This document shows, one piece after another, positions 1 through 64,000 of a stretch of DNA of 64,000 bases (position 1 is its first letter; the number at the start of each line of letters is the position of its first letter). The notes beneath the pieces were generated by a model that saw only the letters and a program-made list of their open reading frames with translations, was not told the origin of the DNA and ran no database searches. Location of the stretch: assembly GCF_900240315.1 (NCBI RefSeq), contig NZ_OEPZ01000005.1:114358-178357 (forward strand), read 5' to 3'. This DNA comes from Dorea phocaeensis. Lineage in GTDB: Bacteria > Bacillota > Clostridia > Lachnospirales > Lachnospiraceae. A program made the position numbers and the translations under genes.

Positions 1-1
1 T

Positions 2-286
2 CTAGATGAGCATACGGCAGCGTTAGATCCGAAGACAGCGGCAAAGGTTTTAGAGATTTCGGATAAGATTATTGCAGAAAATGGACTGACAGCTATGATG
101 GTAACCCATAATATGAAGGATGCCATTGCACACGGCAATCGTTTGATTATGATGCACGAAGGACGCGTGATTTACGATGTGTCAGGAGAGGAAAAAAAGA
201 AGCTGCATGTATCAGACCTGTTAGCGAAATTTGAAGAAGCAAGCGGCGGTGAATTCGCAAACGACAGGATGATGCTTGCAAAATAA
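2..286 (+). CDS. ABC transporter ATP-binding protein, C-terminal part (5' end outside window)
   Basis: The open frame runs in from the left edge, so only the last 94 codons are visible. It opens on a Walker B/D-loop stretch (LDEHTAALDPKTA) and continues through the H-loop (VTHNMKDA) and a tail ending in GRVIYDVSGEEKKKL. The His after the Walker B Glu and the 'MMHEGRVIYDVSGEEK' tail are typical of the COG1101 ATPases that partner with TrpX/ABC-type substrate-binding proteins of Firmicutes. The signature motif and Walker A lie outside the window. A strong hairpin terminator follows, so this is the last gene of its operon. The substrate cannot be read from this fragment. Confidence 0.85.
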   Translation, partial: LDEHTAALDPKTAAKVLEISDKIIAENGLTAMMVTHNMKDAIAHGNRLIMMHEGRVIYDVSGEEKKKLHVSDLLAKFEEASGGEFANDRMMLAK

Positions 287-306
287 GTAAGAAGAGAGGG
301 AAAAAG

Positions 307-338
307 AAGGAGCGTTTCAAGATGAAGCGCTCCTTTTC
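307..338 (+). terminator. Rho-independent terminator of the ABC transporter operon
   Basis: A 12-base stem (AAGGAGCGTTTC with GAAGCGCTCCTT, one G-T pair) closes a short loop and is followed by TTTT. It starts 20 bases after the stop codon. Confidence 0.85.
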
Positions 339-458
339 GTTGTTATGGCAAATCCCTGTTTTGCATTGTGGAGTTTTTCGTTGATCTGAAAAACGAAATT
401 TTGATAAAAGTGTGATTATAAAACATAAAACTCCAATAAAAATGTGAGGAGTGATTCT

Positions 459-1086
459 ATGGAACGATTTATCTTAAAAAAGTTACTGGATTGGAAGAAT
501 TCTCCCTACCGCAAGCCTTTAATCTTGAAGGGCGTACGTCAGGTGGGTAAGACTTGGGTTCTGACAGAGTTCGGCAGACGCTGTTATGAAAATACAGCTT
601 ACTTTAACTTCGACGAAAACGAAGAATATAAGCAATTTTTTGAAACAACCAAGGACGTGGACAGAGGCACGGGATGTTTCTGCCATGCAGAAAGCATTGT
701 CCGGAATCATTGGAGCCTATGAGCGTGACTTTGCAAAACATTCTAATCTCAGCGAGTTTCCGAAAATCTCAATGATCTGGAAGTCTGTTCCTTCTCAACT
801 GGCAAGGGAGAACAGGAAGTTCATCTATAAAGTGCTCAAGGAAGGCGCACGAGCCCGTGAGTACGAGAATGCTTTGCAATGGCTGGTGGATGCCCGTTTG
901 GTGCATAAAATTTATCGCAGTTCAGCTCCCGGCCTGCTGATTGCAGCTTACGATGACTTGTCTGCTTTCAAGAATTATTTGGTAGATGTGGGACTGCTTC
1001 GCCGTCTGGCACAGTTGGCCCCCACGGCCTTTGGCGAAGGTAACCGCCTATTTACTGAATTCAAAGGCGCATTGACCGAAAACTGA
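459..1086 (+). pseudogene. Decayed AAA ATPase (ATPase plus DUF4143 type) with internal deletion
   Basis: The intact family (about 400-450 residues) has an N-terminal P-loop ATPase and a C-terminal DUF4143 domain. Here a good ribosome site (GTGAGGAG) precedes ATG 459. The first 70 codons carry a P-loop (GVRQVGKTW) and the strand FNFDENEEYKQFF. The frame then shifts near 665-675, and the other frame resumes far downstream in the family alignment (GAYERDFAKH, then ISMIWKSVPSQLARENRKF). Walker B and sensor regions are missing, so the junction is a deletion as well as a frameshift. The gene also stops early, inside the stretch 'FTEFKGALTE', where intact members continue for roughly 100 residues. 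No function is expected. The upstream GTG at 444 in the same frame is less likely because it lies in the ribosome site. Confidence 0.85.
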
Positions 1087-1124
1087 AAAACAAAGTGATT
1101 GGCAGAAATAAAAGAACACACAAG

Positions 1125-1168
1125 AAATCCACTGTACTTACTATTTTATAAATACAGTGGATTTTTAA
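1125..1168 (+). terminator. Hairpin terminator after the ATPase pseudogene
   Basis: A perfect 12-base inverted repeat (AAATCCACTGTA / TACAGTGGATTT) encloses a 16-base AT-rich loop and is followed by a short T run. It may act in both directions. Confidence 0.7.
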
Positions 1169-1403
1169 ATTATCTCGTCCAATGGAACTTACCTCTCTTT
1201 TCTATTTTTTGAGTTAAAAGCTTATGTTTTTGGTGGTCCGTCCTCCTTTTCTTTTGTTGATCTTATAATATCTCATAAATAAGGAAATGTCAATAGAAAA
1301 TTAGAAAAAAATAAAATAAAGTTAAAAATAACTGACAATTAAATGCCTTTGACCGGAGGACACAGGATATGATAGGATAAATAAATGAAAGGAGAGAGAC
1401 ATT
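1169..1403. other. AT-rich intergenic stretch before yaaA with a weak promoter candidate
   Basis: No gene is visible in this part of the 317-base gap. It holds long A/T runs and an isolated TATAAT at 1264. A possible yaaA promoter is TTGACC (1349-1354), 18 bases, TAGGAT (1373-1378). The ribosome site GAAAGGAGAG lies just before ATG 1404. Confidence 0.4.
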
Positions 1404-2159
1404 ATGAGGATTATCATTTCTCCGGCGAAAAAAATGAATGTAGATACGGATACATTTGCCTGTCAGGGGCTGCCGGTTTTTATAGAGAAGGCAGAAACAT
1501 TAAAAGAATATATAAAGAGCTTGTCCTATGAGGAGGTCAAGAAGCTGTGGGGCTGTAATGATAAACTTGCGAAGCTGAATTATCAGCGGTTTCAGGAGAT
1601 GGATTTGAAGAAAGGGCTGACCCCTGCGTTAATTTCCTATGAAGGGATTCAGTACCAGTATATGGCGCCGGAAGTGTTTTCTGAGAAAGAATGGGCGTAT
1701 GTACAGGAACATCTTCGGATTCTATCAGGCTTCTATGGTGCGCTTAAGCCGTTAGACGGTGTGACGCCTTATCGTCTTGAGATGCAGGCGAAGGCGGCTT
1801 TGGAAGGATGTAGCAATCTGTATGCATTTTGGGGAGAGCGATTGTATTTGGAAGTGAAGGGAGAGGATCGCCTGATTTTGAATCTCGCATCGAAAGAGTA
1901 TTCCAAAGCAGTGGAAAAATATTTGACGGATCAGGATCGGATGATTACGTGTGTATTTGGAGAGTGGAAGGGTGGAAAGATTGTGCAGAAGGGGACACAG
2001 GCGAAGATGGCAAGAGGTGAGATGGTGCGCTTTCTTGCAGAGCATCAAATTGAGGATCCGGAAGAGGTGAAGAGATTCGATCGGCTGAGGTATCGCTTCA
2101 GAGAAGAATTATCTTTGGATCGTGAATACGTATTTGTAAAAGAGGCAGAGGAGGGATAG
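1404..2159 (+). CDS. yaaA: Peroxide stress protein YaaA (UPF0246/DUF328 family)
   Basis: The 251-residue product has the family length and its hallmark N-terminus (MRIIISPAKKMNVDTD). Further family blocks are 'LYAFWGERL' and 'LILNLASKEYSKAV'. In Escherichia coli YaaA is a DNA-binding protein that limits iron-driven oxidative damage during peroxide stress; that role is carried over by family membership only. The start follows a GGAGAG ribosome site. The next gene begins one base after the stop codon, so the two are probably co-transcribed. Confidence 0.9.
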   Translation: MRIIISPAKKMNVDTDTFACQGLPVFIEKAETLKEYIKSLSYEEVKKLWGCNDKLAKLNYQRFQEMDLKKGLTPALISYEGIQYQYMAPEVFSEKEWAYVQEHLRILSGFYGALKPLDGVTPYRLEMQAKAALEGCSNLYAFWGERLYLEVKGEDRLILNLASKEYSKAVEKYLTDQDRMITCVFGEWKGGKIVQKGTQAKMARGEMVRFLAEHQIEDPEEVKRFDRLRYRFREELSLDREYVFVKEAEEG

Positions 2160-2160
2160 C

Positions 2161-2745
2161 GTGAACGTATACCATGGACGTCCGGAGCAGATGTCTGGGC
2201 GAAGTGAAAGAGAGCAGAAGGTCTATGAATTCCTGGATTTACTTGGAATAGATTATGAGAGGGCAGACCATGAGGCGGCTGCGACGATTGAGGCATGCAA
2301 AGAGATTGATCAGGCATTGGGAGTCTCCATGTGTAAGAACCTGTTTTTATGTAATCGAAGGAAGACAGAGTATTATCTTTTGCTTTTGCCTGGAGAAAAG
2401 CCGCTTCGGACGAAGGAATTATCCGCACAGATTCCTACGACAAGACTGTCCTTCGCATCAGGAGAGGATATGGAGGAATATCTACATGTGACGCCGGGCT
2501 CAGCGACCGTACTGGCGTTGCTGTTCGATACAGACCAGAAGGTAAAGCTTCTGGTGGATGAAGAGTTATTGAGGGAGGATTATATAGGATGTCACCCTTG
2601 TGTGAACACCTCCAGTCTGAAGATTCAAAACGAAGATCTGTTTGGGAAAATTCTAAAGGCTTTGAATCGTGATTTTATAGTGGTACACCTAAGTGGTGAA
2701 GAAAATGACGGTGAGAAAATCGCGAAGGAGGGGGTGAGTTTATGA
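2161..2745 (+). CDS. YbaK/ProX-type aminoacyl-tRNA deacylase (prolyl-tRNA editing-like)
   Basis: This 194-residue protein matches the stand-alone editing domain family that hydrolyses mischarged tRNA, such as Ala-tRNA(Pro). Visible family features are the region EACKEIDQALGVSMCKNLFL, which carries the conserved Lys (K in CKNLF), and the segments LRTKELSAQI and VTPGSATVLAL. The protein starts with GTG at 2161, one base after the yaaA stop, and overlaps the next gene by four bases. Substrate specificity (Ala, Cys or other) cannot be read by eye. It is a ProXp-like protein rather than the short Cys-specific YbaK, judged from length and the 'HPCVNTSSLKI' C-terminal block. Confidence 0.85.
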   Translation: MNVYHGRPEQMSGRSEREQKVYEFLDLLGIDYERADHEAAATIEACKEIDQALGVSMCKNLFLCNRRKTEYYLLLLPGEKPLRTKELSAQIPTTRLSFASGEDMEEYLHVTPGSATVLALLFDTDQKVKLLVDEELLREDYIGCHPCVNTSSLKIQNEDLFGKILKALNRDFIVVHLSGEENDGEKIAKEGVSL

Positions 2746-3398
2746 GAAGGAATATCCGATTAGAAGAGATTTCTGACGGGCGCCTTTATACGGCGAATGA
2801 TATGGTCAAGGCGGATTGTCGGGATTGTGAAGGGTGTTCGGCCTGCTGCCAAAACATGGAGGCGGTGGTACTGGATCCATTGGACATTGCAAATCTGTGT
2901 CAGGGACTTGGAAAGACCTTTGAAGAGCTAATGGGAAGCGCGATCGAATTAAAGATTGTAGACGGAGTGATCCTTCCCCATCTGAAAATGACAGGAGAGG
3001 AAGAAACCTGTTCCTTCTTGGATCAGAATGGGCGGTGCAGCGTACATTCGTTCCGTCCGGGAATCTGCAGACTATTCCCTCTGGGACGCTATTACGGCGA
3101 GGAAGGACTTCGCTATTTCCTTCAGGTGCATGAGTGCAGGAAGGAAGACAGAAGCAAAATCAAGGTGAAGAAATGGTTGGGAATCCCCGACCTTGCTTCC
3201 TATGAGAAATACATTTTGCAGTGGCATGCGTTCCTACAGACCTGTGAGAAAGCAATGGCGACACTGGATGATGAGAATCAGAGGATTTTTCAGCTTTATA
3301 TTCTGCGGACGTTTTATCAGACGCCTTATGGACAGGAGTTTTATCAGGAATTTTATCAGCGAATGTGTGAATTGAAAGCACGGCTGGGATTGGAATAG
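2742..3398 (+). CDS. YkgJ-family cysteine-cluster protein
   Basis: The 218-residue product carries the CxxCxxCxxCC cluster near its N-terminus (CRDCEGCSACC, about residues 27-37) and further Cys in CSFLDQNGRCSVHSFRPGICRLFP. These are the hallmarks of the YkgJ/UPF0153 family, a probable metal or iron-sulfur cluster binder of unknown reaction. The ATGA overlap with the preceding deacylase gene points to translational coupling. The C-terminal 60 residues are helical and poorly conserved. Confidence 0.85.
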   Translation: MRRNIRLEEISDGRLYTANDMVKADCRDCEGCSACCQNMEAVVLDPLDIANLCQGLGKTFEELMGSAIELKIVDGVILPHLKMTGEEETCSFLDQNGRCSVHSFRPGICRLFPLGRYYGEEGLRYFLQVHECRKEDRSKIKVKKWLGIPDLASYEKYILQWHAFLQTCEKAMATLDDENQRIFQLYILRTFYQTPYGQEFYQEFYQRMCELKARLGLE

Positions 3399-3435
3399 AG
3401 CATGGAGGAAATGGGAAAATCAAAGGAAGAAAATT

Positions 3436-6207
3436 ATGGGAGAAGTTAGAAGATATATGACACTGGGCATTCTCGCCCACGTGGATGCCGGAAAGACGAC
3501 GCTGTCAGAGAGCATTTTATACTTAAGCGGCAAGATCCGTACTCTGGGAAGGGTGGATCATCAGGACGCGTTTCTGGATACTCATGTCTTGGAGCGGAAC
3601 CGGGGAATTACCATATTCTCCAAGCAGGCGGTGCTGGAGCTTGGGAATACCAAGGTGACGCTTCTGGACACGCCTGGGCATGTGGACTTTTCAGCAGAAA
3701 TGGAGCGTACGCTTCAGGTGCTGGACTGTGCGATTCTCGTGATCAGCGGTGCGGATGGTGTGCAGGGACATACCAGAACATTGTGGAAACTATTACGAAG
3801 ATATCGGGTTCCGGTGTTTGTATTCGTGAACAAGATGGATCAGGAAGGGACGGACAGAGATCGCTTGCTTGGGGAATTAAAGCAGTCATTGAGTGATGGG
3901 ATTACGGCATTTGATCTGATAGAAGAAAAGCAGGACCTGGAGGAATTTTACGAGAATATCGCTATGTGCGACGAGGTGGCTTTGGAATCCTATCTGCAGG
4001 AGGGAGCATTGTCGGATGAGAAGATAACAGAGCTGATTCATAGGCGGAAGGTGTTTCCCTGCTATTTTGGCTCGGCATTGAAGCTTGAAGGGGTGAAGGA
4101 GCTGCTGGCAGGAATGGAACGTTACACGCATTGGAATCCAACGGGACGTGCAGGAGGTGTGGAAGAATCGTCTTGCAGGAAGTTTAAGGGAGAGGGATTT
4201 GGTGCGCGGGTCTTCAAGATCTCAAGGGATGGACAGGGGAATCGGTTGACCCATCTTAAGATCACAAATGGCATGCTGCATGTAAAGGACATGTTACAAA
4301 ATAGCGGCGAGGAAGCAGAAAAGTGGGAAGAAAAAGTAAACCAGATCCGTATCTATTCAGGAGAAAAATATGAGACGGTACAGCAGGCGGAGACTGGAGA
4401 CATCTGTGCAGTAACGGGGCTTACCCACACATATCCCGGCGAGGGGATCGGAACTGAGAGGCGGGCGGAAGCACCGAAGCTGGAGCCGGTTTTAAATTAC
4501 CGGGTGCTGTTTCCGGAAAATGTACATGTACATACGATGCTCCAACATTTGCGTATGCTGGAGGAAGAAGATCCCATGCTTCGGGTTGTGTGGGATGAAG
4601 AATTGGAGGAAACCCATGTACAGCTGATGGGAGAGGTGCAGACGGAAGTGCTGCAAAGTGTCGTGGAGGAACGTTTTGGTGTCCGGGTGTCTTTTGACAG
4701 CGGCAGTATTGTTTATAAGGAAACGATTCAAAATACGGTGGAAGGGGTTGGTCACTATGAACCGCTTCGCCATTATGCAGAGGTACATTTGATTCTGGAG
4801 CCGGGAAGTCCGGGAAGTGGGCTGGTATTTGACACGGTCTGCAGTGAGGATGTGCTGGATCGGAACTGGCAGCGTCTGATTCTGACACACCTTGGAGAAA
4901 AGCGGCATCGCGGTGTTTTGATTGGGGCAGAGATTACGGATATGAAGATTACGCTGGCAGCAGGGCGCGCGCATCTAAAGCATACGGAAGGGGGAGATTT
5001 CCGCCAGTCTACGTATCGGGCGGTGCGCCAGGGTCTGATGCAGGCAGAATCGGTACTTTTGGAGCCTTATTATGAATTCCGGCTGACGGTTCCTCAGGAG
5101 ATGGTAGGACGCGCCCTTACGGATATACAGCGGATGTACGGAGAATTTGCCCCTCCGGTGACGGAAGGAGAATTTGCCGTGATTAGCGGAAGTGCGCCTG
5201 TATCAGAGATGCGCGCATACCAGCGTGAAGTCATTAGCTTTACCAGGGGGCTGGGAAGCTTAAGTTTGGTGTTCCAGGGATATGCGCCGTGTCACAATGC
5301 GCAGGCAGTACAGCAGGAAGTAGGTTACGATCCGCAAGGAGATATGGAGAATCCGACAGGATCTGTATTCTGTTCTCACGGGGCAGGATTTTATGTGCCC
5401 TGGGATCAGGTTCCTGACCATATGCATATAGCAAGTCGGCTTCCCCGATTTTTGGCAGGGGAATTGGAAGAAGAGACGGATGCAGAAGCTTTGGCTGGAA
5501 GGACGGCAGTGTCTGCCGGGCGAAGAGGCGCTTCCTATGGGGGAAGCTATGATCCGGAAGAAGAGAAAGAATTAGAAGAAATCTTTATGAGGACTTACGG
5601 GAAGGTGGAAAGTAAGCGGCCAGGGTGGAGAAGAGAGATTCACGCTTCTTCCGGCAAAACTTCCGGGAAGCAGAAAGAAAATCTAAGAGAATATCTGCTG
5701 GTGGATGGTTACAACATTATTCATGCATGGGAAGACTTAAGGGAGCTTGCGAAGGTGAATATTGAAGCGGCGCGTGGCAGGCTGATGGATATTCTCTGTA
5801 ATTATCAGGGGTTCAAACGGTGCACCATGATTCTGGTCTTTGATGCCTATAATGTAGAAGGCGATATTCTAGAGATTCAGAAGTATCACAATATTCATGT
5901 GGTATATACGAAAGAGGCGGAGACGGCCGACCAGTATATCGAAAAAGTAGTTCACGAGATTGGACGAAAATATCATGTAACCGTTGCGACCTCGGATGGT
6001 GTAGAGCAGGTAGTGACGCTGGGACAGGGCGGAACCCTGATTTCTGCCAGAGAGTTCTTAGAAGAGGTGCGATATGTGGAAGCGGCGATCAGAGAGGAAG
6101 CCAAGGCTCGCCGGGAGAGTGTGAAGACGTATCTATTCGATCATGTGGATGAGGACCTGGCCGGGAAGATGGAAAAGGTTCGCCTGGGGGAAGAGGAGTC
6201 TTTGTAA
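3436..6207 (+). CDS. TetM/EF-G-like ribosomal GTPase fused to a YacP/Rae1-like NYN nuclease domain
   Basis: This 923-residue protein is about 280 residues longer than a TetM/TetO ribosomal protection protein. The GTPase motifs are all present: AHVDAGKTT (residues 14-22), RGITI (about 57), DTPGH (about 79), NKMD (about 132) and the SAL of G5. EF-G-like domains III-V follow. A linker (about 690-745) leads to a second domain at about 750-905 with VDGYNIIHAW, VFDAYNV, TADQYIEK and TSDGVEQ. These are the conserved acidic positions of NYN/PIN nucleases of the YacP (DUF901) family. YacP/Rae1 of Bacillus subtilis cleaves mRNA in the ribosomal A site, and TetM-like GTPases also bind there, so the two halves share a site of action (established for the families; the combined role is inference). 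There is no sign that the gene confers drug resistance; it sits in a housekeeping context. A terminator follows. Confidence 0.88.
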   Translation: MGEVRRYMTLGILAHVDAGKTTLSESILYLSGKIRTLGRVDHQDAFLDTHVLERNRGITIFSKQAVLELGNTKVTLLDTPGHVDFSAEMERTLQVLDCAILVISGADGVQGHTRTLWKLLRRYRVPVFVFVNKMDQEGTDRDRLLGELKQSLSDGITAFDLIEEKQDLEEFYENIAMCDEVALESYLQEGALSDEKITELIHRRKVFPCYFGSALKLEGVKELLAGMERYTHWNPTGRAGGVEESSCRKFKGEGFGARVFKISRDGQGNRLTHLKITNGMLHVKDMLQNSGEEAEKWEEKVNQIRIYSGEKYETVQQAETGDICAVTGLTHTYPGEGIGTERRAEAPKLEPVLNYRVLFPENVHVHTMLQHLRMLEEEDPMLRVVWDEELEETHVQLMGEVQTEVLQSVVEERFGVRVSFDSGSIVYKETIQNTVEGVGHYEPLRHYAEVHLILEPGSPGSGLVFDTVCSEDVLDRNWQRLILTHLGEKRHRGVLIGAEITDMKITLAAGRAHLKHTEGGDFRQSTYRAVRQGLMQAESVLLEPYYEFRLTVPQEMVGRALTDIQRMYGEFAPPVTEGEFAVISGSAPVSEMRAYQREVISFTRGLGSLSLVFQGYAPCHNAQAVQQEVGYDPQGDMENPTGSVFCSHGAGFYVPWDQVPDHMHIASRLPRFLAGELEEETDAEALAGRTAVSAGRRGASYGGSYDPEEEKELEEIFMRTYGKVESKRPGWRREIHASSGKTSGKQKENLREYLLVDGYNIIHAWEDLRELAKVNIEAARGRLMDILCNYQGFKRCTMILVFDAYNVEGDILEIQKYHNIHVVYTKEAETADQYIEKVVHEIGRKYHVTVATSDGVEQVVTLGQGGTLISAREFLEEVRYVEAAIREEAKARRESVKTYLFDHVDEDLAGKMEKVRLGEEESL

Positions 6208-6253
6208 GAGGTAGTCGCCGAATATGATAGAAACTTATAAAATGTGATAGAAG

Positions 6254-6297
6254 AACAACAGCCCGGTACAATTTTCTATGTGCCGGGCTGTTGTTTG
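6254..6297. terminator. Bidirectional terminator between the GTPase gene and the Spo0A-C gene
   Basis: A long inverted repeat (arms from AACAACAGCCCGGTAC and GTGCCGGGCTGTTGTT) lies between two convergent genes. T runs on the plus side and A runs on the other side suit both directions. Confidence 0.85.
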
Positions 6298-6326
6298 ATC
6301 GTAAATATTTGTTTTTTTATCATCCG

Positions 6327-6788
6327 TTATATACCTGCTATGGAGAATTTTTCAATGACAAGATCCAGTTCCTGTGCAAGGTGATCGATGACTTCCTGGT
6401 AGATCTGCTGACGGATAGCACAATTTTTGGAAGTGCAGACAGGTTCTTGGTGTTCCTCGACTTTGCGCTGCTGATCCTGTTTGATTCGGATATAGAGTGT
6501 GCGCAGAAGATTGGAATTCTGTGTATTGACCTGATCGAGATAGTAGTCTACTTTTTCCGGGGCACCTTTGAGAAGGGCGGTTTCAAATGCGTGACGCATA
6601 GCGCGCTCGACCCTGGATGAAGTAGTGTTGTGTTTTTGAGCAATGTCGTGATATAATGCACAGATTTTTCCGTCCGCATAATACGGATCGCTATCGAAGA
6701 TTTCCATAGCGTCACAGATATAATTAAACCCTTTGACGCCGGCTGGAATTCCGATGCTGAGCAAGATATCCACCGTGCTTGTTTTCAT
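6327..6788 (-). CDS. Stand-alone Spo0A C-terminal (DNA-binding) domain protein
   Basis: The first 100 residues match the Spo0A effector domain. They include GIPAGVKGFNYICDAMEI, then 'YHDIAQKHNTTSSRVERAMR', the latter being the recognition-helix block of Spo0A. There is no receiver domain, so phosphorelay control is absent. A 55-residue charged tail follows (LYIRIKQDQQRKVEEHQEP), possibly a dimerisation segment. I start it at ATG 6788 because GGGAGG lies eight bases upstream; a longer frame to 6809 would place that ribosome site inside the gene. The gene is divergent from an XRE regulator gene with a palindrome between them. It may recognise 0A-box-like sites (inference). Confidence 0.85.
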   Translation of the reverse strand: MKTSTVDILLSIGIPAGVKGFNYICDAMEIFDSDPYYADGKICALYHDIAQKHNTTSSRVERAMRHAFETALLKGAPEKVDYYLDQVNTQNSNLLRTLYIRIKQDQQRKVEEHQEPVCTSKNCAIRQQIYQEVIDHLAQELDLVIEKFSIAGI

Positions 6789-6859
6789 GATTGATGCCTC
6801 CCATTCCATTTTGTTTTACATGAAAAAATATAATAATGCAACTAATGAGTGTTGTAATA

Positions 6860-6886
6860 CAACAAAAAATGACATAATTTTTGTTG
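6860..6886. promoter_or_regulatory. Palindromic operator candidate between the Spo0A-C and XRE genes
   Basis: Perfect 9-base arms CAACAAAAA (6860-6868) and TTTTTGTTG (6878-6886) are separated by nine bases. The palindrome sits between divergent regulator genes, upstream of the extended -10 promoter of the right-hand gene. Autoregulation by either product is the simplest reading. Confidence 0.55.
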
Positions 6887-6917
6887 ACAATGGCGTAAAA
6901 ATACCGTACCATTACCT

Positions 6918-6927
6918 ATGATATAAT
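6918..6927 (+). promoter_or_regulatory. Extended -10 promoter of the small XRE gene
   Basis: TGATATAAT (6919-6927) fits the extended -10 consensus TGnTATAAT. No good -35 box sits at the normal distance, which is typical for extended -10 promoters. The TTG start codon of the gene is 40 bases downstream. Confidence 0.6.
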
Positions 6928-6966
6928 ACGAATCTGCGATATGAACCGGAAAGGATGACGGGATAA

Positions 6967-7326
6967 TTGAAAAAACGTATCAAATTAATCAGGCAGAATG
7001 CCGGACTTACACAACAGGAATTCGCAAAGCGAATCGGTGTATCTAGAAATACAATTGCCACTTACGAGACGAGTGGCCGTAATCCGATTGATGCGATTGT
7101 ACGTGCTATGTGTCGTGAGTTTAACGTAAATGAGGAATGGCTTCGCACAGGAATCGGGGAAATGTATCTAGACAGTAATCCCGATGTAGAACTGTCGAAA
7201 TGGTTTGGACAGTTGCTGCGCGAAGATTCGGATTCATTTAAAAAACAGTTGATCCTAAAGCTTTCCAAAATGACAGATGCAGAGTGGAAGCTTCTTCAGA
7301 AAATGTTGAAAAGCCCTTGCGACTAG
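6967..7326 (+). CDS. XRE-family helix-turn-helix regulator (phage-repressor-like)
   Basis: The 119-residue protein has an N-terminal helix-turn-helix of the Cro/C1 type (GLTQQEFAKRIGVSRNTIAT, residues 14-33) followed by the phage-type block MCREFNVNEEWLRTGIGEMY. The C-terminal 50 residues form a charged helix. The start is TTG at 6967, preceded by GGAAAGGATGACGG. Such proteins are common as remnants of, or regulators in, integrated elements, but no integrase or att site is visible here. The hairpin terminator overlaps the last codons. Confidence 0.85.
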   Translation: MKKRIKLIRQNAGLTQQEFAKRIGVSRNTIATYETSGRNPIDAIVRAMCREFNVNEEWLRTGIGEMYLDSNPDVELSKWFGQLLREDSDSFKKQLILKLSKMTDAEWKLLQKMLKSPCD

Positions 7327-7348
7327 GAATGGCCAAGCAGGGCTTTTA
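7309..7348 (+). terminator. Terminator overlapping the end of the XRE gene
   Basis: The arms AAAAGCCCTTGC (7309-7320) and GCAGGGCTTTT (7337-7347) pair with one bulge. The left arm lies inside the coding sequence. The same DNA encodes the C-terminus of a small minus-strand gene. Confidence 0.65.
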
Positions 7349-7424
7349 TAAATTCATAGATGCATTTCAGCTGTCCCGGATCAGCATCTTTAATCATCAG
7401 GATGATCTTCTGTCTTTTATCCAT
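7323..7424 (-). CDS. 33-residue small protein divergent from the S24-like repressor
   Basis: This gene is shorter than usual annotation cut-offs. It starts with ATG at 7424 behind a clean ribosome site (GGAGGG, four bases upstream) and ends with TAG at 7323-7325. Its promoter is TTGACT (minus strand 7517-7512), 17 bases, TAAACT (7494-7489). The product begins MDKRQKIILMIKDADP and continues QLKCIYEFIKALL, an amphipathic helix of the type found in small proteins next to XRE regulators in Lachnospiraceae. The spacing of promoter, ribosome site and codons supports a real gene. The function is unknown; a small antirepressor or a regulated small protein are possibilities (inference). Its stop codon overlaps the stop region of the XRE gene on the other strand. 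Confidence 0.6.
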   Translation of the reverse strand: MDKRQKIILMIKDADPGQLKCIYEFIKALLGHS

Positions 7425-7488
7425 GATCCCTCCGTACCCAAAGTAAGTCTTTACGCCGGTACAACCTTACAATTTTGATGACGATATC

Positions 7489-7517
7489 AGTTTACGATAG
7501 TTTGTCAGAAAAGTCAA
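7489..7517 (-). promoter_or_regulatory. Promoter of the 33-residue gene
   Basis: On the minus strand the -35 box is TTGACT (7517-7512) and the -10 box TAAACT (7494-7489), with a 17-base spacer. One of the two CAAGAnTCTTG operators lies ten bases upstream of the -35 box. Confidence 0.6.
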
Positions 7518-7526
7518 TCGATTTTA

Positions 7527-7569
7527 CAAGATTCTTGCAAAAATAAAGATTGAAATTCCAAGAATCTTG
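7527..7569. promoter_or_regulatory. Pair of CAAGAnTCTTG operators in the divergent promoter region
   Basis: Two 11-base palindromes, CAAGATTCTTG (7527-7537) and CAAGAATCTTG (7559-7569), are spaced 32 bases apart, about three helical turns. With flanking bases they also form a perfect 12-base inverted repeat. The right copy lies between the -35 and -10 boxes of the repressor gene; the left copy is just upstream of the divergent promoter. This is the layout expected for a C1/LexA-like repressor that controls itself and a divergent target. Confidence 0.75.
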
Positions 7570-7578
7570 TAATATAAT
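7550..7578 (+). promoter_or_regulatory. Promoter of the S24-like repressor gene
   Basis: The boxes are TTGAAA (7550-7555), 17 bases, TATAAT (7573-7578). The operator at 7559-7569 fills the spacer, so a bound dimer would block RNA polymerase. Confidence 0.75.
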
Positions 7579-7612
7579 GAAAATATAAAAGTGGGAGACT
7601 AGGAGGATTTTT

Positions 7613-8356
7613 ATGGGAGTAGGTTCAAGAATCCAGGAACGCCGGCGGGAATTGGATATGTCTAGAAGCGAACTTGCAAATCAGGTTGGTATCACGCCCT
7701 CTGCGATTGCGAATTATGAAAACAGTGTTAGTTATCCCAAAAAAGAAATATTGATTGCGTTGATGGCGACATTACAGGTAGATGCCAATTATCTGTATCG
7801 AGACTATCTGTCGGATCAGATGGTTCGTACGCTGTGTGACGGGATGGTGCCAGAGAGAGAGCAGGAGTCGATCGACAAGTATCGAAAGCTGTCCGATGCG
7901 GGTAAAGAAGTTGTGAATATGGTTATTGATGAAGAGTATCAGAGATTGGAACGGCACGGATGGGATCATTATCCATGTTGGAAGCCAGGGGAGAGATTGA
8001 AGAATACCGGCTTTATATTACAGGAGCATCGACATGTGCTGTATGTTCCAGAGGGCAGTATCCCCAAAGAAGCCGATTTTTGTTTTCAGATTCAAATTGA
8101 TCGTTACGAACCGGTTTTTAAGAAATATGATATTGTTGCATTGGGGAGGCGGCCAACCGGCCATAATGAGATGGGCGTGTTCTACCTCAATGATGCGTGC
8201 TATATCAGGCGGCTCTATCATGTGGGTGGTGAGCGGATTTTGAAAGCTTTGAATGTGATGGATCCGGATGTAAGGGTAACAGAAGAAGATGATTTCAGGT
8301 GCTTCGGAACCATTCTTGGAAAGGTTCAGGGAGAGTATGAACTAAGGATGGAGTAA
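7613..8356 (+). CDS. XRE/S24-like repressor with degenerate protease site
   Basis: The 247-residue protein has an N-terminal helix-turn-helix (ELANQVGITPSAIANYEN, about residues 20-37) and a C-terminal domain with the fold pattern of LexA/C1 self-cleaving repressors (FCFQIQIDRYEPVFKKYDIV, then YIRRLY). In active members the first block carries a catalytic Ser (SMEP) and the second a catalytic Lys. Here these are RYEP and YIRRL, so both catalytic residues seem to be replaced. It probably binds DNA and dimerises without autocleavage (inference). The start is ATG 7613 after AGGAGG. The two CAAGAnTCTTG sites just upstream are its likely operators. Confidence 0.85.
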   Translation: MGVGSRIQERRRELDMSRSELANQVGITPSAIANYENSVSYPKKEILIALMATLQVDANYLYRDYLSDQMVRTLCDGMVPEREQESIDKYRKLSDAGKEVVNMVIDEEYQRLERHGWDHYPCWKPGERLKNTGFILQEHRHVLYVPEGSIPKEADFCFQIQIDRYEPVFKKYDIVALGRRPTGHNEMGVFYLNDACYIRRLYHVGGERILKALNVMDPDVRVTEEDDFRCFGTILGKVQGEYELRME

Positions 8357-8441
8357 AATAGAGAAGAAAAGGCCGAAGAAAACGAAGATAGAAAAGAAGA
8401 GATAGAAAGAAATAGAAAAAGATAGAATAGGAAGAGAGCAG

Positions 8442-9620
8442 ATGCTGTATATAGTTCCCGATTATTATGAAGAATTTGCCTGCATGGCGGATAGGTGTGA
8501 GGATACCTGCTGTGCCGGGTGGAAAATTATGATCGATCGAAGATCACTGATACGTTATGGAAAGGTCAAGGGACCTTTTCGGAAGCAGCTTCACAAGGCG
8601 ATTTGCTGGCTGGATGGAACCTTTCGGCAGTCAAAGGAGCGTAGATGCGCTTGCCTGGATGAACAGAATCTATGTGAAATTTATAAGAATCTAGGCGGCG
8701 AAAGCCTGTGCCGTACGTGCAGGCTCTATCCGCGGCATATCGAGGAATTTGAGGGAGTAAGAGAGATAACGCTGTCGGTATCCTGTCCGGAGGTGGCAAG
8801 GATTCTTTTAAATAAGAAAGAACCGGTGCGATTTCTGAATTGTGAGACGGACAAATCGGAGGAATACGAAGAGTTTGATCCGTTCCTATATTCCATGCTG
8901 GTGGATGCCAGAAGTACGATGATACAGATTTTGCAGAACCGTGAACTTTCAGTTGAAGTCAGAGCCGGACTGATACTGGGACTTGCCCATGATATTCAAA
9001 GCCGGGTTGACCGGGAGCGGATATTTGCGTGTGAAGAATTGTTTGAACGTTATCAGAGACCAGAGGCTTTCTTATATGTGGAGAAAGCGCTGCAGGAATA
9101 TCAAAATTGTCTGAAGCGGCGACATTATCTAGAATGGCAGATGTTGGAAGAGCTGCATTTTTTAGAGCTTTTAAGACCACAGTGGCAATCTCTTCTTCTA
9201 GAGTCTCAGGCGATTCTGTACGGACAGGGCAGCGAAGGTTTTCGCAGTATTTTTGAAGAATTCGATGAATGGATGGCGCATCATATGCCGGATTGGGAGA
9301 TAAAGTGCGAGCAGCTTTTGGTGTATTTTATCTTTACCTACTTTTGCGGAGCGGTCTATGACGGGCGGGTTTACAGCAAGGTGCAGATGGCGGTAAGCAG
9401 TGTTCGTTGTATCTATCAGCTGATGGCCGCAAGATGGAAGAAGAATGAGAAGGAACTTCAAGTGGAAGATATTGTAGAGCTTGTGTATCGGTATTCCAGA
9501 GAAGTCGAGCATTCGGATCAGAATCTGGAGCAGATGGAACGGATGATGGAGGAACATAACTGGCTGGCAAAAGCCTGTGAAAAGAAACGGTTGAAGAAAG
9601 GAGAAGGGAAAGATGATTGA
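8442..9620 (+). CDS. FliB-like flagellin lysine-N-methylase family protein
   Basis: The 392-residue product carries the FliB Cys pattern: DRCEDTCCAGW near residue 18, then ERRCACLDEQNLCEIYKNLG and CRTCRLYPR, and SVSCPEVAR. FliB of Salmonella methylates lysines of flagellin, and homologues are widespread in Clostridia, where their targets are often unproven. No flagellar gene is in this window, so the substrate is open. The gene overlaps the next one by eight bases, suggesting co-expression with an iron-sulfur nitroreductase. Confidence 0.8.
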   Translation: MLYIVPDYYEEFACMADRCEDTCCAGWKIMIDRRSLIRYGKVKGPFRKQLHKAICWLDGTFRQSKERRCACLDEQNLCEIYKNLGGESLCRTCRLYPRHIEEFEGVREITLSVSCPEVARILLNKKEPVRFLNCETDKSEEYEEFDPFLYSMLVDARSTMIQILQNRELSVEVRAGLILGLAHDIQSRVDRERIFACEELFERYQRPEAFLYVEKALQEYQNCLKRRHYLEWQMLEELHFLELLRPQWQSLLLESQAILYGQGSEGFRSIFEEFDEWMAHHMPDWEIKCEQLLVYFIFTYFCGAVYDGRVYSKVQMAVSSVRCIYQLMAARWKKNEKELQVEDIVELVYRYSREVEHSDQNLEQMERMMEEHNWLAKACEKKRLKKGEGKDD

Positions 9621-10404
9621 GATTTTAACAGAACGATGTACCGGATGTGGCGCTTGTGTGGCGGATTGTCCGGGAAGGGCGCTTAAGCTGGTAGAAGGAA
9701 AGGCGGAATATGTCAGAGACTGTATTCACTGCGGACACTGCGTGGCGATCTGTCCGGTGAGGGCGGTATCTATTCCGGAATATGATATGGACGATGTGGA
9801 AGAATACAGGGAAGAAGACTTTACAGTGGCGCCGGAAAATTTCCTGCGTGCTGTAAAATTCAGGAGAAGTATTCGGCGGTTTAAAGAGGAACCAATTGAA
9901 GAAGAAAAGCTTTCAAGGATTCTGGATGCGGGACGCTATACAGCAACAGCGAAGAATCGGCAGGCCTGTCGCTTTATTTTGATTCAGGATCGGCTTGAGG
10001 AATTCAAAGATCTGGTGTGGCAGGAGATGCCAAATGTAGTGGAACGGTTAAGAGAGACGGCGCCTGACTATGCAAGAGCATTTGAACTTTTCTATCTGCG
10101 CCATCAGAAGGATCCGGCGAATGATACCTTCTTTTTTAATACCACATCCTTTTTAGTGATTGCCTCCCGGAACTTATTAGACGGAGGGCTGGCGGCTGCC
10201 AATATTGAAAATATGGCAGTGGCAGAAGGAGCGGGGGCTCTGTACAGTGGATATATGATGCGTGTGATTGAGAACAGTCCGGTTTTGAAAAAATGGCTGG
10301 ATATTGAAGGGATCCCAGTATCCTGCTGTATGCTGCTTGGGTATCCTGCGGTTCATTACCAGAGGACAGCGCCCAGAAAAACAGGAAATATCGTATGGTG
10401 GTAG
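9613..10404 (+). CDS. 4Fe-4S ferredoxin-nitroreductase fusion protein
   Basis: Residues 1-60 contain two CxxCxxCxxxCP clusters (CTGCGACVADCP and CIHCGHCVAICP), a bacterial ferredoxin domain. Residues about 75-263 form an FMN-dependent nitroreductase-fold domain with the typical entry FRRSIRRFKEEPI and the tail LLGYPAVHYQRTAPRK. Such fusions are common in anaerobes; the physiological electron acceptor is unknown. The start codon lies inside the end of the FliB-like gene. Confidence 0.9.
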   Translation: MIEILTERCTGCGACVADCPGRALKLVEGKAEYVRDCIHCGHCVAICPVRAVSIPEYDMDDVEEYREEDFTVAPENFLRAVKFRRSIRRFKEEPIEEEKLSRILDAGRYTATAKNRQACRFILIQDRLEEFKDLVWQEMPNVVERLRETAPDYARAFELFYLRHQKDPANDTFFFNTTSFLVIASRNLLDGGLAAANIENMAVAEGAGALYSGYMMRVIENSPVLKKWLDIEGIPVSCCMLLGYPAVHYQRTAPRKTGNIVWW

Positions 10405-10431
10405 ACTTCAGATAAATGAATACTGCATAAG

Positions 10432-10478
10432 TTGCTGCAAAGCCTAGAGGATAGAAAGGCTTTGCGGCAATTTTTTTG
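10432..10478 (+). terminator. Terminator after the nitroreductase gene
   Basis: The arms TTGCTGCAAAGCCT and AGGCTTTGCGGCAA pair with one mismatch and are followed by seven T. Confidence 0.9.
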
Positions 10479-10488
10479 CGCACATCCA

Positions 10489-10516
10489 TTGCATTTTCTA
10501 CTGGAATATGTATAAT
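10489..10516 (+). promoter_or_regulatory. Promoter of the cupin regulator/polyamine transport operon
   Basis: TTGCAT (10489-10494), 16 bases, TATAAT (10511-10516). The start codon of the regulator follows about 60 bases later. Confidence 0.65.
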
Positions 10517-10574
10517 AAAAGCGTTCGATATTTTTTAACAGAAAGTATAGTATTAGAAAACTAGAGGTGATTTG

Positions 10575-11108
10575 GTGGACATTGGAAAGAAATTAAAAGA
10601 GCTGCGTCTGCAGAATGATCTGACCCTTGGAGATCTGGCCTCAAGAAGCGAGCTTACCAAAGGGTTCCTCTCCCAGGTTGAGCGGAATCTGACAACGCCA
10701 AGTATTGCGACGCTGGCGGATATTGTGGAGGCGTTAGGAAGCAATCTGTCCGAGTTTTTCCATGAGGAAGAGGAGAGGCAGATCGTATTTTCCAGTCAGG
10801 ATTTCTTTGTGGATGAGCAGGATGAGTATCAGATCGAATGGGTGATTCCCAATGCACAGAAAAATCAGATGGAGCCTATTTTGCTGACGCTTCAGCCTCA
10901 CGGAAGGAGTCAGGAGATGCTGTCCTATCAAGGAGAAGAGTTTGGCTATGTGTTAAAGGGCTGCATTACCATTGTGCAGGGAAGCAAAAAGTATAAGGTG
11001 AAGGCGAAGGAGACGTTTTATATGAACGGGGATAAGAGTCATTACCTGTATAATCATGGAAACGCTGAGGCGAAAGTGTTGTGGATTACAACGCCGCCCA
11101 TGTTTTAA
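10575..11108 (+). CDS. XRE-cupin transcriptional regulator, probably of the polyamine transporter
   Basis: The 177-residue protein has a helix-turn-helix (TLGDLASRSELTKGFLSQVE) and a C-terminal cupin_2 barrel (GEEFGYVLKGCITIVQGS). This PuuR-like architecture senses small molecules, and the family often controls polyamine metabolism. It directly precedes potA with only a short gap, which supports that role. I prefer GTG 10575, seven bases after the AGAGGTGA ribosome site; TTG at 10572 is in frame but too close to it. Confidence 0.85.
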   Translation: MDIGKKLKELRLQNDLTLGDLASRSELTKGFLSQVERNLTTPSIATLADIVEALGSNLSEFFHEEEERQIVFSSQDFFVDEQDEYQIEWVIPNAQKNQMEPILLTLQPHGRSQEMLSYQGEEFGYVLKGCITIVQGSKKYKVKAKETFYMNGDKSHYLYNHGNAEAKVLWITTPPMF

Positions 11109-11174
11109 ATACAAAAGATGTGCAAAGAAGGCTGGGGAAGAACTGAGATTTCGGCACAGGGAAGGAGATGCGAG

Positions 11175-12752
11175 ATGGAGGAAAACAAGATTATTGAGTT
11201 TCGCGGAATCGTGAAACAATTTGATAACCAGATTGTATTGAAGGGGATTAATCTGGACATTTATGAAAATGAATTTGTAACCCTTCTAGGACCAAGTGGA
11301 TGTGGAAAGACGACACTGCTTCGGATTCTGGGCGGCTTTTTAGATGCAGACGAAGGAAAGGTGATTTTTGCGGGAGGAGAAATCAGTAAGAAACCGCCCT
11401 ATGAGCGGGAACTGAATACGGTATTTCAGAAATATGCACTGTTCCCGCATTTGAGTGTATACGAAAATATTGCCTTTGGCTTGAAAATCAAAAAAGTAAG
11501 TAAGGACGTGATTGATCAGAAGGTGATGAAAATGCTTCGTCTGATCGGTCTGGAAGGGTATGAAGATAAGAATACTACCTTATTGTCAGGAGGACAGCAG
11601 CAGAGAGTGGCGATTGCAAGAGCTTTGGTTAACGAGCCGAAAGTGCTGCTTCTGGATGAGCCGCTGGCGGCTTTGGACTTAAAGCTTCGGAAAGAAATGC
11701 AGTACGAGTTGAAGCGGATCCAGCAGGAGGTTGGAATTACCTTTATCTTTGTTACCCATGATCAGGAAGAGGCGCTTACTATGTCAGATAAGATCGTGGT
11801 TATGAAAAACGGTGAGATTCAGCAGGTAGGGTCTCCGCAGGATATTTACAATGAGCCGGCCAATCGGTTTGTGGCAAACTTTATCGGAGAGAGCAATATC
11901 TTGTCGGGAACGATGCTGGAGGATTATAAGGTACAGTTTGACGATATCGTATTTGATTGCGTGGATTTTGGATTCCGTGAAAATGAAAAAGTGGATGTGG
12001 TGATTCGTCCGGAGGACATTGATATTGTGGATGTGAAGGACGGAAAGATGACGGGTGAGGTGCTTAGTGTTCTCTTTAAAGGAGTGCATTATGAGATCAT
12101 GGTCGAGACCGTTCCGGGTACCCGTGTGACGGTAAATATGCGGGTGATCCGCAACCACGACGTAACCAGTGAAGATGGAAGCGAGAAGATCAGCGCCAAT
12201 AATTTCTACATTGATATTGATGATGTGGCGCAGATGGATGACAAAGAGATTATTGCCCTTGCCAATGCTCAGGCGTGGGATGTAGAAAGTGATGAGTATA
12301 TATCTATCGCCAGTGTGGAATATGAACTGGAAGAGGAAGAAGGACAGTATCCGGTTGCCTTTACGACTTCCAATGGAACGAGTATTGAGTGTACGATTTT
12401 TGTGGTGGATCAGCCGTTCGTAAAGAACGAGAAAGCAAACGAGGCGGTAATGGCGTTTAACTTCATTAAGACGGTAGATGAAATCAGAGAGTCGCAGGCG
12501 CTTGACACGGATCTGAAGACCTGGGCAAATGCGCAGGGATGGAAGCTCAGTGATGAAGAGCAGAGCGTGGATATCAGTGTGGACTATGATTTTGATGCGG
12601 ACGAGGTAATAGAAGGTGTCTATCCGATTACCTTCTCGACTCCCGGACGGGAATTTAAGATTCATACGACGGACTATACGGAAGAAGGTCAAGAGGTCGG
12701 CCTGACATTCTTCCCGGAAGACATCCATGTGATGTCTAAGGTGACATACTAA
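11175..12752 (+). CDS. potA: Spermidine/putrescine ABC transporter ATPase PotA with inserted repeat domains
   Basis: The ATPase has Walker A (GPSGCGKTT, about residue 39), signature ([15 protein letters not shown], about 138), Walker B ([11 protein letters not shown]) and the H-loop. The TOBE region starts normally near residue 275 ([11 protein letters not shown]) and ends normally at the C-terminus (FFPEDIHVM). Between them lie about 160 extra residues (roughly 339-500). These look like two degenerate copies of one module, each with an 'ANAQ(A/G)W' block and a 'G.YP(V/I).F.T' strand, resembling Ig-like repeats of surface proteins. The usual PotA is about 350-370 residues; this is 525. ATG 11175 follows AAGGAG by seven bases; a start at 11118 lacks a site. 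It overlaps potB by one base (TAATGA). Confidence 0.92.
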
Positions 12753-13588
12753 TGAAGAAATTCTCGCAGCTGGCGCTGCCATATATTATTTGGGCGGTAT
12801 TCATGCTGGTGCTTCCGATGGGGCTGATTGGGCTCTATTCTGTGATGGAACACGGCAACAGTATTATATCGTTCTCCTTTACGCTGGAGCATTATGTGAA
12901 GTTCTTTACCGACCCGGACTTCCTGCTGATACTTTGGCGTTCCCTTCTGATTGCGGTGAAGACAACTCTCATCTGTCTGCTTCTGGGTTACCCGGTGGCA
13001 TATTTCATTGCAAAAAGTAAGGAAAAGGTACAGAATGCACTGATCTTGTGTATCACGCTTCCGATGTGGATTAATATGCTGGTGCGTACCTATGCGTGGA
13101 TCGGAATGCTCAGTGAGGGGGGGCTGATTCAGAAGGTACTGCAGATTTTCGGACTGGGAAATACGGATCTTCTATACACGGAAGGAGCTGTTCTTCTTGG
13201 AATGGTGTACAACTTCCTTCCCTTTATGATTTTGCAGATTCAGACGTCGCTGTCAAAGATGGACAATTCTCTTCTGGAGGCTAGTGCAGATTTAGGAGCC
13301 AGTCCGATTCAGACCTTCCGGCGCATTACGCTTCCATTGTCTCTTCCGGGAGTGATCAATGGAATTACACTGGTATTCCTTCCGGCGGTAAGTTCCTTCT
13401 TCATCCCGAAGCTTTTGGGCGGAGGACGGTATTTCCTTATCGGAAATATGATTGAAAACCAGTTTATTACCGTAGGTGAATGGAACTTTGGAAGCGCGAT
13501 TTCTATGATTATGGCAGTGATTATGATGCTGCTTATGATGGTAGTGCGCAAAGTTGAGATTCGTAATCAGGGTGGAAAGGAGGAGTAA
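12752..13588 (+). CDS. potB: Spermidine/putrescine ABC transporter permease PotB
   Basis: The 278-residue protein has six predicted membrane helices and the EAA-type loop (LLEASADLGASPIQTFRRI) that docks on the ATPase. It starts at ATG 12752, overlapping the potA stop codon, and is followed two bases later by the potC-potD fusion. It forms half of the inner channel with PotC. Confidence 0.93.
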   Translation: MKKFSQLALPYIIWAVFMLVLPMGLIGLYSVMEHGNSIISFSFTLEHYVKFFTDPDFLLILWRSLLIAVKTTLICLLLGYPVAYFIAKSKEKVQNALILCITLPMWINMLVRTYAWIGMLSEGGLIQKVLQIFGLGNTDLLYTEGAVLLGMVYNFLPFMILQIQTSLSKMDNSLLEASADLGASPIQTFRRITLPLSLPGVINGITLVFLPAVSSFFIPKLLGGGRYFLIGNMIENQFITVGEWNFGSAISMIMAVIMMLLMMVVRKVEIRNQGGKEE

Positions 13589-13590
13589 TC

Positions 13591-15483
13591 ATGCAGAACA
13601 AAGGAAAACGGCCATTTGGAAAAGTGTTGATGGTTCTGATGATCATCTTCTTCTATCTTCCGATTGCGTATATGATTATTTTTTCCTTTAATGATGGAAA
13701 ATCACTGACCAGTTTTACCGGATTTTCTCTTCGATGGTATCAGCATATGCTGGAATCGCAGGATATGAAGGAGGCGCTTTACACGACATTCAGTGTGGCC
13801 ATTCTTGCTACAGTGATTTCTACGATCGCGGGAACGATCGCGGCAATTGGGCTTAGTAAATCGAAGAAGGTGATCCGGAATCTGATGGATCAGGTCAATA
13901 ATCTTCCGATGATGAATCCGGAGATTGTCACGGCAATCGGTTTTATGCTGTTGTTTATTACGTTTAAAGTGGAAAAGGGATATATGACCATGCTGCTTGC
14001 GCATGTTGCGTTTTGTATTCCTTATGTTATGCTTTCGGTGATGCCAAAGATCAAACAGCTGGATCCCAACCTTGCGGATGCGGCAATGGATCTGGGGGCT
14101 ACACCGTGGCAGGCGCTTCGCAAGGTTATTGTGCCTCAGATTATGCCGGGAATTATCTCCGGTGGACTGATTGCATTTACCATGTCCATTGATGATTTTA
14201 TTATCTCTTATTTTGTAACGGGCGGCGGTGTAAAGAACCTAAGTATCATTGTGTATACCATGAGCAAACGAGTCAATCCAAGTATCAATGCGATTTCGAC
14301 TTGTATGGTACTGATTATTACATTCATGCTTCTGGTTATTAATCTGGCGCCGGTTCTGTCTGCAAAGAGGCGGAAGAAAGAAGAGATTAAAAAACGCAGA
14401 ATTCTGCCGGGAATCCTGGTGACAGCAGCGGCGGTATTGTTGGTTGTATTTGTGAAATTTGGCGGAAGCAAAGAAGAAAGACCATTTGAAGGGCAGACGC
14501 TTCATATTTACAATTGGGGAGAATATACCGGAGAAAATATTATCGCAGACTTTGAAAAAGAAACCGGGGCGACGGTGATACAGGAGAACTTTGATTCCAA
14601 TGAACAGATGTACATCAAAGTGGCGAATAAAGAGCCTTATGATCTTCTGGTGCCGAGTGATTATATGATTGAGCGTCTGATTCAGGAAGATCTTCTGCAG
14701 AAGCTTGATCACTCCAAGCTGACTTGTATGGACAAGCTGGCAGATGCGGTGAAAGGTCTGCCGTACGATCCCGATAATGAGTATTCGGTGCCATATTTCT
14801 GGGGAACCGTTGGTATTGTATATGACAAGACGAAAGTTGATATCAAGGATCTGGAAGAAGAGGGATTCGGTATCTTCTTGGATGAAAAATACAAAGGAGA
14901 CGTCTACCTCTATGACTCCGAACGTGACTCCTTTATGATGGCGTTAAAGGCTTTGGGATATTCCATGAACACTACCGATGAGCAGGAGATTCAGGAGGCT
15001 TATGAGTGGCTGGTTCAGTGTGTAGAAACCATGGATACGGAGATTGTAACAGACGAGATCATTGACAACATGGCACAAGGCCGGAAGGCTTTGGGATTGA
15101 TTTATTCCGGGGATGCAACCTATGTTATGGATGAAAATGAGAACATGCGATATTACATGCCGAAGACTGGAACGAATCTTTGGTCTGATGCGATGGTCAT
15201 TCCGAAGAATGCGAAGAATCCAGAGCTCGCGCATGCATTTATCAATTACGCCAGCGATTATGCCGGAGCATATGATAATTCCAGCTACGTCGGTTATACT
15301 TCTGCAAACAAGGAGGTTATGGATGATATTTACGGCGAGGGCGGCGATTACGAAGGAATCGATGCCTATATTCCGCGAATAGACAATCCGAAGGATGAAG
15401 TATTTGTCTACAATGAAGATATGAAGAAAATCATGGGAGATCTGTGGAGCCGGGTGAAGATTGCGGCAAGTAACGCAGATTAA
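13591..15483 (+). CDS. potCD: PotC-PotD fusion: permease joined to polyamine-binding protein
   Basis: Residues 1-265 are a PotC-type permease with its own EAA loop (LADAAMDLGATPWQALRKV). A transmembrane helix at about 270-290 (GILVTAAAVLLVVFVKF) is followed by a PotD-type extracellular binding domain from about residue 298 (TLHIYNWGEYTGENIIADF) to the end at 630. Fusion tethers the binding protein to the channel, replacing the usual lipoprotein anchor. Such fusions are known in Clostridia. The binding pocket residues typical of spermidine/putrescine binders (WGEY, and the later W-S-D-A-M-V-I-P block) are visible. A terminator closes the operon. Confidence 0.92.
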   Translation: MQNKGKRPFGKVLMVLMIIFFYLPIAYMIIFSFNDGKSLTSFTGFSLRWYQHMLESQDMKEALYTTFSVAILATVISTIAGTIAAIGLSKSKKVIRNLMDQVNNLPMMNPEIVTAIGFMLLFITFKVEKGYMTMLLAHVAFCIPYVMLSVMPKIKQLDPNLADAAMDLGATPWQALRKVIVPQIMPGIISGGLIAFTMSIDDFIISYFVTGGGVKNLSIIVYTMSKRVNPSINAISTCMVLIITFMLLVINLAPVLSAKRRKKEEIKKRRILPGILVTAAAVLLVVFVKFGGSKEERPFEGQTLHIYNWGEYTGENIIADFEKETGATVIQENFDSNEQMYIKVANKEPYDLLVPSDYMIERLIQEDLLQKLDHSKLTCMDKLADAVKGLPYDPDNEYSVPYFWGTVGIVYDKTKVDIKDLEEEGFGIFLDEKYKGDVYLYDSERDSFMMALKALGYSMNTTDEQEIQEAYEWLVQCVETMDTEIVTDEIIDNMAQGRKALGLIYSGDATYVMDENENMRYYMPKTGTNLWSDAMVIPKNAKNPELAHAFINYASDYAGAYDNSSYVGYTSANKEVMDDIYGEGGDYEGIDAYIPRIDNPKDEVFVYNEDMKKIMGDLWSRVKIAASNAD

Positions 15484-15520
15484 GGCGTGGAAAGAGAAGA
15501 ATAGAGAAGGTTGATTTAGC

Positions 15521-15561
15521 AAAAAGGCAATTGGTTTTGGCGAAGACCGATTGCCTTTTTT
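15521..15561. terminator. Terminator of the pot operon
   Basis: The arms AAAAAGGCAATTGGT and ACCGATTGCCTTTTT pair with one G-T, followed by further T. A second hairpin lies just to the right. Confidence 0.9.
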
Positions 15562-15572
15562 ATCGAAACAGA

Positions 15573-15606
15573 AAGACCTCTCGGTTTTTGCCAAGAGGTC
15601 TTCTAT
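15573..15606. terminator. Second terminator hairpin between pot operon and fic gene
   Basis: The arms AAGACCTCT and AGAGGTCTT (15573-15581, 15594-15602) form a perfect stem. On the minus strand it sits downstream of the fic gene, which it may terminate. Confidence 0.55.
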
Positions 15607-15693
15607 AAAAAAGAAAAATTAACGGTCTAGCTTTTTATCTAATTTTCGTTCCGGCATACATGTAGCGGTACGTTCCATACATTGTTTCATAGA

Positions 15694-16509
15694 TTACTCT
15701 TCTATTAATTTCGGTTCTTCTACATAGCTATTACACTTAATAATTTCATTCGTATCTCGGCACAAAAATTTTTCATACACATTTTCCAATCTATGATATG
15801 TTTCCAAAATTCCTTCTGCAATCACATACTCCATCAAAGATGTTTCCCCGTTTTTGTCATATCTTCTAAATGCCTGTCTATATTTTGACTGATCCTTGAT
15901 GATTGCCGGAAGTATTCCTTGATTTAATAACTGTTGATGCATAATGACTCTTCCGGTTCTTCCATTTCCATCCTTAAATGGGTGAATACGTTCAAATTCA
16001 ATATGCTTTCTGGCCACATGTGCGATCACATCTTTCGCCTGTATTGTTTCTGGTATTGGGAGATCTTCTGTATACCTTTTCATCAATTCAGGAACCTTTT
16101 GATATTTTGGAGGGTAATACACGACTTCCACTGGTGTCCCTATATACACATCCTCTTTTCGAAATTCACCATCCTTTTGCATAATCAGATAGTTTGTATC
16201 TTTTATCCATTGCAAGTCAATCTTTGTATTCCCTTTAAATGTCATTTTTTGAGAAAGTGCTGCATACATAGTTTTTGCTTCTTGATATTCTGTAAAAGTA
16301 TGACCAGATCGCACTTCATCATATTCAATAACTTGAATGGTTTCTTCCAAAGATAGGGTATTCCCTTCCAATGAATTAGAGTTCCAGCTTAATCGAAAAA
16401 GGAGATCCTTATGAAAAGGATTCCAAACCAAATGATTCTTCTTCCATTCTTCGCATTTTTCCTTGTATCGTTCGATTTCACTTAATTTATTTGAAATGTC
16501 TATTTTCAT
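15694..16509 (-). CDS. Fic family protein (class II, with N-terminal inhibitory motif)
   Basis: The 271-residue protein has the complete Fic motif HPFKDGNGRTGR (about residue 178), expected to transfer AMP or a related group from a nucleotide to a target protein. An N-terminal inhibitory helix motif SNSLEGN (S/TxxxEG/N, about residue 44) is present, which places it in the self-inhibited class II. The segment GTPVEVVYYPPKYQKVP is the target-docking flap. No antitoxin gene adjoins it. The target protein is unknown. Confidence 0.9.
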   Translation of the reverse strand: MKIDISNKLSEIERYKEKCEEWKKNHLVWNPFHKDLLFRLSWNSNSLEGNTLSLEETIQVIEYDEVRSGHTFTEYQEAKTMYAALSQKMTFKGNTKIDLQWIKDTNYLIMQKDGEFRKEDVYIGTPVEVVYYPPKYQKVPELMKRYTEDLPIPETIQAKDVIAHVARKHIEFERIHPFKDGNGRTGRVIMHQQLLNQGILPAIIKDQSKYRQAFRRYDKNGETSLMEYVIAEGILETYHRLENVYEKFLCRDTNEIIKCNSYVEEPKLIEE

Positions 16510-16796
16510 ATCCGTATCACCAATCTTTATTTTATACCCATAGTATACACTACATTTATATATTACATCAACTGAAATCAGGAGTGTTAGTGCAGCGTGG
16601 TCTTGATGGAGGGCGACAGTATATTTTTCTTTTTATTGAATCTCTTTGCCTAGTTAATAAAGGCAATCCTTAGCCGCCTATTCGATAGGAAAGAATCAAC
16701 TTTTGCGAGAGAGATTTTATATAAAATAATACAGTCGGCTAGTATTTATTATATATGGTATAACAAATACTAATTTAAAAGAAATGGTGATGATGA

Positions 16797-17198
16797 ATGA
16801 AGCAATGCCCAAGATGTAAAAAGGTGTTTTATGGTGATGTTACGTTTTGTCCAGTATGTGGATTTGCTGATAACAATCCAAAAAGTGAAGAACCTTCTTT
16901 TAAAATATGTCCCAAATGCAACAAAGAATACTTAGGTGTAATAGATCATTGTATTGAATGTGGTTATTCGACGGACTCTTATAAAAAGAAAATGAAACGC
17001 TTAAGTATGGAATTAACTGATCCAGTTGACTATATCCCTCCCATCATTCTTAAATGCCCGATATGTAGATCGGCGAATATCAAGGAGATTTCTGCAACGA
17101 GTAAAACACTAGGAGCAGTTGGTTTTGGGATATTTAGTAAAACTGCCAGAAGTCAATTTAAATGTAAGAGTTGTGGATATAAGTGGTGGTATAAATAG
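16797..17198 (+). CDS. Small zinc-ribbon protein with three CxxC pairs
   Basis: The 133-residue product has repeated CxxC pairs: CPRCKKVF...CPVCGF, CPKCNKEY...CIECGY, and CPICRSANI...CKSCGYKWWYK. It resembles short zinc-ribbon proteins of unknown role. There are no membrane helices. The 287-base upstream gap (from the fic start) is AT-rich without a clear gene. Base composition is lower in GC than the neighbours, so recent acquisition is possible. Confidence 0.65.
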   Translation: MKQCPRCKKVFYGDVTFCPVCGFADNNPKSEEPSFKICPKCNKEYLGVIDHCIECGYSTDSYKKKMKRLSMELTDPVDYIPPIILKCPICRSANIKEISATSKTLGAVGFGIFSKTARSQFKCKSCGYKWWYK

Positions 17199-17250
17199 AT
17201 AAAATATAATTATTTTCATAGCAGCTTAATATTACCGCTTAATGTAAATA

Positions 17251-17290
17251 AAAAAATAAGAGGAATCCTTGTGTTTTCAAGGAATCCTCC
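17251..17290 (-). terminator. Terminator of the tRNA-Leu gene
   Basis: Read on the minus strand, GAGGATTCCTTG pairs with CAAGGATTCCTC around a six-base loop, followed by TTATTTTTTT. One central mismatch is present. Confidence 0.75.
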
Positions 17291-17303
17291 ATCTTAATCA
17301 AGA

Positions 17304-17386
17304 TGCGGAGAAAGGGACTTGAACCCTCACAGGATAACTCCCACTAGAACCTGAATCTAGCGCGTCTGCCATTCCGCCATCTCCGC
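17304..17386 (-). tRNA. tRNA-Leu (anticodon CAG)
   Basis: On the minus strand GCGGAGA pairs with the 3' end before discriminator A. The anticodon arm CTAGA-TTCAGGT-TCTAG places CAG in positions 34-36. A long variable arm and the T arm with GGTTCAAGTCC identify a class II tRNA. CCA is not encoded. Confidence 0.95.
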
Positions 17387-17458
17387 TCGACAAAAAGTAT
17401 CATACCATAAAATGAGATTTTTGGCAAATACTTTTTGTAATTTTTTAAAAAAATTTTT

Positions 17459-18577
17459 TTAAAAAACTTCAATTCCGTTGACTTCCAGATGATTATCGAT
17501 TGCGATTACCAGACATCGGCGTCCGTCGATTTCGCGAGTTTCAACAAGGTCGGATCTTTCAGGATTTACCTTGACAATTACGTCCGGTGTTTCAATCTGG
17601 AATGTCTTTACGCTGGCAATATTGGAGGCCATAAAAGTACTTTTTTCTCCGGCGATTTCTTCAAATTCCTTGTCAAAGACTTCCATGCGCTCAGGAGAAA
17701 CCCCGCTTTTTTGAAGGAGACGTTTGACATCTGGTTTGGCAAGCTCCAGAGGTTCCGGCGCTTCTTTGCTTTCCTCGATCATCTCGTTGAGATTGTCGTG
17801 GATATTGCGGATAACTTCGTAGTCGCACTCTTCGCCAAGGGTATCGCTGACAATGGCCTGGAAAGAAGTTTTCTGATCCTTGGCGGTCAGTGGAATCGTG
17901 CTGCCAAGTACGTTGGCGATCAACTCCGGCTGCAAATCTTCCGGCTTTTTGGAATAGTAAAGAATATTGTGGACATCACTGGCGCGGTCCTGGAAGGCAG
18001 GGAATAAAAAGCCTTTCATCGGCGCTTCTACGATCCAGTCGCGAATCCGGTCTTCGATATTATTCGTTTCTGCGTTGTAAGTAAGTCCGGCCTTGGTCAG
18101 ATTCACCGGACAGAGGCTGCACATAATATGCTCGTATACAGTGTCAGATGCGTCGAACATTTCCATGCCGTCAGACGCTTTACCTGGGACATCGTAGACT
18201 GCGTGGATGAGAATGATGTAATAATTCTCGGCATAAACATAGTTTTCAATAATTTTGTCATAGAATTCTTCAATCAGCAGATCATCTTCCAGTTTGCTGT
18301 CACGAAGTTTTAACAGGAATTCCTGTGTGCCGCCGGGAAGCTCCTGATCGAGAGGAAATTCCATATTAATTAGATTTTTTCCAATAGTACCGGATAAAGT
18401 GTGGCGGAAAATGTCAAAATATTTAAAGGCTTCTTCCTCAGGAAGAGAGAGAAAGGCTTTTTTTAATTCGGTTTTTTTCTCTTTTTCGTGATCCACATAG
18501 CATCCGCAGATTCGGGTGATTGCACAGTTTTCCGGAGTAAACTGTTTTCGAATCTCGAGGACTTCTTTTTTGTTCAT
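17459..18577 (-). CDS. DUF4317 family protein
   Basis: The 372-residue protein begins MNKKEVLEIRKQFTPENCAI, the hallmark start of DUF4317, a conserved Clostridia family of unknown function. It is soluble and acidic, without a signal peptide. ATG 18577 is chosen because GAGGGAG lies about eight bases upstream; the frame extends further upstream but without a ribosome site. It stands alone, followed by the tRNA-Leu gene on the same strand. Confidence 0.85.
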   Translation of the reverse strand: MNKKEVLEIRKQFTPENCAITRICGCYVDHEKEKKTELKKAFLSLPEEEAFKYFDIFRHTLSGTIGKNLINMEFPLDQELPGGTQEFLLKLRDSKLEDDLLIEEFYDKIIENYVYAENYYIILIHAVYDVPGKASDGMEMFDASDTVYEHIMCSLCPVNLTKAGLTYNAETNNIEDRIRDWIVEAPMKGFLFPAFQDRASDVHNILYYSKKPEDLQPELIANVLGSTIPLTAKDQKTSFQAIVSDTLGEECDYEVIRNIHDNLNEMIEESKEAPEPLELAKPDVKRLLQKSGVSPERMEVFDKEFEEIAGEKSTFMASNIASVKTFQIETPDVIVKVNPERSDLVETREIDGRRCLVIAIDNHLEVNGIEVF

Positions 18578-18684
18578 TGTATACACTCCCTCGTAATAAA
18601 ATTTGCATATATTTGAATGAAATGATATTTCAGCGTACCTCATGTTAGCACATTCAGATGAAATTTACAACATTCAACTATTCA

Positions 18685-18713
18685 TTGTCAACCGGGAATA
18701 ATACCAGTATAAT
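18685..18713 (+). promoter_or_regulatory. Promoter of the serine dehydratase operon
   Basis: TTGTCA (18685-18690), 17 bases, TATAAT (18708-18713). Confidence 0.7.
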
Positions 18714-18755
18714 GAAAGAAGAGACAGGTAAGTATAGGAAAAGAGAGGGACAGGT

Positions 18756-19427
18756 ATGGCAAGTATATTTGATATTTTGGGACCGGTAATGGTTGGTCCA
18801 TCCAGTTCTCACACGGCGGGGGCGGCAAGGATTGGGCTGATTGCAAGGCAGTTGTTTGGCAGACAGCCAGACAAGGCACAGGTGTATTTGCATGGCTCAT
18901 TTGCGGCTACAGGAAAAGGACACGGAACAGATAAAGCGTTGATCGCAGGACTTCTGGGAATGAAGCCGGACGATATGCGGATTCCGGAAAGCTTCGAGAT
19001 TGCAAAAGAGATGGGGATGGAATTTCAGATTGCAGAGAAGGATATCCGTGAGGCGCATCCCAATACTGCTCAGATTATCATGGAAGCAGAGGGCGTCAAG
19101 ACGATGAAGATCCAGGCGTATTCCATTGGCGGAGGCCGGATCAGGGTCAGCAAGCTGGATGGCATTGATGTGCATTTCAGCGGAGAAAGTAATACGCTGA
19201 TTGTGCGGAACGTAGATCAGCCGGGCCGGATTACGGAAGTCGCTGCGGCGCTTAGCAAATGCGATATCAATATCGCGACCATGCAGGTGTTCCGGGACAA
19301 GCGAGGCGGTTTTGCGGTTATGGTAGTAGAGACGGATCAGGTGGTTTCACAAGAAGCGATTGAAAATCTGGAGAAGAAGGAAGGAATTATTAAAGTGACC
19401 TTTCTTGATGTAAGTGGAATGGTTTAG
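18756..19427 (+). CDS. sdaAB: L-serine dehydratase, iron-sulfur-dependent, beta subunit
   Basis: The 223-residue protein starts with the family block FDILGPVMVGPSSSHTAGAARIG (shown here in part) and ends in an ACT domain (about 150-223: NVDQPGRITEVAAALSK). With SdaAA it deaminates serine to pyruvate and ammonia using a 4Fe-4S cluster. The alpha subunit gene follows after 14 bases. Confidence 0.95.
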   Translation: MASIFDILGPVMVGPSSSHTAGAARIGLIARQLFGRQPDKAQVYLHGSFAATGKGHGTDKALIAGLLGMKPDDMRIPESFEIAKEMGMEFQIAEKDIREAHPNTAQIIMEAEGVKTMKIQAYSIGGGRIRVSKLDGIDVHFSGESNTLIVRNVDQPGRITEVAAALSKCDINIATMQVFRDKRGGFAVMVVETDQVVSQEAIENLEKKEGIIKVTFLDVSGMV

Positions 19428-19441
19428 AAGGGGGGAAATGT

Positions 19442-20311
19442 ATGTCATATCAATCAATGGAAGAGGTATATGAAAGATGCGAAAAGGACGGCATTTCATT
19501 TTGGAAGGCCATCCAGCTTGGCGATGCAGCGGAACGGGGAGTTACAGAAGAGGATTCCTGGGAGAGAATGAAGGGCATGTGGCAGGCGATGCAGGACAGT
19601 TTGGACGCTTATGATCCGGAGCTAATGTCCAGAAGCAGGTTGGTAGGAAAAGAAGGCGGTCAGATGGATCATTACCTGGAACAGAACGCTCCGCTGTGCG
19701 GAACCTATATGGCGAAGGTGATGGCAAATGCGTTGAAAATGGGTTGTAATAATGCTTGTATGAAGCGAATTGTTGCAGCGCCGACGGCAGGAGCCTGCGG
19801 AGTTCTTCCGGCAGTTCTTGTTACCTATTACCGGGAATACAATGTGCCGGAAGAGAAGATGATAGAAGCGATGTATGTGGCTGCCGGTGTGGGGCAGGTG
19901 ATCGCGAATCGTGCATTTCTGGCCGGCGCATCCGGCGGATGTCAGGCGGAGATCGGTTCCGGATCTGGTATGGCGGCAGCAGCAATTACACATGTACGGG
20001 GAGGAAGTAAGGAACAGCTGGGACATGCCTGTGCGATGGCTTTGAAAAACCTGATGGGTCTGGTCTGTGATCCGGTAGGCGGTCTGGTAGAAGTGCCTTG
20101 CGTCAAGCGAAATGTCGGTGGGGCAGTCAATGCAATGGCGGCAGCAGATATGGCTTTGGCAGGAATTGAAAGTCAGATTCCCGTAGATGAAGTAATGGAT
20201 GCGATGCGCGAAGTTGGTGTGAAAATGGATGTAAGTCTTAGAGAGACGGGACTTGGCGGAGTGGCAGGAACGCAAAGAGCGAAAGAGGTCGTAGAAGCGT
20301 TGGATATGTAG
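19442..20311 (+). CDS. sdaAA: L-serine dehydratase, iron-sulfur-dependent, alpha subunit
   Basis: The 289-residue catalytic subunit shows the family blocks AAPTAGACGVLPAVL, GASGGCQAEIGSGSGMAAA and DPVGGLVEVPCVKRN, which carry the cluster-binding Cys residues. It ends ALDM, as in other members. Two-subunit serine dehydratases are typical of Firmicutes. A terminator hairpin follows. Confidence 0.95.
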   Translation: MSYQSMEEVYERCEKDGISFWKAIQLGDAAERGVTEEDSWERMKGMWQAMQDSLDAYDPELMSRSRLVGKEGGQMDHYLEQNAPLCGTYMAKVMANALKMGCNNACMKRIVAAPTAGACGVLPAVLVTYYREYNVPEEKMIEAMYVAAGVGQVIANRAFLAGASGGCQAEIGSGSGMAAAAITHVRGGSKEQLGHACAMALKNLMGLVCDPVGGLVEVPCVKRNVGGAVNAMAAADMALAGIESQIPVDEVMDAMREVGVKMDVSLRETGLGGVAGTQRAKEVVEALDM

Positions 20312-20313
20312 AG

Positions 20314-20350
20314 AAGAGAGGGTTGGATTAAAAGCCAATCCTCTCTTTTA
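20314..20350. terminator. Bidirectional terminator between sdaAA and the HAD gene
   Basis: The arms AAGAGAGGGTTGG and CCAATCCTCTCTT flank an eight-base loop and end in TTTT. The right arm lies inside the 3' end of the convergent HAD gene. Confidence 0.85.
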
Positions 20351-20921
20351 CAATGTCGATATCTTCGGTAAATACAAGTCCATCCATTCCGGCATCTTTT
20401 GCAGCTTGGATGTTTTCTGGTTTGTCGTCTAAGAAAAAGCAGTCGGCGGGAGAAAGATGATAGGTATGGAATAGATGGTGGTAAATTTCGGGCTGGGGTT
20501 TCGCCATTTTGATGGGGGCGGAAAACACAATGCCATCAAACAGGCTTGTGATTTCATAGCAATCAGCGGCGTGTTCGGCGAAATCAACCGGAGCATTGGA
20601 TAGGATGTAGAGCCCATACCCTTGCTCCTTTAATTCGCGGATAAACTTCCAGGTATCCTCAAGAGGAAGCAGATAACGATACCAGCTTTCAAAGAAGCGA
20701 AGTACAAGGTTCTGATATGCTGTTGGCGTCTTGGAGATCGCTTCGGCCCTGGCCATTTCCGGTGTTATGGTTCCGGCATCCAGTTCATCCCAGTGCTCGA
20801 AGAGGATATCCGACAGCAGAGGAAAAGCTTCCTTATCATCGCAGAACTGCCCTAGAAGATAGTCGGGATCAAATTTAGCCAGTACGTTTCCAAAATCAAA
20901 AACAATATGTTTGTATGTCAT
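20328..20921 (-). CDS. HAD-superfamily hydrolase, YihX-like phosphatase
   Basis: The 197-residue protein has HAD motif I as VFDFGNVLAKFD (nucleophile Asp, with Gly in place of the second Asp), motif II ILSNAP, motif III around KMAKPQPEIY, and motif IV FLDDKPENI. The DxG form of motif I and the helical cap match the YihX sugar-phosphate phosphatase group. The substrate is not determined. ATG 20921 is chosen from the start of the conserved fold; AAGGA lies a little far upstream (about 13 bases). Confidence 0.85.
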   Translation of the reverse strand: MTYKHIVFDFGNVLAKFDPDYLLGQFCDDKEAFPLLSDILFEHWDELDAGTITPEMARAEAISKTPTAYQNLVLRFFESWYRYLLPLEDTWKFIRELKEQGYGLYILSNAPVDFAEHAADCYEITSLFDGIVFSAPIKMAKPQPEIYHHLFHTYHLSPADCFFLDDKPENIQAAKDAGMDGLVFTEDIDIVKERIGF

Positions 20922-21059
20922 TTCTATATCAAAATCCTTTCTGTTCTTTTTCTTAATCATAGAAAATGCAGTGGGAAAAGTCAATAAAGAAGCGTATAAT
21001 GAAGGCAGAACAGCTGGGAACATATGCGAATATGAGGAGTTGGAAAGGAGAATGTCCGT

Positions 21060-21782
21060 ATGTATGAATTAGAAATAGAACAATTGCAGAAAATTATTGA
21101 TGATAGTGAAAATATCGTATTCTTTGGAGGGGCAGGAGTGTCTACAGAAAGTGGGATTCCGGATTTTAGAAGTGCAGACGGTATCTATCATCAGCAGTAC
21201 CGCTATGCACCGGAACAGGTGGTAAGCCATACGTTTTTTATCCATCATACAGAAGCCTTTTACGATTTTTATAAAAGTAAAATGATGTTTCTTAACGCAA
21301 AGCCCAATGCGGCTCATTTGAAATTAGCAGAACTGGAAGAACGGGGGAAATTAAAGGCGGTTATTACTCAGAATATTGATGGACTTCATCAGGCGGCGGG
21401 AAGCAAAACGGTCTTTGAACTTCATGGAAGTATTCATCGTAATTACTGCAGAAAGTGTGGGAAGTTCTATGAGGCTTCTTATGTGAAGCAGGCAGATGGA
21501 GTACCGCGGTGTGAGTGTGGCGGCTTGATTAAGCCGGATGTGGTGCTCTATGAGGAAGGATTGGATTCGGGTGTGATTCAGAACAGCATTCGTGCGATCA
21601 GTGAGGCGGACACTCTGATTATTGGAGGAACATCTCTGGTAGTATATCCGGCGGCAAGTTTTATTGACTATTTCCGTGGCAAACATCTAGTGGTAATTAA
21701 TAAGAGCGCGACGGCAAGAGAAGTGGGCGCGGAGCTTACCATAGCGGCGCCGATTGGCGAGATTATGAAGGGGATTAGATAG
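21060..21782 (+). CDS. cobB: NAD-dependent protein deacylase (sirtuin)
   Basis: The 240-residue protein has the sirtuin blocks GAGVSTESGIPDFRS, TQNIDGLH, the catalytic His in ELHGS, and a four-Cys zinc site (YCRKCG and CECGG). It removes acetyl or other acyl groups from lysines using NAD. The next gene starts directly after its stop codon, so the two are translated together. Confidence 0.93.
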   Translation: MYELEIEQLQKIIDDSENIVFFGGAGVSTESGIPDFRSADGIYHQQYRYAPEQVVSHTFFIHHTEAFYDFYKSKMMFLNAKPNAAHLKLAELEERGKLKAVITQNIDGLHQAAGSKTVFELHGSIHRNYCRKCGKFYEASYVKQADGVPRCECGGLIKPDVVLYEEGLDSGVIQNSIRAISEADTLIIGGTSLVVYPAASFIDYFRGKHLVVINKSATAREVGAELTIAAPIGEIMKGIR

Positions 21783-22073
21783 ATGGCAGAGATTGTAAGT
21801 ATATTGGATGACATTCAGAATCGGGCGAAGAGGGATGCGGATTTAAGAAAAAGATTTCTGCATACGAGAGAGGAATCCGAGCCGGTAGCAGCATTCTGCG
21901 AGGTTTGCCGAGAACTGGGATATGAGATTTATGAAATGGAACTGATTATGGCAGGGGAGACGTTTCATGCGGAAATGAAAAGAAGTACCAATGGCGGTGG
22001 GGAAAATTCTCCGATGATTGAGGGTGAAGATGATTTCTATGAACTTTTCCTTGCTGCGCTAGAAGAAAGATAG
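21783..22073 (+). CDS. Small acidic protein co-transcribed with the sirtuin
   Basis: The 96-residue protein has no gap to the sirtuin gene. The pattern LRKRFLHTREESEPVAAFCE followed by ELGYEIYEMEL loosely resembles Nif11-like/leader-peptide helices, but I do not claim membership. The tail is acidic (GEDDFYELFLAALEER). There is no signal peptide or membrane helix. Its tight linkage suggests a partner or target of the deacylase (inference). Confidence 0.6.
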   Translation: MAEIVSILDDIQNRAKRDADLRKRFLHTREESEPVAAFCEVCRELGYEIYEMELIMAGETFHAEMKRSTNGGGENSPMIEGEDDFYELFLAALEER

Positions 22074-22109
22074 GATCTGAAAAAGTATTTCGCTTCCTTA
22101 TAAGTTGAA

Positions 22110-22165
22110 AAAATCAGGCTGACGCCTTGCGATATTTATCGCTTTGGCGCCAGCCTGATTTATTG
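22110..22165. terminator. Bidirectional terminator between the sirtuin operon and carB
   Basis: The arms AAATCAGGCTG-ACGCC and GGCGC-CAGCCTGATTT form a long stem between convergent genes. Confidence 0.85.
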
Positions 22166-22172
22166 AATAGGA

Positions 22173-25100
22173 TTACTCTTTATCTTTAATTTCGCTGTGC
22201 AGTTCCTGCAGAGATTTTACTTCGTCCTGACCGTATTTCTTCACATTGTGAATTCCCTTTGCAGTTGCCTTTGCGGCTGCAATTGTGGTCATATAAGGAA
22301 TCTTTGCTTTGATTGCAGATTTACGCAGGTAACTGTCATCGTGGATGCTGTCTTTTCCAACCGGAGAGTTGACGATCAGGTCAATCTTGCCATTGGTAAT
22401 CAGATCCAGAATATTTGGACGGCCTTCCTGCAGCTTGTTGACTTTTTCGGCAGGGATACCAGCTTCATTGATCAGCTTGCATGTAGTTTCGGTTGCAATG
22501 ATCTTAAATCCGTCTTCTGCGAAGAGGCGTGCAACTTCTACAACTTCTGCCTTGTCTTTGCGGTTTACAGAGATCAGTACCGTTCCTTCCAGTGGAAGCT
22601 TGGACTGTGTTGCTTCCTGTGCTTTGTAGAATGCTTCTCCGTAGTATGGAGACAGTCCGAGAACCTCTCCGGTAGAACGCATTTCAGGTCCGAGAAGTGG
22701 GTCAACTTCCTGGAACATATTGAACGGGAATACCGCTTCTTTTACTCCAAAGTATGGGATATCCTGTTCTTTTAAGTTTGCAACCGGTGACGGACGTCTT
22801 GTCAGTTCGGAAGTGATGATGTCGGTTGCCAAAGGTACCATGCGGATATTACATACCTTAGATACCAATGGAACGGTACGGGATGCACGTGGGTTGGCTT
22901 CCAGTACATATACTTTTCCGTTTTCGATTGCATACTGCATATTCATAAGACCGCGTACGTGCATTTCTTCTGCGATCTTTCTGGTATATTCTTTAATGGT
23001 CTTTACATTTTCCTCAGAAATATGCGCAGACGGGATGATACATGCAGAGTCACCGGAGTGAACGCCGGCAAGCTCAATGTGTTCCATAACGGCAGGAACG
23101 AATGCGTGTGTTCCGTCGCTGATTGCATCTGCTTCACATTCCAATGCGTGATTTAAGAATCGGTCAATAAGGATTGGACGATCTGGTGTTACGCCAACAG
23201 CAGCCTTCATGTAGTTGGTCAGGCTTGCGTCATCGTATACCACTTCCATTCCGCGTCCGCCCAATACATAAGAAGGACGAACCATAACCGGATAGCCGAT
23301 TTCTTTTGCGATTGCAAGTGCTTCGTCTACGGTAGTAGCCATTCCGGACTCCGGCATCGGAATCTCTAATTTATCCATCATCTCACGGAACAGATCGCGG
23401 TCTTCTGCCAAGTCGATTACAGAAGGAGAAGTTCCGAGGATCTTCACGCCATTTTTCTCCAGGTCAGCAGCAAGATTCAGAGGAGTCTGTCCGCCGAACT
23501 GAGCGATTACGCCGACTGGCTGTTCTTTCTTGTAAATGCTTAATACGTCTTCTAATGTCAGCGGCTCAAAGTACAGCTTGTCAGAAGTATCATAATCCGT
23601 AGAAACGGTTTCTGGGTTACAGTTTACGATAATGGTTTCGAAGCCAAGCTTTTTAAGAGCTAAGGATGCATGTACACAGCAGTAGTCGAACTCGATACCC
23701 TGACCGATACGGTTTGGACCGCCGCCAAGAATCATGATTTTCGGCTTGTCTGTGTTTACAGGATTCTTATCTTCTGCGTTGTAAGTAGAGTAGTAATAAG
23801 CGCTGTCTTCAGTTCCGCTTACGTGAACGCCTTCCCAGGCTTCCTCTACACCAAGCTCGATTCGGTGATTGCGGATCTCATCTTCTGAAATTTCCAGAAT
23901 CTGGCTTAAGTATTTATCAGAGAAACCGTCCTTCTTTGCAGAGATTAAGAGCTCGTCAGCAGGCATAGAACCTTTGCTAGCTGCCAGTGCTTCTTCTTCC
24001 TCTACCAGTTCCTTCATCTGTTCGATGAACCATTTCTTTACTTTGGTGATCTCGTGAATTTCATCAACGGATGCGCCTTTACGAAGAGCTTCATACATAA
24101 TGAAGTGACGTTCACTGGATGGAGTGATCAGCATTTTCAGCAGATCTTCTTTGGATTTTGTGTCAAAATCTTTCGCGTGTCCCAGTCCATAGCGTCCGGT
24201 CTCTAAGCTTCGGATAGCTTTCTGGAATGCTTCCTTATAAGTCTTACCGATACTCATAACCTCGCCGACTGCACGCATCTGTGTACCCAGCTTGTCCTCT
24301 ACGCCTTTGAATTTCTCAAATGCCCAGCGAGCGAATTTGATTACGACATAGTCTCCGCTTGGAACGTATTTATCAAGAGTTCCGTATTTTCCGCAAGGGA
24401 TGTCCTTTAATGTAAGTCCGGTTGCCAGCATTGCAGATACCAGGGCGATCGGGAATCCGGTTGCCTTGGAAGCAAGTGCGGAAGAACGGGAAGTTCTTGG
24501 GTTAATCTCAATGATGATGTCTCTGTCTGTCTTTGGATCATGTGCCCACTGTACGTTACATCCGCCGATTACTTTAACGGAATCTACGACCTTGTGGGAT
24601 TTTTCCTGCAGACGCTTCTGAACTTCTTCGGAAATGGTAAGCATTGGAGCAGAACAGAAGGAGTCTCCGGTGTGAACACCAAGTGGGTCAATATTTTCAA
24701 TGAAGCATACGGTGATCATATTGCCTTCTTCATCGCGGACAACTTCAAGTTCCAGTTCTTCCCAGCCGAGAATGGATTCTTCTACCAGAACCTGTCCAAC
24801 TAAGGATGCCTGAAGACCTCTTGCCATAACGGTCTTTAATTCTTCTTTATTATATACCAGTCCGCCGCCGGCGCCGCCCATGGTGTAAGCCGGACGAAGA
24901 ACAACCGGGTATCCCAGTTCGTCAGCGATTGCGAGACCTTCCTCTACAGAATAAGCGACCTGGCTTCGCGCCATATCGATGCCAAGCGCATCCATAGATT
25001 TCTTGAATTCGATACGGTCTTCTCCACGTTCAATGGCGTCTACCTGAACACCGATAACCTGAACATTATATTTTTCCAGAATGCCCTCTTTTGCAAGCTC

Positions 25101-25400
25101 TGCACAAAGGTTCAGTCCTGACTGTCCGCCAAGGTTCGGAAGAAGTGCATCCGGGCGCTCTTTTGCAATGATCTGTTCCAGTCTGTCTACGTTTAATGGT
25201 TCGATATATGTTACATCTGCTGTCTCCGGATCGGTCATAATGGTAGCCGGGTTGGAATTGACCAGCACGATCTCATAGCCGAGCTTCCGAAGTGCTTTAC
25301 ATGCCTGTGTTCCGGAATAGTCAAACTCGCAGGCCTGTCCAATAATAATCGGTCCGGAACCGATGATTAATACTTTATGTATATCTGTTCTCTTTGCCAT
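22173..25400 (-). CDS. carB: Carbamoyl-phosphate synthase large subunit
   Basis: The 1075-residue protein has the full family length, with two ATP-grasp halves and a C-terminal MGS-like regulatory domain (about 940-1075). N-terminal VLIIGSGPIIIGQACEFDYS and the matching second-half start MILGGGPNRIGQGIEFDYC are visible. It makes carbamoyl phosphate for arginine and pyrimidines using ammonia from CarA. No carA lies next to it: the gene upstream is divergent, so CarA must be encoded elsewhere. Confidence 0.97.
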   Translation of the reverse strand: MAKRTDIHKVLIIGSGPIIIGQACEFDYSGTQACKALRKLGYEIVLVNSNPATIMTDPETADVTYIEPLNVDRLEQIIAKERPDALLPNLGGQSGLNLCAELAKEGILEKYNVQVIGVQVDAIERGEDRIEFKKSMDALGIDMARSQVAYSVEEGLAIADELGYPVVLRPAYTMGGAGGGLVYNKEELKTVMARGLQASLVGQVLVEESILGWEELELEVVRDEEGNMITVCFIENIDPLGVHTGDSFCSAPMLTISEEVQKRLQEKSHKVVDSVKVIGGCNVQWAHDPKTDRDIIIEINPRTSRSSALASKATGFPIALVSAMLATGLTLKDIPCGKYGTLDKYVPSGDYVVIKFARWAFEKFKGVEDKLGTQMRAVGEVMSIGKTYKEAFQKAIRSLETGRYGLGHAKDFDTKSKEDLLKMLITPSSERHFIMYEALRKGASVDEIHEITKVKKWFIEQMKELVEEEEALAASKGSMPADELLISAKKDGFSDKYLSQILEISEDEIRNHRIELGVEEAWEGVHVSGTEDSAYYYSTYNAEDKNPVNTDKPKIMILGGGPNRIGQGIEFDYCCVHASLALKKLGFETIIVNCNPETVSTDYDTSDKLYFEPLTLEDVLSIYKKEQPVGVIAQFGGQTPLNLAADLEKNGVKILGTSPSVIDLAEDRDLFREMMDKLEIPMPESGMATTVDEALAIAKEIGYPVMVRPSYVLGGRGMEVVYDDASLTNYMKAAVGVTPDRPILIDRFLNHALECEADAISDGTHAFVPAVMEHIELAGVHSGDSACIIPSAHISEENVKTIKEYTRKIAEEMHVRGLMNMQYAIENGKVYVLEANPRASRTVPLVSKVCNIRMVPLATDIITSELTRRPSPVANLKEQDIPYFGVKEAVFPFNMFQEVDPLLGPEMRSTGEVLGLSPYYGEAFYKAQEATQSKLPLEGTVLISVNRKDKAEVVEVARLFAEDGFKIIATETTCKLINEAGIPAEKVNKLQEGRPNILDLITNGKIDLIVNSPVGKDSIHDDSYLRKSAIKAKIPYMTTIAAAKATAKGIHNVKKYGQDEVKSLQELHSEIKDKE

Positions 25401-25443
25401 AGGTATCCTCCTGATATATATAATGTAAAATTCTCCAGATACT

Positions 25444-25449
25444 ATTATA
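25444..25449 (-). promoter_or_regulatory. Candidate -10 box of carB
   Basis: On the minus strand TATAAT (25449-25444) sits 44-49 bases upstream of the carB start. No strong -35 box is visible at 17 bases, so the call is weak. The rest of the 209-base gap to the divergent gene is AT-rich. Confidence 0.4.
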
Positions 25450-25609
25450 TAGGAGAATGATGAAAAATAAAATAGGAAATAAAAAAAATAACGGCTATGA
25501 AGTGACAGAATATAACAAATGTGATACCGTATATTTATATGATTTACACAAATAAAAAAGAAATTGGCCGATCAAAGGGCAGATTTACGGATAAAAGGAG
25601 GAAAAGCTT

Positions 25610-26140
25610 ATGATGATTCGTGAAAAGGAAGCAGAAGAAGGAAGAATTGTTGAAGTGGCCAAAGCGATGTGTGTGGCAGCGAGAACCGCGCCAAAGGCAA
25701 AAGGGGTCGATAAGCTTCACACGGCGATTTTAACAGGTGAAGAGAAAGAACAGTTGGCAAACGAGATGGATCGAATTGCAGAGGAACTTGGATTTGGATT
25801 TTTCCACAGAGATGCCAATAACCTGCGAGCGTCTCAGGCGGTTGTTCTGATTGGAGAAGAAAATGCGGTTCGCGGACTGAATGCGGGATGTAATTTCTGC
25901 GGAATGGGAGAATGTAAGTCCTGTATGGAGGCGGGCGCAAGATGTGCCTATACGGGAATCGATCTTGGGATTGCTGTCGGCTCAGCAGTCAGCATAGCAA
26001 CAGACGCGAGAGTGGACAATCGCATCATGTTTTCTATCGGACGGGCAGCCCAGGAAATGCACCTTCTTGGTGAAGATGTATGTCAGATTATGGGGATTCC
26101 ACTCAGTGCATCTGGGAAATCTCCGTTTTTCGATCGGTAA
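25610..26140 (+). CDS. DUF2148 ferredoxin-like protein
   Basis: The 176-residue protein carries a Cys cluster CNFCGMGECKSCMEAGARC (about residues 104-122), characteristic of DUF2148 and probably binding an iron-sulfur cluster. The N-terminal half (CVAARTAPKAKGVD) resembles nitroreductase-like flavin domains. It starts at ATG 25610 after AGGAGG. The function is unknown; it is followed by a CofE-like gene. Confidence 0.85.
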   Translation: MMIREKEAEEGRIVEVAKAMCVAARTAPKAKGVDKLHTAILTGEEKEQLANEMDRIAEELGFGFFHRDANNLRASQAVVLIGEENAVRGLNAGCNFCGMGECKSCMEAGARCAYTGIDLGIAVGSAVSIATDARVDNRIMFSIGRAAQEMHLLGEDVCQIMGIPLSASGKSPFFDR

Positions 26141-26266
26141 AAAGTGAAAAAAACTGATTTCTACAGATGGGAAAGCGATTGTCAAAGTAAATGGTCTATG
26201 CTAAAATACAAGAATGGTAGATTTATTACTGTTTAGATATTATTTTGATACAAGGGGATTAAGAAG

Positions 26267-27457
26267 ATGGAAAGAAAAGTAGGTACTATATCAAGAGGAA
26301 TCCGTTGTCCAATTATCAGAGAAGGAGATCAGCTTGCTGATATTATTGTAGAGAGCGTGCTGGAAGCAGCAGAAAGTGAAGGATTTGAGCTTCGAGACCG
26401 CGACGTTATTGCAGCAACCGAGTCTATTGTGGCAAGAGCACAGGGCAATTATGCATCTGTTGATGACATTGGTGCAGATGTTAAAGCAAAGCTTGGCGGA
26501 GAAACGATCGGAGTGATCTTCCCAATCCTGTCCAGAAACAGATTCTCTATCTGTTTGAAAGGAATGGCAAGAGGAGCGAAAAAGATTGTGCTGATGTTAA
26601 GCTATCCAAGTGATGAGGTTGGAAACGAACTGGTATCCCTGGATAAACTGGATGAGGCAGGCATTAATCCATATAGCGACGTGCTGGATCTGAAGAGATA
26701 CCGCGAATTATTCGGAGAGAATATTCACCCATTTACTGGTGTGGATTATGTGGCATATTATAGTGAACTGATTGAAAAAGAAGGCGCAGAAGTAGAGGTG
26801 ATCTTCGCAAATGATCCGAGAGCAATTCTGGACTATACGAAGAATGTATTGACTTGCGATATTCACACAAGAGAGAGAACGAAACGTCTTCTTAAGGCAG
26901 CAGGTGCAGAAGTAGTCGTTGGAATGGATGACATTCTGACAAGCCCGGTAAACGGAAGCGGATGCAACGAAAAGTTTGGACTTTTGGGGTCAAACAAATC
27001 TACGGAGGAGTCTATAAAGCTCTTCCCAAGAGACTGTACAGATCTTGTACTGGATGTGCAGAAGCAGATCTTGGATAAGACTGGAAAACATGTTGAGGTG
27101 ATGGTTTACGGAGACGGAGCATTCAAGGATCCAGTTGGGAAAATCTGGGAACTTGCAGATCCATGTGTATCCGTTGCAAATACAGAAGGTTTGGAAGGAA
27201 CGCCAAACGAGCTGAAATTGAAATATCTGGCAGATAACGATTTCAAGGAACTGTCAGGAGAGGCATTAAAAGAAGCAATTTCCAAGAGAATTGAAGAGAA
27301 GAACGGAGATTTGGTCGGAAAGATGGAAGCACAGGGAACAACCCCACGCCGCCTGACGGATCTGATTGGTTCACTGTGTGACTTAACCAGTGGTTCCGGA
27401 GACAAGGGTACGCCGGTAATCCTGATTCAGGGATATTTTGACAACTACGTAAGCTAA
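26267..27457 (+). CDS. CofE-like (coenzyme F420-0:L-glutamate ligase family) protein
   Basis: The 396-residue protein belongs to the F420 gamma-glutamyl ligase superfamily by blocks such as AATESIVARAQGNY, GVIFPILSRNRFS and YGDGAFKDPVGKIWELADP. CofE adds glutamate to F420-0 in methanogens and actinobacteria. Lachnospiraceae are not known to make F420, so this member likely ligates an amino acid to another substrate (inference). It lies between the DUF2148 and GMP synthase genes, each with short gaps. Confidence 0.8.
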   Translation: MERKVGTISRGIRCPIIREGDQLADIIVESVLEAAESEGFELRDRDVIAATESIVARAQGNYASVDDIGADVKAKLGGETIGVIFPILSRNRFSICLKGMARGAKKIVLMLSYPSDEVGNELVSLDKLDEAGINPYSDVLDLKRYRELFGENIHPFTGVDYVAYYSELIEKEGAEVEVIFANDPRAILDYTKNVLTCDIHTRERTKRLLKAAGAEVVVGMDDILTSPVNGSGCNEKFGLLGSNKSTEESIKLFPRDCTDLVLDVQKQILDKTGKHVEVMVYGDGAFKDPVGKIWELADPCVSVANTEGLEGTPNELKLKYLADNDFKELSGEALKEAISKRIEEKNGDLVGKMEAQGTTPRRLTDLIGSLCDLTSGSGDKGTPVILIQGYFDNYVS

Positions 27458-27533
27458 GTAAGCGAACGGTCAAAGGAAACATAGGTGGAATACAGAGTTT
27501 AAAGCGAATGTGTATATAATGGGAGAGCAGACG

Positions 27534-28841
27534 ATGAAACAGGATATGATCGTAATATTGGATTTGGGAAGTACGGAGAATACTGTAATTGCAAGAGCCG
27601 TACGTGCACTTGGCGTGTACAGTGAGATTCATCCGCATGATATCACCGCAGAAGCATTAAAAGAACTTCCGAATGTAAAAGGAATTATTTTAAATGGCGG
27701 ACCAAACCGCATGGTGGACGGCGAAGCAATTGATGTCAGAGAAGAGATATACAGTGCCGGAATTCCGGTTGCAGCTGTGGATCATGCACCGGCAAAATGT
27801 GAGAAACTTTGCGAATGCTGGCCGGAAGATGAAGAGGCAGTAAAAGAACTTTTAAAGCCGTTCGTATTTGATACGTGCAAAGCAGAAGCAAACTGGAATA
27901 TGAAAAACTTTGTGGAGGATCAGGTAGATAAGATTCGTAAACAGGTTGGAGATAAGAAGGTATTGCTTGCGTTGTCTGGTGGAGTAGACAGTTCCGTTGT
28001 AGCTGCACTTCTGATTAAAGCAATCGGAAAACAGCTGGTATGTGTCCATGTAAATCATGGTCTGATGCGAAAAGGAGAGTCTGAAAGCGTTATCGAAGTG
28101 TTCAAGAATCAGTTGGATGCCAATCTGGTTTATGTGGATGCATCTGAGAGATTCCTTGGAAAGCTGGCGGGAGTAGCTGATCCTGAGCAGAAGAGAAAGA
28201 TTATCGGAGCAGAATTTATCCGTGTATTTGAAGAAGAAGCAAGAAAGCTGGAAGGAATTGATTTCCTTGCACAGGGAACGATTTATCCGGATATTGTGGA
28301 GAGCGGAACGAAGACAGCGAAAGTTGTAAAATCCCACCACAATGTAGGTGGACTTCCAGAAGATCTGAAGTTTGATCTGGTAGAACCATTATACTATTTG
28401 TTTAAAGATGAAGTTCGTGCATGTGGTCTGGAACTTGGACTTCCGCATGATATGGTATTCCGTCAGCCATTCCCGGGACCGGGACTGGGCGTAAGGTGCT
28501 TAGGCGCAATTACGAGAGAGCGTCTGGAAGCAGTGCGTGAGTCGGATGCAATCCTTCGTGAAGAGTTCGCGAATGCTGGACTGGACAAGAAGGTATGGCA
28601 GTATTTTACGGCAGTGCCGGATTTCAAATCAGTAGGTGTTAGAGATAATGCAAGATGCTTTGAGTATCCAGTGATCATCCGTGCGGTGAATACGATCGAT
28701 GCGATGAGCGCAAGTATTGAGCAGATCGATTGGCCGGTGCTGATTAAGATCACGGATCGGATCTTGAAAGAGGTTCCGAATGTGAATCGTGTTTGCTATG
28801 ATTTGAGCCCGAAGCCGACGGCGACGATCGAGTGGGAATAA
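27534..28841 (+). CDS. guaA: GMP synthase with vestigial glutamine amidotransferase domain
   Basis: The ATP-pyrophosphatase half is intact, with the PP loop LALSGGVDSSVVAALL (about residue 143) and the dimerisation domain ending in DLSPKPTATIEWE. The N-terminal amidotransferase part has only about 100 residues instead of about 190. It begins MIVILDLGSTENTVIARAV and keeps LNGGPNRMVD, but where the catalytic Cys (GICYG) should be it reads VAAVDHAPAKC. It then jumps to the linker, so the Cys and the His/Glu pair are missing. It must use free ammonia or an ammonia-donating partner. ATG 27534 follows GGGAGAG; a start at 27510 has no ribosome site. Confidence 0.9.
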   Translation: MKQDMIVILDLGSTENTVIARAVRALGVYSEIHPHDITAEALKELPNVKGIILNGGPNRMVDGEAIDVREEIYSAGIPVAAVDHAPAKCEKLCECWPEDEEAVKELLKPFVFDTCKAEANWNMKNFVEDQVDKIRKQVGDKKVLLALSGGVDSSVVAALLIKAIGKQLVCVHVNHGLMRKGESESVIEVFKNQLDANLVYVDASERFLGKLAGVADPEQKRKIIGAEFIRVFEEEARKLEGIDFLAQGTIYPDIVESGTKTAKVVKSHHNVGGLPEDLKFDLVEPLYYLFKDEVRACGLELGLPHDMVFRQPFPGPGLGVRCLGAITRERLEAVRESDAILREEFANAGLDKKVWQYFTAVPDFKSVGVRDNARCFEYPVIIRAVNTIDAMSASIEQIDWPVLIKITDRILKEVPNVNRVCYDLSPKPTATIEWE

Positions 28842-28847
28842 GTTAAC

Positions 28848-28892
28848 AAAAGCCGATAACCTTTGAATGATCAAGGGGATCGGCTTTTTTTG
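28848..28892 (+). terminator. Terminator after guaA
   Basis: The arms AAAAGCCGAT..CCTTTG and CAAGGGGATCGGCTTTT pair with a small internal loop, followed by a T run. Confidence 0.88.
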
Positions 28893-29019
28893 TCGACAAA
28901 TTCCCTAGATTGTTAGTGAAGTGAAAAAGATGTCGGAAAAATCATGTTCTAATGGATGGAACTTTGTTATAATTGACTGTATTTATTGACATTTTCTATG
29001 GATATCAGGTAAATATTCC

Positions 29020-29047
29020 TTGAAAATATTTAATGAAATGATATACT
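29020..29047 (+). promoter_or_regulatory. Promoter of the surface protein gene
   Basis: TTGAAA (29020-29025), 16 bases, TATACT (29042-29047); the start codon is 54 bases downstream. A TTGACA farther upstream (28986) has no good -10 partner. Confidence 0.6.
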
Positions 29048-29100
29048 ATGGTTAAATGCTACAATAATAAATCAAATATAGGAAAAGAGAGGAAAACATT

Positions 29101-30879
29101 ATGAAAACAGGTAAACGTATCAAGGGATTAATGGCGTGTCTTCTTGTCACTACTTTGATGATTCCCAATGTCGCCCATGGTTCACAGCCGCCTTATAGCG
29201 ATAAGGCAATACAAAGAGTAATGGGCAAGATATATGAACCTACTACTGTTGACCTTACTGGTATGAAGGTGGTGGATCAAGCGGGGGCACCGCTCAATGC
29301 AGAGCTTAAATTTACGCTTTTTGACACAACGATTCAGGAGTATTCACCAGAGATTCACGCAAATAACGGAGTGTTGGATACAACAACTCTGATAAAGGGA
29401 CATCACTATATTCTCAGTCTCGCAGATGCAAATTATGAAATGAAGAACAAATACTTTACTCTTGATGCAACTGGGGAGCTTCCGAAAGATGATAAGACGA
29501 ATAAAAATAGTGATTCTCCGGAAAGAGAATCATTTGACAGCATTACAGTAACTAAAAGAGAGCAGACCCTGACCGAAGAGGAACTTAAGAAAGTGAATCG
29601 AATTCCTTTCTGCGATGACAACAACGGGGCAGGTAAATTCGTTTCGGAGTTGAGTGGTACAGTGGACATGCCGGATATGGCAGATATGTATATAAATGAT
29701 TATGATGTGAAATTCAAGCTTGTTAACCAGTATGAAACTGTAGAACTTACGGTTGATGAGTTTGGTTTCCTTCAGGGAGATATGATTGAAGATTTAAACT
29801 ATGCAGTAGTTATGGAAACAACCGATCCGGAGTTGCAGAATTATGTTCTTTTGCAGGATCTTGTTACTTCAAAAAACCATCAGGAGCAAGGGGAAAATGT
29901 ATTGACCCGTACTTATACACACTATACATGTAATCCGATAGGTGGAATTTATCTTGCGGATAGTAGCTACGAGGAAGGTCAGAGTATGATAGAGGATTGT
30001 ACCTATGCTCCATTGCCGAGCTACTCAAAGAAGTCAACCTTAGATGGAATTAGAGTTTTCATCGATCGTGGAAGAAAAATTAATACGGACATGCCAGGGG
30101 CATTATTTAAGGTTTTTAGAGATGAGTTCGTCTTTAATGAAAGAATTCTTGAAGAAACAGATGAAAAGCTTGTAATGGATTTTGATACGATTAATATGCA
30201 CAGAGATGAAATCTGTAAACTGCCACACGGAAACTATACGATTACGACAACACTTCCAACAGAGAAGGCTGTTCAGGCGGTTTATAATGTAGACCGGGCA
30301 GGCAATAAGGTTGAAGATTGTACTTTTACACAGGAAGGTGCTAATCTTTCTATCAAGACCCAGAGTATTTCTCTTTATAACACCGTTATTGAATTTCAGC
30401 ATGTACATGAATTTGAGAAAATAGATGGTATAGAGTCTACCTGTACAACAGAAGGTGTAAAAGAACATTGGAAGTGCAATTCATGTGGTAAGTTATTCTC
30501 AGATGAGCAGGGTGCGAATGAGATTCAGACAGAAGACACAGTAAGTCCTCTGGCGCCTCATAAATATGAGAATGGAAAGTGTGTTGTTTGTGGAGCGTCT
30601 GATCCGTCAATCAAAGATCCGGTAACTCCGGGTGGAGGAGAGCCGACGAAACCAGGAACAGGAAGTGGAGTGGATCAGGGAACAGGAAGTGGAGTGGATC
30701 AGGGAACAGGAAGTAAGCCGGCCCCAGGAAAAGGAAATGTATCAGCCGTGAAAAAGAATACAGTAACAGTTCCGGCAACTGGTGATAATAATCCGTTTGC
30801 ACTTTGGACAATTCTTGCACTTACATCTATTGTAGGCATAGGTGCTGTTATGGTAACAAAGAAGAGAAAGAGTAACTAA
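29101..30879 (+). CDS. Sortase-anchored cell-surface protein
   Basis: The 592-residue protein starts with a signal peptide (LMACLLVTTLMIPNVAHG, cleaved near residue 27). It ends with a sortase signal: VPATG followed by a hydrophobic helix (FALWTILALTSIVGIGAVMV) and KKRKS. The body contains beta-rich segments, a zinc-finger-like repeat with CTTEGVKEHWKCNSCGKLF and CVVCG, and near the wall a short tandem repeat (GTGSGVDQ, two copies). The family is not one I can name; it resembles polypeptides of LPxTG-bearing surface adhesins and pilus-like proteins. The sortase gene is not in the window. The base composition is poorer in GC than upstream genes. Confidence 0.75.
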   Translation: MKTGKRIKGLMACLLVTTLMIPNVAHGSQPPYSDKAIQRVMGKIYEPTTVDLTGMKVVDQAGAPLNAELKFTLFDTTIQEYSPEIHANNGVLDTTTLIKGHHYILSLADANYEMKNKYFTLDATGELPKDDKTNKNSDSPERESFDSITVTKREQTLTEEELKKVNRIPFCDDNNGAGKFVSELSGTVDMPDMADMYINDYDVKFKLVNQYETVELTVDEFGFLQGDMIEDLNYAVVMETTDPELQNYVLLQDLVTSKNHQEQGENVLTRTYTHYTCNPIGGIYLADSSYEEGQSMIEDCTYAPLPSYSKKSTLDGIRVFIDRGRKINTDMPGALFKVFRDEFVFNERILEETDEKLVMDFDTINMHRDEICKLPHGNYTITTTLPTEKAVQAVYNVDRAGNKVEDCTFTQEGANLSIKTQSISLYNTVIEFQHVHEFEKIDGIESTCTTEGVKEHWKCNSCGKLFSDEQGANEIQTEDTVSPLAPHKYENGKCVVCGASDPSIKDPVTPGGGEPTKPGTGSGVDQGTGSGVDQGTGSKPAPGKGNVSAVKKNTVTVPATGDNNPFALWTILALTSIVGIGAVMVTKKRKSN

Positions 30880-30904
30880 TTTGGCGATTTATAGAGTTTA
30901 ATAT

Positions 30905-30947
30905 TTTGCATCGGTCTTGAGAGTAAAGACCGATGCAAATATTTTTT
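30905..30947 (+). terminator. Terminator after the surface protein gene
   Basis: The arms TTTGCATCGGTCTT and AAGACCGATGCAAA form a perfect 14-base stem, followed by TATTTTTT. Confidence 0.9.
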
Positions 30948-31003
30948 CACATTCTATACGTACTCAATTTCAAGCTTTTAGAAAATTTAAGGGAGATGTT
31001 TGT

Positions 31004-31741
31004 ATGGAGAGATTAAAAAAAATCATGAGCTCTAAGTTGTTTCAAAATCACACTGGTGCGATTCTTCTCTCGCTATACGTAGTCGTAATTTTAGGAGTTT
31101 GCTCAATATCTTTTGCTGCTTCAAGTAGAAGTAATTTGGTTTCTAATGAAGAAAATTCAGCTGAAGTAGCAGAAAAAAAGTTAGAGGCAAAAACAGAGGG
31201 GAAGAAATCTGGTAAAAAAGCATTGGCAGAAGAGGATAAGTTGAAAAAATCTGATTCAAATACCAATGAGAAAGAGAGCAGTGACGTTGGTTCAAGTGAG
31301 TCTTCATCAAATTCGGAAACGGATCAGAGTTCTGCATCAGATTCAGCAACAGGCCAGAGCTCCGTATCAAATCCGGCAACAGGTCAGAGCGCATCATCAA
31401 CCCCGACAACAGGTCAAAGCGCTCCATCAAACCCGGTAGCAGGCCAAAGCGCCCCGGCAACACCTAATAGAGTTTGGGTCGAACCTGTTTATGAAACGAT
31501 TGAGCATCCCGCTGTGACAAAGCAGAGAAAATATCTTGCGGGTGTGACATGTGCATGCGGTGCATATTTTTCCAATGCTAACAATTCTGCTACAGGAGAT
31601 TGGCAGGCACACAGACCCGTTCCGTGCGATGGGAACCACGTGTATTACACCTCTCATTATGAAATAGAGACGATTGTTGTTCAGGAAGCATGGACAGAGC
31701 GGGTTCTTGTTCAAGAAGGATATTGGAAGGAAGGTAATTAG
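31004..31741 (+). CDS. Membrane-anchored protein with Ser/Thr/Gln-rich tandem repeats
   Basis: The 245-residue protein has one N-terminal membrane helix (AILLSLYVVVILGVCSISFA), a Lys/Glu-rich stalk, then about four 10-residue repeats ending in TGQ or AGQ (S-A-S-D-S-A-T-G-Q type, about residues 108-155). The C-terminal globular part (CACGAYF, then PCDGNHVYY) has Cys/His positions like a zinc site, flanked by WVEPVYE and TERVLVQE motifs. ATG 31004 follows AAGGGAGATG; a longer frame upstream lacks a ribosome site. It overlaps nothing and ends two bases before the sulfur transporter gene. The function is unknown. Confidence 0.65.
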   Translation: MERLKKIMSSKLFQNHTGAILLSLYVVVILGVCSISFAASSRSNLVSNEENSAEVAEKKLEAKTEGKKSGKKALAEEDKLKKSDSNTNEKESSDVGSSESSSNSETDQSSASDSATGQSSVSNPATGQSASSTPTTGQSAPSNPVAGQSAPATPNRVWVEPVYETIEHPAVTKQRKYLAGVTCACGAYFSNANNSATGDWQAHRPVPCDGNHVYYTSHYEIETIVVQEAWTERVLVQEGYWKEGN

Positions 31742-31743
31742 AG

Positions 31744-32760
31744 ATGCTGGTTATTCTTTTACTTGGATTAATTTTGGGAGTTGTAATCAATTACTTTTCC
31801 GTTGGCTTCTGCGGTGCCGTTTATTGTACAACAAAGAAGATGAATTCCTATGGTTTTCGTATGCTTCTTATCAGTATTCTTATAGGGGGTACTGGTATAT
31901 TTTTTCTTAAAACATTGTCGGGAGCAGAAACTAATTATGTAGGAGTAATGGGGATTGATTTTGCACTCGTAATTGGAGCCTTTATTTTTGGAATAGGTAT
32001 GATGCTCAGTGACGGATGTATTCTTGGAGTGGTAAGAGATCTCGGAAATGGTTACCTTGGTCACATTATAACATTTGTGTTTGTGATTATTGGAACACTA
32101 ATCGGGAATGTTACATATAAAAGCATGTGGGTGCCGTTAAAGAAGCATTCGCTGTATGTATACTTCCCAGAGACGTTCGGTACGATTGCAGGGTTTGTTT
32201 TATTTATACTTTTAGTAGCATTTATTTACTTCGAGTTTTGTGTGTGGGATAAAAAAAATCTCAGTGAAAATTGGCGGCTCCCGAAAAGAAGCATTGTCGG
32301 GGGGATTGTACTTGGTATTTATATGATTGGATATCAATGGATTACTGGATTAAATATAGGTATTTCAGGAGCATTTCCTTACTTTGGTGCGTGGGTAGCC
32401 AATCTATTTGGCGCACATTCTGAGAAGTGGAGTTTCTTTCAATTAGAAAGCTCACAAAAAATAATTAGCGGCGGCATATTCAGATATGAAACATCTGTTT
32501 TGATTATTGGAATTATTATAGGTTCTCTGATCATTGCAATATTGACCAAAAAATTTAAAATCCACAAACCGGAATCGCTAAAAGAAGTGGGTGGCTATGC
32601 TACGGGGGGATTGCTTATGGGATATGGAGCATGCATTGCAGCGGGCTGTAATCTATCAGGCTTTTTAAGTAGTGCAGCGAATCTTAGTCTTTCTGCTTGG
32701 GTTTATTTGCCGTTTATGATGCTTGGCAGTATGCTTGTAATTAAAGTGTTTAAATTGTAA
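31744..32760 (+). CDS. YeeE/YedE family sulfur (thiosulfate-type) transporter
   Basis: The 338-residue protein has about nine to ten membrane helices and the two conserved Cys-containing hairpins of the family: SDGCILGVVRDLGNGY and CIAAGCNLSGFLSS. YeeE (TsuA) imports thiosulfate through these Cys residues. In many Clostridia the gene sits next to selenium/sulfur carriers; here the partner TusA-like gene is absent and the neighbours are surface proteins. Confidence 0.85.
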   Translation: MLVILLLGLILGVVINYFSVGFCGAVYCTTKKMNSYGFRMLLISILIGGTGIFFLKTLSGAETNYVGVMGIDFALVIGAFIFGIGMMLSDGCILGVVRDLGNGYLGHIITFVFVIIGTLIGNVTYKSMWVPLKKHSLYVYFPETFGTIAGFVLFILLVAFIYFEFCVWDKKNLSENWRLPKRSIVGGIVLGIYMIGYQWITGLNIGISGAFPYFGAWVANLFGAHSEKWSFFQLESSQKIISGGIFRYETSVLIIGIIIGSLIIAILTKKFKIHKPESLKEVGGYATGGLLMGYGACIAAGCNLSGFLSSAANLSLSAWVYLPFMMLGSMLVIKVFKL

Positions 32761-32947
32761 TAAGGTATGTGAACAAAAGAAAGCTGATGAATAAACGGGA
32801 GTCTGCCAAGGCGCCATTTATTTTGCAATGAAAAAATAGTGAAAGAGTTCTGGAAAATGTACTAAGGCATTTATTAATAATAGCAAAAGTTTGATACCAG
32901 AAAATAGAGTGGTGGTAAAATATAAAAGATAGGAAGGCGATGAACAT

Positions 32948-35092
32948 ATGGAATATATAGCCCATCTTGATGGTGAAAGAATTCAGACGGTAAAAGAACA
33001 TTTAGAAGGAACAGCGAGGTTGGCAGGGGAATTTGCAGAGAAATTTGGAAAGCAAGACTGGGGTTATTGTTGTGGAATGCTTCATGATATTGGAAAATAC
33101 TCCATGGATTTTCAACAAAGAATTTTAGGAGAGAATAATCAACGAGTAGATCATTCAACTGCAGGAGCAAGAGTGTGTAGAGAAAAAGGCGGTAAATATT
33201 CCTTTTTGGAATATTGCGTAGAAGGTCATCATACGGGATTGCCGGACTTTGGAAGCAATTTTGATGATGGGATTGCACCGACTTTGCTAGGGAGAAGAAA
33301 GAAGAAAATTAGTGATTATGAGGTGTATCGAACAGAAATTGAGCTTCCGGAAATAAGTTCTTATCCAATTAATATGGAAAAGGCAGTTGACAGAGATTTT
33401 TCACTTAGCGTTTTTATGAGAATGATTTATTCATGCTTAGTGGATGCAGATTATTTAGATACAGAAAATTTTATGAAAAAGGGAGAACAGGGGAGAGAGG
33501 CGGGGCAGAATATAAAAGTTCTTTTTGGAAAACTGGAAAACTATATTTCTGGATGGCTTAAAAATCAAGATATTGATACTGTGAATGGAAGAAGAACAGA
33601 AGTTTTAAGACATTGTCTAGAATTGGGTAAATCTGAAAAAGGACTTTTCCGTTTGACTGTTCCAACAGGAGGTGGAAAAACCATTGCATCTCTTGCTTTT
33701 GCATTACGACATGCATTGGAAAATCGAATGGATAGGATTATTTATGTAATTCCATATACAAGTATTATCGAGCAGAACGCAAAAGTGTTTCGAGGCATTT
33801 TAGGTGATGAAAACGTATTGGAAAGTCATTGCAATGTTGATTATGAAAGTGTGGATGAGCTTCGACCAATGCATCTTGCAAGTGAAAATTGGGACAAACC
33901 GATTGTTGTTACTACGAATGTACAGTTTTTCGAATCTTTGTTTGCTAATAAATCTTCAAAATGTAGGAAGTTACATAATATTGCTAATAGCGTTATCATT
34001 TTTGATGAAGCACAGATGTTGCCGAATGATTATTTGAAGCCATGTACTGCTATGATAGAAGAACTTATTAATAACTACGAAGTAAGTGCTGTTTTATGTA
34101 CAGCTACTCAACCGGCATTGAAGAGTTTTTTTAAAAGCGGAATTTCAGCAACAGAATTATGTCCGAGAATGGAAGAGCAGTTTGAATTTTTTAAACGGAC
34201 AGTATTTGAAGATACAGGGATATTAACAGAAGAAAAGTTGGTTGAAAAAATAAATAAAGAATATCAAGCGTTATGTATCGTTAATACAAAGAAAAGAGCA
34301 CAAAGGCTTTATAAAACGTTAGAAGGAGAAGGGATTTATCATTTATCCACGAGTATGTATCCGAAGCATAGAAAATGCGTATTGCAGGAGATAAGGAACA
34401 GACTTAGGAGAAATGAAAGATGTATTCTTGTTTCTACTAGTCTTGTGGAAGCAGGGGTGGATTTGGATTTTTGCTCAGTTTATCGAGAACTTGCCGGAAT
34501 AGATGCTATGATTCAAGCTGCGGGAAGATGCAACAGAGAGGGGGAGCGAGCGTTAGGTGAAAGTAAAGTGTTTATTTTTAGGTTTGAAGAAAAACAGAAT
34601 ATTTTAGGACAAAGGCAGCAAATTGATGTGGCAAAAAGTTTGATCTCAGATGGAAGAAATATTTCGGATGCAGAAACCATTACAAAGTATTTTGAGATGT
34701 TATATCATATCAAAGGTGATAGTTTGGATAAGAAAAAAATATTGGATGAGTTTCAAGGTAAGAATATGAGATATAATTTCGCTAAAGTAGGAAAAGAATT
34801 TAAATTGATTGAGCAAAATACAAAAACAATCTTTATAAATCGAGAAGAAGTAGCGAATGAAATTTTAAGACGACTGAAAGAACGAGGGGTTACGCGTCAG
34901 GAGATGAGAAAAGCCGGTCAGTATTGTGTTACTGTATATGATCAAGAATTCGATAAAATGTATGGAATGGGAATACTTCAACAAATTGCCGATGGTATTG
35001 AAGATTTTTATGAACTGACAGATAGTAATAAATATACGAATGAAATGGGTCTGGAGTTGGAGATTGATGATGGTGCAGCTTTATTTTTCTAA
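32948..35092 (+). CDS. cas3: CRISPR-associated helicase/nuclease Cas3 (type I-C)
   Basis: The 714-residue protein has an N-terminal HD nuclease (MLHDIGKYSMDFQQRI, DHSTAGARV) and an SF2 helicase: Walker A VPTGGGKTIAS at about residue 237, DEAQ box at about 351, TATQPAL, VEAGVDLDF and QAAGRCNREG. Cas3 degrades DNA bound by Cascade. It starts at ATG 32948 after AGGAAGG. Unusually, 1.2 kb containing two extra genes and a regulatory region separate it from cas5. Confidence 0.95.
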   Translation: MEYIAHLDGERIQTVKEHLEGTARLAGEFAEKFGKQDWGYCCGMLHDIGKYSMDFQQRILGENNQRVDHSTAGARVCREKGGKYSFLEYCVEGHHTGLPDFGSNFDDGIAPTLLGRRKKKISDYEVYRTEIELPEISSYPINMEKAVDRDFSLSVFMRMIYSCLVDADYLDTENFMKKGEQGREAGQNIKVLFGKLENYISGWLKNQDIDTVNGRRTEVLRHCLELGKSEKGLFRLTVPTGGGKTIASLAFALRHALENRMDRIIYVIPYTSIIEQNAKVFRGILGDENVLESHCNVDYESVDELRPMHLASENWDKPIVVTTNVQFFESLFANKSSKCRKLHNIANSVIIFDEAQMLPNDYLKPCTAMIEELINNYEVSAVLCTATQPALKSFFKSGISATELCPRMEEQFEFFKRTVFEDTGILTEEKLVEKINKEYQALCIVNTKKRAQRLYKTLEGEGIYHLSTSMYPKHRKCVLQEIRNRLRRNERCILVSTSLVEAGVDLDFCSVYRELAGIDAMIQAAGRCNREGERALGESKVFIFRFEEKQNILGQRQQIDVAKSLISDGRNISDAETITKYFEMLYHIKGDSLDKKKILDEFQGKNMRYNFAKVGKEFKLIEQNTKTIFINREEVANEILRRLKERGVTRQEMRKAGQYCVTVYDQEFDKMYGMGILQQIADGIEDFYELTDSNKYTNEMGLELEIDDGAALFF

Positions 35093-35110
35093 GAAATACA
35101 GGTAAATGAA

Positions 35111-35160
35111 GGAAGCGGTGGATGTGTACATATATTATGCTGTACGCATTCACCGCTTCC
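35111..35160 (+). terminator. Long hairpin after cas3
   Basis: Arms 35111-35129 and 35142-35160 pair over 19 bases. Two pairs are G-U in the plus-strand RNA but would be A-C mismatches in the opposite RNA, so the structure has been kept for plus-strand transcription. No clear U run follows. It could end cas3 mRNA or protect its 3' end; it also lies where the minus-strand crRNA-like RNA would finish. Confidence 0.5.
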
Positions 35161-35215
35161 CTTAAAACGTTCTAAACCAAAGTTAATATTTCAATCCGCA
35201 GAGGGTAACTCTGAC
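35154..35215 (-). ncRNA. crRNA-like RNA: single degenerate CRISPR repeat plus spacer-like sequence
   Basis: On the minus strand, 35215-35188 reads as a variant of the array repeat. It has the same first three bases (GTC) and the same last ten (GGATTGAAAT). The hairpin between them has a different sequence but the same shape (CAGAG-TTACC-CTCTG in place of the CGCTCCC/GGGAGCG stem). A spacer-like segment follows from 35187 downward (ATTAACTTTGGTTTAGAAC first). Its own promoter puts the transcript start at or next to the first repeat base. Cas5 of type I-C cleaves at the base of the repeat stem, so an 11-base handle plus guide is expected. The end at 35154 assumes a 34-base guide, as in the array. 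No second repeat is visible. Confidence 0.78.
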
Positions 35216-35221
35216 GTACTA

Positions 35222-35250
35222 AATATAGCATATAGGTTTTTGGTTTTCAA
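35222..35250 (-). promoter_or_regulatory. Promoter of the crRNA-like RNA
   Basis: On the minus strand: -35 TTGAAA (35250-35245), 17 bases, -10 TATATT (35227-35222) with an extended TGC just before it. The predicted start (about 35215) coincides with the first base of the degenerate repeat. Confidence 0.75.
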
Positions 35251-35268
35251 GATTTTGAAATAATAAAT

Positions 35269-35305
35269 TTCATTAAATTTGGATCAGAACAAAAGAAACT
35301 GAATT
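35269..35305 (+). promoter_or_regulatory. Predicted Cascade target site (PAM plus partial protospacer)
   Basis: TTC (35269-35271), the type I-C PAM, is followed by ATTAAATTTGGATCAGAAC (35272-35290). This matches the guide of the crRNA-like RNA at 16 of 19 positions; mismatches are at 6, 12 and 14. Positions 6 and 12 are the ones flipped out of the duplex in type I Cascade. Beyond position 19 the match is lost. A 34-base footprint would reach the -35 box at 35304. Confidence 0.75.
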
Positions 35306-35332
35306 GATTTTGGGCTAAAAGTATGATATATT
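35304..35332 (+). promoter_or_regulatory. Promoter of the DUF3990-DUF3791 pair and probably of the Cascade operon
   Basis: TTGATT (35304-35309), 17 bases, TATATT (35327-35332) with extended TGA before the -10 box. No other strong promoter or terminator is visible between here and cas5. Confidence 0.7.
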
Positions 35333-35399
35333 AAGAATAAATAAAGAATAACAATAAAAAAACAGAATAATCTGGTTGGCTATAGAGAGGAAGAAGAAA

Positions 35400-35867
35400 A
35401 TGATTTTATATCATGGGAGTAATGTCGTAGTAGAATATCCAGAAGTTCGAAAAGCGAAATATAATAAGGATTTTTATTTTGGGTTTTATGTGACTAAGTA
35501 TCCGGAGCAGGCGAGGCGTTGGGCGACACGTTATGGAAAAAAAGGCTTTATTAATAAATATGAATATGTACCAAATAAAAATTTAAATTGTCTTATATTT
35601 GAAGAAATGACCGAAGAGTGGTTAGATTTTGTTGTTGCCTGTCGTCGAGGGAAATCACATAAATATGATATCGTAGAGGGACCAATGGCAGATGACACGA
35701 TTTATAATTATATACAAAATTTTATAGATGGGAAAATATCAAGAGCTGCCTTTTGGGAGTTGGTAAAATTCAAATATCCTACACACCAAATTAGCTTTCA
35801 TACAATTTCAGCGCTTGATACATTGAAATTTATAGGAAGTGAGGTTGCGTATGGCCAGAAAAAATAA
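35400..35867 (+). CDS. DUF3990 protein, ADP-ribosyltransferase-fold toxin candidate
   Basis: The 155-residue protein begins MILYHGSNVVV and continues DFYFGFYVTKYPEQARRWA. These are the N-terminal YHG and 'D-F-G-x-GFY-T...A-x-x-W' blocks of DUF3990, which is grouped with ADP-ribosyltransferase folds. A glutamate-containing C-terminal region (KYPTHQISFHT) completes the domain. ATG 35400 follows GAGAGG. The following gene overlaps its end by 17 bases. Position in a cas locus, coupling to a small DUF3791-like gene and the guided promoter suggest a toxin held silent by Cascade (inference). The activity is untested. Confidence 0.75.
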   Translation: MILYHGSNVVVEYPEVRKAKYNKDFYFGFYVTKYPEQARRWATRYGKKGFINKYEYVPNKNLNCLIFEEMTEEWLDFVVACRRGKSHKYDIVEGPMADDTIYNYIQNFIDGKISRAAFWELVKFKYPTHQISFHTISALDTLKFIGSEVAYGQKK

Positions 35868-36291
35868 TAATGATTTGTTTTTTACATGTAGTTTGATTGA
35901 ATATATCGGCCGTAAGGTAAAAAGAACAAGGAGAGATGTTGTAGAGTCTCTAGGAAAAGAGCGGTTGATGCGTATTTATGAGTATGCAGACGTGTTCCAT
36001 TGTGAGCCGATAGAAAAAGTAGCAGACGAATTTATAGAAGAAAGTAAGGTGATGGTAGGAAACTTTGATAACGAGAAAGAATGTAAATATTTAGTGCCCG
36101 ATTATTGGAGTATAGGAGAGGTATATGAACGATTAATAGAGGATTCATATGCAGATAACGAAATTGTGAAAGGGATTTGGGAAGTGTATCATTCGTGGAT
36201 TGATAAGCATATTTCAGATTATAATACAGATTTTTATTATCAGCCCAGAGATTATATAGCGGCATGTTATGAGGAAGGAGTAATCTTGTGA
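35851..36291 (+). CDS. DUF3791-like protein coupled to DUF3990
   Basis: The 146-residue protein has an N-terminal helical part (SLIEYIGRKVKRTRRDVVE, then YADVFHCEPIEKVADEFIEE) resembling DUF3791, a family repeatedly found beside DUF3990. A C-terminal extension of about 75 residues (YWSIGEVYERLIEDSYADNE) follows. It starts inside the end of the DUF3990 gene behind AAGTGAGG and ends 25 bases before cas5. It may be an antitoxin, a co-toxin or a targeting subunit; nothing in the sequence decides this. Confidence 0.65.
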   Translation: MARKNNNDLFFTCSLIEYIGRKVKRTRRDVVESLGKERLMRIYEYADVFHCEPIEKVADEFIEESKVMVGNFDNEKECKYLVPDYWSIGEVYERLIEDSYADNEIVKGIWEVYHSWIDKHISDYNTDFYYQPRDYIAACYEEGVIL

Positions 36292-36316
36292 TGAAAAGGA
36301 AAGGAGAGTTGAGCTT

Positions 36317-36979
36317 ATGGGAATGGGAGTAAAAGTAAAAGTTTGGGGAGATTATGCATTATTTTCTCGTCCTGAATTAAAGGTAGAAAGATACTCTTAT
36401 GATGTGATGACGCCATCTGCTGCAAGAGGAATCTTGGAAGCGATTTACTGGCATCCGGGTATGAAATGGGTAATTGATAAAATCTATGTGAAGAATCCTA
36501 TCAGTTTTACCAGTGTTCGAAGAAATGAAGTCAAGAGCAAGATTTCTGCGAACAATGTTTTATCGGTATATAACGGAGCGAGAAAACCTCTTTACATCAA
36601 TAGCAAAGAAGAGATTGTTCAGAGGGCATCTATAATTCTGGCAAATGTGGAGTATGTGATAGAAGCACATTTTGAAATGACAGAAAAAGCGAATGAGACA
36701 GATAATCCGGGGAAATTTAAAGATATTATAATGAGGCGACTGCGCAGGGGAGAATGTTATCACATGCCATATTTTGGATGTAGGGAATTCCCTGCGCATT
36801 TTGCATTATGTGAAGAGGAAGAAATTCAAACAGCGTTTGATGATGTGGCGGAAAAAGATTTGGGATTGATGCTATTTGACATGGATTATACAGATAAAGA
36901 AAAAATTGAGCCGCTGTTTTTTCGGGCAATTATGAAGCGGGGAGTGATTGATCTTAGAAATTGTGAGGTGATACGATGA
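36317..36979 (+). CDS. cas5c: Type I-C Cas5 (crRNA-processing subunit of Cascade)
   Basis: The 220-residue protein has the type I-C Cas5 start (GVKVKVWGDYALFSRPELKV) and the block CYHMPYFGCREF. In type I-C there is no Cas6, and Cas5 itself cuts the repeat RNA, leaving an 11-base 5' handle. It starts at ATG 36317 after AAAGGAGAG and overlaps cas8 by four bases. Confidence 0.95.
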   Translation: MGMGVKVKVWGDYALFSRPELKVERYSYDVMTPSAARGILEAIYWHPGMKWVIDKIYVKNPISFTSVRRNEVKSKISANNVLSVYNGARKPLYINSKEEIVQRASIILANVEYVIEAHFEMTEKANETDNPGKFKDIIMRRLRRGECYHMPYFGCREFPAHFALCEEEEIQTAFDDVAEKDLGLMLFDMDYTDKEKIEPLFFRAIMKRGVIDLRNCEVIR

Positions 36980-38730
36980 TTTTGCCGGCACTTGTGAAAC
37001 ATTATGAAAATTTGGCGGAGAAAGAAATGGTATCAAAACCTGGCTGGTGTAGTGCGAAAGTTTCCTATCAGATTGAACTATCCAGTGCAGGTGAGGTAAA
37101 GGGAATTATCAGTTTGAAAAGAGAAGAAGAACGAGGAAAGAAAACGGTATTGACGCATCAGATATTGCCAGTGCCAGAGATGGTAACAAGGTCCTCAGGA
37201 GTTTCAGCTAATTTTTTGTGTGACAATGCGAAATATCTTCTTGGAATGAGCCGGGAAAATGATGCAAAGAATAAAAAAAGAGCAGAAGAATGCTTCCAAG
37301 CAGCAAAGGGAAAGCATCTTTCCTTGTTGGAAGGGGCAAAAGGAAAGATGGCGAAGGCTATTTGCTTGTTTTTTGAAAAATGGGATCCGGTAAGTGCAAT
37401 GGAATGTCCGGAAATCAGAGAAAACTGGGAAGAAATTACAGATGGTGGAAATCTGATTTTTGGTATGGAAGGGGGGTATGCGCAGGATGATATAGAAATT
37501 AAAGAATTGTGGAACAACCGAAAACAGGAAGAGAATGAAGATATAGAAGGTGTTTGTCTGGTGACAGGACAACGGTCAGAAATTGCAAGAATTCATAGAG
37601 GGATAAAAGGTGTGCGGGGGGCGCAGTCGAGTGGCGCAGCTTTAGTTTCCTTTAATGCTTCTTCATTTGAGTCTTATGGGAAAGAACAAAGCTACAATGC
37701 GCCGGTAGGGAAATATGCAGAGTATGCCTATACTACGGCACTCAATTTTTTGCTATCAGATAGAGAGCATTCTCTTCAAATTGGAGATACGATGGTTGTG
37801 TTCTGGGCAGAAAGCGGTGAAAAGAATTATCAGGATGCGTTTATGGAGTGTATGGATCCACCAACAGATAATCAAGAAGAGTTGAAATATTTGTTTAAAA
37901 AAGTACAAAGTGGAGAGAGGATAGAAATTTTTGGAAATGAATTAAACCCAGAACAGAAATTTTATGTATTGGGATTATCGCCGAATGCAGCTAGATTATC
38001 TGTGAGATTTTTTTATGAAAATTCATTTGGGAAGATTCTAAATAATATTTCAGAGCATTATAGAAGGATGTCGCTCGTAAAACCCAATTGGGAGACGAAA
38101 GAATATTTGAATGTGAAGGAGATGCTGTTTGAAACGGTAAATAAGAAGGCGAAAGATAAGAAACCGGTATCCAATATGGCAGCAATGACATTTCGTGCTA
38201 TTTTGTCAGGAGAGAGGTATCCAGCAAGATTATATTCCGATATTATGATTCGAATTCGAGCAGAGCAGGAAGAAGGAAAACTTAGCTGGAGAAAGATAGC
38301 CATTTTGAAAACATATCTGATACGAAATTGTAATTGGACGGAAGGAGAGAATTATATGGGATTAAATGAGGAGAGCAATGATACTGCATATGTACTTGGA
38401 AGATTGTTTGCTATATTAGAGGGGATACAAGCAGAGGCAAATCCGGGAATACAGGCAACAATTCGTGATCGTTATTATAATTCGGCATGCGCAACGCCGG
38501 CAGCAATTTTTCCTGTTTTAATCAGATTAAAAAATAGTCATATGAAAAAGTTAGGACGGGAAAAAGAGAGTGCAAAAAATTATTACGAAAAACTTTTTTC
38601 GGATATTATGTGGAAAATAGATGGGGAGGAAGGATTCCCAAAACGATTATCCTTAGAAGAGCAAGGGAAGTTTGCAATTGGCTATTATCATCAAAGACAG
38701 AAAAAATATGAAAAAAAGGAGGAAAAATAA
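36976..38730 (+). CDS. cas8c: Type I-C Cas8 (Csd1), large Cascade subunit
   Basis: The 584-residue protein has the usual Csd1 length and blocks (VTGQRSEIARIHRGIKGVRG, and LGLSPNAARLSVRFF). It reads the TTC PAM and recruits Cas3. It is joined to cas5 by an ATGA overlap and to cas7 without a gap. Confidence 0.95.
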   Translation: MILPALVKHYENLAEKEMVSKPGWCSAKVSYQIELSSAGEVKGIISLKREEERGKKTVLTHQILPVPEMVTRSSGVSANFLCDNAKYLLGMSRENDAKNKKRAEECFQAAKGKHLSLLEGAKGKMAKAICLFFEKWDPVSAMECPEIRENWEEITDGGNLIFGMEGGYAQDDIEIKELWNNRKQEENEDIEGVCLVTGQRSEIARIHRGIKGVRGAQSSGAALVSFNASSFESYGKEQSYNAPVGKYAEYAYTTALNFLLSDREHSLQIGDTMVVFWAESGEKNYQDAFMECMDPPTDNQEELKYLFKKVQSGERIEIFGNELNPEQKFYVLGLSPNAARLSVRFFYENSFGKILNNISEHYRRMSLVKPNWETKEYLNVKEMLFETVNKKAKDKKPVSNMAAMTFRAILSGERYPARLYSDIMIRIRAEQEEGKLSWRKIAILKTYLIRNCNWTEGENYMGLNEESNDTAYVLGRLFAILEGIQAEANPGIQATIRDRYYNSACATPAAIFPVLIRLKNSHMKKLGREKESAKNYYEKLFSDIMWKIDGEEGFPKRLSLEEQGKFAIGYYHQRQKKYEKKEEK

Positions 38731-39642
38731 ATGAGTGAAGTGATTAAAAACAGGTATGAATTTGTAGTTTTGTTTGATGTGGAAAATGGTAATCCCAATG
38801 GGGATCCGGATGCAGGGAATATGCCGAGAATTGATCCGGAGAGTGGACTTGGTCTGGTGACTGATGTGTGTTTAAAAAGAAAAATTCGAAATTATATAGA
38901 AACTGTAAAAGAAGATGAAAAGGGATATAAAATTTATATAAAAGATGGTGTTCCGTTGAATAAAAGTGATCGTGAAGCGTGTGAAAGCTTGGGGATTAGT
39001 GATACCGATGAGAAAAAGGTGACGGAGTCTTTAAAGAAATTAAAGAAAAATGATGAAGAGGCCGATGTTAAGATCAGAGACTATATGTGCCGGAATTTTT
39101 ATGATATAAGAACGTTTGGTGCAGTTATGACAACATTTGTAAAAGCAGCTTTAAATTGTGGGCAGGTTAGAGGTCCGGTACAGATTGGATTTGCAAGAAG
39201 TGTAGATCCAATTGTATCCCAGGAAGTTACTATTACGAGAGTAGCGATTACAACCGAGAAAGATGCCGAGAACAAAAGTACAGAGATGGGGAGAAAGAGT
39301 GTTGTTCCTTATGGATTGTATCGGGTAGAGGGATATGTATCTGCCAATTCGGCAAGAAAAGTGACTGGATTTACGGAGAGGGATCTTGAGTTATTGTGGG
39401 AGGCAATTATTAATATGTTTGAGCACGATCATTCAGCTGCTCGTGGTAATATGGCAGTTCGTGAGCTGATAGTATTTAAACATAGTAAAGAACTGGGGGA
39501 TTGTCCAGCGTATAAGCTGTTTGATTCAGTTGAAGTAAAGAAGAAAGATCAAGTAGAATATCCGAGGAGTTTTCGAGATTATATTGTTGAAGTGTATGAG
39601 GAAAATATCCCTGAATCAGTAGAAGTAAAAAGGATGATTTGA
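38731..39642 (+). CDS. cas7c: Type I-C Cas7 (Csd2), Cascade backbone
   Basis: The 303-residue protein shows the Cas7 signature NGNPNGDPDAGNMPRIDP and the glycine-rich loop region RGPVQIGFARSVDP. Copies of it coat the crRNA guide; the kinked base at every sixth position is the basis for the mismatch tolerance noted for the crRNA-like guide. Confidence 0.96.
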   Translation: MSEVIKNRYEFVVLFDVENGNPNGDPDAGNMPRIDPESGLGLVTDVCLKRKIRNYIETVKEDEKGYKIYIKDGVPLNKSDREACESLGISDTDEKKVTESLKKLKKNDEEADVKIRDYMCRNFYDIRTFGAVMTTFVKAALNCGQVRGPVQIGFARSVDPIVSQEVTITRVAITTEKDAENKSTEMGRKSVVPYGLYRVEGYVSANSARKVTGFTERDLELLWEAIINMFEHDHSAARGNMAVRELIVFKHSKELGDCPAYKLFDSVEVKKKDQVEYPRSFRDYIVEVYEENIPESVEVKRMI

Positions 39643-40307
39643 TGGAATATACAGAAGATGATTATTTGATGTTGTCAGGTATTCAACATTTTAAATTTTG
39701 CAGAAGACAGTGGGCATTAATTCATATCGAGCAGCAGTGGGCAGAAAATATACATACAGTTGTAGGTGAATTGATGCATAAAAAAGCACATGATCCATAT
39801 CTCACGGAAAAAAGAAAAGATTTACTTGTGGCAAGGTCTCTTCCTGTTGCTTCAAAAGCAATGGGGGTAAGTGGAGAGTGTGACGTTGTTGAATTTCGTA
39901 GGTGTGAAGATGGAATAAAACTGCATGGACATAGAGGTACATTTTTGGTTTATCCAATTGAGTACAAAAAAGGAAAACCCAAGGTTACAGAAGAGGATAA
40001 GCTTCAGCTTGTGGCGCAGGCTTTGTGTCTTGAGGAAATGTTTTCTACAAATATTTCAGAAGGAGCATTGTTTTATGGAGAAACAAGAAGACGTGAAGTG
40101 GTTATAATTACGGAAGAGTTGAGGCAGGAAGTCATAAAGATGTTTCAGGAAATGCATCAGTATTTTGATAGGAAATATACGCCAAAAGTAAAATATAATA
40201 AAGCGTGTAATTCTTGTTCGTTGAAGGATATTTGTCTCCCAAAACTTGAGAAATCAAACTCGGTGGAAAAATATATTACCCAGATGCTGAAGGGGGAAGA
40301 AAAATGA
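39642..40307 (+). CDS. cas4: CRISPR adaptation nuclease Cas4
   Basis: The 221-residue protein has a RecB-like nuclease fold with iron-sulfur Cys at FCRRQW and at the C-terminal CNSCSLKDICLPK. Catalytic acidic residues are in GECDVVEFR and YPIEYKKGKPK. Cas4 trims prespacers so that inserted spacers have the right PAM. Its ATG shares one base with the cas7 stop codon. Confidence 0.93.
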   Translation: MEYTEDDYLMLSGIQHFKFCRRQWALIHIEQQWAENIHTVVGELMHKKAHDPYLTEKRKDLLVARSLPVASKAMGVSGECDVVEFRRCEDGIKLHGHRGTFLVYPIEYKKGKPKVTEEDKLQLVAQALCLEEMFSTNISEGALFYGETRRREVVIITEELRQEVIKMFQEMHQYFDRKYTPKVKYNKACNSCSLKDICLPKLEKSNSVEKYITQMLKGEEK

Positions 40308-41335
40308 AAAAATTGTTGAATACATTATATGTGACTTCTGAGAACAGCTATTTGGCATTAGATGGAGAAAATGTTGTGATTCTTGAAGATACAGTTGAAA
40401 TTGGACGGTTGCCTTTACATAATTTGGAAGGGATAATTTCGTTTGGCTATAGAGGGACGAGTCCAGCGCTTATGGGAGCATGTGCAGACCGAAATATTTC
40501 TCTTTGTTATATGACGCCGCAAGGAAAGTTTTTAGCAAGAATAACGGGTAAAATAAAAGGAAATGTTATATTGCGTGAACAGCAATATTCTAGTGCGAAA
40601 AACAAAGAACAAAGTTTAGTGATAGCAAAAAATTGTATTTTAGGGAAAGTGCACAATGCAAGATGGGTATTGGAACGAGCGATTCGAGATCATAGTCTTC
40701 AGATTGATGTGGGACAAGTAAAAAAAGCATCAGAATATTTAAAGAATTCTTTGAGTTATATTCAAGATAGTCAATCGAAAGATCAGTTAAGAGGATATGA
40801 AGGTGAAGCTGCAAGCGTTTATTTTGGAGTATTCGATCAGTTGATATTACAACAGAAAAAAGAGTTTAATTTTCAGGGGAGAAACAAGAGACCACCACTG
40901 GATAACGTCAATGCATTATTATCTTTTGTATATACTTTATTAACAAATCAAATCATATCGGCGCTTGAATGTGTAGGGTTGGATCCTTATATTGGCTATC
41001 TTCATACAGAGCGGCCGGGGAGAGCATCTTTAGCGTTAGATTTAATAGAGGAATTAAGAGCGGTATTGGCAGATCGTTTTGTATTGTCTTTGATTAATAG
41101 AAGGATAATCACAGGAAAGAATTTTGTGACAAAAGAAAATGGTGCAGTGCTGATGGATGATGAATTAAGAAAAAGGCTGTTAACGGAATGGCAAAATAAA
41201 AAGAAGGAGACACTGACTCATCCATATCTTAAAGAAAAGATTGAATGGGGAATGGTTCCGTATGTGCAAGCCATGCTGTTAGCACGGTATTTAAGAGGAG
41301 ATTTAGATGGTTATCCTGTATTTCTCTGGAAGTGA
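40304..41335 (+). CDS. cas1: CRISPR integrase Cas1 (type I-C)
   Basis: The 343-residue protein has the Cas1 active-site blocks: RGYEGEAASVYFG (Glu), YIGYLHTERPGRASLALDLIEE (His and Asp). It overlaps cas4 by four bases and inserts spacers with Cas2. Confidence 0.96.
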   Translation: MKKLLNTLYVTSENSYLALDGENVVILEDTVEIGRLPLHNLEGIISFGYRGTSPALMGACADRNISLCYMTPQGKFLARITGKIKGNVILREQQYSSAKNKEQSLVIAKNCILGKVHNARWVLERAIRDHSLQIDVGQVKKASEYLKNSLSYIQDSQSKDQLRGYEGEAASVYFGVFDQLILQQKKEFNFQGRNKRPPLDNVNALLSFVYTLLTNQIISALECVGLDPYIGYLHTERPGRASLALDLIEELRAVLADRFVLSLINRRIITGKNFVTKENGAVLMDDELRKRLLTEWQNKKKETLTHPYLKEKIEWGMVPYVQAMLLARYLRGDLDGYPVFLWK

Positions 41336-41346
41336 GGCGGAAGGGA

Positions 41347-41637
41347 ATGTTAGTGCTGATTACATATGATGTAAATACAGAAACTGCAGCTGGAAAAAGA
41401 AGATTGCGCCAAGTTGCAAAACAATGTGTAAATTACGGGAGAAGGGTGCAAAATTCAGTGTTTGAATGTATTTTAGACAATGCTCAATGTGTTATGCTTA
41501 AAGCAAAGCTGACAGATATTATCGATGAAGAAGTTGATAGTTTGAGGTTCTATTACTTGGGAAATAAATATAAAACAAAAGTAGAACATGTTGGTATAGA
41601 TCGAGGTATTGCAGCTGATGAGATTCTTATTATGTAA
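41347..41637 (+). CDS. cas2: CRISPR adaptation protein Cas2
   Basis: The 96-residue protein begins MLVLITYDVNTETAAGKRR, the standard Cas2 start with its conserved Asp, and ends EILIM. ATG 41347 follows GGCGGAAGGGA. The array leader begins right after it. Confidence 0.95.
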   Translation: MLVLITYDVNTETAAGKRRLRQVAKQCVNYGRRVQNSVFECILDNAQCVMLKAKLTDIIDEEVDSLRFYYLGNKYKTKVEHVGIDRGIAADEILIM

Positions 41638-41805
41638 TGGAGGTGCGAATGGCAAGCATACATAAAAATATCGAGAGATTCGCACCCAAAATAATGTACA
41701 AAAATTTTTTTACTGTATACTGCTGTAATGAATAAATGGTGAAGAGTAAAGATAAAATTAGTAATCTTAGATAAAAGAAGAGTATAAAATTTAGGCAAAA
41801 TTGAA
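41638..41805 (+). promoter_or_regulatory. CRISPR leader
   Basis: A 168-base AT-rich segment lies between cas2 and the first repeat, on the side with perfect repeats, as expected for the leader that carries the array promoter and the insertion point. Confidence 0.8.
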
Positions 41806-42957
41806 GTCGCTCCCCTCGTGGGAGCGTGGATTGAAATAAACATTAAAACTTGCTTTTGATCTGTTAAAATTGTCGCTCCCCTCGTGGGAGCGTGGATTGA
41901 AATACAGAGGGAATCAATTTTATCGCAGTTAAGGGAACGTCGCTCCCCTCGTGGGAGCGTGGATTGAAATACATTAACAATATCATATTCCCAAGCGTTC
42001 GTGGTCGCTCCCCTCGTGGGAGCGTGGATTGAAATCGTACCCTGCATATCCTACACCAACTGGGTTGCCGTCGCTCCCCTCGTGGGAGCGTGGATTGAAA
42101 TAAACCAAATTTTAAAACTATCGTCATATTGTTTGTCGCTCCCCTCGTGGGAGCGTGGATTGAAATTCCGCTCAAATCAGAAACAACATATCCTCTAATG
42201 TCGCTCCCCTCGTGGGAGCGTGGATTGAAATAAATTGAGCAAAGGAAAACAAACAGTGTTGGCGCGTCGCTCCCCTCGTGGGAGCGTGGATTGAAATAGA
42301 TTGTTAAGAATGATAAGAGATACAAGGATGAGTCGCTCCCCTCGTGGGAGCGTGGATTGAAATCAATATTCCGGGGTGTAAAAATGTACCGGGTTGCGTC
42401 GCTCCCCTCGTGGGAGCGTGGATTGAAATTAAAATAACAGTATCTCTATTTCATAGAACACTTGTCGCTCCCCTCGTGGGAGCGTGGATTGAAATCACAA
42501 TCCGTAGTCTGCCGCTACCACAGAGGACCGTCGCTCCCCTCGTGGGAGCGTGGATTGAAATGATTATTGCCGATCGGCTCGGAACACTGGTGTGGGTCGC
42601 TCCCCTCGTGGGAGCGTGGATTGAAATTGCTCTCTAATTGCCTTCTGAATAATCTGCCTTGGTCGCTCCCCTCGTGGGAGCGTGGATTGAAATTCTTGTA
42701 TCATCACCATGCCATGCTTGATACGTTGTCGCTCCCCTCGTGGGAGCGTGGATTGAAATAATGACAATAAAGACTGTCAGCCTCTTGGCAGCGTCGCTCC
42801 CCTCGTGGGAGCGTGGATTGAAATATCGGAAGTTTTATGCCAGGAAGATTAAATCTTGTCGCCCCCCTCGCGGGAATGTGGATTGAAACATTCTGTTTTT
42901 GCAGAAAGAGAAGAAAAAGGAGTAAGTCGCTCCCCTCGTGGGAGCGTGGAGTGGAAT
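41806..42957 (+). CRISPR. Type I-C CRISPR array, 18 repeats and 17 spacers
   Basis: The 32-base repeat starts GTCGCTCCCC and ends GGATTGAAAT, with a 7-base stem (CGCTCCC/GGGAGCG). The first 16 copies are identical (starting at 41806, 41872, 41939, 42004, 42070, 42135, 42200, 42266, 42332, 42398, 42464, 42530, 42596, 42662, 42728, 42793). The last two (42858 and 42926) carry several changes, the usual decay at the leader-distal end. Spacers 1-16 are 33-35 bases and spacer 17 is 36. All spacers differ. By eye I find no match of a spacer to the rest of the window. Confidence 0.98.
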
Positions 42958-43069
42958 GCTAACTTTCTTTTCGTCCATCTTCTCGCCTCAGTCATGTCCT
43001 TCGAGGTAGATGAGCAAAAAATATTAATAACAGTAGAGGATAAATATATAGTTGTCTAGCTTTTTTTTG

Positions 43070-43098
43070 TTTGCGTATAGGTTGGCAGGTGTTATAAT
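43070..43098 (+). promoter_or_regulatory. Promoter of the PH-domain gene
   Basis: TTGCGT (about 43071-43076), 16 bases, TATAAT (43093-43098). The rest of the 247-base gap after the array holds no gene. Confidence 0.5.
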
Positions 43099-43204
43099 AT
43101 AGTCATGGTGAGAAAAAGAGGCATTAGTCGTAACAGATATTAGGAAAGTAACTAATAATATGATTTGTTTATAGCTATAAAGCAGAAGAGAGGAAGGGAA
43201 AACT

Positions 43205-43579
43205 ATGATTGATTTTACAAACAGCGCTTATGTGAAAATGAAACCAGTAAATCCAAGTGCAGTCATCGGAGATATTCAGCCGCTTCTTATTAATGGAGAA
43301 GAGATCATTGGTGCGTACAAAGCGATGCGAGATTATTGCGTGTTTACAAACAAACGAGTGATTGCGGTCAATGTTCAGGGAATGACAGGAAAGAAGAAAG
43401 ACTTCACATCACTTCCCTACTCAAAGGTAAGTGCATATTCAATAGAAACTGCCGGCGTATTTGATCTGGACAGTGAATTGGAAATGTATTTCAGCGGACT
43501 TGGGAAGGTGAAGTTTGAATTTTCGGGACAAAGTAACATTGTACAGATTGGACAGGTTATCAGTTCTTATATTCTATAA
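43205..43579 (+). CDS. Bacterial PH-domain protein
   Basis: The 124-residue protein is one bacterial pleckstrin-homology-like domain: a beta-barrel pattern with AMRDYCVFTNKRVIAVNVQG and the C-terminal helix IVQIGQVISSYIL. Such proteins are common in Firmicutes and probably bind membranes or partner proteins. No membrane helix is present. A terminator follows about 85 bases later. Confidence 0.85.
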   Translation: MIDFTNSAYVKMKPVNPSAVIGDIQPLLINGEEIIGAYKAMRDYCVFTNKRVIAVNVQGMTGKKKDFTSLPYSKVSAYSIETAGVFDLDSELEMYFSGLGKVKFEFSGQSNIVQIGQVISSYIL

Positions 43580-43663
43580 TTCCATGATCTATTTTCTGGC
43601 GGTCGGAAGATAAAAGTAGATGTGAAAAATAGAATTAAAAAATAGTGAATTGGTTAAGACAGA

Positions 43664-43697
43664 GAAGACATCCATGTTAAAGTGGATGTCTTTTTTG
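43664..43697 (+). terminator. Terminator after the PH-domain gene
   Basis: AGAAGACATCCA pairs with TGGATGTCTT around a short loop and is followed by TTTTT. Confidence 0.85.
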
Positions 43698-43771
43698 CAT
43701 GAATTTGTTATAATAAAAATAGTATGAATAGAAATCAAAAAAGAATGAGTAGAAGGTTATTTGGAGGAAGA

Positions 43772-45124
43772 ATGAATACAACATACAAAACGAAAAATCA
43801 GATTACCGAAGGCGTAATCTGGAAGCAATTACTGATCTTTTTCTTCCCGATTATGGTGGGAACGCTGTTCCAACAGCTTTACAATACGGTGGATGCAATT
43901 ATTGTAGGGCGATTTGTGGGAAAGCAGGCGCTGGCGAGTGTAGGAGGTTCATCTGCGGTGTTGACTAATTTTGTGATTGAATTTTTCACGGGATTGTCTG
44001 CCGGGGCAACCGTTGTGATTTCGCAGTTTTACGGAGCGCGGGATTTGAAGCGTCTAAGCAAGGGGCTTCATACGGCATATGCATTTTCTATTGCTACAAG
44101 TATTCTGATTTCGGTGGTGGGCTGGTTTGCGACGCCGTCGCTTCTACATTTATTAAAGACGCCGGCAGATGTGATTCCCGATTCCATTCTGTATCTGAGA
44201 ATTTATTTTCTAGGAATAATTTTCACGTTGATTTACAATATGGGATCGTCGATTATGCGTGCAGTTGGAGATTCCAGACGCCCGCTTATGTATCTGGTGG
44301 TTTGCTGTGTCATTAATATTGTTTTGGATATTGTATTGGTAATCGGCTTTCGTATGGGAATTGCGGGAGCGGCTATTGCGACGGTGATTTCGCAGGGGGT
44401 CAGCGCGGTACTGGTAACACGGGCGCTCATGTATTCCTACGGAATTTTGAAATTGGAACTTCGGGCGATACGGTTCCATGCATCTTTGTTAAAGGCGGAA
44501 CTTCGTATTGGAATTCCGGGAGGAATTCAGTCCTTTGGGTACAGCATTTCCAATATTATTATCCAGGCGGTGATCAATGATTTCGGGACCGATACGGCAG
44601 CAGCCTGGGCGGCTTACGGGAAGATGGACGCGATTTTCTGGACGGTCTGCGGAGCATTTGGAATCGCAATTACGACATTTGCGGGGCAGAACTTTGGAGC
44701 GGGCAGATACGATCGGATTAAGAAAAGCGTGCGGGTTTGTCTGGGAATGGCGCTGGGGGTCGGCGGAAGTCTGATCCTATTCTTGTTCGTATTCTGCAGG
44801 CCGCTTTACCATGTGTTTACAACGGATCAGGCGGTAATCGATATCGGGGTCTTTATGCTTCGGATGATTATACCAAGCTATGTGATTTTTATTTTTGTGG
44901 AAGTTTTTTCAGGTGCACTAAGAGGAATCGGAGACGTACTGATCCCGTCTGCTATGACGCTTGGAGGAGTTCTGTTGGTACGAATGGTGTGGGTTCTTGT
45001 GGTTACGCCGATGACGGGCGAACTCTCTACGCTATTGTACAGTTATCCGCTTGCATGGGGAGCCACAGCGATCCTCTTGGTTCCATATTATTTCTATCGG
45101 CGGAAGAAAGTACTGAATCGATAA
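43772..45124 (+). CDS. MATE family multidrug/cation antiporter
   Basis: The 450-residue protein has twelve predicted membrane helices in two similar halves, each opening with a MatE block (FFPIMVGTLFQQLYNTVDAI and ELRIGIPGGIQSFGYSISNI). It probably exports drugs or cationic metabolites using sodium or protons. I use ATG 43772 because GGAGG lies just upstream; the in-frame ATG at 43724 has no ribosome site. A TATAAT at 43709 may be its -10 box. A MerR/TipA regulator follows and may control it. Confidence 0.9.
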   Translation: MNTTYKTKNQITEGVIWKQLLIFFFPIMVGTLFQQLYNTVDAIIVGRFVGKQALASVGGSSAVLTNFVIEFFTGLSAGATVVISQFYGARDLKRLSKGLHTAYAFSIATSILISVVGWFATPSLLHLLKTPADVIPDSILYLRIYFLGIIFTLIYNMGSSIMRAVGDSRRPLMYLVVCCVINIVLDIVLVIGFRMGIAGAAIATVISQGVSAVLVTRALMYSYGILKLELRAIRFHASLLKAELRIGIPGGIQSFGYSISNIIIQAVINDFGTDTAAAWAAYGKMDAIFWTVCGAFGIAITTFAGQNFGAGRYDRIKKSVRVCLGMALGVGGSLILFLFVFCRPLYHVFTTDQAVIDIGVFMLRMIIPSYVIFIFVEVFSGALRGIGDVLIPSAMTLGGVLLVRMVWVLVVTPMTGELSTLLYSYPLAWGATAILLVPYYFYRRKKVLNR

Positions 45125-45144
45125 AATCAAAAATGAAAAACTGC

Positions 45145-45175
45145 TTGACTCTTCCGTTACGTCAACTGTTATAGT
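45145..45175 (+). promoter_or_regulatory. MerR-type promoter with 19-base spacer
   Basis: TTGACT (45145-45150) and TATAGT (45170-45175) are 19 bases apart, the overlong spacing that MerR activators correct by twisting DNA. TTGAC and GTCAA form an inverted repeat within it. It precedes the TipA-like gene, so autoregulation is expected. Confidence 0.75.
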
Positions 45176-45196
45176 GATTTCAGGGAGGGAAAGAAA

Positions 45197-45952
45197 ATGG
45201 AGTACTCAATCAGAGAATTGTCACAGCTGTCCGGAGTGACCACCCGCACTTTGCGATGGTATGATGAAATTGGTCTGTTAAAGCCGGCATATGTAGCGGA
45301 GAGTGGATACCGCTATTACAGAGAGGCGGAGGTAGATCGGTTACAGGACATTTTGTATTATCGGGAGCTGGGGGTGGAGCTTGCGAAAATCAAGGAATGT
45401 CTGGACAATCCTTCCTTCAGACGTCTGGATGCATTGCAGAGCCATTTGCGGGAGCTGGAATGCAGGAAACTACGGCTGGATCAACTGATTCAGTCAGTCA
45501 AGGATACGATTTACGCGGAGGAAAAGCAGGAAATGATGAACGATGAACAGAAATTTGAAGCGTTTAAGAAACGCGCAGTAGAGAAGCATGAGGAATGTTA
45601 TGGTCAAGAAGCACGGGAAAAATATGGAGACCGTGAGGTGGATGAGGTGCAGGAAACGGTGAAGAACCTGACCAGGGAACAGTATCAGGAGTGGACATGC
45701 TTAGGAGAAGAAATCCTGCAGCGCCTGGAAGCGGCTGTTACAAAGAAAGTTTCGCCGCAGAGTGATGAAGGAAGAGACATTACAGCGCTTCATCGTAGGT
45801 GGCTTACGCTTACTGGTAACCGGTATGATAAGGAAAAACACAAGGGAATTGCGAATCTCTATATTATGGATGGACGGTTTACCGCCTACTATGACAGAAA
45901 AGTCACTGGCTGCGCGCAGTTTTTGCGGGATGCAGTAGTGCATTGGGTGTGA
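45197..45952 (+). CDS. MerR-family regulator with TipAS ligand-binding domain
   Basis: The 251-residue protein has a MerR winged helix at the N-terminus (YSIRELSQLSGVTTRTLRWY, RYYREAEVDRLQ), a coiled-coil linker, and a TipAS domain (about 120-251) with HRRWLTLTGNRYDKEKHKGI. TipA proteins bind drugs, often covalently, and activate transporter genes. The MATE gene upstream is a plausible target. Confidence 0.9.
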   Translation: MEYSIRELSQLSGVTTRTLRWYDEIGLLKPAYVAESGYRYYREAEVDRLQDILYYRELGVELAKIKECLDNPSFRRLDALQSHLRELECRKLRLDQLIQSVKDTIYAEEKQEMMNDEQKFEAFKKRAVEKHEECYGQEAREKYGDREVDEVQETVKNLTREQYQEWTCLGEEILQRLEAAVTKKVSPQSDEGRDITALHRRWLTLTGNRYDKEKHKGIANLYIMDGRFTAYYDRKVTGCAQFLRDAVVHWV

Positions 45953-46072
45953 TTTCATTGTAAATTCACTGCAATTTTTATGAAAATTTTATACAAATTC
46001 CGGCTTGCAATACGATATAAAAAATGATACGGTAAATATGTTTCAAAGAATAACGTATGCGAGGTATAGAAG

Positions 46073-46945
46073 ATGAAAGAAATGAAACCAATCAAAGAAG
46101 GTAAAGTACGTGAGATCTATGATAATGGTGACAGCCTAATCATGGTTGCCACAGACCGCATCAGTTGTTTTGATGTTATCTTGAAAAATGAGATTACCAA
46201 GAAAGGAACCGTTCTTACACAGATGTCTAAGTTCTGGTTTGATTTGACGGAAGATATTTTGCCGAACCACATGATTTCTGTTGATGTGAAGGATATGCCG
46301 GAGTATTTCCAGCAGGATAAGTTCGATGGCAACAGTATGATGTGTCGAAAACTTAACATGCTGCCAATTGAGTGTATTGTAAGAGGATACATAACAGGAA
46401 GTGGCTGGGCAAGCTATCAGGAGACAGGAAAAGTATGCGGAATCGAGCTGCCGGAAGGTCTGAAAGAGTCTGATAAGTTGCCGGAGCCAATTTACACACC
46501 ATCTACAAAAGCTGAAATCGGAGATCATGACGAAAACATTTCTTTTGAGCAGAGCATCGACCACCTGGAGAAGCAGTTCCCGGGAAAAGGACGTGAGTAT
46601 GCCGAGAAGCTTAGAGACTATACGATTGCATTATATAAAAAATGTGCGGAATATGCATTGAGCAAAGGAATCATTATTGCAGATACCAAGTTTGAATTTG
46701 GACTGGATGAGGAAGGCAACATTGTAGTAGGAGATGAGATGCTGACACCGGACAGCTCCCGTTTCTGGCCGGTAGAAGGATATGAGCCGGGACATGGACA
46801 GCCATCTTTTGATAAGCAGTTTGCACGTGATTGGCTGAAAGAGAATCCGGACAATGACTGGACTCTGCCAGAGGAGATCGTAGAGAAGACGATTGGCAAA
46901 TATCTTCAGGGATACAAGATGTTGACTGGAGAAGAGTTAAAATAA
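46073..46945 (+). CDS. purC: Phosphoribosylaminoimidazole-succinocarboxamide synthase
   Basis: The 290-residue protein has the SAICAR synthetase blocks [33 protein letters not shown] and [21 protein letters not shown] (shown in parts). It adds aspartate to CAIR in purine synthesis. It stands alone here rather than in a purine operon. No guanine/purine riboswitch is visible in the 120 bases upstream. Confidence 0.95.
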
Positions 46946-46969
46946 GAAAAGAGAATGAAAGTGAAATAG

Positions 46970-47022
46970 GGATCTCCCTTACTGCAGAAGCGGTTGTTTT
47001 GCGGTGAGGGAGATTTTTTTTG
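46970..47022 (+). terminator. Terminator after purC
   Basis: ATCTCCCT pairs with AGGGAGAT across a partly paired loop and is followed by eight T. Confidence 0.85.
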
Positions 47023-47194
47023 TATCAGAAAATAATTGATAAAATATCAATAATAATATTAAACATTGTTAATTAATAGATAACGATATTGAAATATTGA
47101 AATAATTAGAAAAATGTGATATTTTATTGATGTGGAATAGAAATAAGCCATTAAAATAAATTTAGAAAGGCAACGAGAAAGGAGAGACAGAATT

Positions 47195-47995
47195 ATGGGA
47201 TTTTTAACGGGAAAAACAGCGATTATTACAGGGGGAGGACGCTCGATATTGAGTGATGGAAGATGTGGATCGATTGGTTACGGAATTGCAACCGCATATG
47301 CAAAAGAAGGCGCGAATTTGGTTATTACCGGACGAAATATGAAAAAGCTGGAGGCAGCGAAGGAAGAGTTAGAGCGGTTGTATCAAATACAGGTTCTGCC
47401 GGTACAAGCAGATGTGTCCGCAGGTGGAAATAATGAGGAAGCGGTAGAACGCGTGGTGAAGGAAGCAATTCAGAAATTCGGTCGGATTGATGTACTGATT
47501 AATAATGCACAGGCATCCGCATCCGGAGTGACGCTGGCAGACCATACGACAGAGCAGTTTGATTTGGCGATGTATTCCGGATTATATGCCGTTTTCTATT
47601 ATATGAAAGCTTGTTATCCATATTTGAAAGAGACCAAGGGAAGTGTTATTAATTTTGCATCAGGAGCAGGGCTGTTTGGAAATTACGGACAAAGCGCTTA
47701 TGCAGCGGCAAAAGAAGGAATTCGTGGACTTTCCAGAGTGGCGGCAAATGAATGGGGGCCGGATGGGATCAATGTTAACATCGTTTGTCCGCTGGCGTGG
47801 ACGGCGCAGCTTGAGAAGTTCTCAAGTGATTATCCGGAAGCCTTTCAGGCAAATGTGAAGACACCGCCAGTAGGGCACTTCGGTGATACGGAAAAGGAGA
47901 TTGGACGTGTGTGTGTACAGTTGGCATCTCCGGATTTCAAATATATGAGTGGTGAGACGATTACCCTGGAAGGTGGTCTGGGACTTAGACCATAA
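47195..47995 (+). CDS. Short-chain dehydrogenase/reductase with extended glycine loop
   Basis: The 266-residue SDR has a cofactor loop with an insertion (TGGGRSILSDGRCGSIGYGI, starting at residue 12), NNAQA in place of the usual NNAG, and catalytic Ser (INFASGAG) and YAAAK. The sequence is strongly like an SDR group found throughout bile-acid-transforming Clostridia, and from memory resembles 12-alpha-hydroxysteroid dehydrogenases. That specificity is a suggestion, not shown. It has its own terminator and stands alone. Confidence 0.85.
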   Translation: MGFLTGKTAIITGGGRSILSDGRCGSIGYGIATAYAKEGANLVITGRNMKKLEAAKEELERLYQIQVLPVQADVSAGGNNEEAVERVVKEAIQKFGRIDVLINNAQASASGVTLADHTTEQFDLAMYSGLYAVFYYMKACYPYLKETKGSVINFASGAGLFGNYGQSAYAAAKEGIRGLSRVAANEWGPDGINVNIVCPLAWTAQLEKFSSDYPEAFQANVKTPPVGHFGDTEKEIGRVCVQLASPDFKYMSGETITLEGGLGLRP

Positions 47996-47998
47996 AAT

Positions 47999-48050
47999 AA
48001 AAGCATTGAGGCGTCAGTCGGATGAGCGGTTGACGTCTCAATGCTTTTTA
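47999..48050. terminator. Terminator after the SDR gene
   Basis: AAAGCATTGAGGCGTCA and TGACGTCTCAATGCTTT pair with one mismatch around a 15-base loop, ending in TTTTT. Confidence 0.9.
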
Positions 48051-48088
48051 TGGTTACTCATCCAAAAAGAATGAGCAGATCGTCTTTG

Positions 48089-48787
48089 CTATGCAACGGC
48101 GTGGTTGATGGTATCTTGCATCAGGCAGTAGCTAACGATGCTGAGTCCGAAGATTCCAAGAAGCAGATACAGAAGTCCGGAGTTGCCGGCATTTCCTTTG
48201 ATGCGGTCACAGCGTTCACCCATCTGATACATCCAGTATAAGCCGTAGATGCCGCAGGTAACAAGAGACAACAGAAATACCATACCGCCGGTAGTAGCAT
48301 TTGGCTCAAGGGCAAGGACATTAACCTCGTCATTTAGCTTGATCATCCAGTAAATTCCGTAGATACCGCAGGTGACAATAGAAAGAAGGATTGCCACAGG
48401 AATGCTTCTTCTTGCGATTCCAGCGTAAGGAACGCCGCTAAAAGGCTGGTTGTAGCCATTGTTAGGCTGTCCGTTCGGAGCGCCGTTGTAATTTGGAGCG
48501 CCATTGTAGTTAGGCTGTCCATTTGCATTGCTGTAATAGTTGCCGCCGGAATAATTGGAACCGGCATTTGTTCCGTTCTGATAAGTGTTGCCTGTGCTTG
48601 TGTTATAGTTGTAATTATAATTGTAGTTTGGATCGTTTGCTGCATTGTTAGAAGCTGTGCTGTTTGCTGTCGTGTTGTCTGCGCTTGCGCCAGCCATATT
48701 CTGGTTTTCCGGTAAAGGTGCGCCGCATTCTTTACAGAATTTTTCTGTATCGTTACACTGCGCGCCGCATTTGGTACAATATTTCAT
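48089..48787 (-). CDS. DUF4234 membrane protein with zinc ribbon and Asn/Gly/Tyr-rich linker
   Basis: The 232-residue protein begins with a zinc ribbon (CTKCGAQCNDTEKFCKECGA), followed by about 95 residues rich in Asn, Gly, Tyr and Ala. It ends with two similar hydrophobic hairpins (VTCGIYGIYWMIKLNDE and VTCGIYGLYWMYQMGERCD), the DUF4234 signature, plus a last helix. The function is unknown. The domain order parallels the protein at 62186-63316. Confidence 0.88.
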   Translation of the reverse strand: MKYCTKCGAQCNDTEKFCKECGAPLPENQNMAGASADNTTANSTASNNAANDPNYNYNYNYNTSTGNTYQNGTNAGSNYSGGNYYSNANGQPNYNGAPNYNGAPNGQPNNGYNQPFSGVPYAGIARRSIPVAILLSIVTCGIYGIYWMIKLNDEVNVLALEPNATTGGMVFLLSLVTCGIYGLYWMYQMGERCDRIKGNAGNSGLLYLLLGIFGLSIVSYCLMQDTINHAVA

Positions 48788-48857
48788 TTGAAAAATCCTC
48801 CTAATTGTAATGAATATCTAAAATATGTATTTATAGTAACATATTTTAGAGGGTAAT

Positions 48858-49775
48858 TCACTCTTTTTCTGTTTCAAATTGTGTTTTAAAGTCATATTGC
48901 TGAACGTATTCGGTAAAAGACCGGATGGGCGGATATTCCAGCAGTTCGTTCAAGGTTACATAATAGATGGTGCGGGGGATGTATTCTTCTAAAGGAATGA
49001 TGGCAGTAGCCTCTGTTTTTAATGCCTGGGCAATAGAATTAGAAGAAAATCCGATACCAAGATTCTGGGCAGCCAGCTTCATTACGAAGTCGGATTGGCT
49101 TGTCTCGCAGATCATGGATGGTGCAACCCCATAATGGTCAAATGCCTGAATGAAATTTTTGTGAACGGAAGATTCTTTCGCGGGCATAATGATGGGCTGT
49201 TCGTGGAGTTCTTTCAAGGAGAGTGAACGTTTAGAGGCAAAAGGGTGTTTGGAGGGAACAACTGCGACAAAGTGGTCATCCAGAATTTTGTGGCAGAAAA
49301 GTTCTTCGTGGTTTTTCAGTGCGTTTTCGATTCCTAAAAGAAATGCAGCATTGATAGAGCGTGCATATAGCATCTCCAGAAGTTTTTTGCTTCCGTTTAC
49401 TTTCAGGGAATAGGTGATTCCCGGATGTGTTTCCTGGTAATCAGAAATGACTTTTGCAAGATCCAGATATCCGGCAATCCACAGAAGTCCCAGGTGAAGT
49501 GTTCCGCCTTGAAGAAGGCTGTATTTTTCCATCAGATCAGAAAGCTGCTCTTTTTCATTTAAGATCCGTTTTGCAGATTGGACGAATTGTTCTCCGGCAT
49601 CTGTCAGGGTGACAGACTTGGAATGGCGGACAAAGAGCGGAATGCCAAGTTCCTTCTCCAAATTGATAATCTGCTGGGACAAAGAGGGCTGAGAGAGATA
49701 CAATTTTTTCGCGGCTGCAGATATACTTTTTTCGTTGGCAACTTCCAGTACGTAACGAAGTTGGTGGAATTGCAT
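48858..49775 (-). CDS. LysR-family transcriptional regulator
   Basis: The 305-residue protein has an N-terminal winged helix (MQFHQLRYVLEVANEKSISAAAKKLY, shown here only in part: KSISAAAKKLYLSQPSLSQQ) and a periplasmic-binding-like effector domain. ATG 49775 follows GGAGG by seven bases. It is divergent from the transporter operon at 49972, with a symmetric operator between them, so it most likely controls that operon in response to its substrate. Confidence 0.92.
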   Translation of the reverse strand: MQFHQLRYVLEVANEKSISAAAKKLYLSQPSLSQQIINLEKELGIPLFVRHSKSVTLTDAGEQFVQSAKRILNEKEQLSDLMEKYSLLQGGTLHLGLLWIAGYLDLAKVISDYQETHPGITYSLKVNGSKKLLEMLYARSINAAFLLGIENALKNHEELFCHKILDDHFVAVVPSKHPFASKRSLSLKELHEQPIIMPAKESSVHKNFIQAFDHYGVAPSMICETSQSDFVMKLAAQNLGIGFSSNSIAQALKTEATAIIPLEEYIPRTIYYVTLNELLEYPPIRSFTEYVQQYDFKTQFETEKE

Positions 49776-49841
49776 AAAAAGACCTCCTTTTGTATGTTTA
49801 AACGTTCCTGTCATTATGCAAGTATACGAAAATAATCCATG

Positions 49842-49860
49842 CTATAGGATTTTCCTATAG
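49842..49860. promoter_or_regulatory. LysR-type operator
   Basis: CTATAGGA-TTT-TCCTATAG is a perfect 19-base palindrome containing a T-N11-A box, about 67 bases upstream of the LysR start and 112 upstream of the transporter start. Confidence 0.75.
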
Positions 49861-49971
49861 AAAACATAATATACTAATACTTTACAAATAACAATAGATG
49901 AAATATTATAAAGTTGGTTAAAAAATTAGCAATGGATCATTGTAAAGGAATGAGAAGAAAGGAGAATGATT

Positions 49972-51429
49972 ATGGCTAAGAAAAATACAAAAGCAAATAT
50001 CATTCTTGTTCTGGCATTGGTTGTGATGTTCGGGGCAAGATTGCTTCCGGGGGCAGGAGGATTGTCCGCAGATGCGGTTGCAGTTCTGGGTGTGTTCTTC
50101 GGATCTCTGATCATGTGGATCGGAATTTCCATTGATTGGCCGAGTATGATTACTCTGCTGGCGTTAGGACTTCTTCCGGTGTTTGGTTTTGGACCGACAT
50201 TTGTGGGAGCATTTGGAAATACAACGGTTGCATTTTTGATCTTTACATTTATGTTGGTATATCCGCTTTCTAAGACGAATTTTGTAAGACGGTGTACCAT
50301 TTCATTTATTACGAATAAAATTGCAAGAAAAGGACCATGGCATTTTATCTGTGTTCTGTTTGCAGCAGTGACATTTATGGGATTGTTTATCTCACCATCT
50401 GTTTTGTTTGTAGCATTTATGCCATTTTTGGAAGATATTTTCCAGGTGCTGGAAGTGAAAAAGGGTGGAAAAACCGGAAACCTGATGATGATGGGAACCG
50501 CATTTTGTATCAGCCTGTCTTCTGGTATGACAGCAATCGGACACGTATGGCCGACCATGGCGATTGGCTATTATACAGCGGCAACGGGAAAGGATGTCAA
50601 TCAGTTCCAGTATATGGCAATGGGAATTCCGGCTGGTATTCTGCTGATTATCCTGCTGATTCTGGTATTTCGTTTCATTTATCGCCCAGATGATGTAAAT
50701 GATATTTGTCCGGAGAAGGCAATGAGTCTTCGTGGAACGGTTCCGGCAGCTGATAAAAAGGAGAAGATTATTCTTAGTGTTATGCTGCTTACCGTACTTC
50801 TGTGGGTAGCGCCAAGCTTAGTAAAAGGTGTACTTCCAGATCTGTATGCGACGGTAAATGGATGGTCTACCGCAATGCCGCCGCTTCTTGGTTGTGTACT
50901 GCTCTTTATTTTCCAGGTGGACGGAGAACGGATTATGAACTTTAAAGAGGTGACAAGCAAAGGTGTGCTGTGGGGAAGTATTCTGATGACTGCAGCAGCA
51001 ACACAGCTTGGCTCCTGTCTGACCAATGAAGAGATCGGAATCAGCTCCTGGCTGACTAGCGTGCTTGAGCCGTTGACTGGAAATCTTCCGGTAATCGGAT
51101 TGATCCTGTTCTTTATGACATGGGCAGTAGTAGAAACCAATTTCTCTTCTAATATCGTGACAACGACGGTAGTAAGCGCTGTAGCGTTGTCTGTGTTGAC
51201 TGCACTTCCGGAAGGAAGCGTCAATGTGGCGGTAGTTGTATGTATGGTTGGATTTGCGGCTGGAATCTGTAACATGACGCCGGCTGGCCAGAGTACGGTC
51301 AATACGGTTGCTATTGGATCCGGCTGGACGGATACCAAGTCTATGTTCGTGTGGGGCGGTGTGTTTGCCGTGATGGCAATTTTGGTGCTGAGTTTTGTTG
51401 CATACCCGATTGGTACATTGGTAATGTAG
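49972..51429 (+). CDS. DASS/SLC13-family anion transporter
   Basis: The 485-residue protein has about 11-12 membrane helices and the pattern of sodium:dicarboxylate or sulfate symporters, including GTAFCISLSSGMTAIGHVWP and the mirrored ETNFSSNIVTTTVVSAVALS. It probably imports an organic anion. ATG 49972 is seven bases after AAAGGAGA; ATG 49966 is too close. With the FAD oxidoreductase and chorismate mutase genes it forms an operon facing a LysR gene. Confidence 0.85.
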   Translation: MAKKNTKANIILVLALVVMFGARLLPGAGGLSADAVAVLGVFFGSLIMWIGISIDWPSMITLLALGLLPVFGFGPTFVGAFGNTTVAFLIFTFMLVYPLSKTNFVRRCTISFITNKIARKGPWHFICVLFAAVTFMGLFISPSVLFVAFMPFLEDIFQVLEVKKGGKTGNLMMMGTAFCISLSSGMTAIGHVWPTMAIGYYTAATGKDVNQFQYMAMGIPAGILLIILLILVFRFIYRPDDVNDICPEKAMSLRGTVPAADKKEKIILSVMLLTVLLWVAPSLVKGVLPDLYATVNGWSTAMPPLLGCVLLFIFQVDGERIMNFKEVTSKGVLWGSILMTAAATQLGSCLTNEEIGISSWLTSVLEPLTGNLPVIGLILFFMTWAVVETNFSSNIVTTTVVSAVALSVLTALPEGSVNVAVVVCMVGFAAGICNMTPAGQSTVNTVAIGSGWTDTKSMFVWGGVFAVMAILVLSFVAYPIGTLVM

Positions 51430-51489
51430 GAAATGTAGGAACAGTCAGTGACCAGCAAGAAGTGTGTGAAATGAGGAGATAGAACAATC

Positions 51490-52752
51490 ATGGTGGAAAG
51501 ATGTTATCCGTTTGATGTGGCGGTTGTCGGCGGAGGAACCGCCGGTGTGGCAGCGGCGGTTGGAGCCAGCCGCACTGGAGCGCGGACGGTATTAATTGAA
51601 CGCAGTCCCTATTTGGGCGGAGAGGCAACGAATTCCGGCGTGGCAGCATTCTGTGGGTTTTATACCTGTGGAGAGAATCCGGTGAAGGTGGTTGCCGGTG
51701 TCGGAGATCTGGTGCTTCAGGAGATGGAAAGTCTGGGACCTACTTTGGAGTATGTAGTGTCTGCGACAGGAAATAAGAATATTAATTTCCAGCCGGAGTA
51801 TCTGAAATGTGCGCTGGATAACCTGGTGGAGAAGGAGGGGGTGGAGCTTCTTCTTCACACCAGTCTGATCGACGTAAAGGTAAAGGATGGTCGAATTCAA
51901 AGCCTTCAGTGTATGGATGATGAGGGAGCTTTCACCGTCGAGGCGGACTGCTTCGTAGACGCCAGTGGCGATGCGGCGCTTGCACATCTTGCCGGGGCCA
52001 ATACGCTCTGGGGCGATGAAGAAGGAAGGGTACAGGTAGCAACATTGCCGTTTCGTTTAAGTGGTGTGGATACGTCCAAAGATATGACGCCTGCGGCAGT
52101 TGAGCAGGCAGTGATCCGGGCCAAGGAAGCGGGAATTCCATTTCTTACGAAAGAAAGGGGATTTGTACTTCGCAAAGAGGGTTCGAGTACGGTGTCGGTG
52201 CTGCTCCCAAGTGTTATGCCGACAGGGATTTCGGCGAAAGAGATGACGCAAATGGAGCGTGAAACGAGACGGCAGGTTCTTTCTTATGTAAAGGCACTTA
52301 GGGAATATATGCCGGGAATGGAACATGCTGAACTTGCAGTGATCGGACCGGCAATCGGTCTTCGGGAGACTAGAAGGATTTGCGGAAAAGACAGGATTAC
52401 GGCAGAGGATGTTCTGGGCAGGAGGAAACGGCCGGACACTGTGGCAAGAGGTGGTTGGAAGCCTGAGATCCACAAGGATGTTAATAAGATGGGCACGTAT
52501 ATGGAAGTAGAAGGCGGAAGCTATTTTGATATTCCGCTTGGTGCATTGCAGTCAGAGAGTTTTGAAAATCTTTATGGCGCGGGAAGAATGATTTCCTCAG
52601 ATGATGCAGCATTTGCAGCGGTGCGTGTCATGGGAACTTGTTTTGCAACAGGACATGGCGCGGGTGTGGCAGCTGCATGGCAGGCGCTTCACGGGACAGC
52701 TGAAGTGGTAAAGATACAAGAGGAGTTAAGACGGCAAGGAGCTTTAGTCTGA
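51490..52752 (+). CDS. FAD-dependent oxidoreductase (FAD_oxidored family)
   Basis: The 420-residue protein has an N-terminal dinucleotide motif (VAVVGGGTAGVAAAVGASRTG) shown in part, YLGGEATNSG, a second FAD block (CFVDASGDAALAHLAG) and a C-terminal FAD closure (GAGRMISSDDAAFAAVRVMG). This is the PF12831 group of unknown-substrate oxidoreductases. The operon suggests that it reduces or oxidises the acid taken up by the DASS protein (inference). Confidence 0.85.
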   Translation: MVERCYPFDVAVVGGGTAGVAAAVGASRTGARTVLIERSPYLGGEATNSGVAAFCGFYTCGENPVKVVAGVGDLVLQEMESLGPTLEYVVSATGNKNINFQPEYLKCALDNLVEKEGVELLLHTSLIDVKVKDGRIQSLQCMDDEGAFTVEADCFVDASGDAALAHLAGANTLWGDEEGRVQVATLPFRLSGVDTSKDMTPAAVEQAVIRAKEAGIPFLTKERGFVLRKEGSSTVSVLLPSVMPTGISAKEMTQMERETRRQVLSYVKALREYMPGMEHAELAVIGPAIGLRETRRICGKDRITAEDVLGRRKRPDTVARGGWKPEIHKDVNKMGTYMEVEGGSYFDIPLGALQSESFENLYGAGRMISSDDAAFAAVRVMGTCFATGHGAGVAAAWQALHGTAEVVKIQEELRRQGALV

Positions 52753-52771
52753 TTTTCGGGGGTATGAGAAA

Positions 52772-53329
52772 ATGACATTAGAGGAGATTCGGGTACAAAT
52801 TGACGCAGTGGATACACAGATGAAGCCTCTCTTTTTAAAACGTATGGAGTGCGCAGGATGCGTGGCAGAGACAAAGAGAGAGACTGGCGGAGACGTGTTC
52901 GTCCTGGAGCGGGAATTGGCAATTATTGAAAAACGCGCAGGAGATGTAGCGCCGGAAGTCCGAGATGAGTATGTGATGTTCTTGCGGCATTTGATGAGTG
53001 TAAGCCGCAGATACCAGTACGGGATTTTGACGGAGAAGCAGGATCGGGTGCTTGCGGAAGCGCTGGAGGCGGCAGGATTGTCGGCAGAAAAAGAGCACTC
53101 TCAGATTGAGATCGCGTTTGCGTGCGATGCGGAGGCAAGCGACTTTAACTTGTTTGTGAATATGGCGAAATTAAACCAGATTTCGATTATTTCTCTGAAC
53201 TTAGAGACGGAAGAGGGAAGACAGAAAATCAGAATGATTTTGAAAGGGAATTTGAAGGATCAGAAGATGCGGCAGCTGCTGTGTCAGATTGGAAAAGAAG
53301 CAGAAGGATTCCAGATAGTTGGAATGTAA
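52772..53329 (+). CDS. Chorismate mutase with a C-terminal extension
   Basis: Residues 1-90 match AroQ-type chorismate mutase (LEEIRVQIDAVDTQMKPLFLKRM, shown in part; then VLERELAIIEKRA). Residues 95-185 (IEIAFACDAEASDFNLFVNM...) form a beta-alpha domain that could be a small regulatory ACT-like fold; I am not certain. Chorismate mutase converts chorismate to prephenate for Phe and Tyr. Its place in a transport/oxidoreductase operon instead of an aromatic operon is unusual. Confidence 0.8.
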   Translation: MTLEEIRVQIDAVDTQMKPLFLKRMECAGCVAETKRETGGDVFVLERELAIIEKRAGDVAPEVRDEYVMFLRHLMSVSRRYQYGILTEKQDRVLAEALEAAGLSAEKEHSQIEIAFACDAEASDFNLFVNMAKLNQISIISLNLETEEGRQKIRMILKGNLKDQKMRQLLCQIGKEAEGFQIVGM

Positions 53330-53333
53330 ATTG

Positions 53334-53376
53334 AAATGGGGACGGAGGTTTTTTCAAAAAACCTCCGTCCCCATTT
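53334..53376. repeat. Dispersed palindrome, GGGACGGAG family, copy 1
   Basis: A perfect 43-base inverted repeat (left arm AAATGGGGACGGAGGTTTTTT) closes on a one-base centre. It follows the chorismate mutase gene and can act as its terminator. Copy 2 is at 63348-63389 and shares the GGGACGGAG/CTCCGTCCC core with T and A inner runs. Confidence 0.85.
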
Positions 53377-53490
53377 CATTTTTACCCTGTCCCTAATAGA
53401 ATAGTTGCTGACAAAATGCCTGTATATATGCTATAATTGGCGTGCTGTGTAAGATGATGCACAAATATAGTACAGAGAGGAAAAGAGGGA

Positions 53491-54900
53491 ATGCAGATTA
53501 ATGACATTTTGACGCAGATTAACGATTTCATGTACACGTATGTACTGATCATCCTGCTGGTGTTTGTAGGAGTTTATTTTACGATCAGAACACGTGGCGT
53601 GCAGCTACGACTTTTGAAAGATGGATTAAAGTCGCTGCTGGAGAAAGCGGGAGAAGATGAGCAGGGTAAAAAGAAGGTATCGTCCTTCCAGGCGCTGATG
53701 ATTTCAACAGCTTCCCGTGTAGGAACTGGTAATATCGCAGGAATTGCAACTGCAATTGCGGCAGGAGGTCCGGGAGCCGTATTTTGGATGTGGCTGATGG
53801 CAGTAATTGGAGGCGCATCCGCCTTTATTGAAAGTACACTGGCACAGATTTACAAAGTAAAAGAAGGCGGCGAGTTCCGAGGGGGTCCATCCTATTATAT
53901 GGAGCGTGCGCTTGGCAAACGTTCCTTAGGTGTTCTGTTTTCAGTTCTGCTGATTATCTGTTTTGCATATGGATTTAACGGATTACAGTCTTTTAATATG
54001 TCGTCCGCGCTGGAATACTATATTCCAAATTATTCTGATTCCATGTATCCGATGCTGGTAGGAGCAATCCTTGCAGTAGCAACAGGTTTAGTAATCTGGG
54101 GAGGCGTGCACAGAATCGGATTTATCAGTTCAGTGATCGTTCCGATCATGGCAACAGCCTACATTCTGATTGGAATCGTAACAATGATTATGCATGCAGG
54201 CGAGATTCCGCACGTATTTGCTGTCATTATGGAAAATGCATTTGATTTTCAGGCAATAGCCGGTGGTCTTGCAGGAAGCGCTGTCGTAATTGGTATTAAG
54301 CGTGGATTGTTCTCAAATGAGGCAGGTATGGGGAGTGCTCCAAATGCATCCGCATCCGCAGATGTAGAGCATCCGATAAAGCAGGGGCTGGTACAGGCTA
54401 TTTCTGTATTTATTGATACACTTCTGATCTGCTCTAGTACGGCAATGATGCTGCTGGTATCTGGAGTAGAAGGAGAAGCTGGCGTATTGGATGGAATTCC
54501 GTATGTACAGCAGGCGATTAGTTCCAATGTGGGACAGTGGGGAATTCATTTTATTACATTCTCCATTTTTGCATTTGCGTTCAGCAGTTTGATTGGAAAC
54601 TACTATTATGCAGAGTCCAACATTCGCTTTATCAAAAATGATAAGAAGGTATTATTCGTATTTAGAATTACGTGTATTGTGGCAATTTTCCTGGGTGCTC
54701 AGGCGGATTTCTCACTGGTATGGAACTTGGCAGACATCACGATGGGATGTATGGCAATTGTCAATATTATAGCGATCTTCTTATTAAGAAATATTGCATG
54801 CAAAGCACTTCGCAATTATGAAGAGCAGAAAAAAGCCGGAAAGAATCCAGTATTCAAGGCGGCTGATATCGGACTTTATAACACTGATGTGTGGAAATAG
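53491..54900 (+). CDS. Alanine/glycine:cation symporter (AGCS family)
   Basis: The 469-residue protein has 10-11 membrane helices and the AGCS signature blocks ASRVGTGNIAGIATAIAAGG and PGAVFWMWLMAVIGGASAF. It imports alanine or glycine with sodium. It stands alone with a terminator downstream; a promoter near 53400-53440 is not clear. Confidence 0.93.
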   Translation: MQINDILTQINDFMYTYVLIILLVFVGVYFTIRTRGVQLRLLKDGLKSLLEKAGEDEQGKKKVSSFQALMISTASRVGTGNIAGIATAIAAGGPGAVFWMWLMAVIGGASAFIESTLAQIYKVKEGGEFRGGPSYYMERALGKRSLGVLFSVLLIICFAYGFNGLQSFNMSSALEYYIPNYSDSMYPMLVGAILAVATGLVIWGGVHRIGFISSVIVPIMATAYILIGIVTMIMHAGEIPHVFAVIMENAFDFQAIAGGLAGSAVVIGIKRGLFSNEAGMGSAPNASASADVEHPIKQGLVQAISVFIDTLLICSSTAMMLLVSGVEGEAGVLDGIPYVQQAISSNVGQWGIHFITFSIFAFAFSSLIGNYYYAESNIRFIKNDKKVLFVFRITCIVAIFLGAQADFSLVWNLADITMGCMAIVNIIAIFLLRNIACKALRNYEEQKKAGKNPVFKAADIGLYNTDVWK

Positions 54901-54944
54901 GTTTCCGTGGAACGGATAAGAGGAAAAGAAAAAGTGAAATAGAA

Positions 54945-54999
54945 AGAAACCACTGGTTTTATGAGGGGTATATCGCTCATAAAGCTAGTGGTTTCTTTT
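54945..54999. terminator. Terminator after the AGCS gene
   Basis: AGAAACCACTGG and CTAGTGGTTTCT pair around a long loop and are followed by TTTTG. The convergent VOC gene ends 34 bases to the right. Confidence 0.8.
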
Positions 55000-55032
55000 G
55001 TTATTTATTACTTGGGAAAGATGTTTGTTTCT

Positions 55033-55401
55033 TTACTGCGCCGGACAGATTTCAATCCAGTATCCATCCGGATCGTTGATAAAGTAAATCCCCATATCCG
55101 GATTTTCAAAGCAGACGCAGTCCATTTCTTTGTGGAGTTTAAGCGCCGTGTCCATATCATCCGTTTGAAGGGCGAGGTGGAATTCGTTGTCCCCCAGATT
55201 ATATGGCCGGTCCATGTCGCGAAGCCAAGTCAGCTCCAGAAGATGGGGCGTGGTTTGATCGCCCATGAACACAAGCTTGAAGCTGCCGTCTTCGGCTTCG
55301 GTCTCCCTGGTAATGGTAAGACCAAGCGCCTTTTTGTAGAATTCGATGGATTTTTCCAAATCCAGTACATTGATGTTGTTATGATAGAAATGAAAGTTCA
55401 T
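55033..55401 (-). CDS. VOC/glyoxalase-family protein
   Basis: The 122-residue protein has the single-domain vicinal oxygen chelate fold with metal ligands at HNNINV (His), LLELTW (Glu), EFHLAL (His) and YWIEI (Glu). The full ligand set and the length fit a glyoxalase I-type lactoylglutathione lyase. The organism's thiol is unknown, so the substrate is open. ATG 55401 follows AGGAGG. Confidence 0.88.
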   Translation of the reverse strand: MNFHFYHNNINVLDLEKSIEFYKKALGLTITRETEAEDGSFKLVFMGDQTTPHLLELTWLRDMDRPYNLGDNEFHLALQTDDMDTALKLHKEMDCVCFENPDMGIYFINDPDGYWIEICPAQ

Positions 55402-55558
55402 AAGGGTTTCCTCCTGTAGTTTATTTGGTATAAAAATAAGTATAACATCAGTGGCAGAAGAAAAAAAGATATGTTATAATATTCGGAAAAGATGAAATCC
55501 GGAAGATGACAAAGGATAAAGCAAGAAGCGAAAAGAAAATATACAGGAGGGTATAAAG

Positions 55559-56077
55559 ATGCCGATAAAAATTGAAGTGAAAATGGATTCAGAGTCTATG
55601 GCGGAATTTATGATATACCATATTTACACAGGGATGTCAGGGATTCTAGCGCTGGTGTTAGGGTTTTTGAATGTGGGATTTACGATTTCCTTCGTTATGA
55701 GAGGAAATTATCTGCTGGCGGGAGTATTTTTGATTTTCGTAGCAGTAATACTGTTCTTATTCCCGCGCTTTATTAAGAAGAGTGTGACAAAGCAGATGGA
55801 GAATTCTAAACTTACCAATCCGGTAATCTATGAGTTTGATGAAAATGGTGTGAGGACAAAGGCGGAAGATGATGAAGAAGGCAAGTTCCTTGCGTGGTCT
55901 GGTTTTAAAAAGGCAATTTCAAGAAAGCGGATTGTGATTTTGTACGATACGCAGAAACGTGCTGTCATTCTTCCGATTGAACAGATGGGAGAAGATTATG
56001 CGGCAGTGACAGATTTGATCGCTGCAAAGATGCCGGCATCCGCAGTGCGGATCCGTCGTGGAGATGGGAAGAAGTAG
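55559..56077 (+). CDS. YcxB-like membrane protein
   Basis: The 172-residue protein has two membrane helices (about residues 22-60) and a C-terminal soluble beta domain (VIYEFDENGVRTKAEDDEEG, then WSGFKKAISRKRIVILYD), the YcxB-like arrangement. It starts at ATG 55559 after AGGAGG and ends five bases before tsaE. The function is unknown. Confidence 0.75.
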   Translation: MPIKIEVKMDSESMAEFMIYHIYTGMSGILALVLGFLNVGFTISFVMRGNYLLAGVFLIFVAVILFLFPRFIKKSVTKQMENSKLTNPVIYEFDENGVRTKAEDDEEGKFLAWSGFKKAISRKRIVILYDTQKRAVILPIEQMGEDYAAVTDLIAAKMPASAVRIRRGDGKK

Positions 56078-56082
56078 AGAGG

Positions 56083-56520
56083 ATGAAGGAAACGATGATT
56101 CTGGAAAGCAGAAGCGAGAAAGAGACCTATGAATTGGGTGTAAAGATTGGCCGTCAGGCAAAAGCGGGTCAGGTTTACACGCTGGTAGGAGATCTTGGCG
56201 TTGGTAAGACCGTATTTACGAAAGGACTGGCGGCAGGACTGGAGATCGAAGAACCGGTCAGCAGCCCGACGTTTACAATTGTGCAGGTTTATGAAGAAGG
56301 GCGTCTGCCCTTCTATCATTTTGATGTTTATCGGATTGGCGACGTGGAAGAGATGGAAGAGATCGGATACGAAGATTATATTTATGGTGAAGGCGTCAGT
56401 TTGATCGAGTGGGCGAATCTGATTGAAGAGATTTTGCCGGAACATTATACAGAGATACGAATTGAGAAAGACCTGGAACAGGGATTTGATTATCGGAGGA
56501 TTGAAGTATGCGAATATTAG
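56083..56520 (+). CDS. tsaE: t6A synthesis ATPase TsaE
   Basis: The 145-residue protein has the TsaE P-loop (VGDLGVGKTVFTKGLAAGL) and FYHFDVYRI. With TsaB and TsaD it adds threonylcarbamoyl to A37 of tRNAs that read ANN codons. It overlaps tsaB by 13 bases. The start at 56083 has little ribosome-site spacing; ATG 56095 is an alternative. Confidence 0.93.
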   Translation: MKETMILESRSEKETYELGVKIGRQAKAGQVYTLVGDLGVGKTVFTKGLAAGLEIEEPVSSPTFTIVQVYEEGRLPFYHFDVYRIGDVEEMEEIGYEDYIYGEGVSLIEWANLIEEILPEHYTEIRIEKDLEQGFDYRRIEVCEY

Positions 56521-57245
56521 CATTGGACAGTTCAGGACTGGTGGCAAGCGTTGCCGTGGTGGAGGGAAACACCAGAGAAAGCCAGACGATTGCAGAATAT
56601 ACTATGAATTATAAGAAGACACATTCCCAGACACTTCTGCCTATGCTAGATGAAGTGGCGAAGATGACGGAATTGGATTTGAAAAGTATCGATGCGATTG
56701 CAGTCGCAGCAGGGCCGGGCTCCTTTACCGGACTTCGGATTGGCTCGGCGACGGCAAAAGGCTTGGGGCTTGCTCTTGATAAGCCGCTGATTCATATTCC
56801 GACACTGGAAGGGATGGCGTATAATCTCTGCGGAACGGCGGACATCGTGTGTCCGATTATGGATGCCAGAAGAAGACAGGTCTATACAGGAATTTATACG
56901 TTTGAGGGTGACAAGCTGAAGGTGCTGGAAGATCAGATGGTGATTGGAATTGAAGAACTAGGGGAAAAGCTTCAGAAGTATGAAGGGAAAATCGTGTTTT
57001 TGGGAGATGGAGTGCCGGTTTTCCGAGAGGATTTAACAGAGAGAATTTTAAAAGATAGAGAAATATGGTTCGCGCCGGCGCAGATGAATCGGCAGCGGGC
57101 GGCATCGGTAGGAAGCCTGGCGCTTTGGTATTATGAAGCTGGGAAGGTGGAGACGGCAGCAGAGCATCAGCCGGACTATCTAAGGGTATCCCAGGCAGAA
57201 CGAGAGAGAAAGGAGAGACTTGGTCATGATTCGGTTTCAATGTGA
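56508..57245 (+). CDS. tsaB: t6A synthesis protein TsaB
   Basis: The 245-residue protein has the ASKHA start (MRILALDSSGLVASVAVVEG) and the block AAGPGSFTGLRIGSATAKGL. It is the dimerisation partner of TsaD. It overlaps tsaE at the start and the next gene by 20 bases at the end, so the cluster is translationally coupled. Confidence 0.95.
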   Translation: MRILALDSSGLVASVAVVEGNTRESQTIAEYTMNYKKTHSQTLLPMLDEVAKMTELDLKSIDAIAVAAGPGSFTGLRIGSATAKGLGLALDKPLIHIPTLEGMAYNLCGTADIVCPIMDARRRQVYTGIYTFEGDKLKVLEDQMVIGIEELGEKLQKYEGKIVFLGDGVPVFREDLTERILKDREIWFAPAQMNRQRAASVGSLALWYYEAGKVETAAEHQPDYLRVSQAERERKERLGHDSVSM

Positions 57246-58260
57246 TTATGCAGAGGGAGCGCATCCATTGATTTTGCAGAAAATGGCGGAGACAAACGAA
57301 GAACAGACAGTTGGGTATGGAAATGATCCTTATTGCGAGCGCGCAAGAAAGAAGATCCGTACGCTGTGTGATGCGCCAGAGGCGGATGTTCATTTTTTGG
57401 TGGGAGGAACCCAGACGAATTTTACAGTCATTCGTTCGATTCTTCGCCCGCATCAAGGAGCAGTTGCGGCCAATACAGGTCATATCAATGTGCATGAGAC
57501 GGGAGCGGTAGAGGCGACCGGACATAAGGTGCTTCCACTTCCGAGTGAGGATGGGAAGATTACGGCGGATCAAGTGAGGGAGTATTACGAAGCACATTGG
57601 CAGGATGCGGATCACGAGCATATGGTTCAGCCGGGGATGGTTTATATTTCGCACCCAACAGAAAATGGAACGTTATATAGTAAAGAAGAGCTGAAGGCTC
57701 TTTACGAGGTCTGCCAAGAATTGGGACTTCCGCTGTTTTTGGATGGAGCAAGATTGGGATATGGAGTCATGTCGGAAGCGTCTGAACTTGGACTTGCAGA
57801 TATTGCAGCATTTACGGATGTGTTTTATATAGGCGGAACAAAGGTGGGCGCCTTATTTGGCGAGGCGGTTGTGATTACAAATCCTGCACTGAAAAAGGAT
57901 TTCCGCTATTTGATCAAGCAAAGCGGCGGTATGCTGGCGAAAGGTCGTCTTTTGGGGATCCAGTTTGACGTATTGTTTACCGATGATTTGTATTTTCGGA
58001 TATCAGATCATGCAGACCGGCTGGCTATGCGCCTGAAAGAAGCATTTGTGAAGAAGGGCTATGCACTTCGTTATGATTCTTATACAAATCAGCAGTTCCC
58101 GATTCTTCCGGATGAACATCTGGAGAAGCTGAAGGAAAAATATTCCTTTGGATTCTGGGAACGCATGGATGCTTCCCGTTGTGTGGTTCGTTTCTGTACA
58201 AGCTGGGCGACGAAGGAAGAGGCTGTGGAAGAGCTGATTCGAGATATCGAGGTACTGTAA
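57226..58260 (+). CDS. Low-specificity L-threonine aldolase family protein
   Basis: The 344-residue PLP protein has the family blocks FLVGGTQTNFTVIRSILRPH, HINVHETGA, DGARLGYGV and the PLP lysine in YIGGTKVGALFGE. It cleaves threonine to glycine and acetaldehyde, or a related amino acid. It sits inside the t6A cluster between tsaB and rimI, with its start inside tsaB. ATG 57226 is nine bases after AAGGAGA; TTG at 57220 is too close. Confidence 0.88.
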   Translation: MIRFQCDYAEGAHPLILQKMAETNEEQTVGYGNDPYCERARKKIRTLCDAPEADVHFLVGGTQTNFTVIRSILRPHQGAVAANTGHINVHETGAVEATGHKVLPLPSEDGKITADQVREYYEAHWQDADHEHMVQPGMVYISHPTENGTLYSKEELKALYEVCQELGLPLFLDGARLGYGVMSEASELGLADIAAFTDVFYIGGTKVGALFGEAVVITNPALKKDFRYLIKQSGGMLAKGRLLGIQFDVLFTDDLYFRISDHADRLAMRLKEAFVKKGYALRYDSYTNQQFPILPDEHLEKLKEKYSFGFWERMDASRCVVRFCTSWATKEEAVEELIRDIEVL

Positions 58261-58707
58261 ATGTGGGAAGTAAAGGGGCTTGAGGAGACGGACCTTCCGA
58301 GGATTGCAGACCTGGAGCTGGCGATCTTTCCGGATGCGTGGAGTCTTCCGGCACTGCGGGAGAGCCTGCATCAGAAGAGCCGGACCTGGCTTGGCGGGAT
58401 TTGGCTAGATAGTTTGTTGATCGGATATGTCATCTTTTATTATGTACTGGATGAGGGCGAGATTGCCCGGATTGCAGTAGATCCGGCGTATCGAAGGAAA
58501 GGGGCTGCAGCCCGGCTGCTTCATGCGGTGGAAGATTTCTGTGAAGAGAAGGGAATTGACCGCCTGATGCTGGAAGTTCGTAAGAGCAATGTGCCGGCCA
58601 TTTCCTTTTATAGAGAGTACGGATTTGCAGAAGATGGAATTCGAAAAAACTATTATAAAAATCCAGTGGAAGACGCGGTGCTGATGAGCCGGAAGGCTGG
58701 CAGATAA
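58261..58707 (+). CDS. rimI: Ribosomal protein S18 alanine acetyltransferase RimI
   Basis: The 148-residue GNAT protein has the acetyl-CoA site VDPAYRRKGAAARLLHAVED and the C-terminal block NVPAISFYREYGF. It starts immediately after the stop codon of the aldolase gene. RimI is commonly linked to tsaB and tsaD in Firmicutes. Confidence 0.92.
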   Translation: MWEVKGLEETDLPRIADLELAIFPDAWSLPALRESLHQKSRTWLGGIWLDSLLIGYVIFYYVLDEGEIARIAVDPAYRRKGAAARLLHAVEDFCEEKGIDRLMLEVRKSNVPAISFYREYGFAEDGIRKNYYKNPVEDAVLMSRKAGR

Positions 58708-58811
58708 CTGGCAGTGTTGACATGGATTCCCAATAGGAATATGCGGATTAGAAAGTTATAATATAGGCGTAACAGAAGGTGAAAGAAAAGGATTCACACA
58801 GGAGGAATTGT

Positions 58812-59051
58812 ATGCGCCAGTATCATAGAATTGTAAAAGAAACACAGGAACTTGACACCATCGTTTGCAACTGCTGCGGGAAAAGGATTCCGGTGATCGA
58901 AGGGGTTCCGGCGGAGGATGTGCTGGAAGTGGAAAAGCGCTGGGGCTATGCGTCAGGCAAAGATAATCAGGTCCATCGGTTTGAACTTTGCGAAGATTGC
59001 TATGATGAGATGGTGAGACGTTTTCGGGTAAAACCGGAAGGTTGGAGCTAG
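58812..59051 (+). CDS. Small CxxC zinc-ribbon-like protein
   Basis: The 79-residue protein has two Cys pairs (VCNCCGKRIPV and LCEDCYDEMV), a likely zinc knuckle. ATG 58812 follows GGAGGA. It lies between rimI and rnz on the same strand; its role is unknown. Confidence 0.75.
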   Translation: MRQYHRIVKETQELDTIVCNCCGKRIPVIEGVPAEDVLEVEKRWGYASGKDNQVHRFELCEDCYDEMVRRFRVKPEGWS

Positions 59052-59079
59052 AAGGGAAAATAAAGGACAGAGGTAAAAT

Positions 59080-59988
59080 ATGTTAGATGTATGTTTGTTA
59101 GGAACTGGCGGTATGATGCCGCTTCCGTACCGTTGGCTGACTGCGCTGATGGTCAGATACAATGGGAGTAGTTTGTTGATTGACTGCGGCGAGGGAACGC
59201 AGATTGCGATCAAAGAAAAAGGCTGGAGTTTTAAGCCGATTGATGTGATCTGTTTTACTCATTTTCACGGGGATCATATCAGCGGACTGCCGGGGCTTTT
59301 GCTCACGATGGGAAATGCGGATCGCACAGAGCCGTTGACGCTGATTGGGCCAAAAGGTCTAGAGCGTGTGGTAAATGCACTTCGTGTGATTGCTCCGGAA
59401 CTGCCGTTTGCTATCAAATGTATTGAAATTACGGAACCGATGCAGACTTTTGAGATGAACGGTTATCGGTTGAAGGCATTCCGTGTTAATCACAATGTGA
59501 CGTGCTATGGATATACAATGGAAGTGGATCGCGCTGGAAAGTTTGATGTGGAGAGAGCCAATGCATCTGCGATCCCACAGCGTTTCTGGGGAATGCTTCA
59601 GAAGGGAGAGACGGTGGAAGATGGAGGCAACGTCTACACGCCGGATATGGTGCTTGGTCCTGCACGAAAGGGAATTAAGTTGACTTACTGTACCGATACG
59701 CGGCCGACAGATTCTATTCGGGAAAATGCGGCCGGTGCAGATTTGTTCATCTGTGAAGGAATGTATGGAGAGAAGGATAAACAGAAAAAGGCGAGAGAGT
59801 ATAAGCACATGACTTTTTATGAGGCGGCACAGCTTGCGAAAGACGCTGGGGTCAAAGAAATGTGGCTGACGCACTATAGCCCGTCCCTGATCAAACCGGA
59901 AGAATATATGGATGAGGTAAGGGCGATCTTCCCGGCATCTGTAGCGGCAAAGGATCGTCGAACTGTCGAGCTGGTATTTGAGGATTAG
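59080..59988 (+). CDS. rnz: Ribonuclease Z
   Basis: The 302-residue metallo-beta-lactamase protein has the motif [16 protein letters not shown], the further metal ligand region [17 protein letters not shown] and the C-terminal LTHYSP. The length and motifs match tRNA 3'-processing RNase Z. It overlaps nothing and is followed 16 bases later by tsaD. Confidence 0.92.
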
Positions 59989-60004
59989 GAAGAAGGATAT
60001 GGAT

Positions 60005-61033
60005 ATGAGTGATAAAAAAGAAGTGTTGATTCTTGCAATCGAAAGTTCCTGCGATGAGACGGCTGCGGCTGTGGTTCGAAATGGGAGAGAAGTGCTGTCA
60101 AATGTGATTTCTTCGCAGATTGCGCTTCATACCCTGTACGGGGGCGTAGTGCCGGAGATTGCATCCAGGAAGCATATTGAGAAGATTAATCAGGTGGTTG
60201 AGGCTGCGCTTGCAGAGGCAGATGTAACGTTGGCTGATATTGATGCCATTGGCGTGACCTATGGACCGGGATTAGTGGGAGCGCTTTTGGTGGGCGTTGC
60301 GGCTGCGAAAGCAATTGCCTACGCGGCGGGAAAGCCACTGATAGGGGTTCACCACATTGAAGGGCATATTGCGGCTAATTTTATTGAACACAAAGAATTG
60401 GAGCCGCCATTTTTCTCATTGGTAGTATCTGGCGGACATACGCATCTGGTAAGAGTGAAGGATTACGGACAATTTGATATTATCGGCAGAACCAGAGATG
60501 ACGCGGCGGGCGAAGCCTTTGATAAGGTGGCAAGAGCGATCGGTCTTGGGTATCCGGGAGGTCCGAAAATTGACAAAGTGGCAAAAGAGGGAAATCCAGA
60601 AGCGATTTCTTTCCCGCGTGCACATGTGGAAGATGCCCCGTATGATTTCAGCTTTAGTGGTGTGAAGTCGGCTGTGCTGAATTACATTAATGGATGTCAG
60701 ATGAAAGGGGAAGTTTATTCTCAGGCAGATGTGGCTGCATCGTTTCAAAAGGCGGTGACCGATGTACTTGTGGCAAATGCTATGCATGCAGTGGAAGAGT
60801 ATCAGGTGGATAAGCTTGCAATCGCAGGAGGAGTTGCGTCCAACAGCGCACTTCGCGAAGCGATGAAAACAGCGTGTGAGGCGAAAGGTGTGGAATTCTA
60901 CTATCCGTCTCCGATTTATTGCACGGACAATGCGGCGATGATCGGTGTGGCGGCTTATTACGAATATTTGAGCGGCACACGTCACGGATGGGACCTGAAT
61001 GCAGTGCCTAACTTGAAACTGGGGGAACGGTAA
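60005..61033 (+). CDS. tsaD: t6A synthesis transferase TsaD
   Basis: The 342-residue protein has the TsaD blocks [28 protein letters not shown] (metal-binding HxxxH) and [10 protein letters not shown]. It completes the TsaB-TsaD-TsaE complex encoded here. ATG 60005 has AAGG eight bases upstream; in-frame ATG 59999 and GTG/ATG 59978 fit less well. Confidence 0.96.
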
Positions 61034-61084
61034 CGTTAGGAGAATGGTGACGGTAAGAGAAGGTAGAACCAGGAGAACGAGATA

Positions 61085-61804
61085 ATGACAAAGCATGGGA
61101 AGAAAAAGTGTACAGCAATTGTGCTTGCGGCAGGACAGGGGCGGCGGATGGGCAGTGCTGTGCAGAAACAATATATTGAGTTGGAAGGGAAACCGCTGAT
61201 TTACTACACATTGCAGACGTTTGAGAAATCGGAAGTGATCGACGATGTGATATTGGTGGTAGGACCAGGCCAGATTGCATATGTTCAGGAAGAAATTCTG
61301 GATCCCTATCATATAGAAAAGGTTCACACTATTGTGGAAGGCGGGAAGGAGCGTTATGAGTCGGTCTTTAGAGGACTTCGGGCGGTAAAGGATTCAGAAT
61401 GCTATGTGTTTATCCATGATGGAGCCAGAATGTTTGTAGATGAGGCGATTCTGCAAAGAGGCTATGAGTATGTAGAAAAATATGGCGCCTGTGTAGCAGG
61501 AATGCCAAGCAAAGATACGGTCAAGATGGTGGATGAAGAGAATTTTGCAGTGTCAACTCCCGACCGGAGATTTGTATGGACGGTGCAGACACCTCAGGTG
61601 TTTGAATATTCTTTAATAGAGGAAGCATATTCCAAGCTGATGAAGGAAGAGGGGACTCAGGTGACAGATGATGCAATGGTGGCGGAGCAGATGCTGGGAG
61701 TGTCGGTCAGATTGTTTGAAGGTTCCTACAGGAATCTAAAGATTACAACACCGGAAGATTTGGAAATTGCGGGAACATTTCTGCAAAATGCTTCTGCTAG
61801 TTAA
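61085..61804 (+). CDS. ispD: 2-C-methyl-D-erythritol 4-phosphate cytidylyltransferase
   Basis: The 239-residue protein has the nucleotide-binding start VLAAGQGRRMGSAVQKQY, the block HDGARMFVDE (usually HDGARPF) and TPDRRFVWTVQTPQVF. It makes CDP-methylerythritol for the non-mevalonate isoprenoid route. It ends 60 bases before a strong tRNA promoter. Confidence 0.94.
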   Translation: MTKHGKKKCTAIVLAAGQGRRMGSAVQKQYIELEGKPLIYYTLQTFEKSEVIDDVILVVGPGQIAYVQEEILDPYHIEKVHTIVEGGKERYESVFRGLRAVKDSECYVFIHDGARMFVDEAILQRGYEYVEKYGACVAGMPSKDTVKMVDEENFAVSTPDRRFVWTVQTPQVFEYSLIEEAYSKLMKEEGTQVTDDAMVAEQMLGVSVRLFEGSYRNLKITTPEDLEIAGTFLQNASAS

Positions 61805-61865
61805 AGGTTTTCTAGCATTTTTAAACAAGCTTCTGAACAAGATGAGTAAAATGAGAAAATAAAGC

Positions 61866-61894
61866 TTGACGAGGATCACTTTTTGTGCTATGAT
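61866..61894 (+). promoter_or_regulatory. Promoter of tRNA-Ser (TGA)
   Basis: TTGACG (61866-61871), 17 bases, TATGAT (61889-61894), 41 bases before the tRNA. Confidence 0.8.
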
Positions 61895-61934
61895 TAATTA
61901 CGTTGCTGAACAAGTGACAGAAAAGTGAATACGT

Positions 61935-62020
61935 GGAGAGGTATCGAAGTGGTCATAACGAGGCGGTCTTGAAAACCGTTTGTCCGAGAGGGCGCGTGGG
62001 TTCGAATCCCACCCTCTCCG
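61935..62020 (+). tRNA. tRNA-Ser (anticodon TGA)
   Basis: Acceptor GGAGAGG pairs with CCTCTCC before discriminator G. The anticodon arm GCGGT-CTTGAAA-ACCGT gives TGA. A long variable arm and T arm GGGTTCGAATCCC are present. CCA is not encoded. Confidence 0.96.
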
Positions 62021-62023
62021 CTG

Positions 62024-62058
62024 AAAAAAAGAGTTCTGTTTTCAGAACTCTTTTTTTG
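62024..62058 (+). terminator. Terminator after tRNA-Ser (TGA)
   Basis: GAGTTCTG and CAGAACTC flank a short loop between an A run and eight T. Confidence 0.9.
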
Positions 62059-62185
62059 TTATCTATTCCTGTTTGAATGTTCGGAAAATTCTGTAAAAAC
62101 TTGTTGCGAAATGCGTGTTTTTATATTATATTAATCTAAAGTGCTTTATGCAGAATTGTACAGCTTGAGGAAGGAGAGGAAGTTT

Positions 62186-63316
62186 ATGAAATGTAAGTTT
62201 TGCAGAAATGATGTGCCGGATGGAGCAAAGATCTGTCCAACATGTGGTTCTGTTGTTGAACCAGAGAATATGTCCGCTGCGGAGAACCAGGGGGAGGGGA
62301 ATCCGAATGCAGAAGGAACAGCATCTTCGGCGCAGGGAGATTTTGGATATCAGTATGGCGCGCCAGATCAGGGAATGAACGGACAGAATAATTACAACCA
62401 GCAGGGATATAATCAGCAAGGATACAACCAGCAGGGGTATAATCAACAAGGATATGGTCAGCCGGGCAAACCAGTTAATGGAACTCCGTACATGATCTTT
62501 TCTATTTTGGCTACGCTGCTTTGTTGTCTGCCGCTTGGTATCGCGGGAATTGTGTATGCAAGCCGAATTAATTCGCTGCAGAGATCTGGGGATTATGCTG
62601 GGGCGCAGGCTGCCGCAAAAAAAGCGAGATTATTTACCATTATCAGTGCAGTTATTGGTTTGGTTGGAAGTATCATCTATGGAGTGTTTGTCTTTAAAGC
62701 TGCAAGTGAGGAAGTTCCATCCACTGTAATTTCGGATGATTTTGCTGAAGAAGATCTTGATGATCAGCCGGATGCTGATGAGGGGAAGAAGCCAGCGGCT
62801 AAGCCGGCAGAAGCAAGTGATGAACTTGGAGCAAACTGGGATAGTTATACAGTACAGATTAACGATGCAGTTTTGACACTTCCATGTACAGTAGAAGATC
62901 TGGAAGCAACAGGTCTGAAATTGGATACGGAAGATACGCCGGAAGAATATGTTGTAAATCCGGGTGAATACACATTGGCATATTTTGAAAGTGGCGATGA
63001 TGAGCTCATGGTACATTTGGTAAATATGACCGATGGAACCCAGACTGCAAAAGAGTGTCTGGTGGGCGGAATCTCTGTAGATGAATATATGATTGATGAT
63101 GGTGGGTTCAGTGTGGTATTCCCAGGAGGAATTACCATTGGAACTGGTAAAGCTGATGTGGTAGAGGCATACGGAGCGACCGAAGAAGTGTATGAAGGAG
63201 ACAGTCTTCATATGTATACATGGTATGCGGAAGACAGTTATTTCAAAAATTGCGAAATCGATTTTGATGCGGAAACAGAATTGGTACAGGGAATGAATCT
63301 GACTTGTTACGAGTAG
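62186..63316 (+). CDS. Zinc-ribbon, Q/N/G/Y-repeat, CD225-like membrane protein
   Basis: The 376-residue protein starts with a zinc ribbon ([19 protein letters not shown]). A tandem repeat of NQQGY units follows (about residues 70-100). Next come two membrane helices of CD225/dispanin type ([20 protein letters not shown] and [18 protein letters not shown]), an acidic linker, and a beta-rich extracellular domain from about residue 212. ATG 62186 follows GGAGAGGAAG. A copy of the dispersed palindrome follows. Confidence 0.8.
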
Positions 63317-63347
63317 AAGTTCCTGTGAGTTTAATCCTTTAAATGTC

Positions 63348-63389
63348 AATTTGGGACGGAGTTTTTTGAAAAAAACTCCGTCCCAAATT
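63348..63389. repeat. Dispersed palindrome, GGGACGGAG family, copy 2
   Basis: The left arm (63348-63367) reads AATTTGGGACGGAGTTTTTT and the right arm is its complement, with a G-A run in the centre. It follows the gene at 62186 and is the sister of 53334-53376. Confidence 0.85.
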
Positions 63390-63440
63390 GTATCAAGAAG
63401 ACTTTTGGAACTAATACTCGAAAAAAGTTGAAAAAGGTAC

Positions 63441-63470
63441 TTGACAGGAAGCTGCAATAAAGGCTATAAT
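63441..63470 (+). promoter_or_regulatory. Promoter of tRNA-Ser (GGA)
   Basis: TTGACA (63441-63446), 18 bases, TATAAT (63465-63470). Confidence 0.85.
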
Positions 63471-63489
63471 GTCAATCGTGCTTACGCAA

Positions 63490-63578
63490 GGAGAAATACC
63501 CAAGAGGCTGAAGGGGCTCCCCTGGAAAGGGAGTAGGTCGTTAATAGCGGCGCGAGGGTTCAAATCCCTCTTTCTCCG
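63490..63578 (+). tRNA. tRNA-Ser (anticodon GGA)
   Basis: Acceptor GGAGAAA pairs with TTTCTCC before discriminator G. The anticodon arm CTCCC-CTGGAAA-GGGAG gives GGA. The variable arm is long. CCA is not encoded. Confidence 0.96.
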
Positions 63579-63646
63579 TTTGTTGGGAATTAAATTCTTA
63601 TTTGAAAGTTCATTAAAAAATGTTCAAAAAAATATGAAAAAAGTTC

Positions 63647-63675
63647 TTGACATAAAACGACAGAAATGTTATTAT
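63647..63675 (+). promoter_or_regulatory. Ribosomal RNA operon promoter
   Basis: TTGACA (63647-63652), 17 bases, TATTAT (63670-63675), preceded by an A-rich stretch, about 210 bases before the 16S gene. The leader between contains a short stem (CCTGCTT-gaa-GCAGG near 63861). Confidence 0.8.
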
Positions 63676-63883
63676 GATTTAGCTGACTCACGAGAGACAG
63701 CAATGAAACAAGAACCTTGATAATTAAACAATAGACAACAACCCTGAAAATTCTTTCAGAGAATTATTCAGAACAGACATTTTAAAATGTCAACCTTAAA
63801 ACAGTAAAAGGGATAAGAAAGCTAGTAGTTTTCTTGGACCTGGAACGAACTTGAACTTAACCTGCTTGAAGCAGGAAGAGATT

Positions 63884-64000
<117 letters not shown>

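Follow-up and report, generated by a model that had tools for sequence, protein, structure and literature searches.

In a type I-C CRISPR-Cas locus of Dorea phocaeensis, cas3 is separated from a DUF3990 gene by a gap of 307 bp that contains a crRNA-like element on the minus strand, and the DUF3990 gene in turn heads an operon of cas genes. What such an element does in front of this operon is the question that the locus raises. The features under study, all within a window of 64,000 nucleotides (the whole stretch of DNA that was analysed), are collected in Table 1. The initial annotation had read the element as an RNA that takes Cascade to the promoter of the DUF3990 gene, in the manner of CreTA or of an autorepressor, so that loss of Cascade would unleash a toxin.

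Table 1. Features of the type I-C locus in the window, in the order of their positions
Feature	Position	Strand	Remark
cas3	32948..35092	+	family match; upstream of the crRNA-like element
3′ hairpin	35111..35161	-	-28.7 kcal/mol; begins 26 nt past the handle
Guide ATTAACTTTGGTTTAGAAC	35169..35187	-	directly after the degenerate repeat
Degenerate single type I-C repeat GTCAGAGTTACCCTCTGCGGATTGAAAT	35215-35188	-	beside cas3; own 5-bp stem CAGAG/CTCTG
Predicted promoter of the crRNA-like RNA, TTGAAA-17-TATATT	35250-35222	-	TG before -10
TTC PAM	35269..35271	+	adjoins the target
Target (protospacer) ATTAAATTTGGATCAGAAC	35272..35290	+	beside the predicted operon promoter
Predicted operon promoter, TTGATT-17-TATATT	35304-35332	+	TG before -10; just downstream of the target
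DUF3990 gene (PF13151; PADLOC PDC-M10A)	35400..35867	+	predicted ADP-ribosyltransferase/RES-like toxin fold
DUF3990 partner gene (PADLOC PDC-M10B)	35851..36291	+	overlaps the DUF3990 gene; all-helical model
cas5 (Cas5c/d)	36317..36979	+	
cas8 (Csd1)	36976..38730	+	
cas7	38731..39642	+	
cas4	39639..40307	+	
cas1	40304..41335	+	
cas2	41347..41637	+	name from position and sequence
CRISPR array, 18 repeats	41806..42957	+	last two repeats degenerate

The repeat of the element was compared with that of the array, GTCGCTCCCCTCGTGGGAGCGTGGATTGAAAT. It is 28 nt long instead of 32 nt and keeps the first three and the last ten bases of the array repeat, while the 5-bp stem differs; the element thus offers what is found in CreR RNAs, a CRISPR-repeat-like sequence outside the array with a conserved processing handle, and its description as a degenerate repeat is confirmed. 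The two degenerate repeats of the array itself occupy positions 42858-42957; degenerate repeats are common at the distal end of arrays.

A scan of positions 35050-35420 for sigma-70-like sites returned only two, one on each strand, which are the two promoters of Table 1. The promoter-like site assigned earlier to the element is present, and the target does lie near the sole plus-strand site of this kind. Since shuffled sequence yields a mean of 1.5 sites of that kind, promoter-like sites alone prove nothing. The hairpin that follows the guide, which also stands behind cas3 on the plus strand, is probably the 3′ end of the crRNA-like RNA; no clear U-tract was found at it, and the number of terminator-like sites in the region was zero.

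Next to TTC, guide and target agree in 16 of 19 bases, as the initial annotation had it; the mismatches are at positions 6, 12 and 14. None of 5,000 shuffled versions of the guide found an equally good match among the TTC sites of the region. The target pattern, its three mismatched positions set to N and up to three mismatches allowed, was then searched in the own genome (2.47 Mb). It turned up nowhere but at the target and at the guide, the latter lacking TTC. A partial match of the guide to a (predicted) cas operon promoter, with a PAM alongside, is the arrangement of CreR, and the seed match at positions 1-5 and 7-11 beside TTC is that of CreTA. TTC is a tested type I-C PAM in Xanthomonas oryzae (PMC8406640). 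The guide of the window (35187-35171) and many related guides are nearly mirror-symmetric over the 17 matched positions, in the style AATAA-n-ATTTA-n-AATAA.

The comparison was extended to related loci through a scan for the DUF3990 protein, from which 80 of 82 loci were retained. A cas3 or cas5 gene of this type I-C kind was present in 31 of them; none was seen in the examined DNA of the other 49, some contigs being short and the search covering this CRISPR kind only. In 30 of the 31 cas-linked loci, DUF3990 and its partner directly follow cas3 and/or precede cas5: both neighbours were seen in 23 (in L090 as remnants), cas5 alone in four (L067, L071, L075 and L077) and cas3 alone in three (L073, L080 and L094). 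The overlap of the two genes is identical in 29 of these 30 loci. After L067, L075 and L077, whose DNA offers fewer than 150 nt ahead of DUF3990, had been left out, 27 loci could be evaluated. A strict rule (TTC, at least 9 of 10 seed positions with position 6 not counted, and at least 12 of 17 matches) was met by an element with its target in 15 of the 27 (L066, L070, L072, L074, L076, L078, L082-L086, L088, L089, L091 and L094). A relaxed rule added seven more, of which six show an indel of a single base (L065, L068, L069, L081, L087 and L092) and one has two seed mismatches (L080), and in L071, L073, L079, L090 and L095 no element with a target was found. The element of L078 sits ahead of cas3, and L092 and L094 have their target on the minus strand, close to the -10 element or the start. 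L074 carries a transposase-like gene between the target promoter and an intact DUF3990 pair (positions 2992-5239).

Applied to the 218 loci that remained once 18 duplicates had been removed, the strict rule gave hits in 28, all of them at cas loci, and there were no hits in the control of 75 loci (568 kb) without cas3 or cas5. Reversed guides gave eight hits in seven loci, all at the same elements, and because the guides are nearly mirror-symmetric this last control is not an independent one.

The layout was surveyed in 33 elements (22 + 11), with promoter and hairpin scans that had no shuffled control. In 21 of the 33, a spacing of 17 nt separates the best -35 element from the best -10-like hexamer ahead of the handle; several elements have weak sites (L084, L087, L089, L094, L044 and L203). 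A hairpin of -14 to -42 kcal/mol begins 18-35 nt past the handle in every element (range searched, 18-44 nt). The handle is conserved while the repeat stem varies on both sides (CAGAG/CTCTG, CAGG/CCTG, CGG/CCG and CAGC/GCTG); three of the 33 elements have no stem, and in several it is only 3-4 bp long.

Covariation of guide and target in related I-C loci, on which the initial annotation had staked its reading, was analyzed in a set of 22, comprising the window and 21 loci whose element lies in the gap from cas3 to DUF3990. For every guide, scores were computed at the TTC sites of all the regions in turn, its own included, and the best site was kept. The mean score was 32.1 for cognate and 24.3 (sd 3.7) for non-cognate pairs, and none of 20,000 permutations reached the cognate mean, the highest giving 27.6. 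Guides and targets thus covary between loci, which is a further property of CreR, and the earlier reading passes on this point. Shuffled guides did as well as the real ones in 0 to 0.2% of 5,000 trials at 17 of the 22 loci and more often at the other five (0.6% at L080 and L087, 3.2% at L069, 4.1% at L081 and 12% at L092). The own region fits the guide best in 14 loci; in the remaining eight (L065, L066, L068, L069, L080, L081, L082 and L092) some other region fits equally well, because many of the guides are related and AT-rich. In some guides of the L065-L094 series, positions 8-22 hold a small inverted repeat (e.g., TTTAC..GTAAA), both sides of which change between some loci and which is broken in others; judging by the letters, a guide-internal hairpin is possible there.

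The matches are not spread evenly along the guide. In the 22 pairs, aligned without gaps, positions 1-5 match in all 22 cases each, and positions 7-11 in 21, 19, 18, 21 and 17. Positions 13-17 match in 12, 16, 16, 19 and 17 pairs, position 6 in five, position 12 in four and positions 18-24 in five to nine. With a match frequency of 0.37 expected from composition, positions 6 and 12 fall to background and pairing ends at position 17. Although the score by which sites were chosen gave more weight to positions 1-5 and 7-11, it credited positions 6 and 12 like 13-17, so the drop at these two positions is not explained by the choice of site. Twelve further elements, 11 without a DUF3990 hit in the DNA examined and one with the pair (L078), match at position 6 in six cases, at position 12 in one, at positions 13-17 in 8-12 and at positions 18-24 in none to five. 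Selection was by seed score, or by eye for L036 and L161, and passed over L149, L198 and L209; the 12/12 matches of these elements at positions 1-5 and 7-11 are therefore partly its product, whereas the drop at position 12 and the end at 17 do not stem from it. For type I complexes, a 5+1 reading frame of Cascade is established. As far as aligned sequences can tell, matching at 1-5, 7-11 and 13-17 with loss at 6 and 12 is the base-flipping pattern of Cascade, and the earlier remark that the window's mismatches at 6 and 12 fall on positions that Cascade does not read is borne out.

One can ask whether the element might be a mere relic, i.e., the decayed remnant of a repeat, matching by chance and unused by Cascade. 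Guides and targets are AT-rich and the matches are weak in some loci, as such a relic would have it; covariation, the position pattern, the PAM and the conserved handle, together with the recurrence of promoter-like site and hairpin, make this very improbable. The main support comes from the comparison with 21 further DUF3990 loci of the same layout. It establishes, at the level of sequence, that guide and target form a conserved system at the predicted operon promoter, with the geometry of Cascade.

We therefore read the minus-strand element as a single-repeat RNA gene of the CreR type that most likely guides type I-C Cascade to repress its own operon without cutting it (rough probability, 0.8); that the DUF3990-partner-cas5-8-7-4-1-2 operon is under RNA-guided repression of some form is very likely. 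The crRNA-like RNA would be transcribed and loaded into Cascade, and Cascade bound at the target would block RNA polymerase. Cutting by Cas3 presumably needs more than a match of about 17 nt: binding without cutting is the natural inference, since in one type I-C system killing required a match of at least 27 bp (PMC8406640). Because the cas genes follow in operon order behind the targeted promoter, the repression would be Cas autoregulation, a feedback loop that keeps Cascade at a set level. Of the initial CreTA-like or autorepressor reading, Cascade targeting of the operon promoter is strongly supported by the covariation and by the mismatch pattern, and autoregulation comes with it.

What DUF3990 and its partner contribute depends in the first place on what they are. 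The DUF3990 product, a protein of 155 aa, matches PF13151 at 173 bits (cut-off, 32) and so belongs by sequence to the ADP-ribosyltransferase (ART) clan, in which the family is listed (PMC7955679). Its predicted model has the ART fold, and the closest solved folds are ParT and the RES toxins of ParS/Xre toxin-antitoxin pairs, which are alike in fold at an identity of 6-12%. In an alignment of 37 DUF3990 proteins, H5 is nearly invariant and Y30 and Q130 are invariant; going by ART motifs in general, we take these three to be putative catalytic residues. An ADP-ribosyltransferase toxin is what this model suggests as likely. The gene behind the targeted promoter encodes a protein conserved as a protein family, not a toxin RNA of the CreTA type, and no KilA-N domain was found in the window's toxin candidate, for which Pfam gives DUF3990 only. 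The two adjacent genes correspond to M10A and M10B of the PADLOC candidate defence system PDC-M10 (E 2e-78 and 1e-68). The partner has an all-helical model, for which comparison showed no clear match in the PDB and no kinship to ParS or Xre antitoxins; it is likely an antitoxin or an accessory protein. Its earlier label, DUF3791-like, holds at best as a distant relationship: the window protein falls below the cut-off (E 0.17), and 7 of 32 relatives match weakly (best E 0.0063). A second DUF3990 gene, 55% identical, lies on another contig of the same genome (G000:C8:236047-236487).

If DUF3990 is a toxin, the RNA could be its true antitoxin, in an addiction of the CreTA or CrePA type in which loss or blockade of Cascade kills or arrests the cell. 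The predicted fold and the place of DUF3990 as first gene behind the targeted promoter agree with this, and a CrePA system with a KilA-N protein toxin is described (PMC12737573). Nevertheless, we consider such addiction unlikely. The partner, encoded beside DUF3990 in 75 of the 80 loci, means that the antitoxin need not be RNA, and the partner is also present in 44 of the 49 DUF3990 loci whose examined DNA shows no such cas3 or cas5. In the decayed type I-C locus L090 (positions 5741-7042, on a MAG contig), only fragments of cas3 and cas5 remain and no element was found, yet the reading frames of DUF3990 (with a TTG start) and of the partner are both intact. For tolerance of the pair to loss of Cascade, L090 provides a natural experiment. 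For the earlier claim that loss of Cascade unleashes the toxin, the predicted ART/RES-toxin fold is in favour, and the partner protein, the 49 loci and L090 are against; the claim is no more than plausible.

The distribution of the element bears on the same point. It was found with a matching target in 14 loci with no DUF3990 in the examined DNA (L036, L042, L044, L063, L149, L161, L162, L164, L171, L190, L193, L198, L203 and L209), among which L149 needs an indel, L161 has an altered handle and L063 has a distant Cas5 and an unsure subtype. Besides the own family, these loci represent five further families within the class and one elsewhere in the phylum. In a Cas5 tree built quickly from 65 rows, in which many forks are open, all 26 DUF3990 rows fall inside one group of 32 rows (SH-aLRT 96), and three of the six group members without the pair (L036, L042 and L149) retain the element. 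The DUF3990 label requires five changes on this tree, so the pair has been gained or lost while cas stayed, which also speaks against addiction. Because the element occurs without DUF3990, Cas autorepression is more likely to be its basic role than the guarding of a toxin. The simplest history consistent with the sequences would have Cas autorepression first, the DUF3990 pair being inserted behind the targeted promoter later, once or a few times.

Autorepression might then be the whole story, with DUF3990 and its partner an independent defence cassette that rides in the operon. Elements without the pair in several families, and in the three members of the DUF3990-bearing Cas5 group named above, are in line with that view, to which we give an even chance. 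A chance passenger, however, would hardly account for the confinement of all DUF3990 rows to one Cas5 group or for the same partner overlap in nearly every locus of the cas3-cas5 slot, and a second type I-C lineage (L099, positions 3400-7833) has the same pair elsewhere, between cas8 and cas7. L099, the 31st cas-linked locus, is likely a second recruitment; no crRNA-like element was found in the DNA examined there.

Beyond CreR-type autorepression, the pair may be a toxin unit triggered by failure of Cascade, a possibility to which we give somewhat less than even odds. As the first genes of the repressed operon, DUF3990 and its partner would rise when Cascade is scarce or blocked. As one promoter serves both the toxin pair and Cascade, its derepression would restore Cascade as well, and a lasting alarm would need a lasting blockade. 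Were Cascade merely scarce, derepression would refill it and the loop would close; were it kept blocked by an anti-CRISPR, the loop would stay open and the likely ART toxin pair would build up, to the harm or arrest of the infected cell. We put this forward tentatively, as a self-resetting detector of Cascade failure in which shortage corrects itself and only lasting anti-CRISPR blockade arms the ART-like toxin pair. If it is true, Cas autoregulation becomes an anti-anti-CRISPR trigger.

With these results, type I-C would join the types under RNA-guided Cas autorepression, and the uncharacterised DUF3990/PDC-M10 pair would gain a candidate setting and function. Evolution itself provides a test: across a few dozen loci the promoter target changes along with the guide, and mismatches stand where Cascade does not read. 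The loci also make it possible to test whether Cascade controls a likely ADP-ribosyltransferase toxin pair, and hence whether Cas feedback serves as a sensor of anti-CRISPRs. No connection of DUF3990 with CRISPR was found in the literature searched, the mini-array survey of Shmakov et al. (2023) being outside that search. That survey is said to have predicted mini-arrays, i.e., repeat-spacer elements partly matching promoters of cas or of toxin-antitoxin cargo genes; the present element is likewise a predicted repeat-spacer element with a partial match to a cas promoter.

Cas-regulating RNAs, or CreR, were reportedly described by Liu et al. in 2023, and CrePA by Shu et al. in 2025. In CreR, a crRNA-like RNA partly matches the cas operon promoter and Cascade acts as repressor (PMC12737573), all of which recurs here; CreR is stated for types I-B, I-E and V-A (PMC13131331), whereas the present system is type I-C, consists of one repeat with a 3′ hairpin and has a DUF3990 pair at the head of the operon. 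With CreTA, a type VIII toxin-antitoxin system of type I-B whose experimentally studied CreA pairs at positions 1-5 and 7-11 beside TTC (PMC8501985), the element shares the degenerate repeat, the TTC PAM and the seed pairing at 1-5 and 7-11, and creA of H. hispanica is likewise one repeat with a terminator (PMC8501985, PMC9458426). It differs from CreTA in a third matching segment, 13-17, and in that the toxin there is an RNA, whereas here a protein and its partner protein share one operon with the cas genes. In CrePA, Cascade and a crRNA-like RNA repress a protein toxin of the KilA-N type, which an Acr would release (PMC12737573). Here, too, Cascade with a crRNA-like RNA would be aimed at the gene of a putative protein toxin, toxicity being suggested by the fold, but in place of KilA-N there is DUF3990, of ART/RES-like fold, with a partner, in the same operon as Cascade, so that the loop could refill. 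The principle of CreR and CrePA is thus already known, and what is new here is limited to a type I-C single-repeat element predicted to control a DUF3990-led operon.
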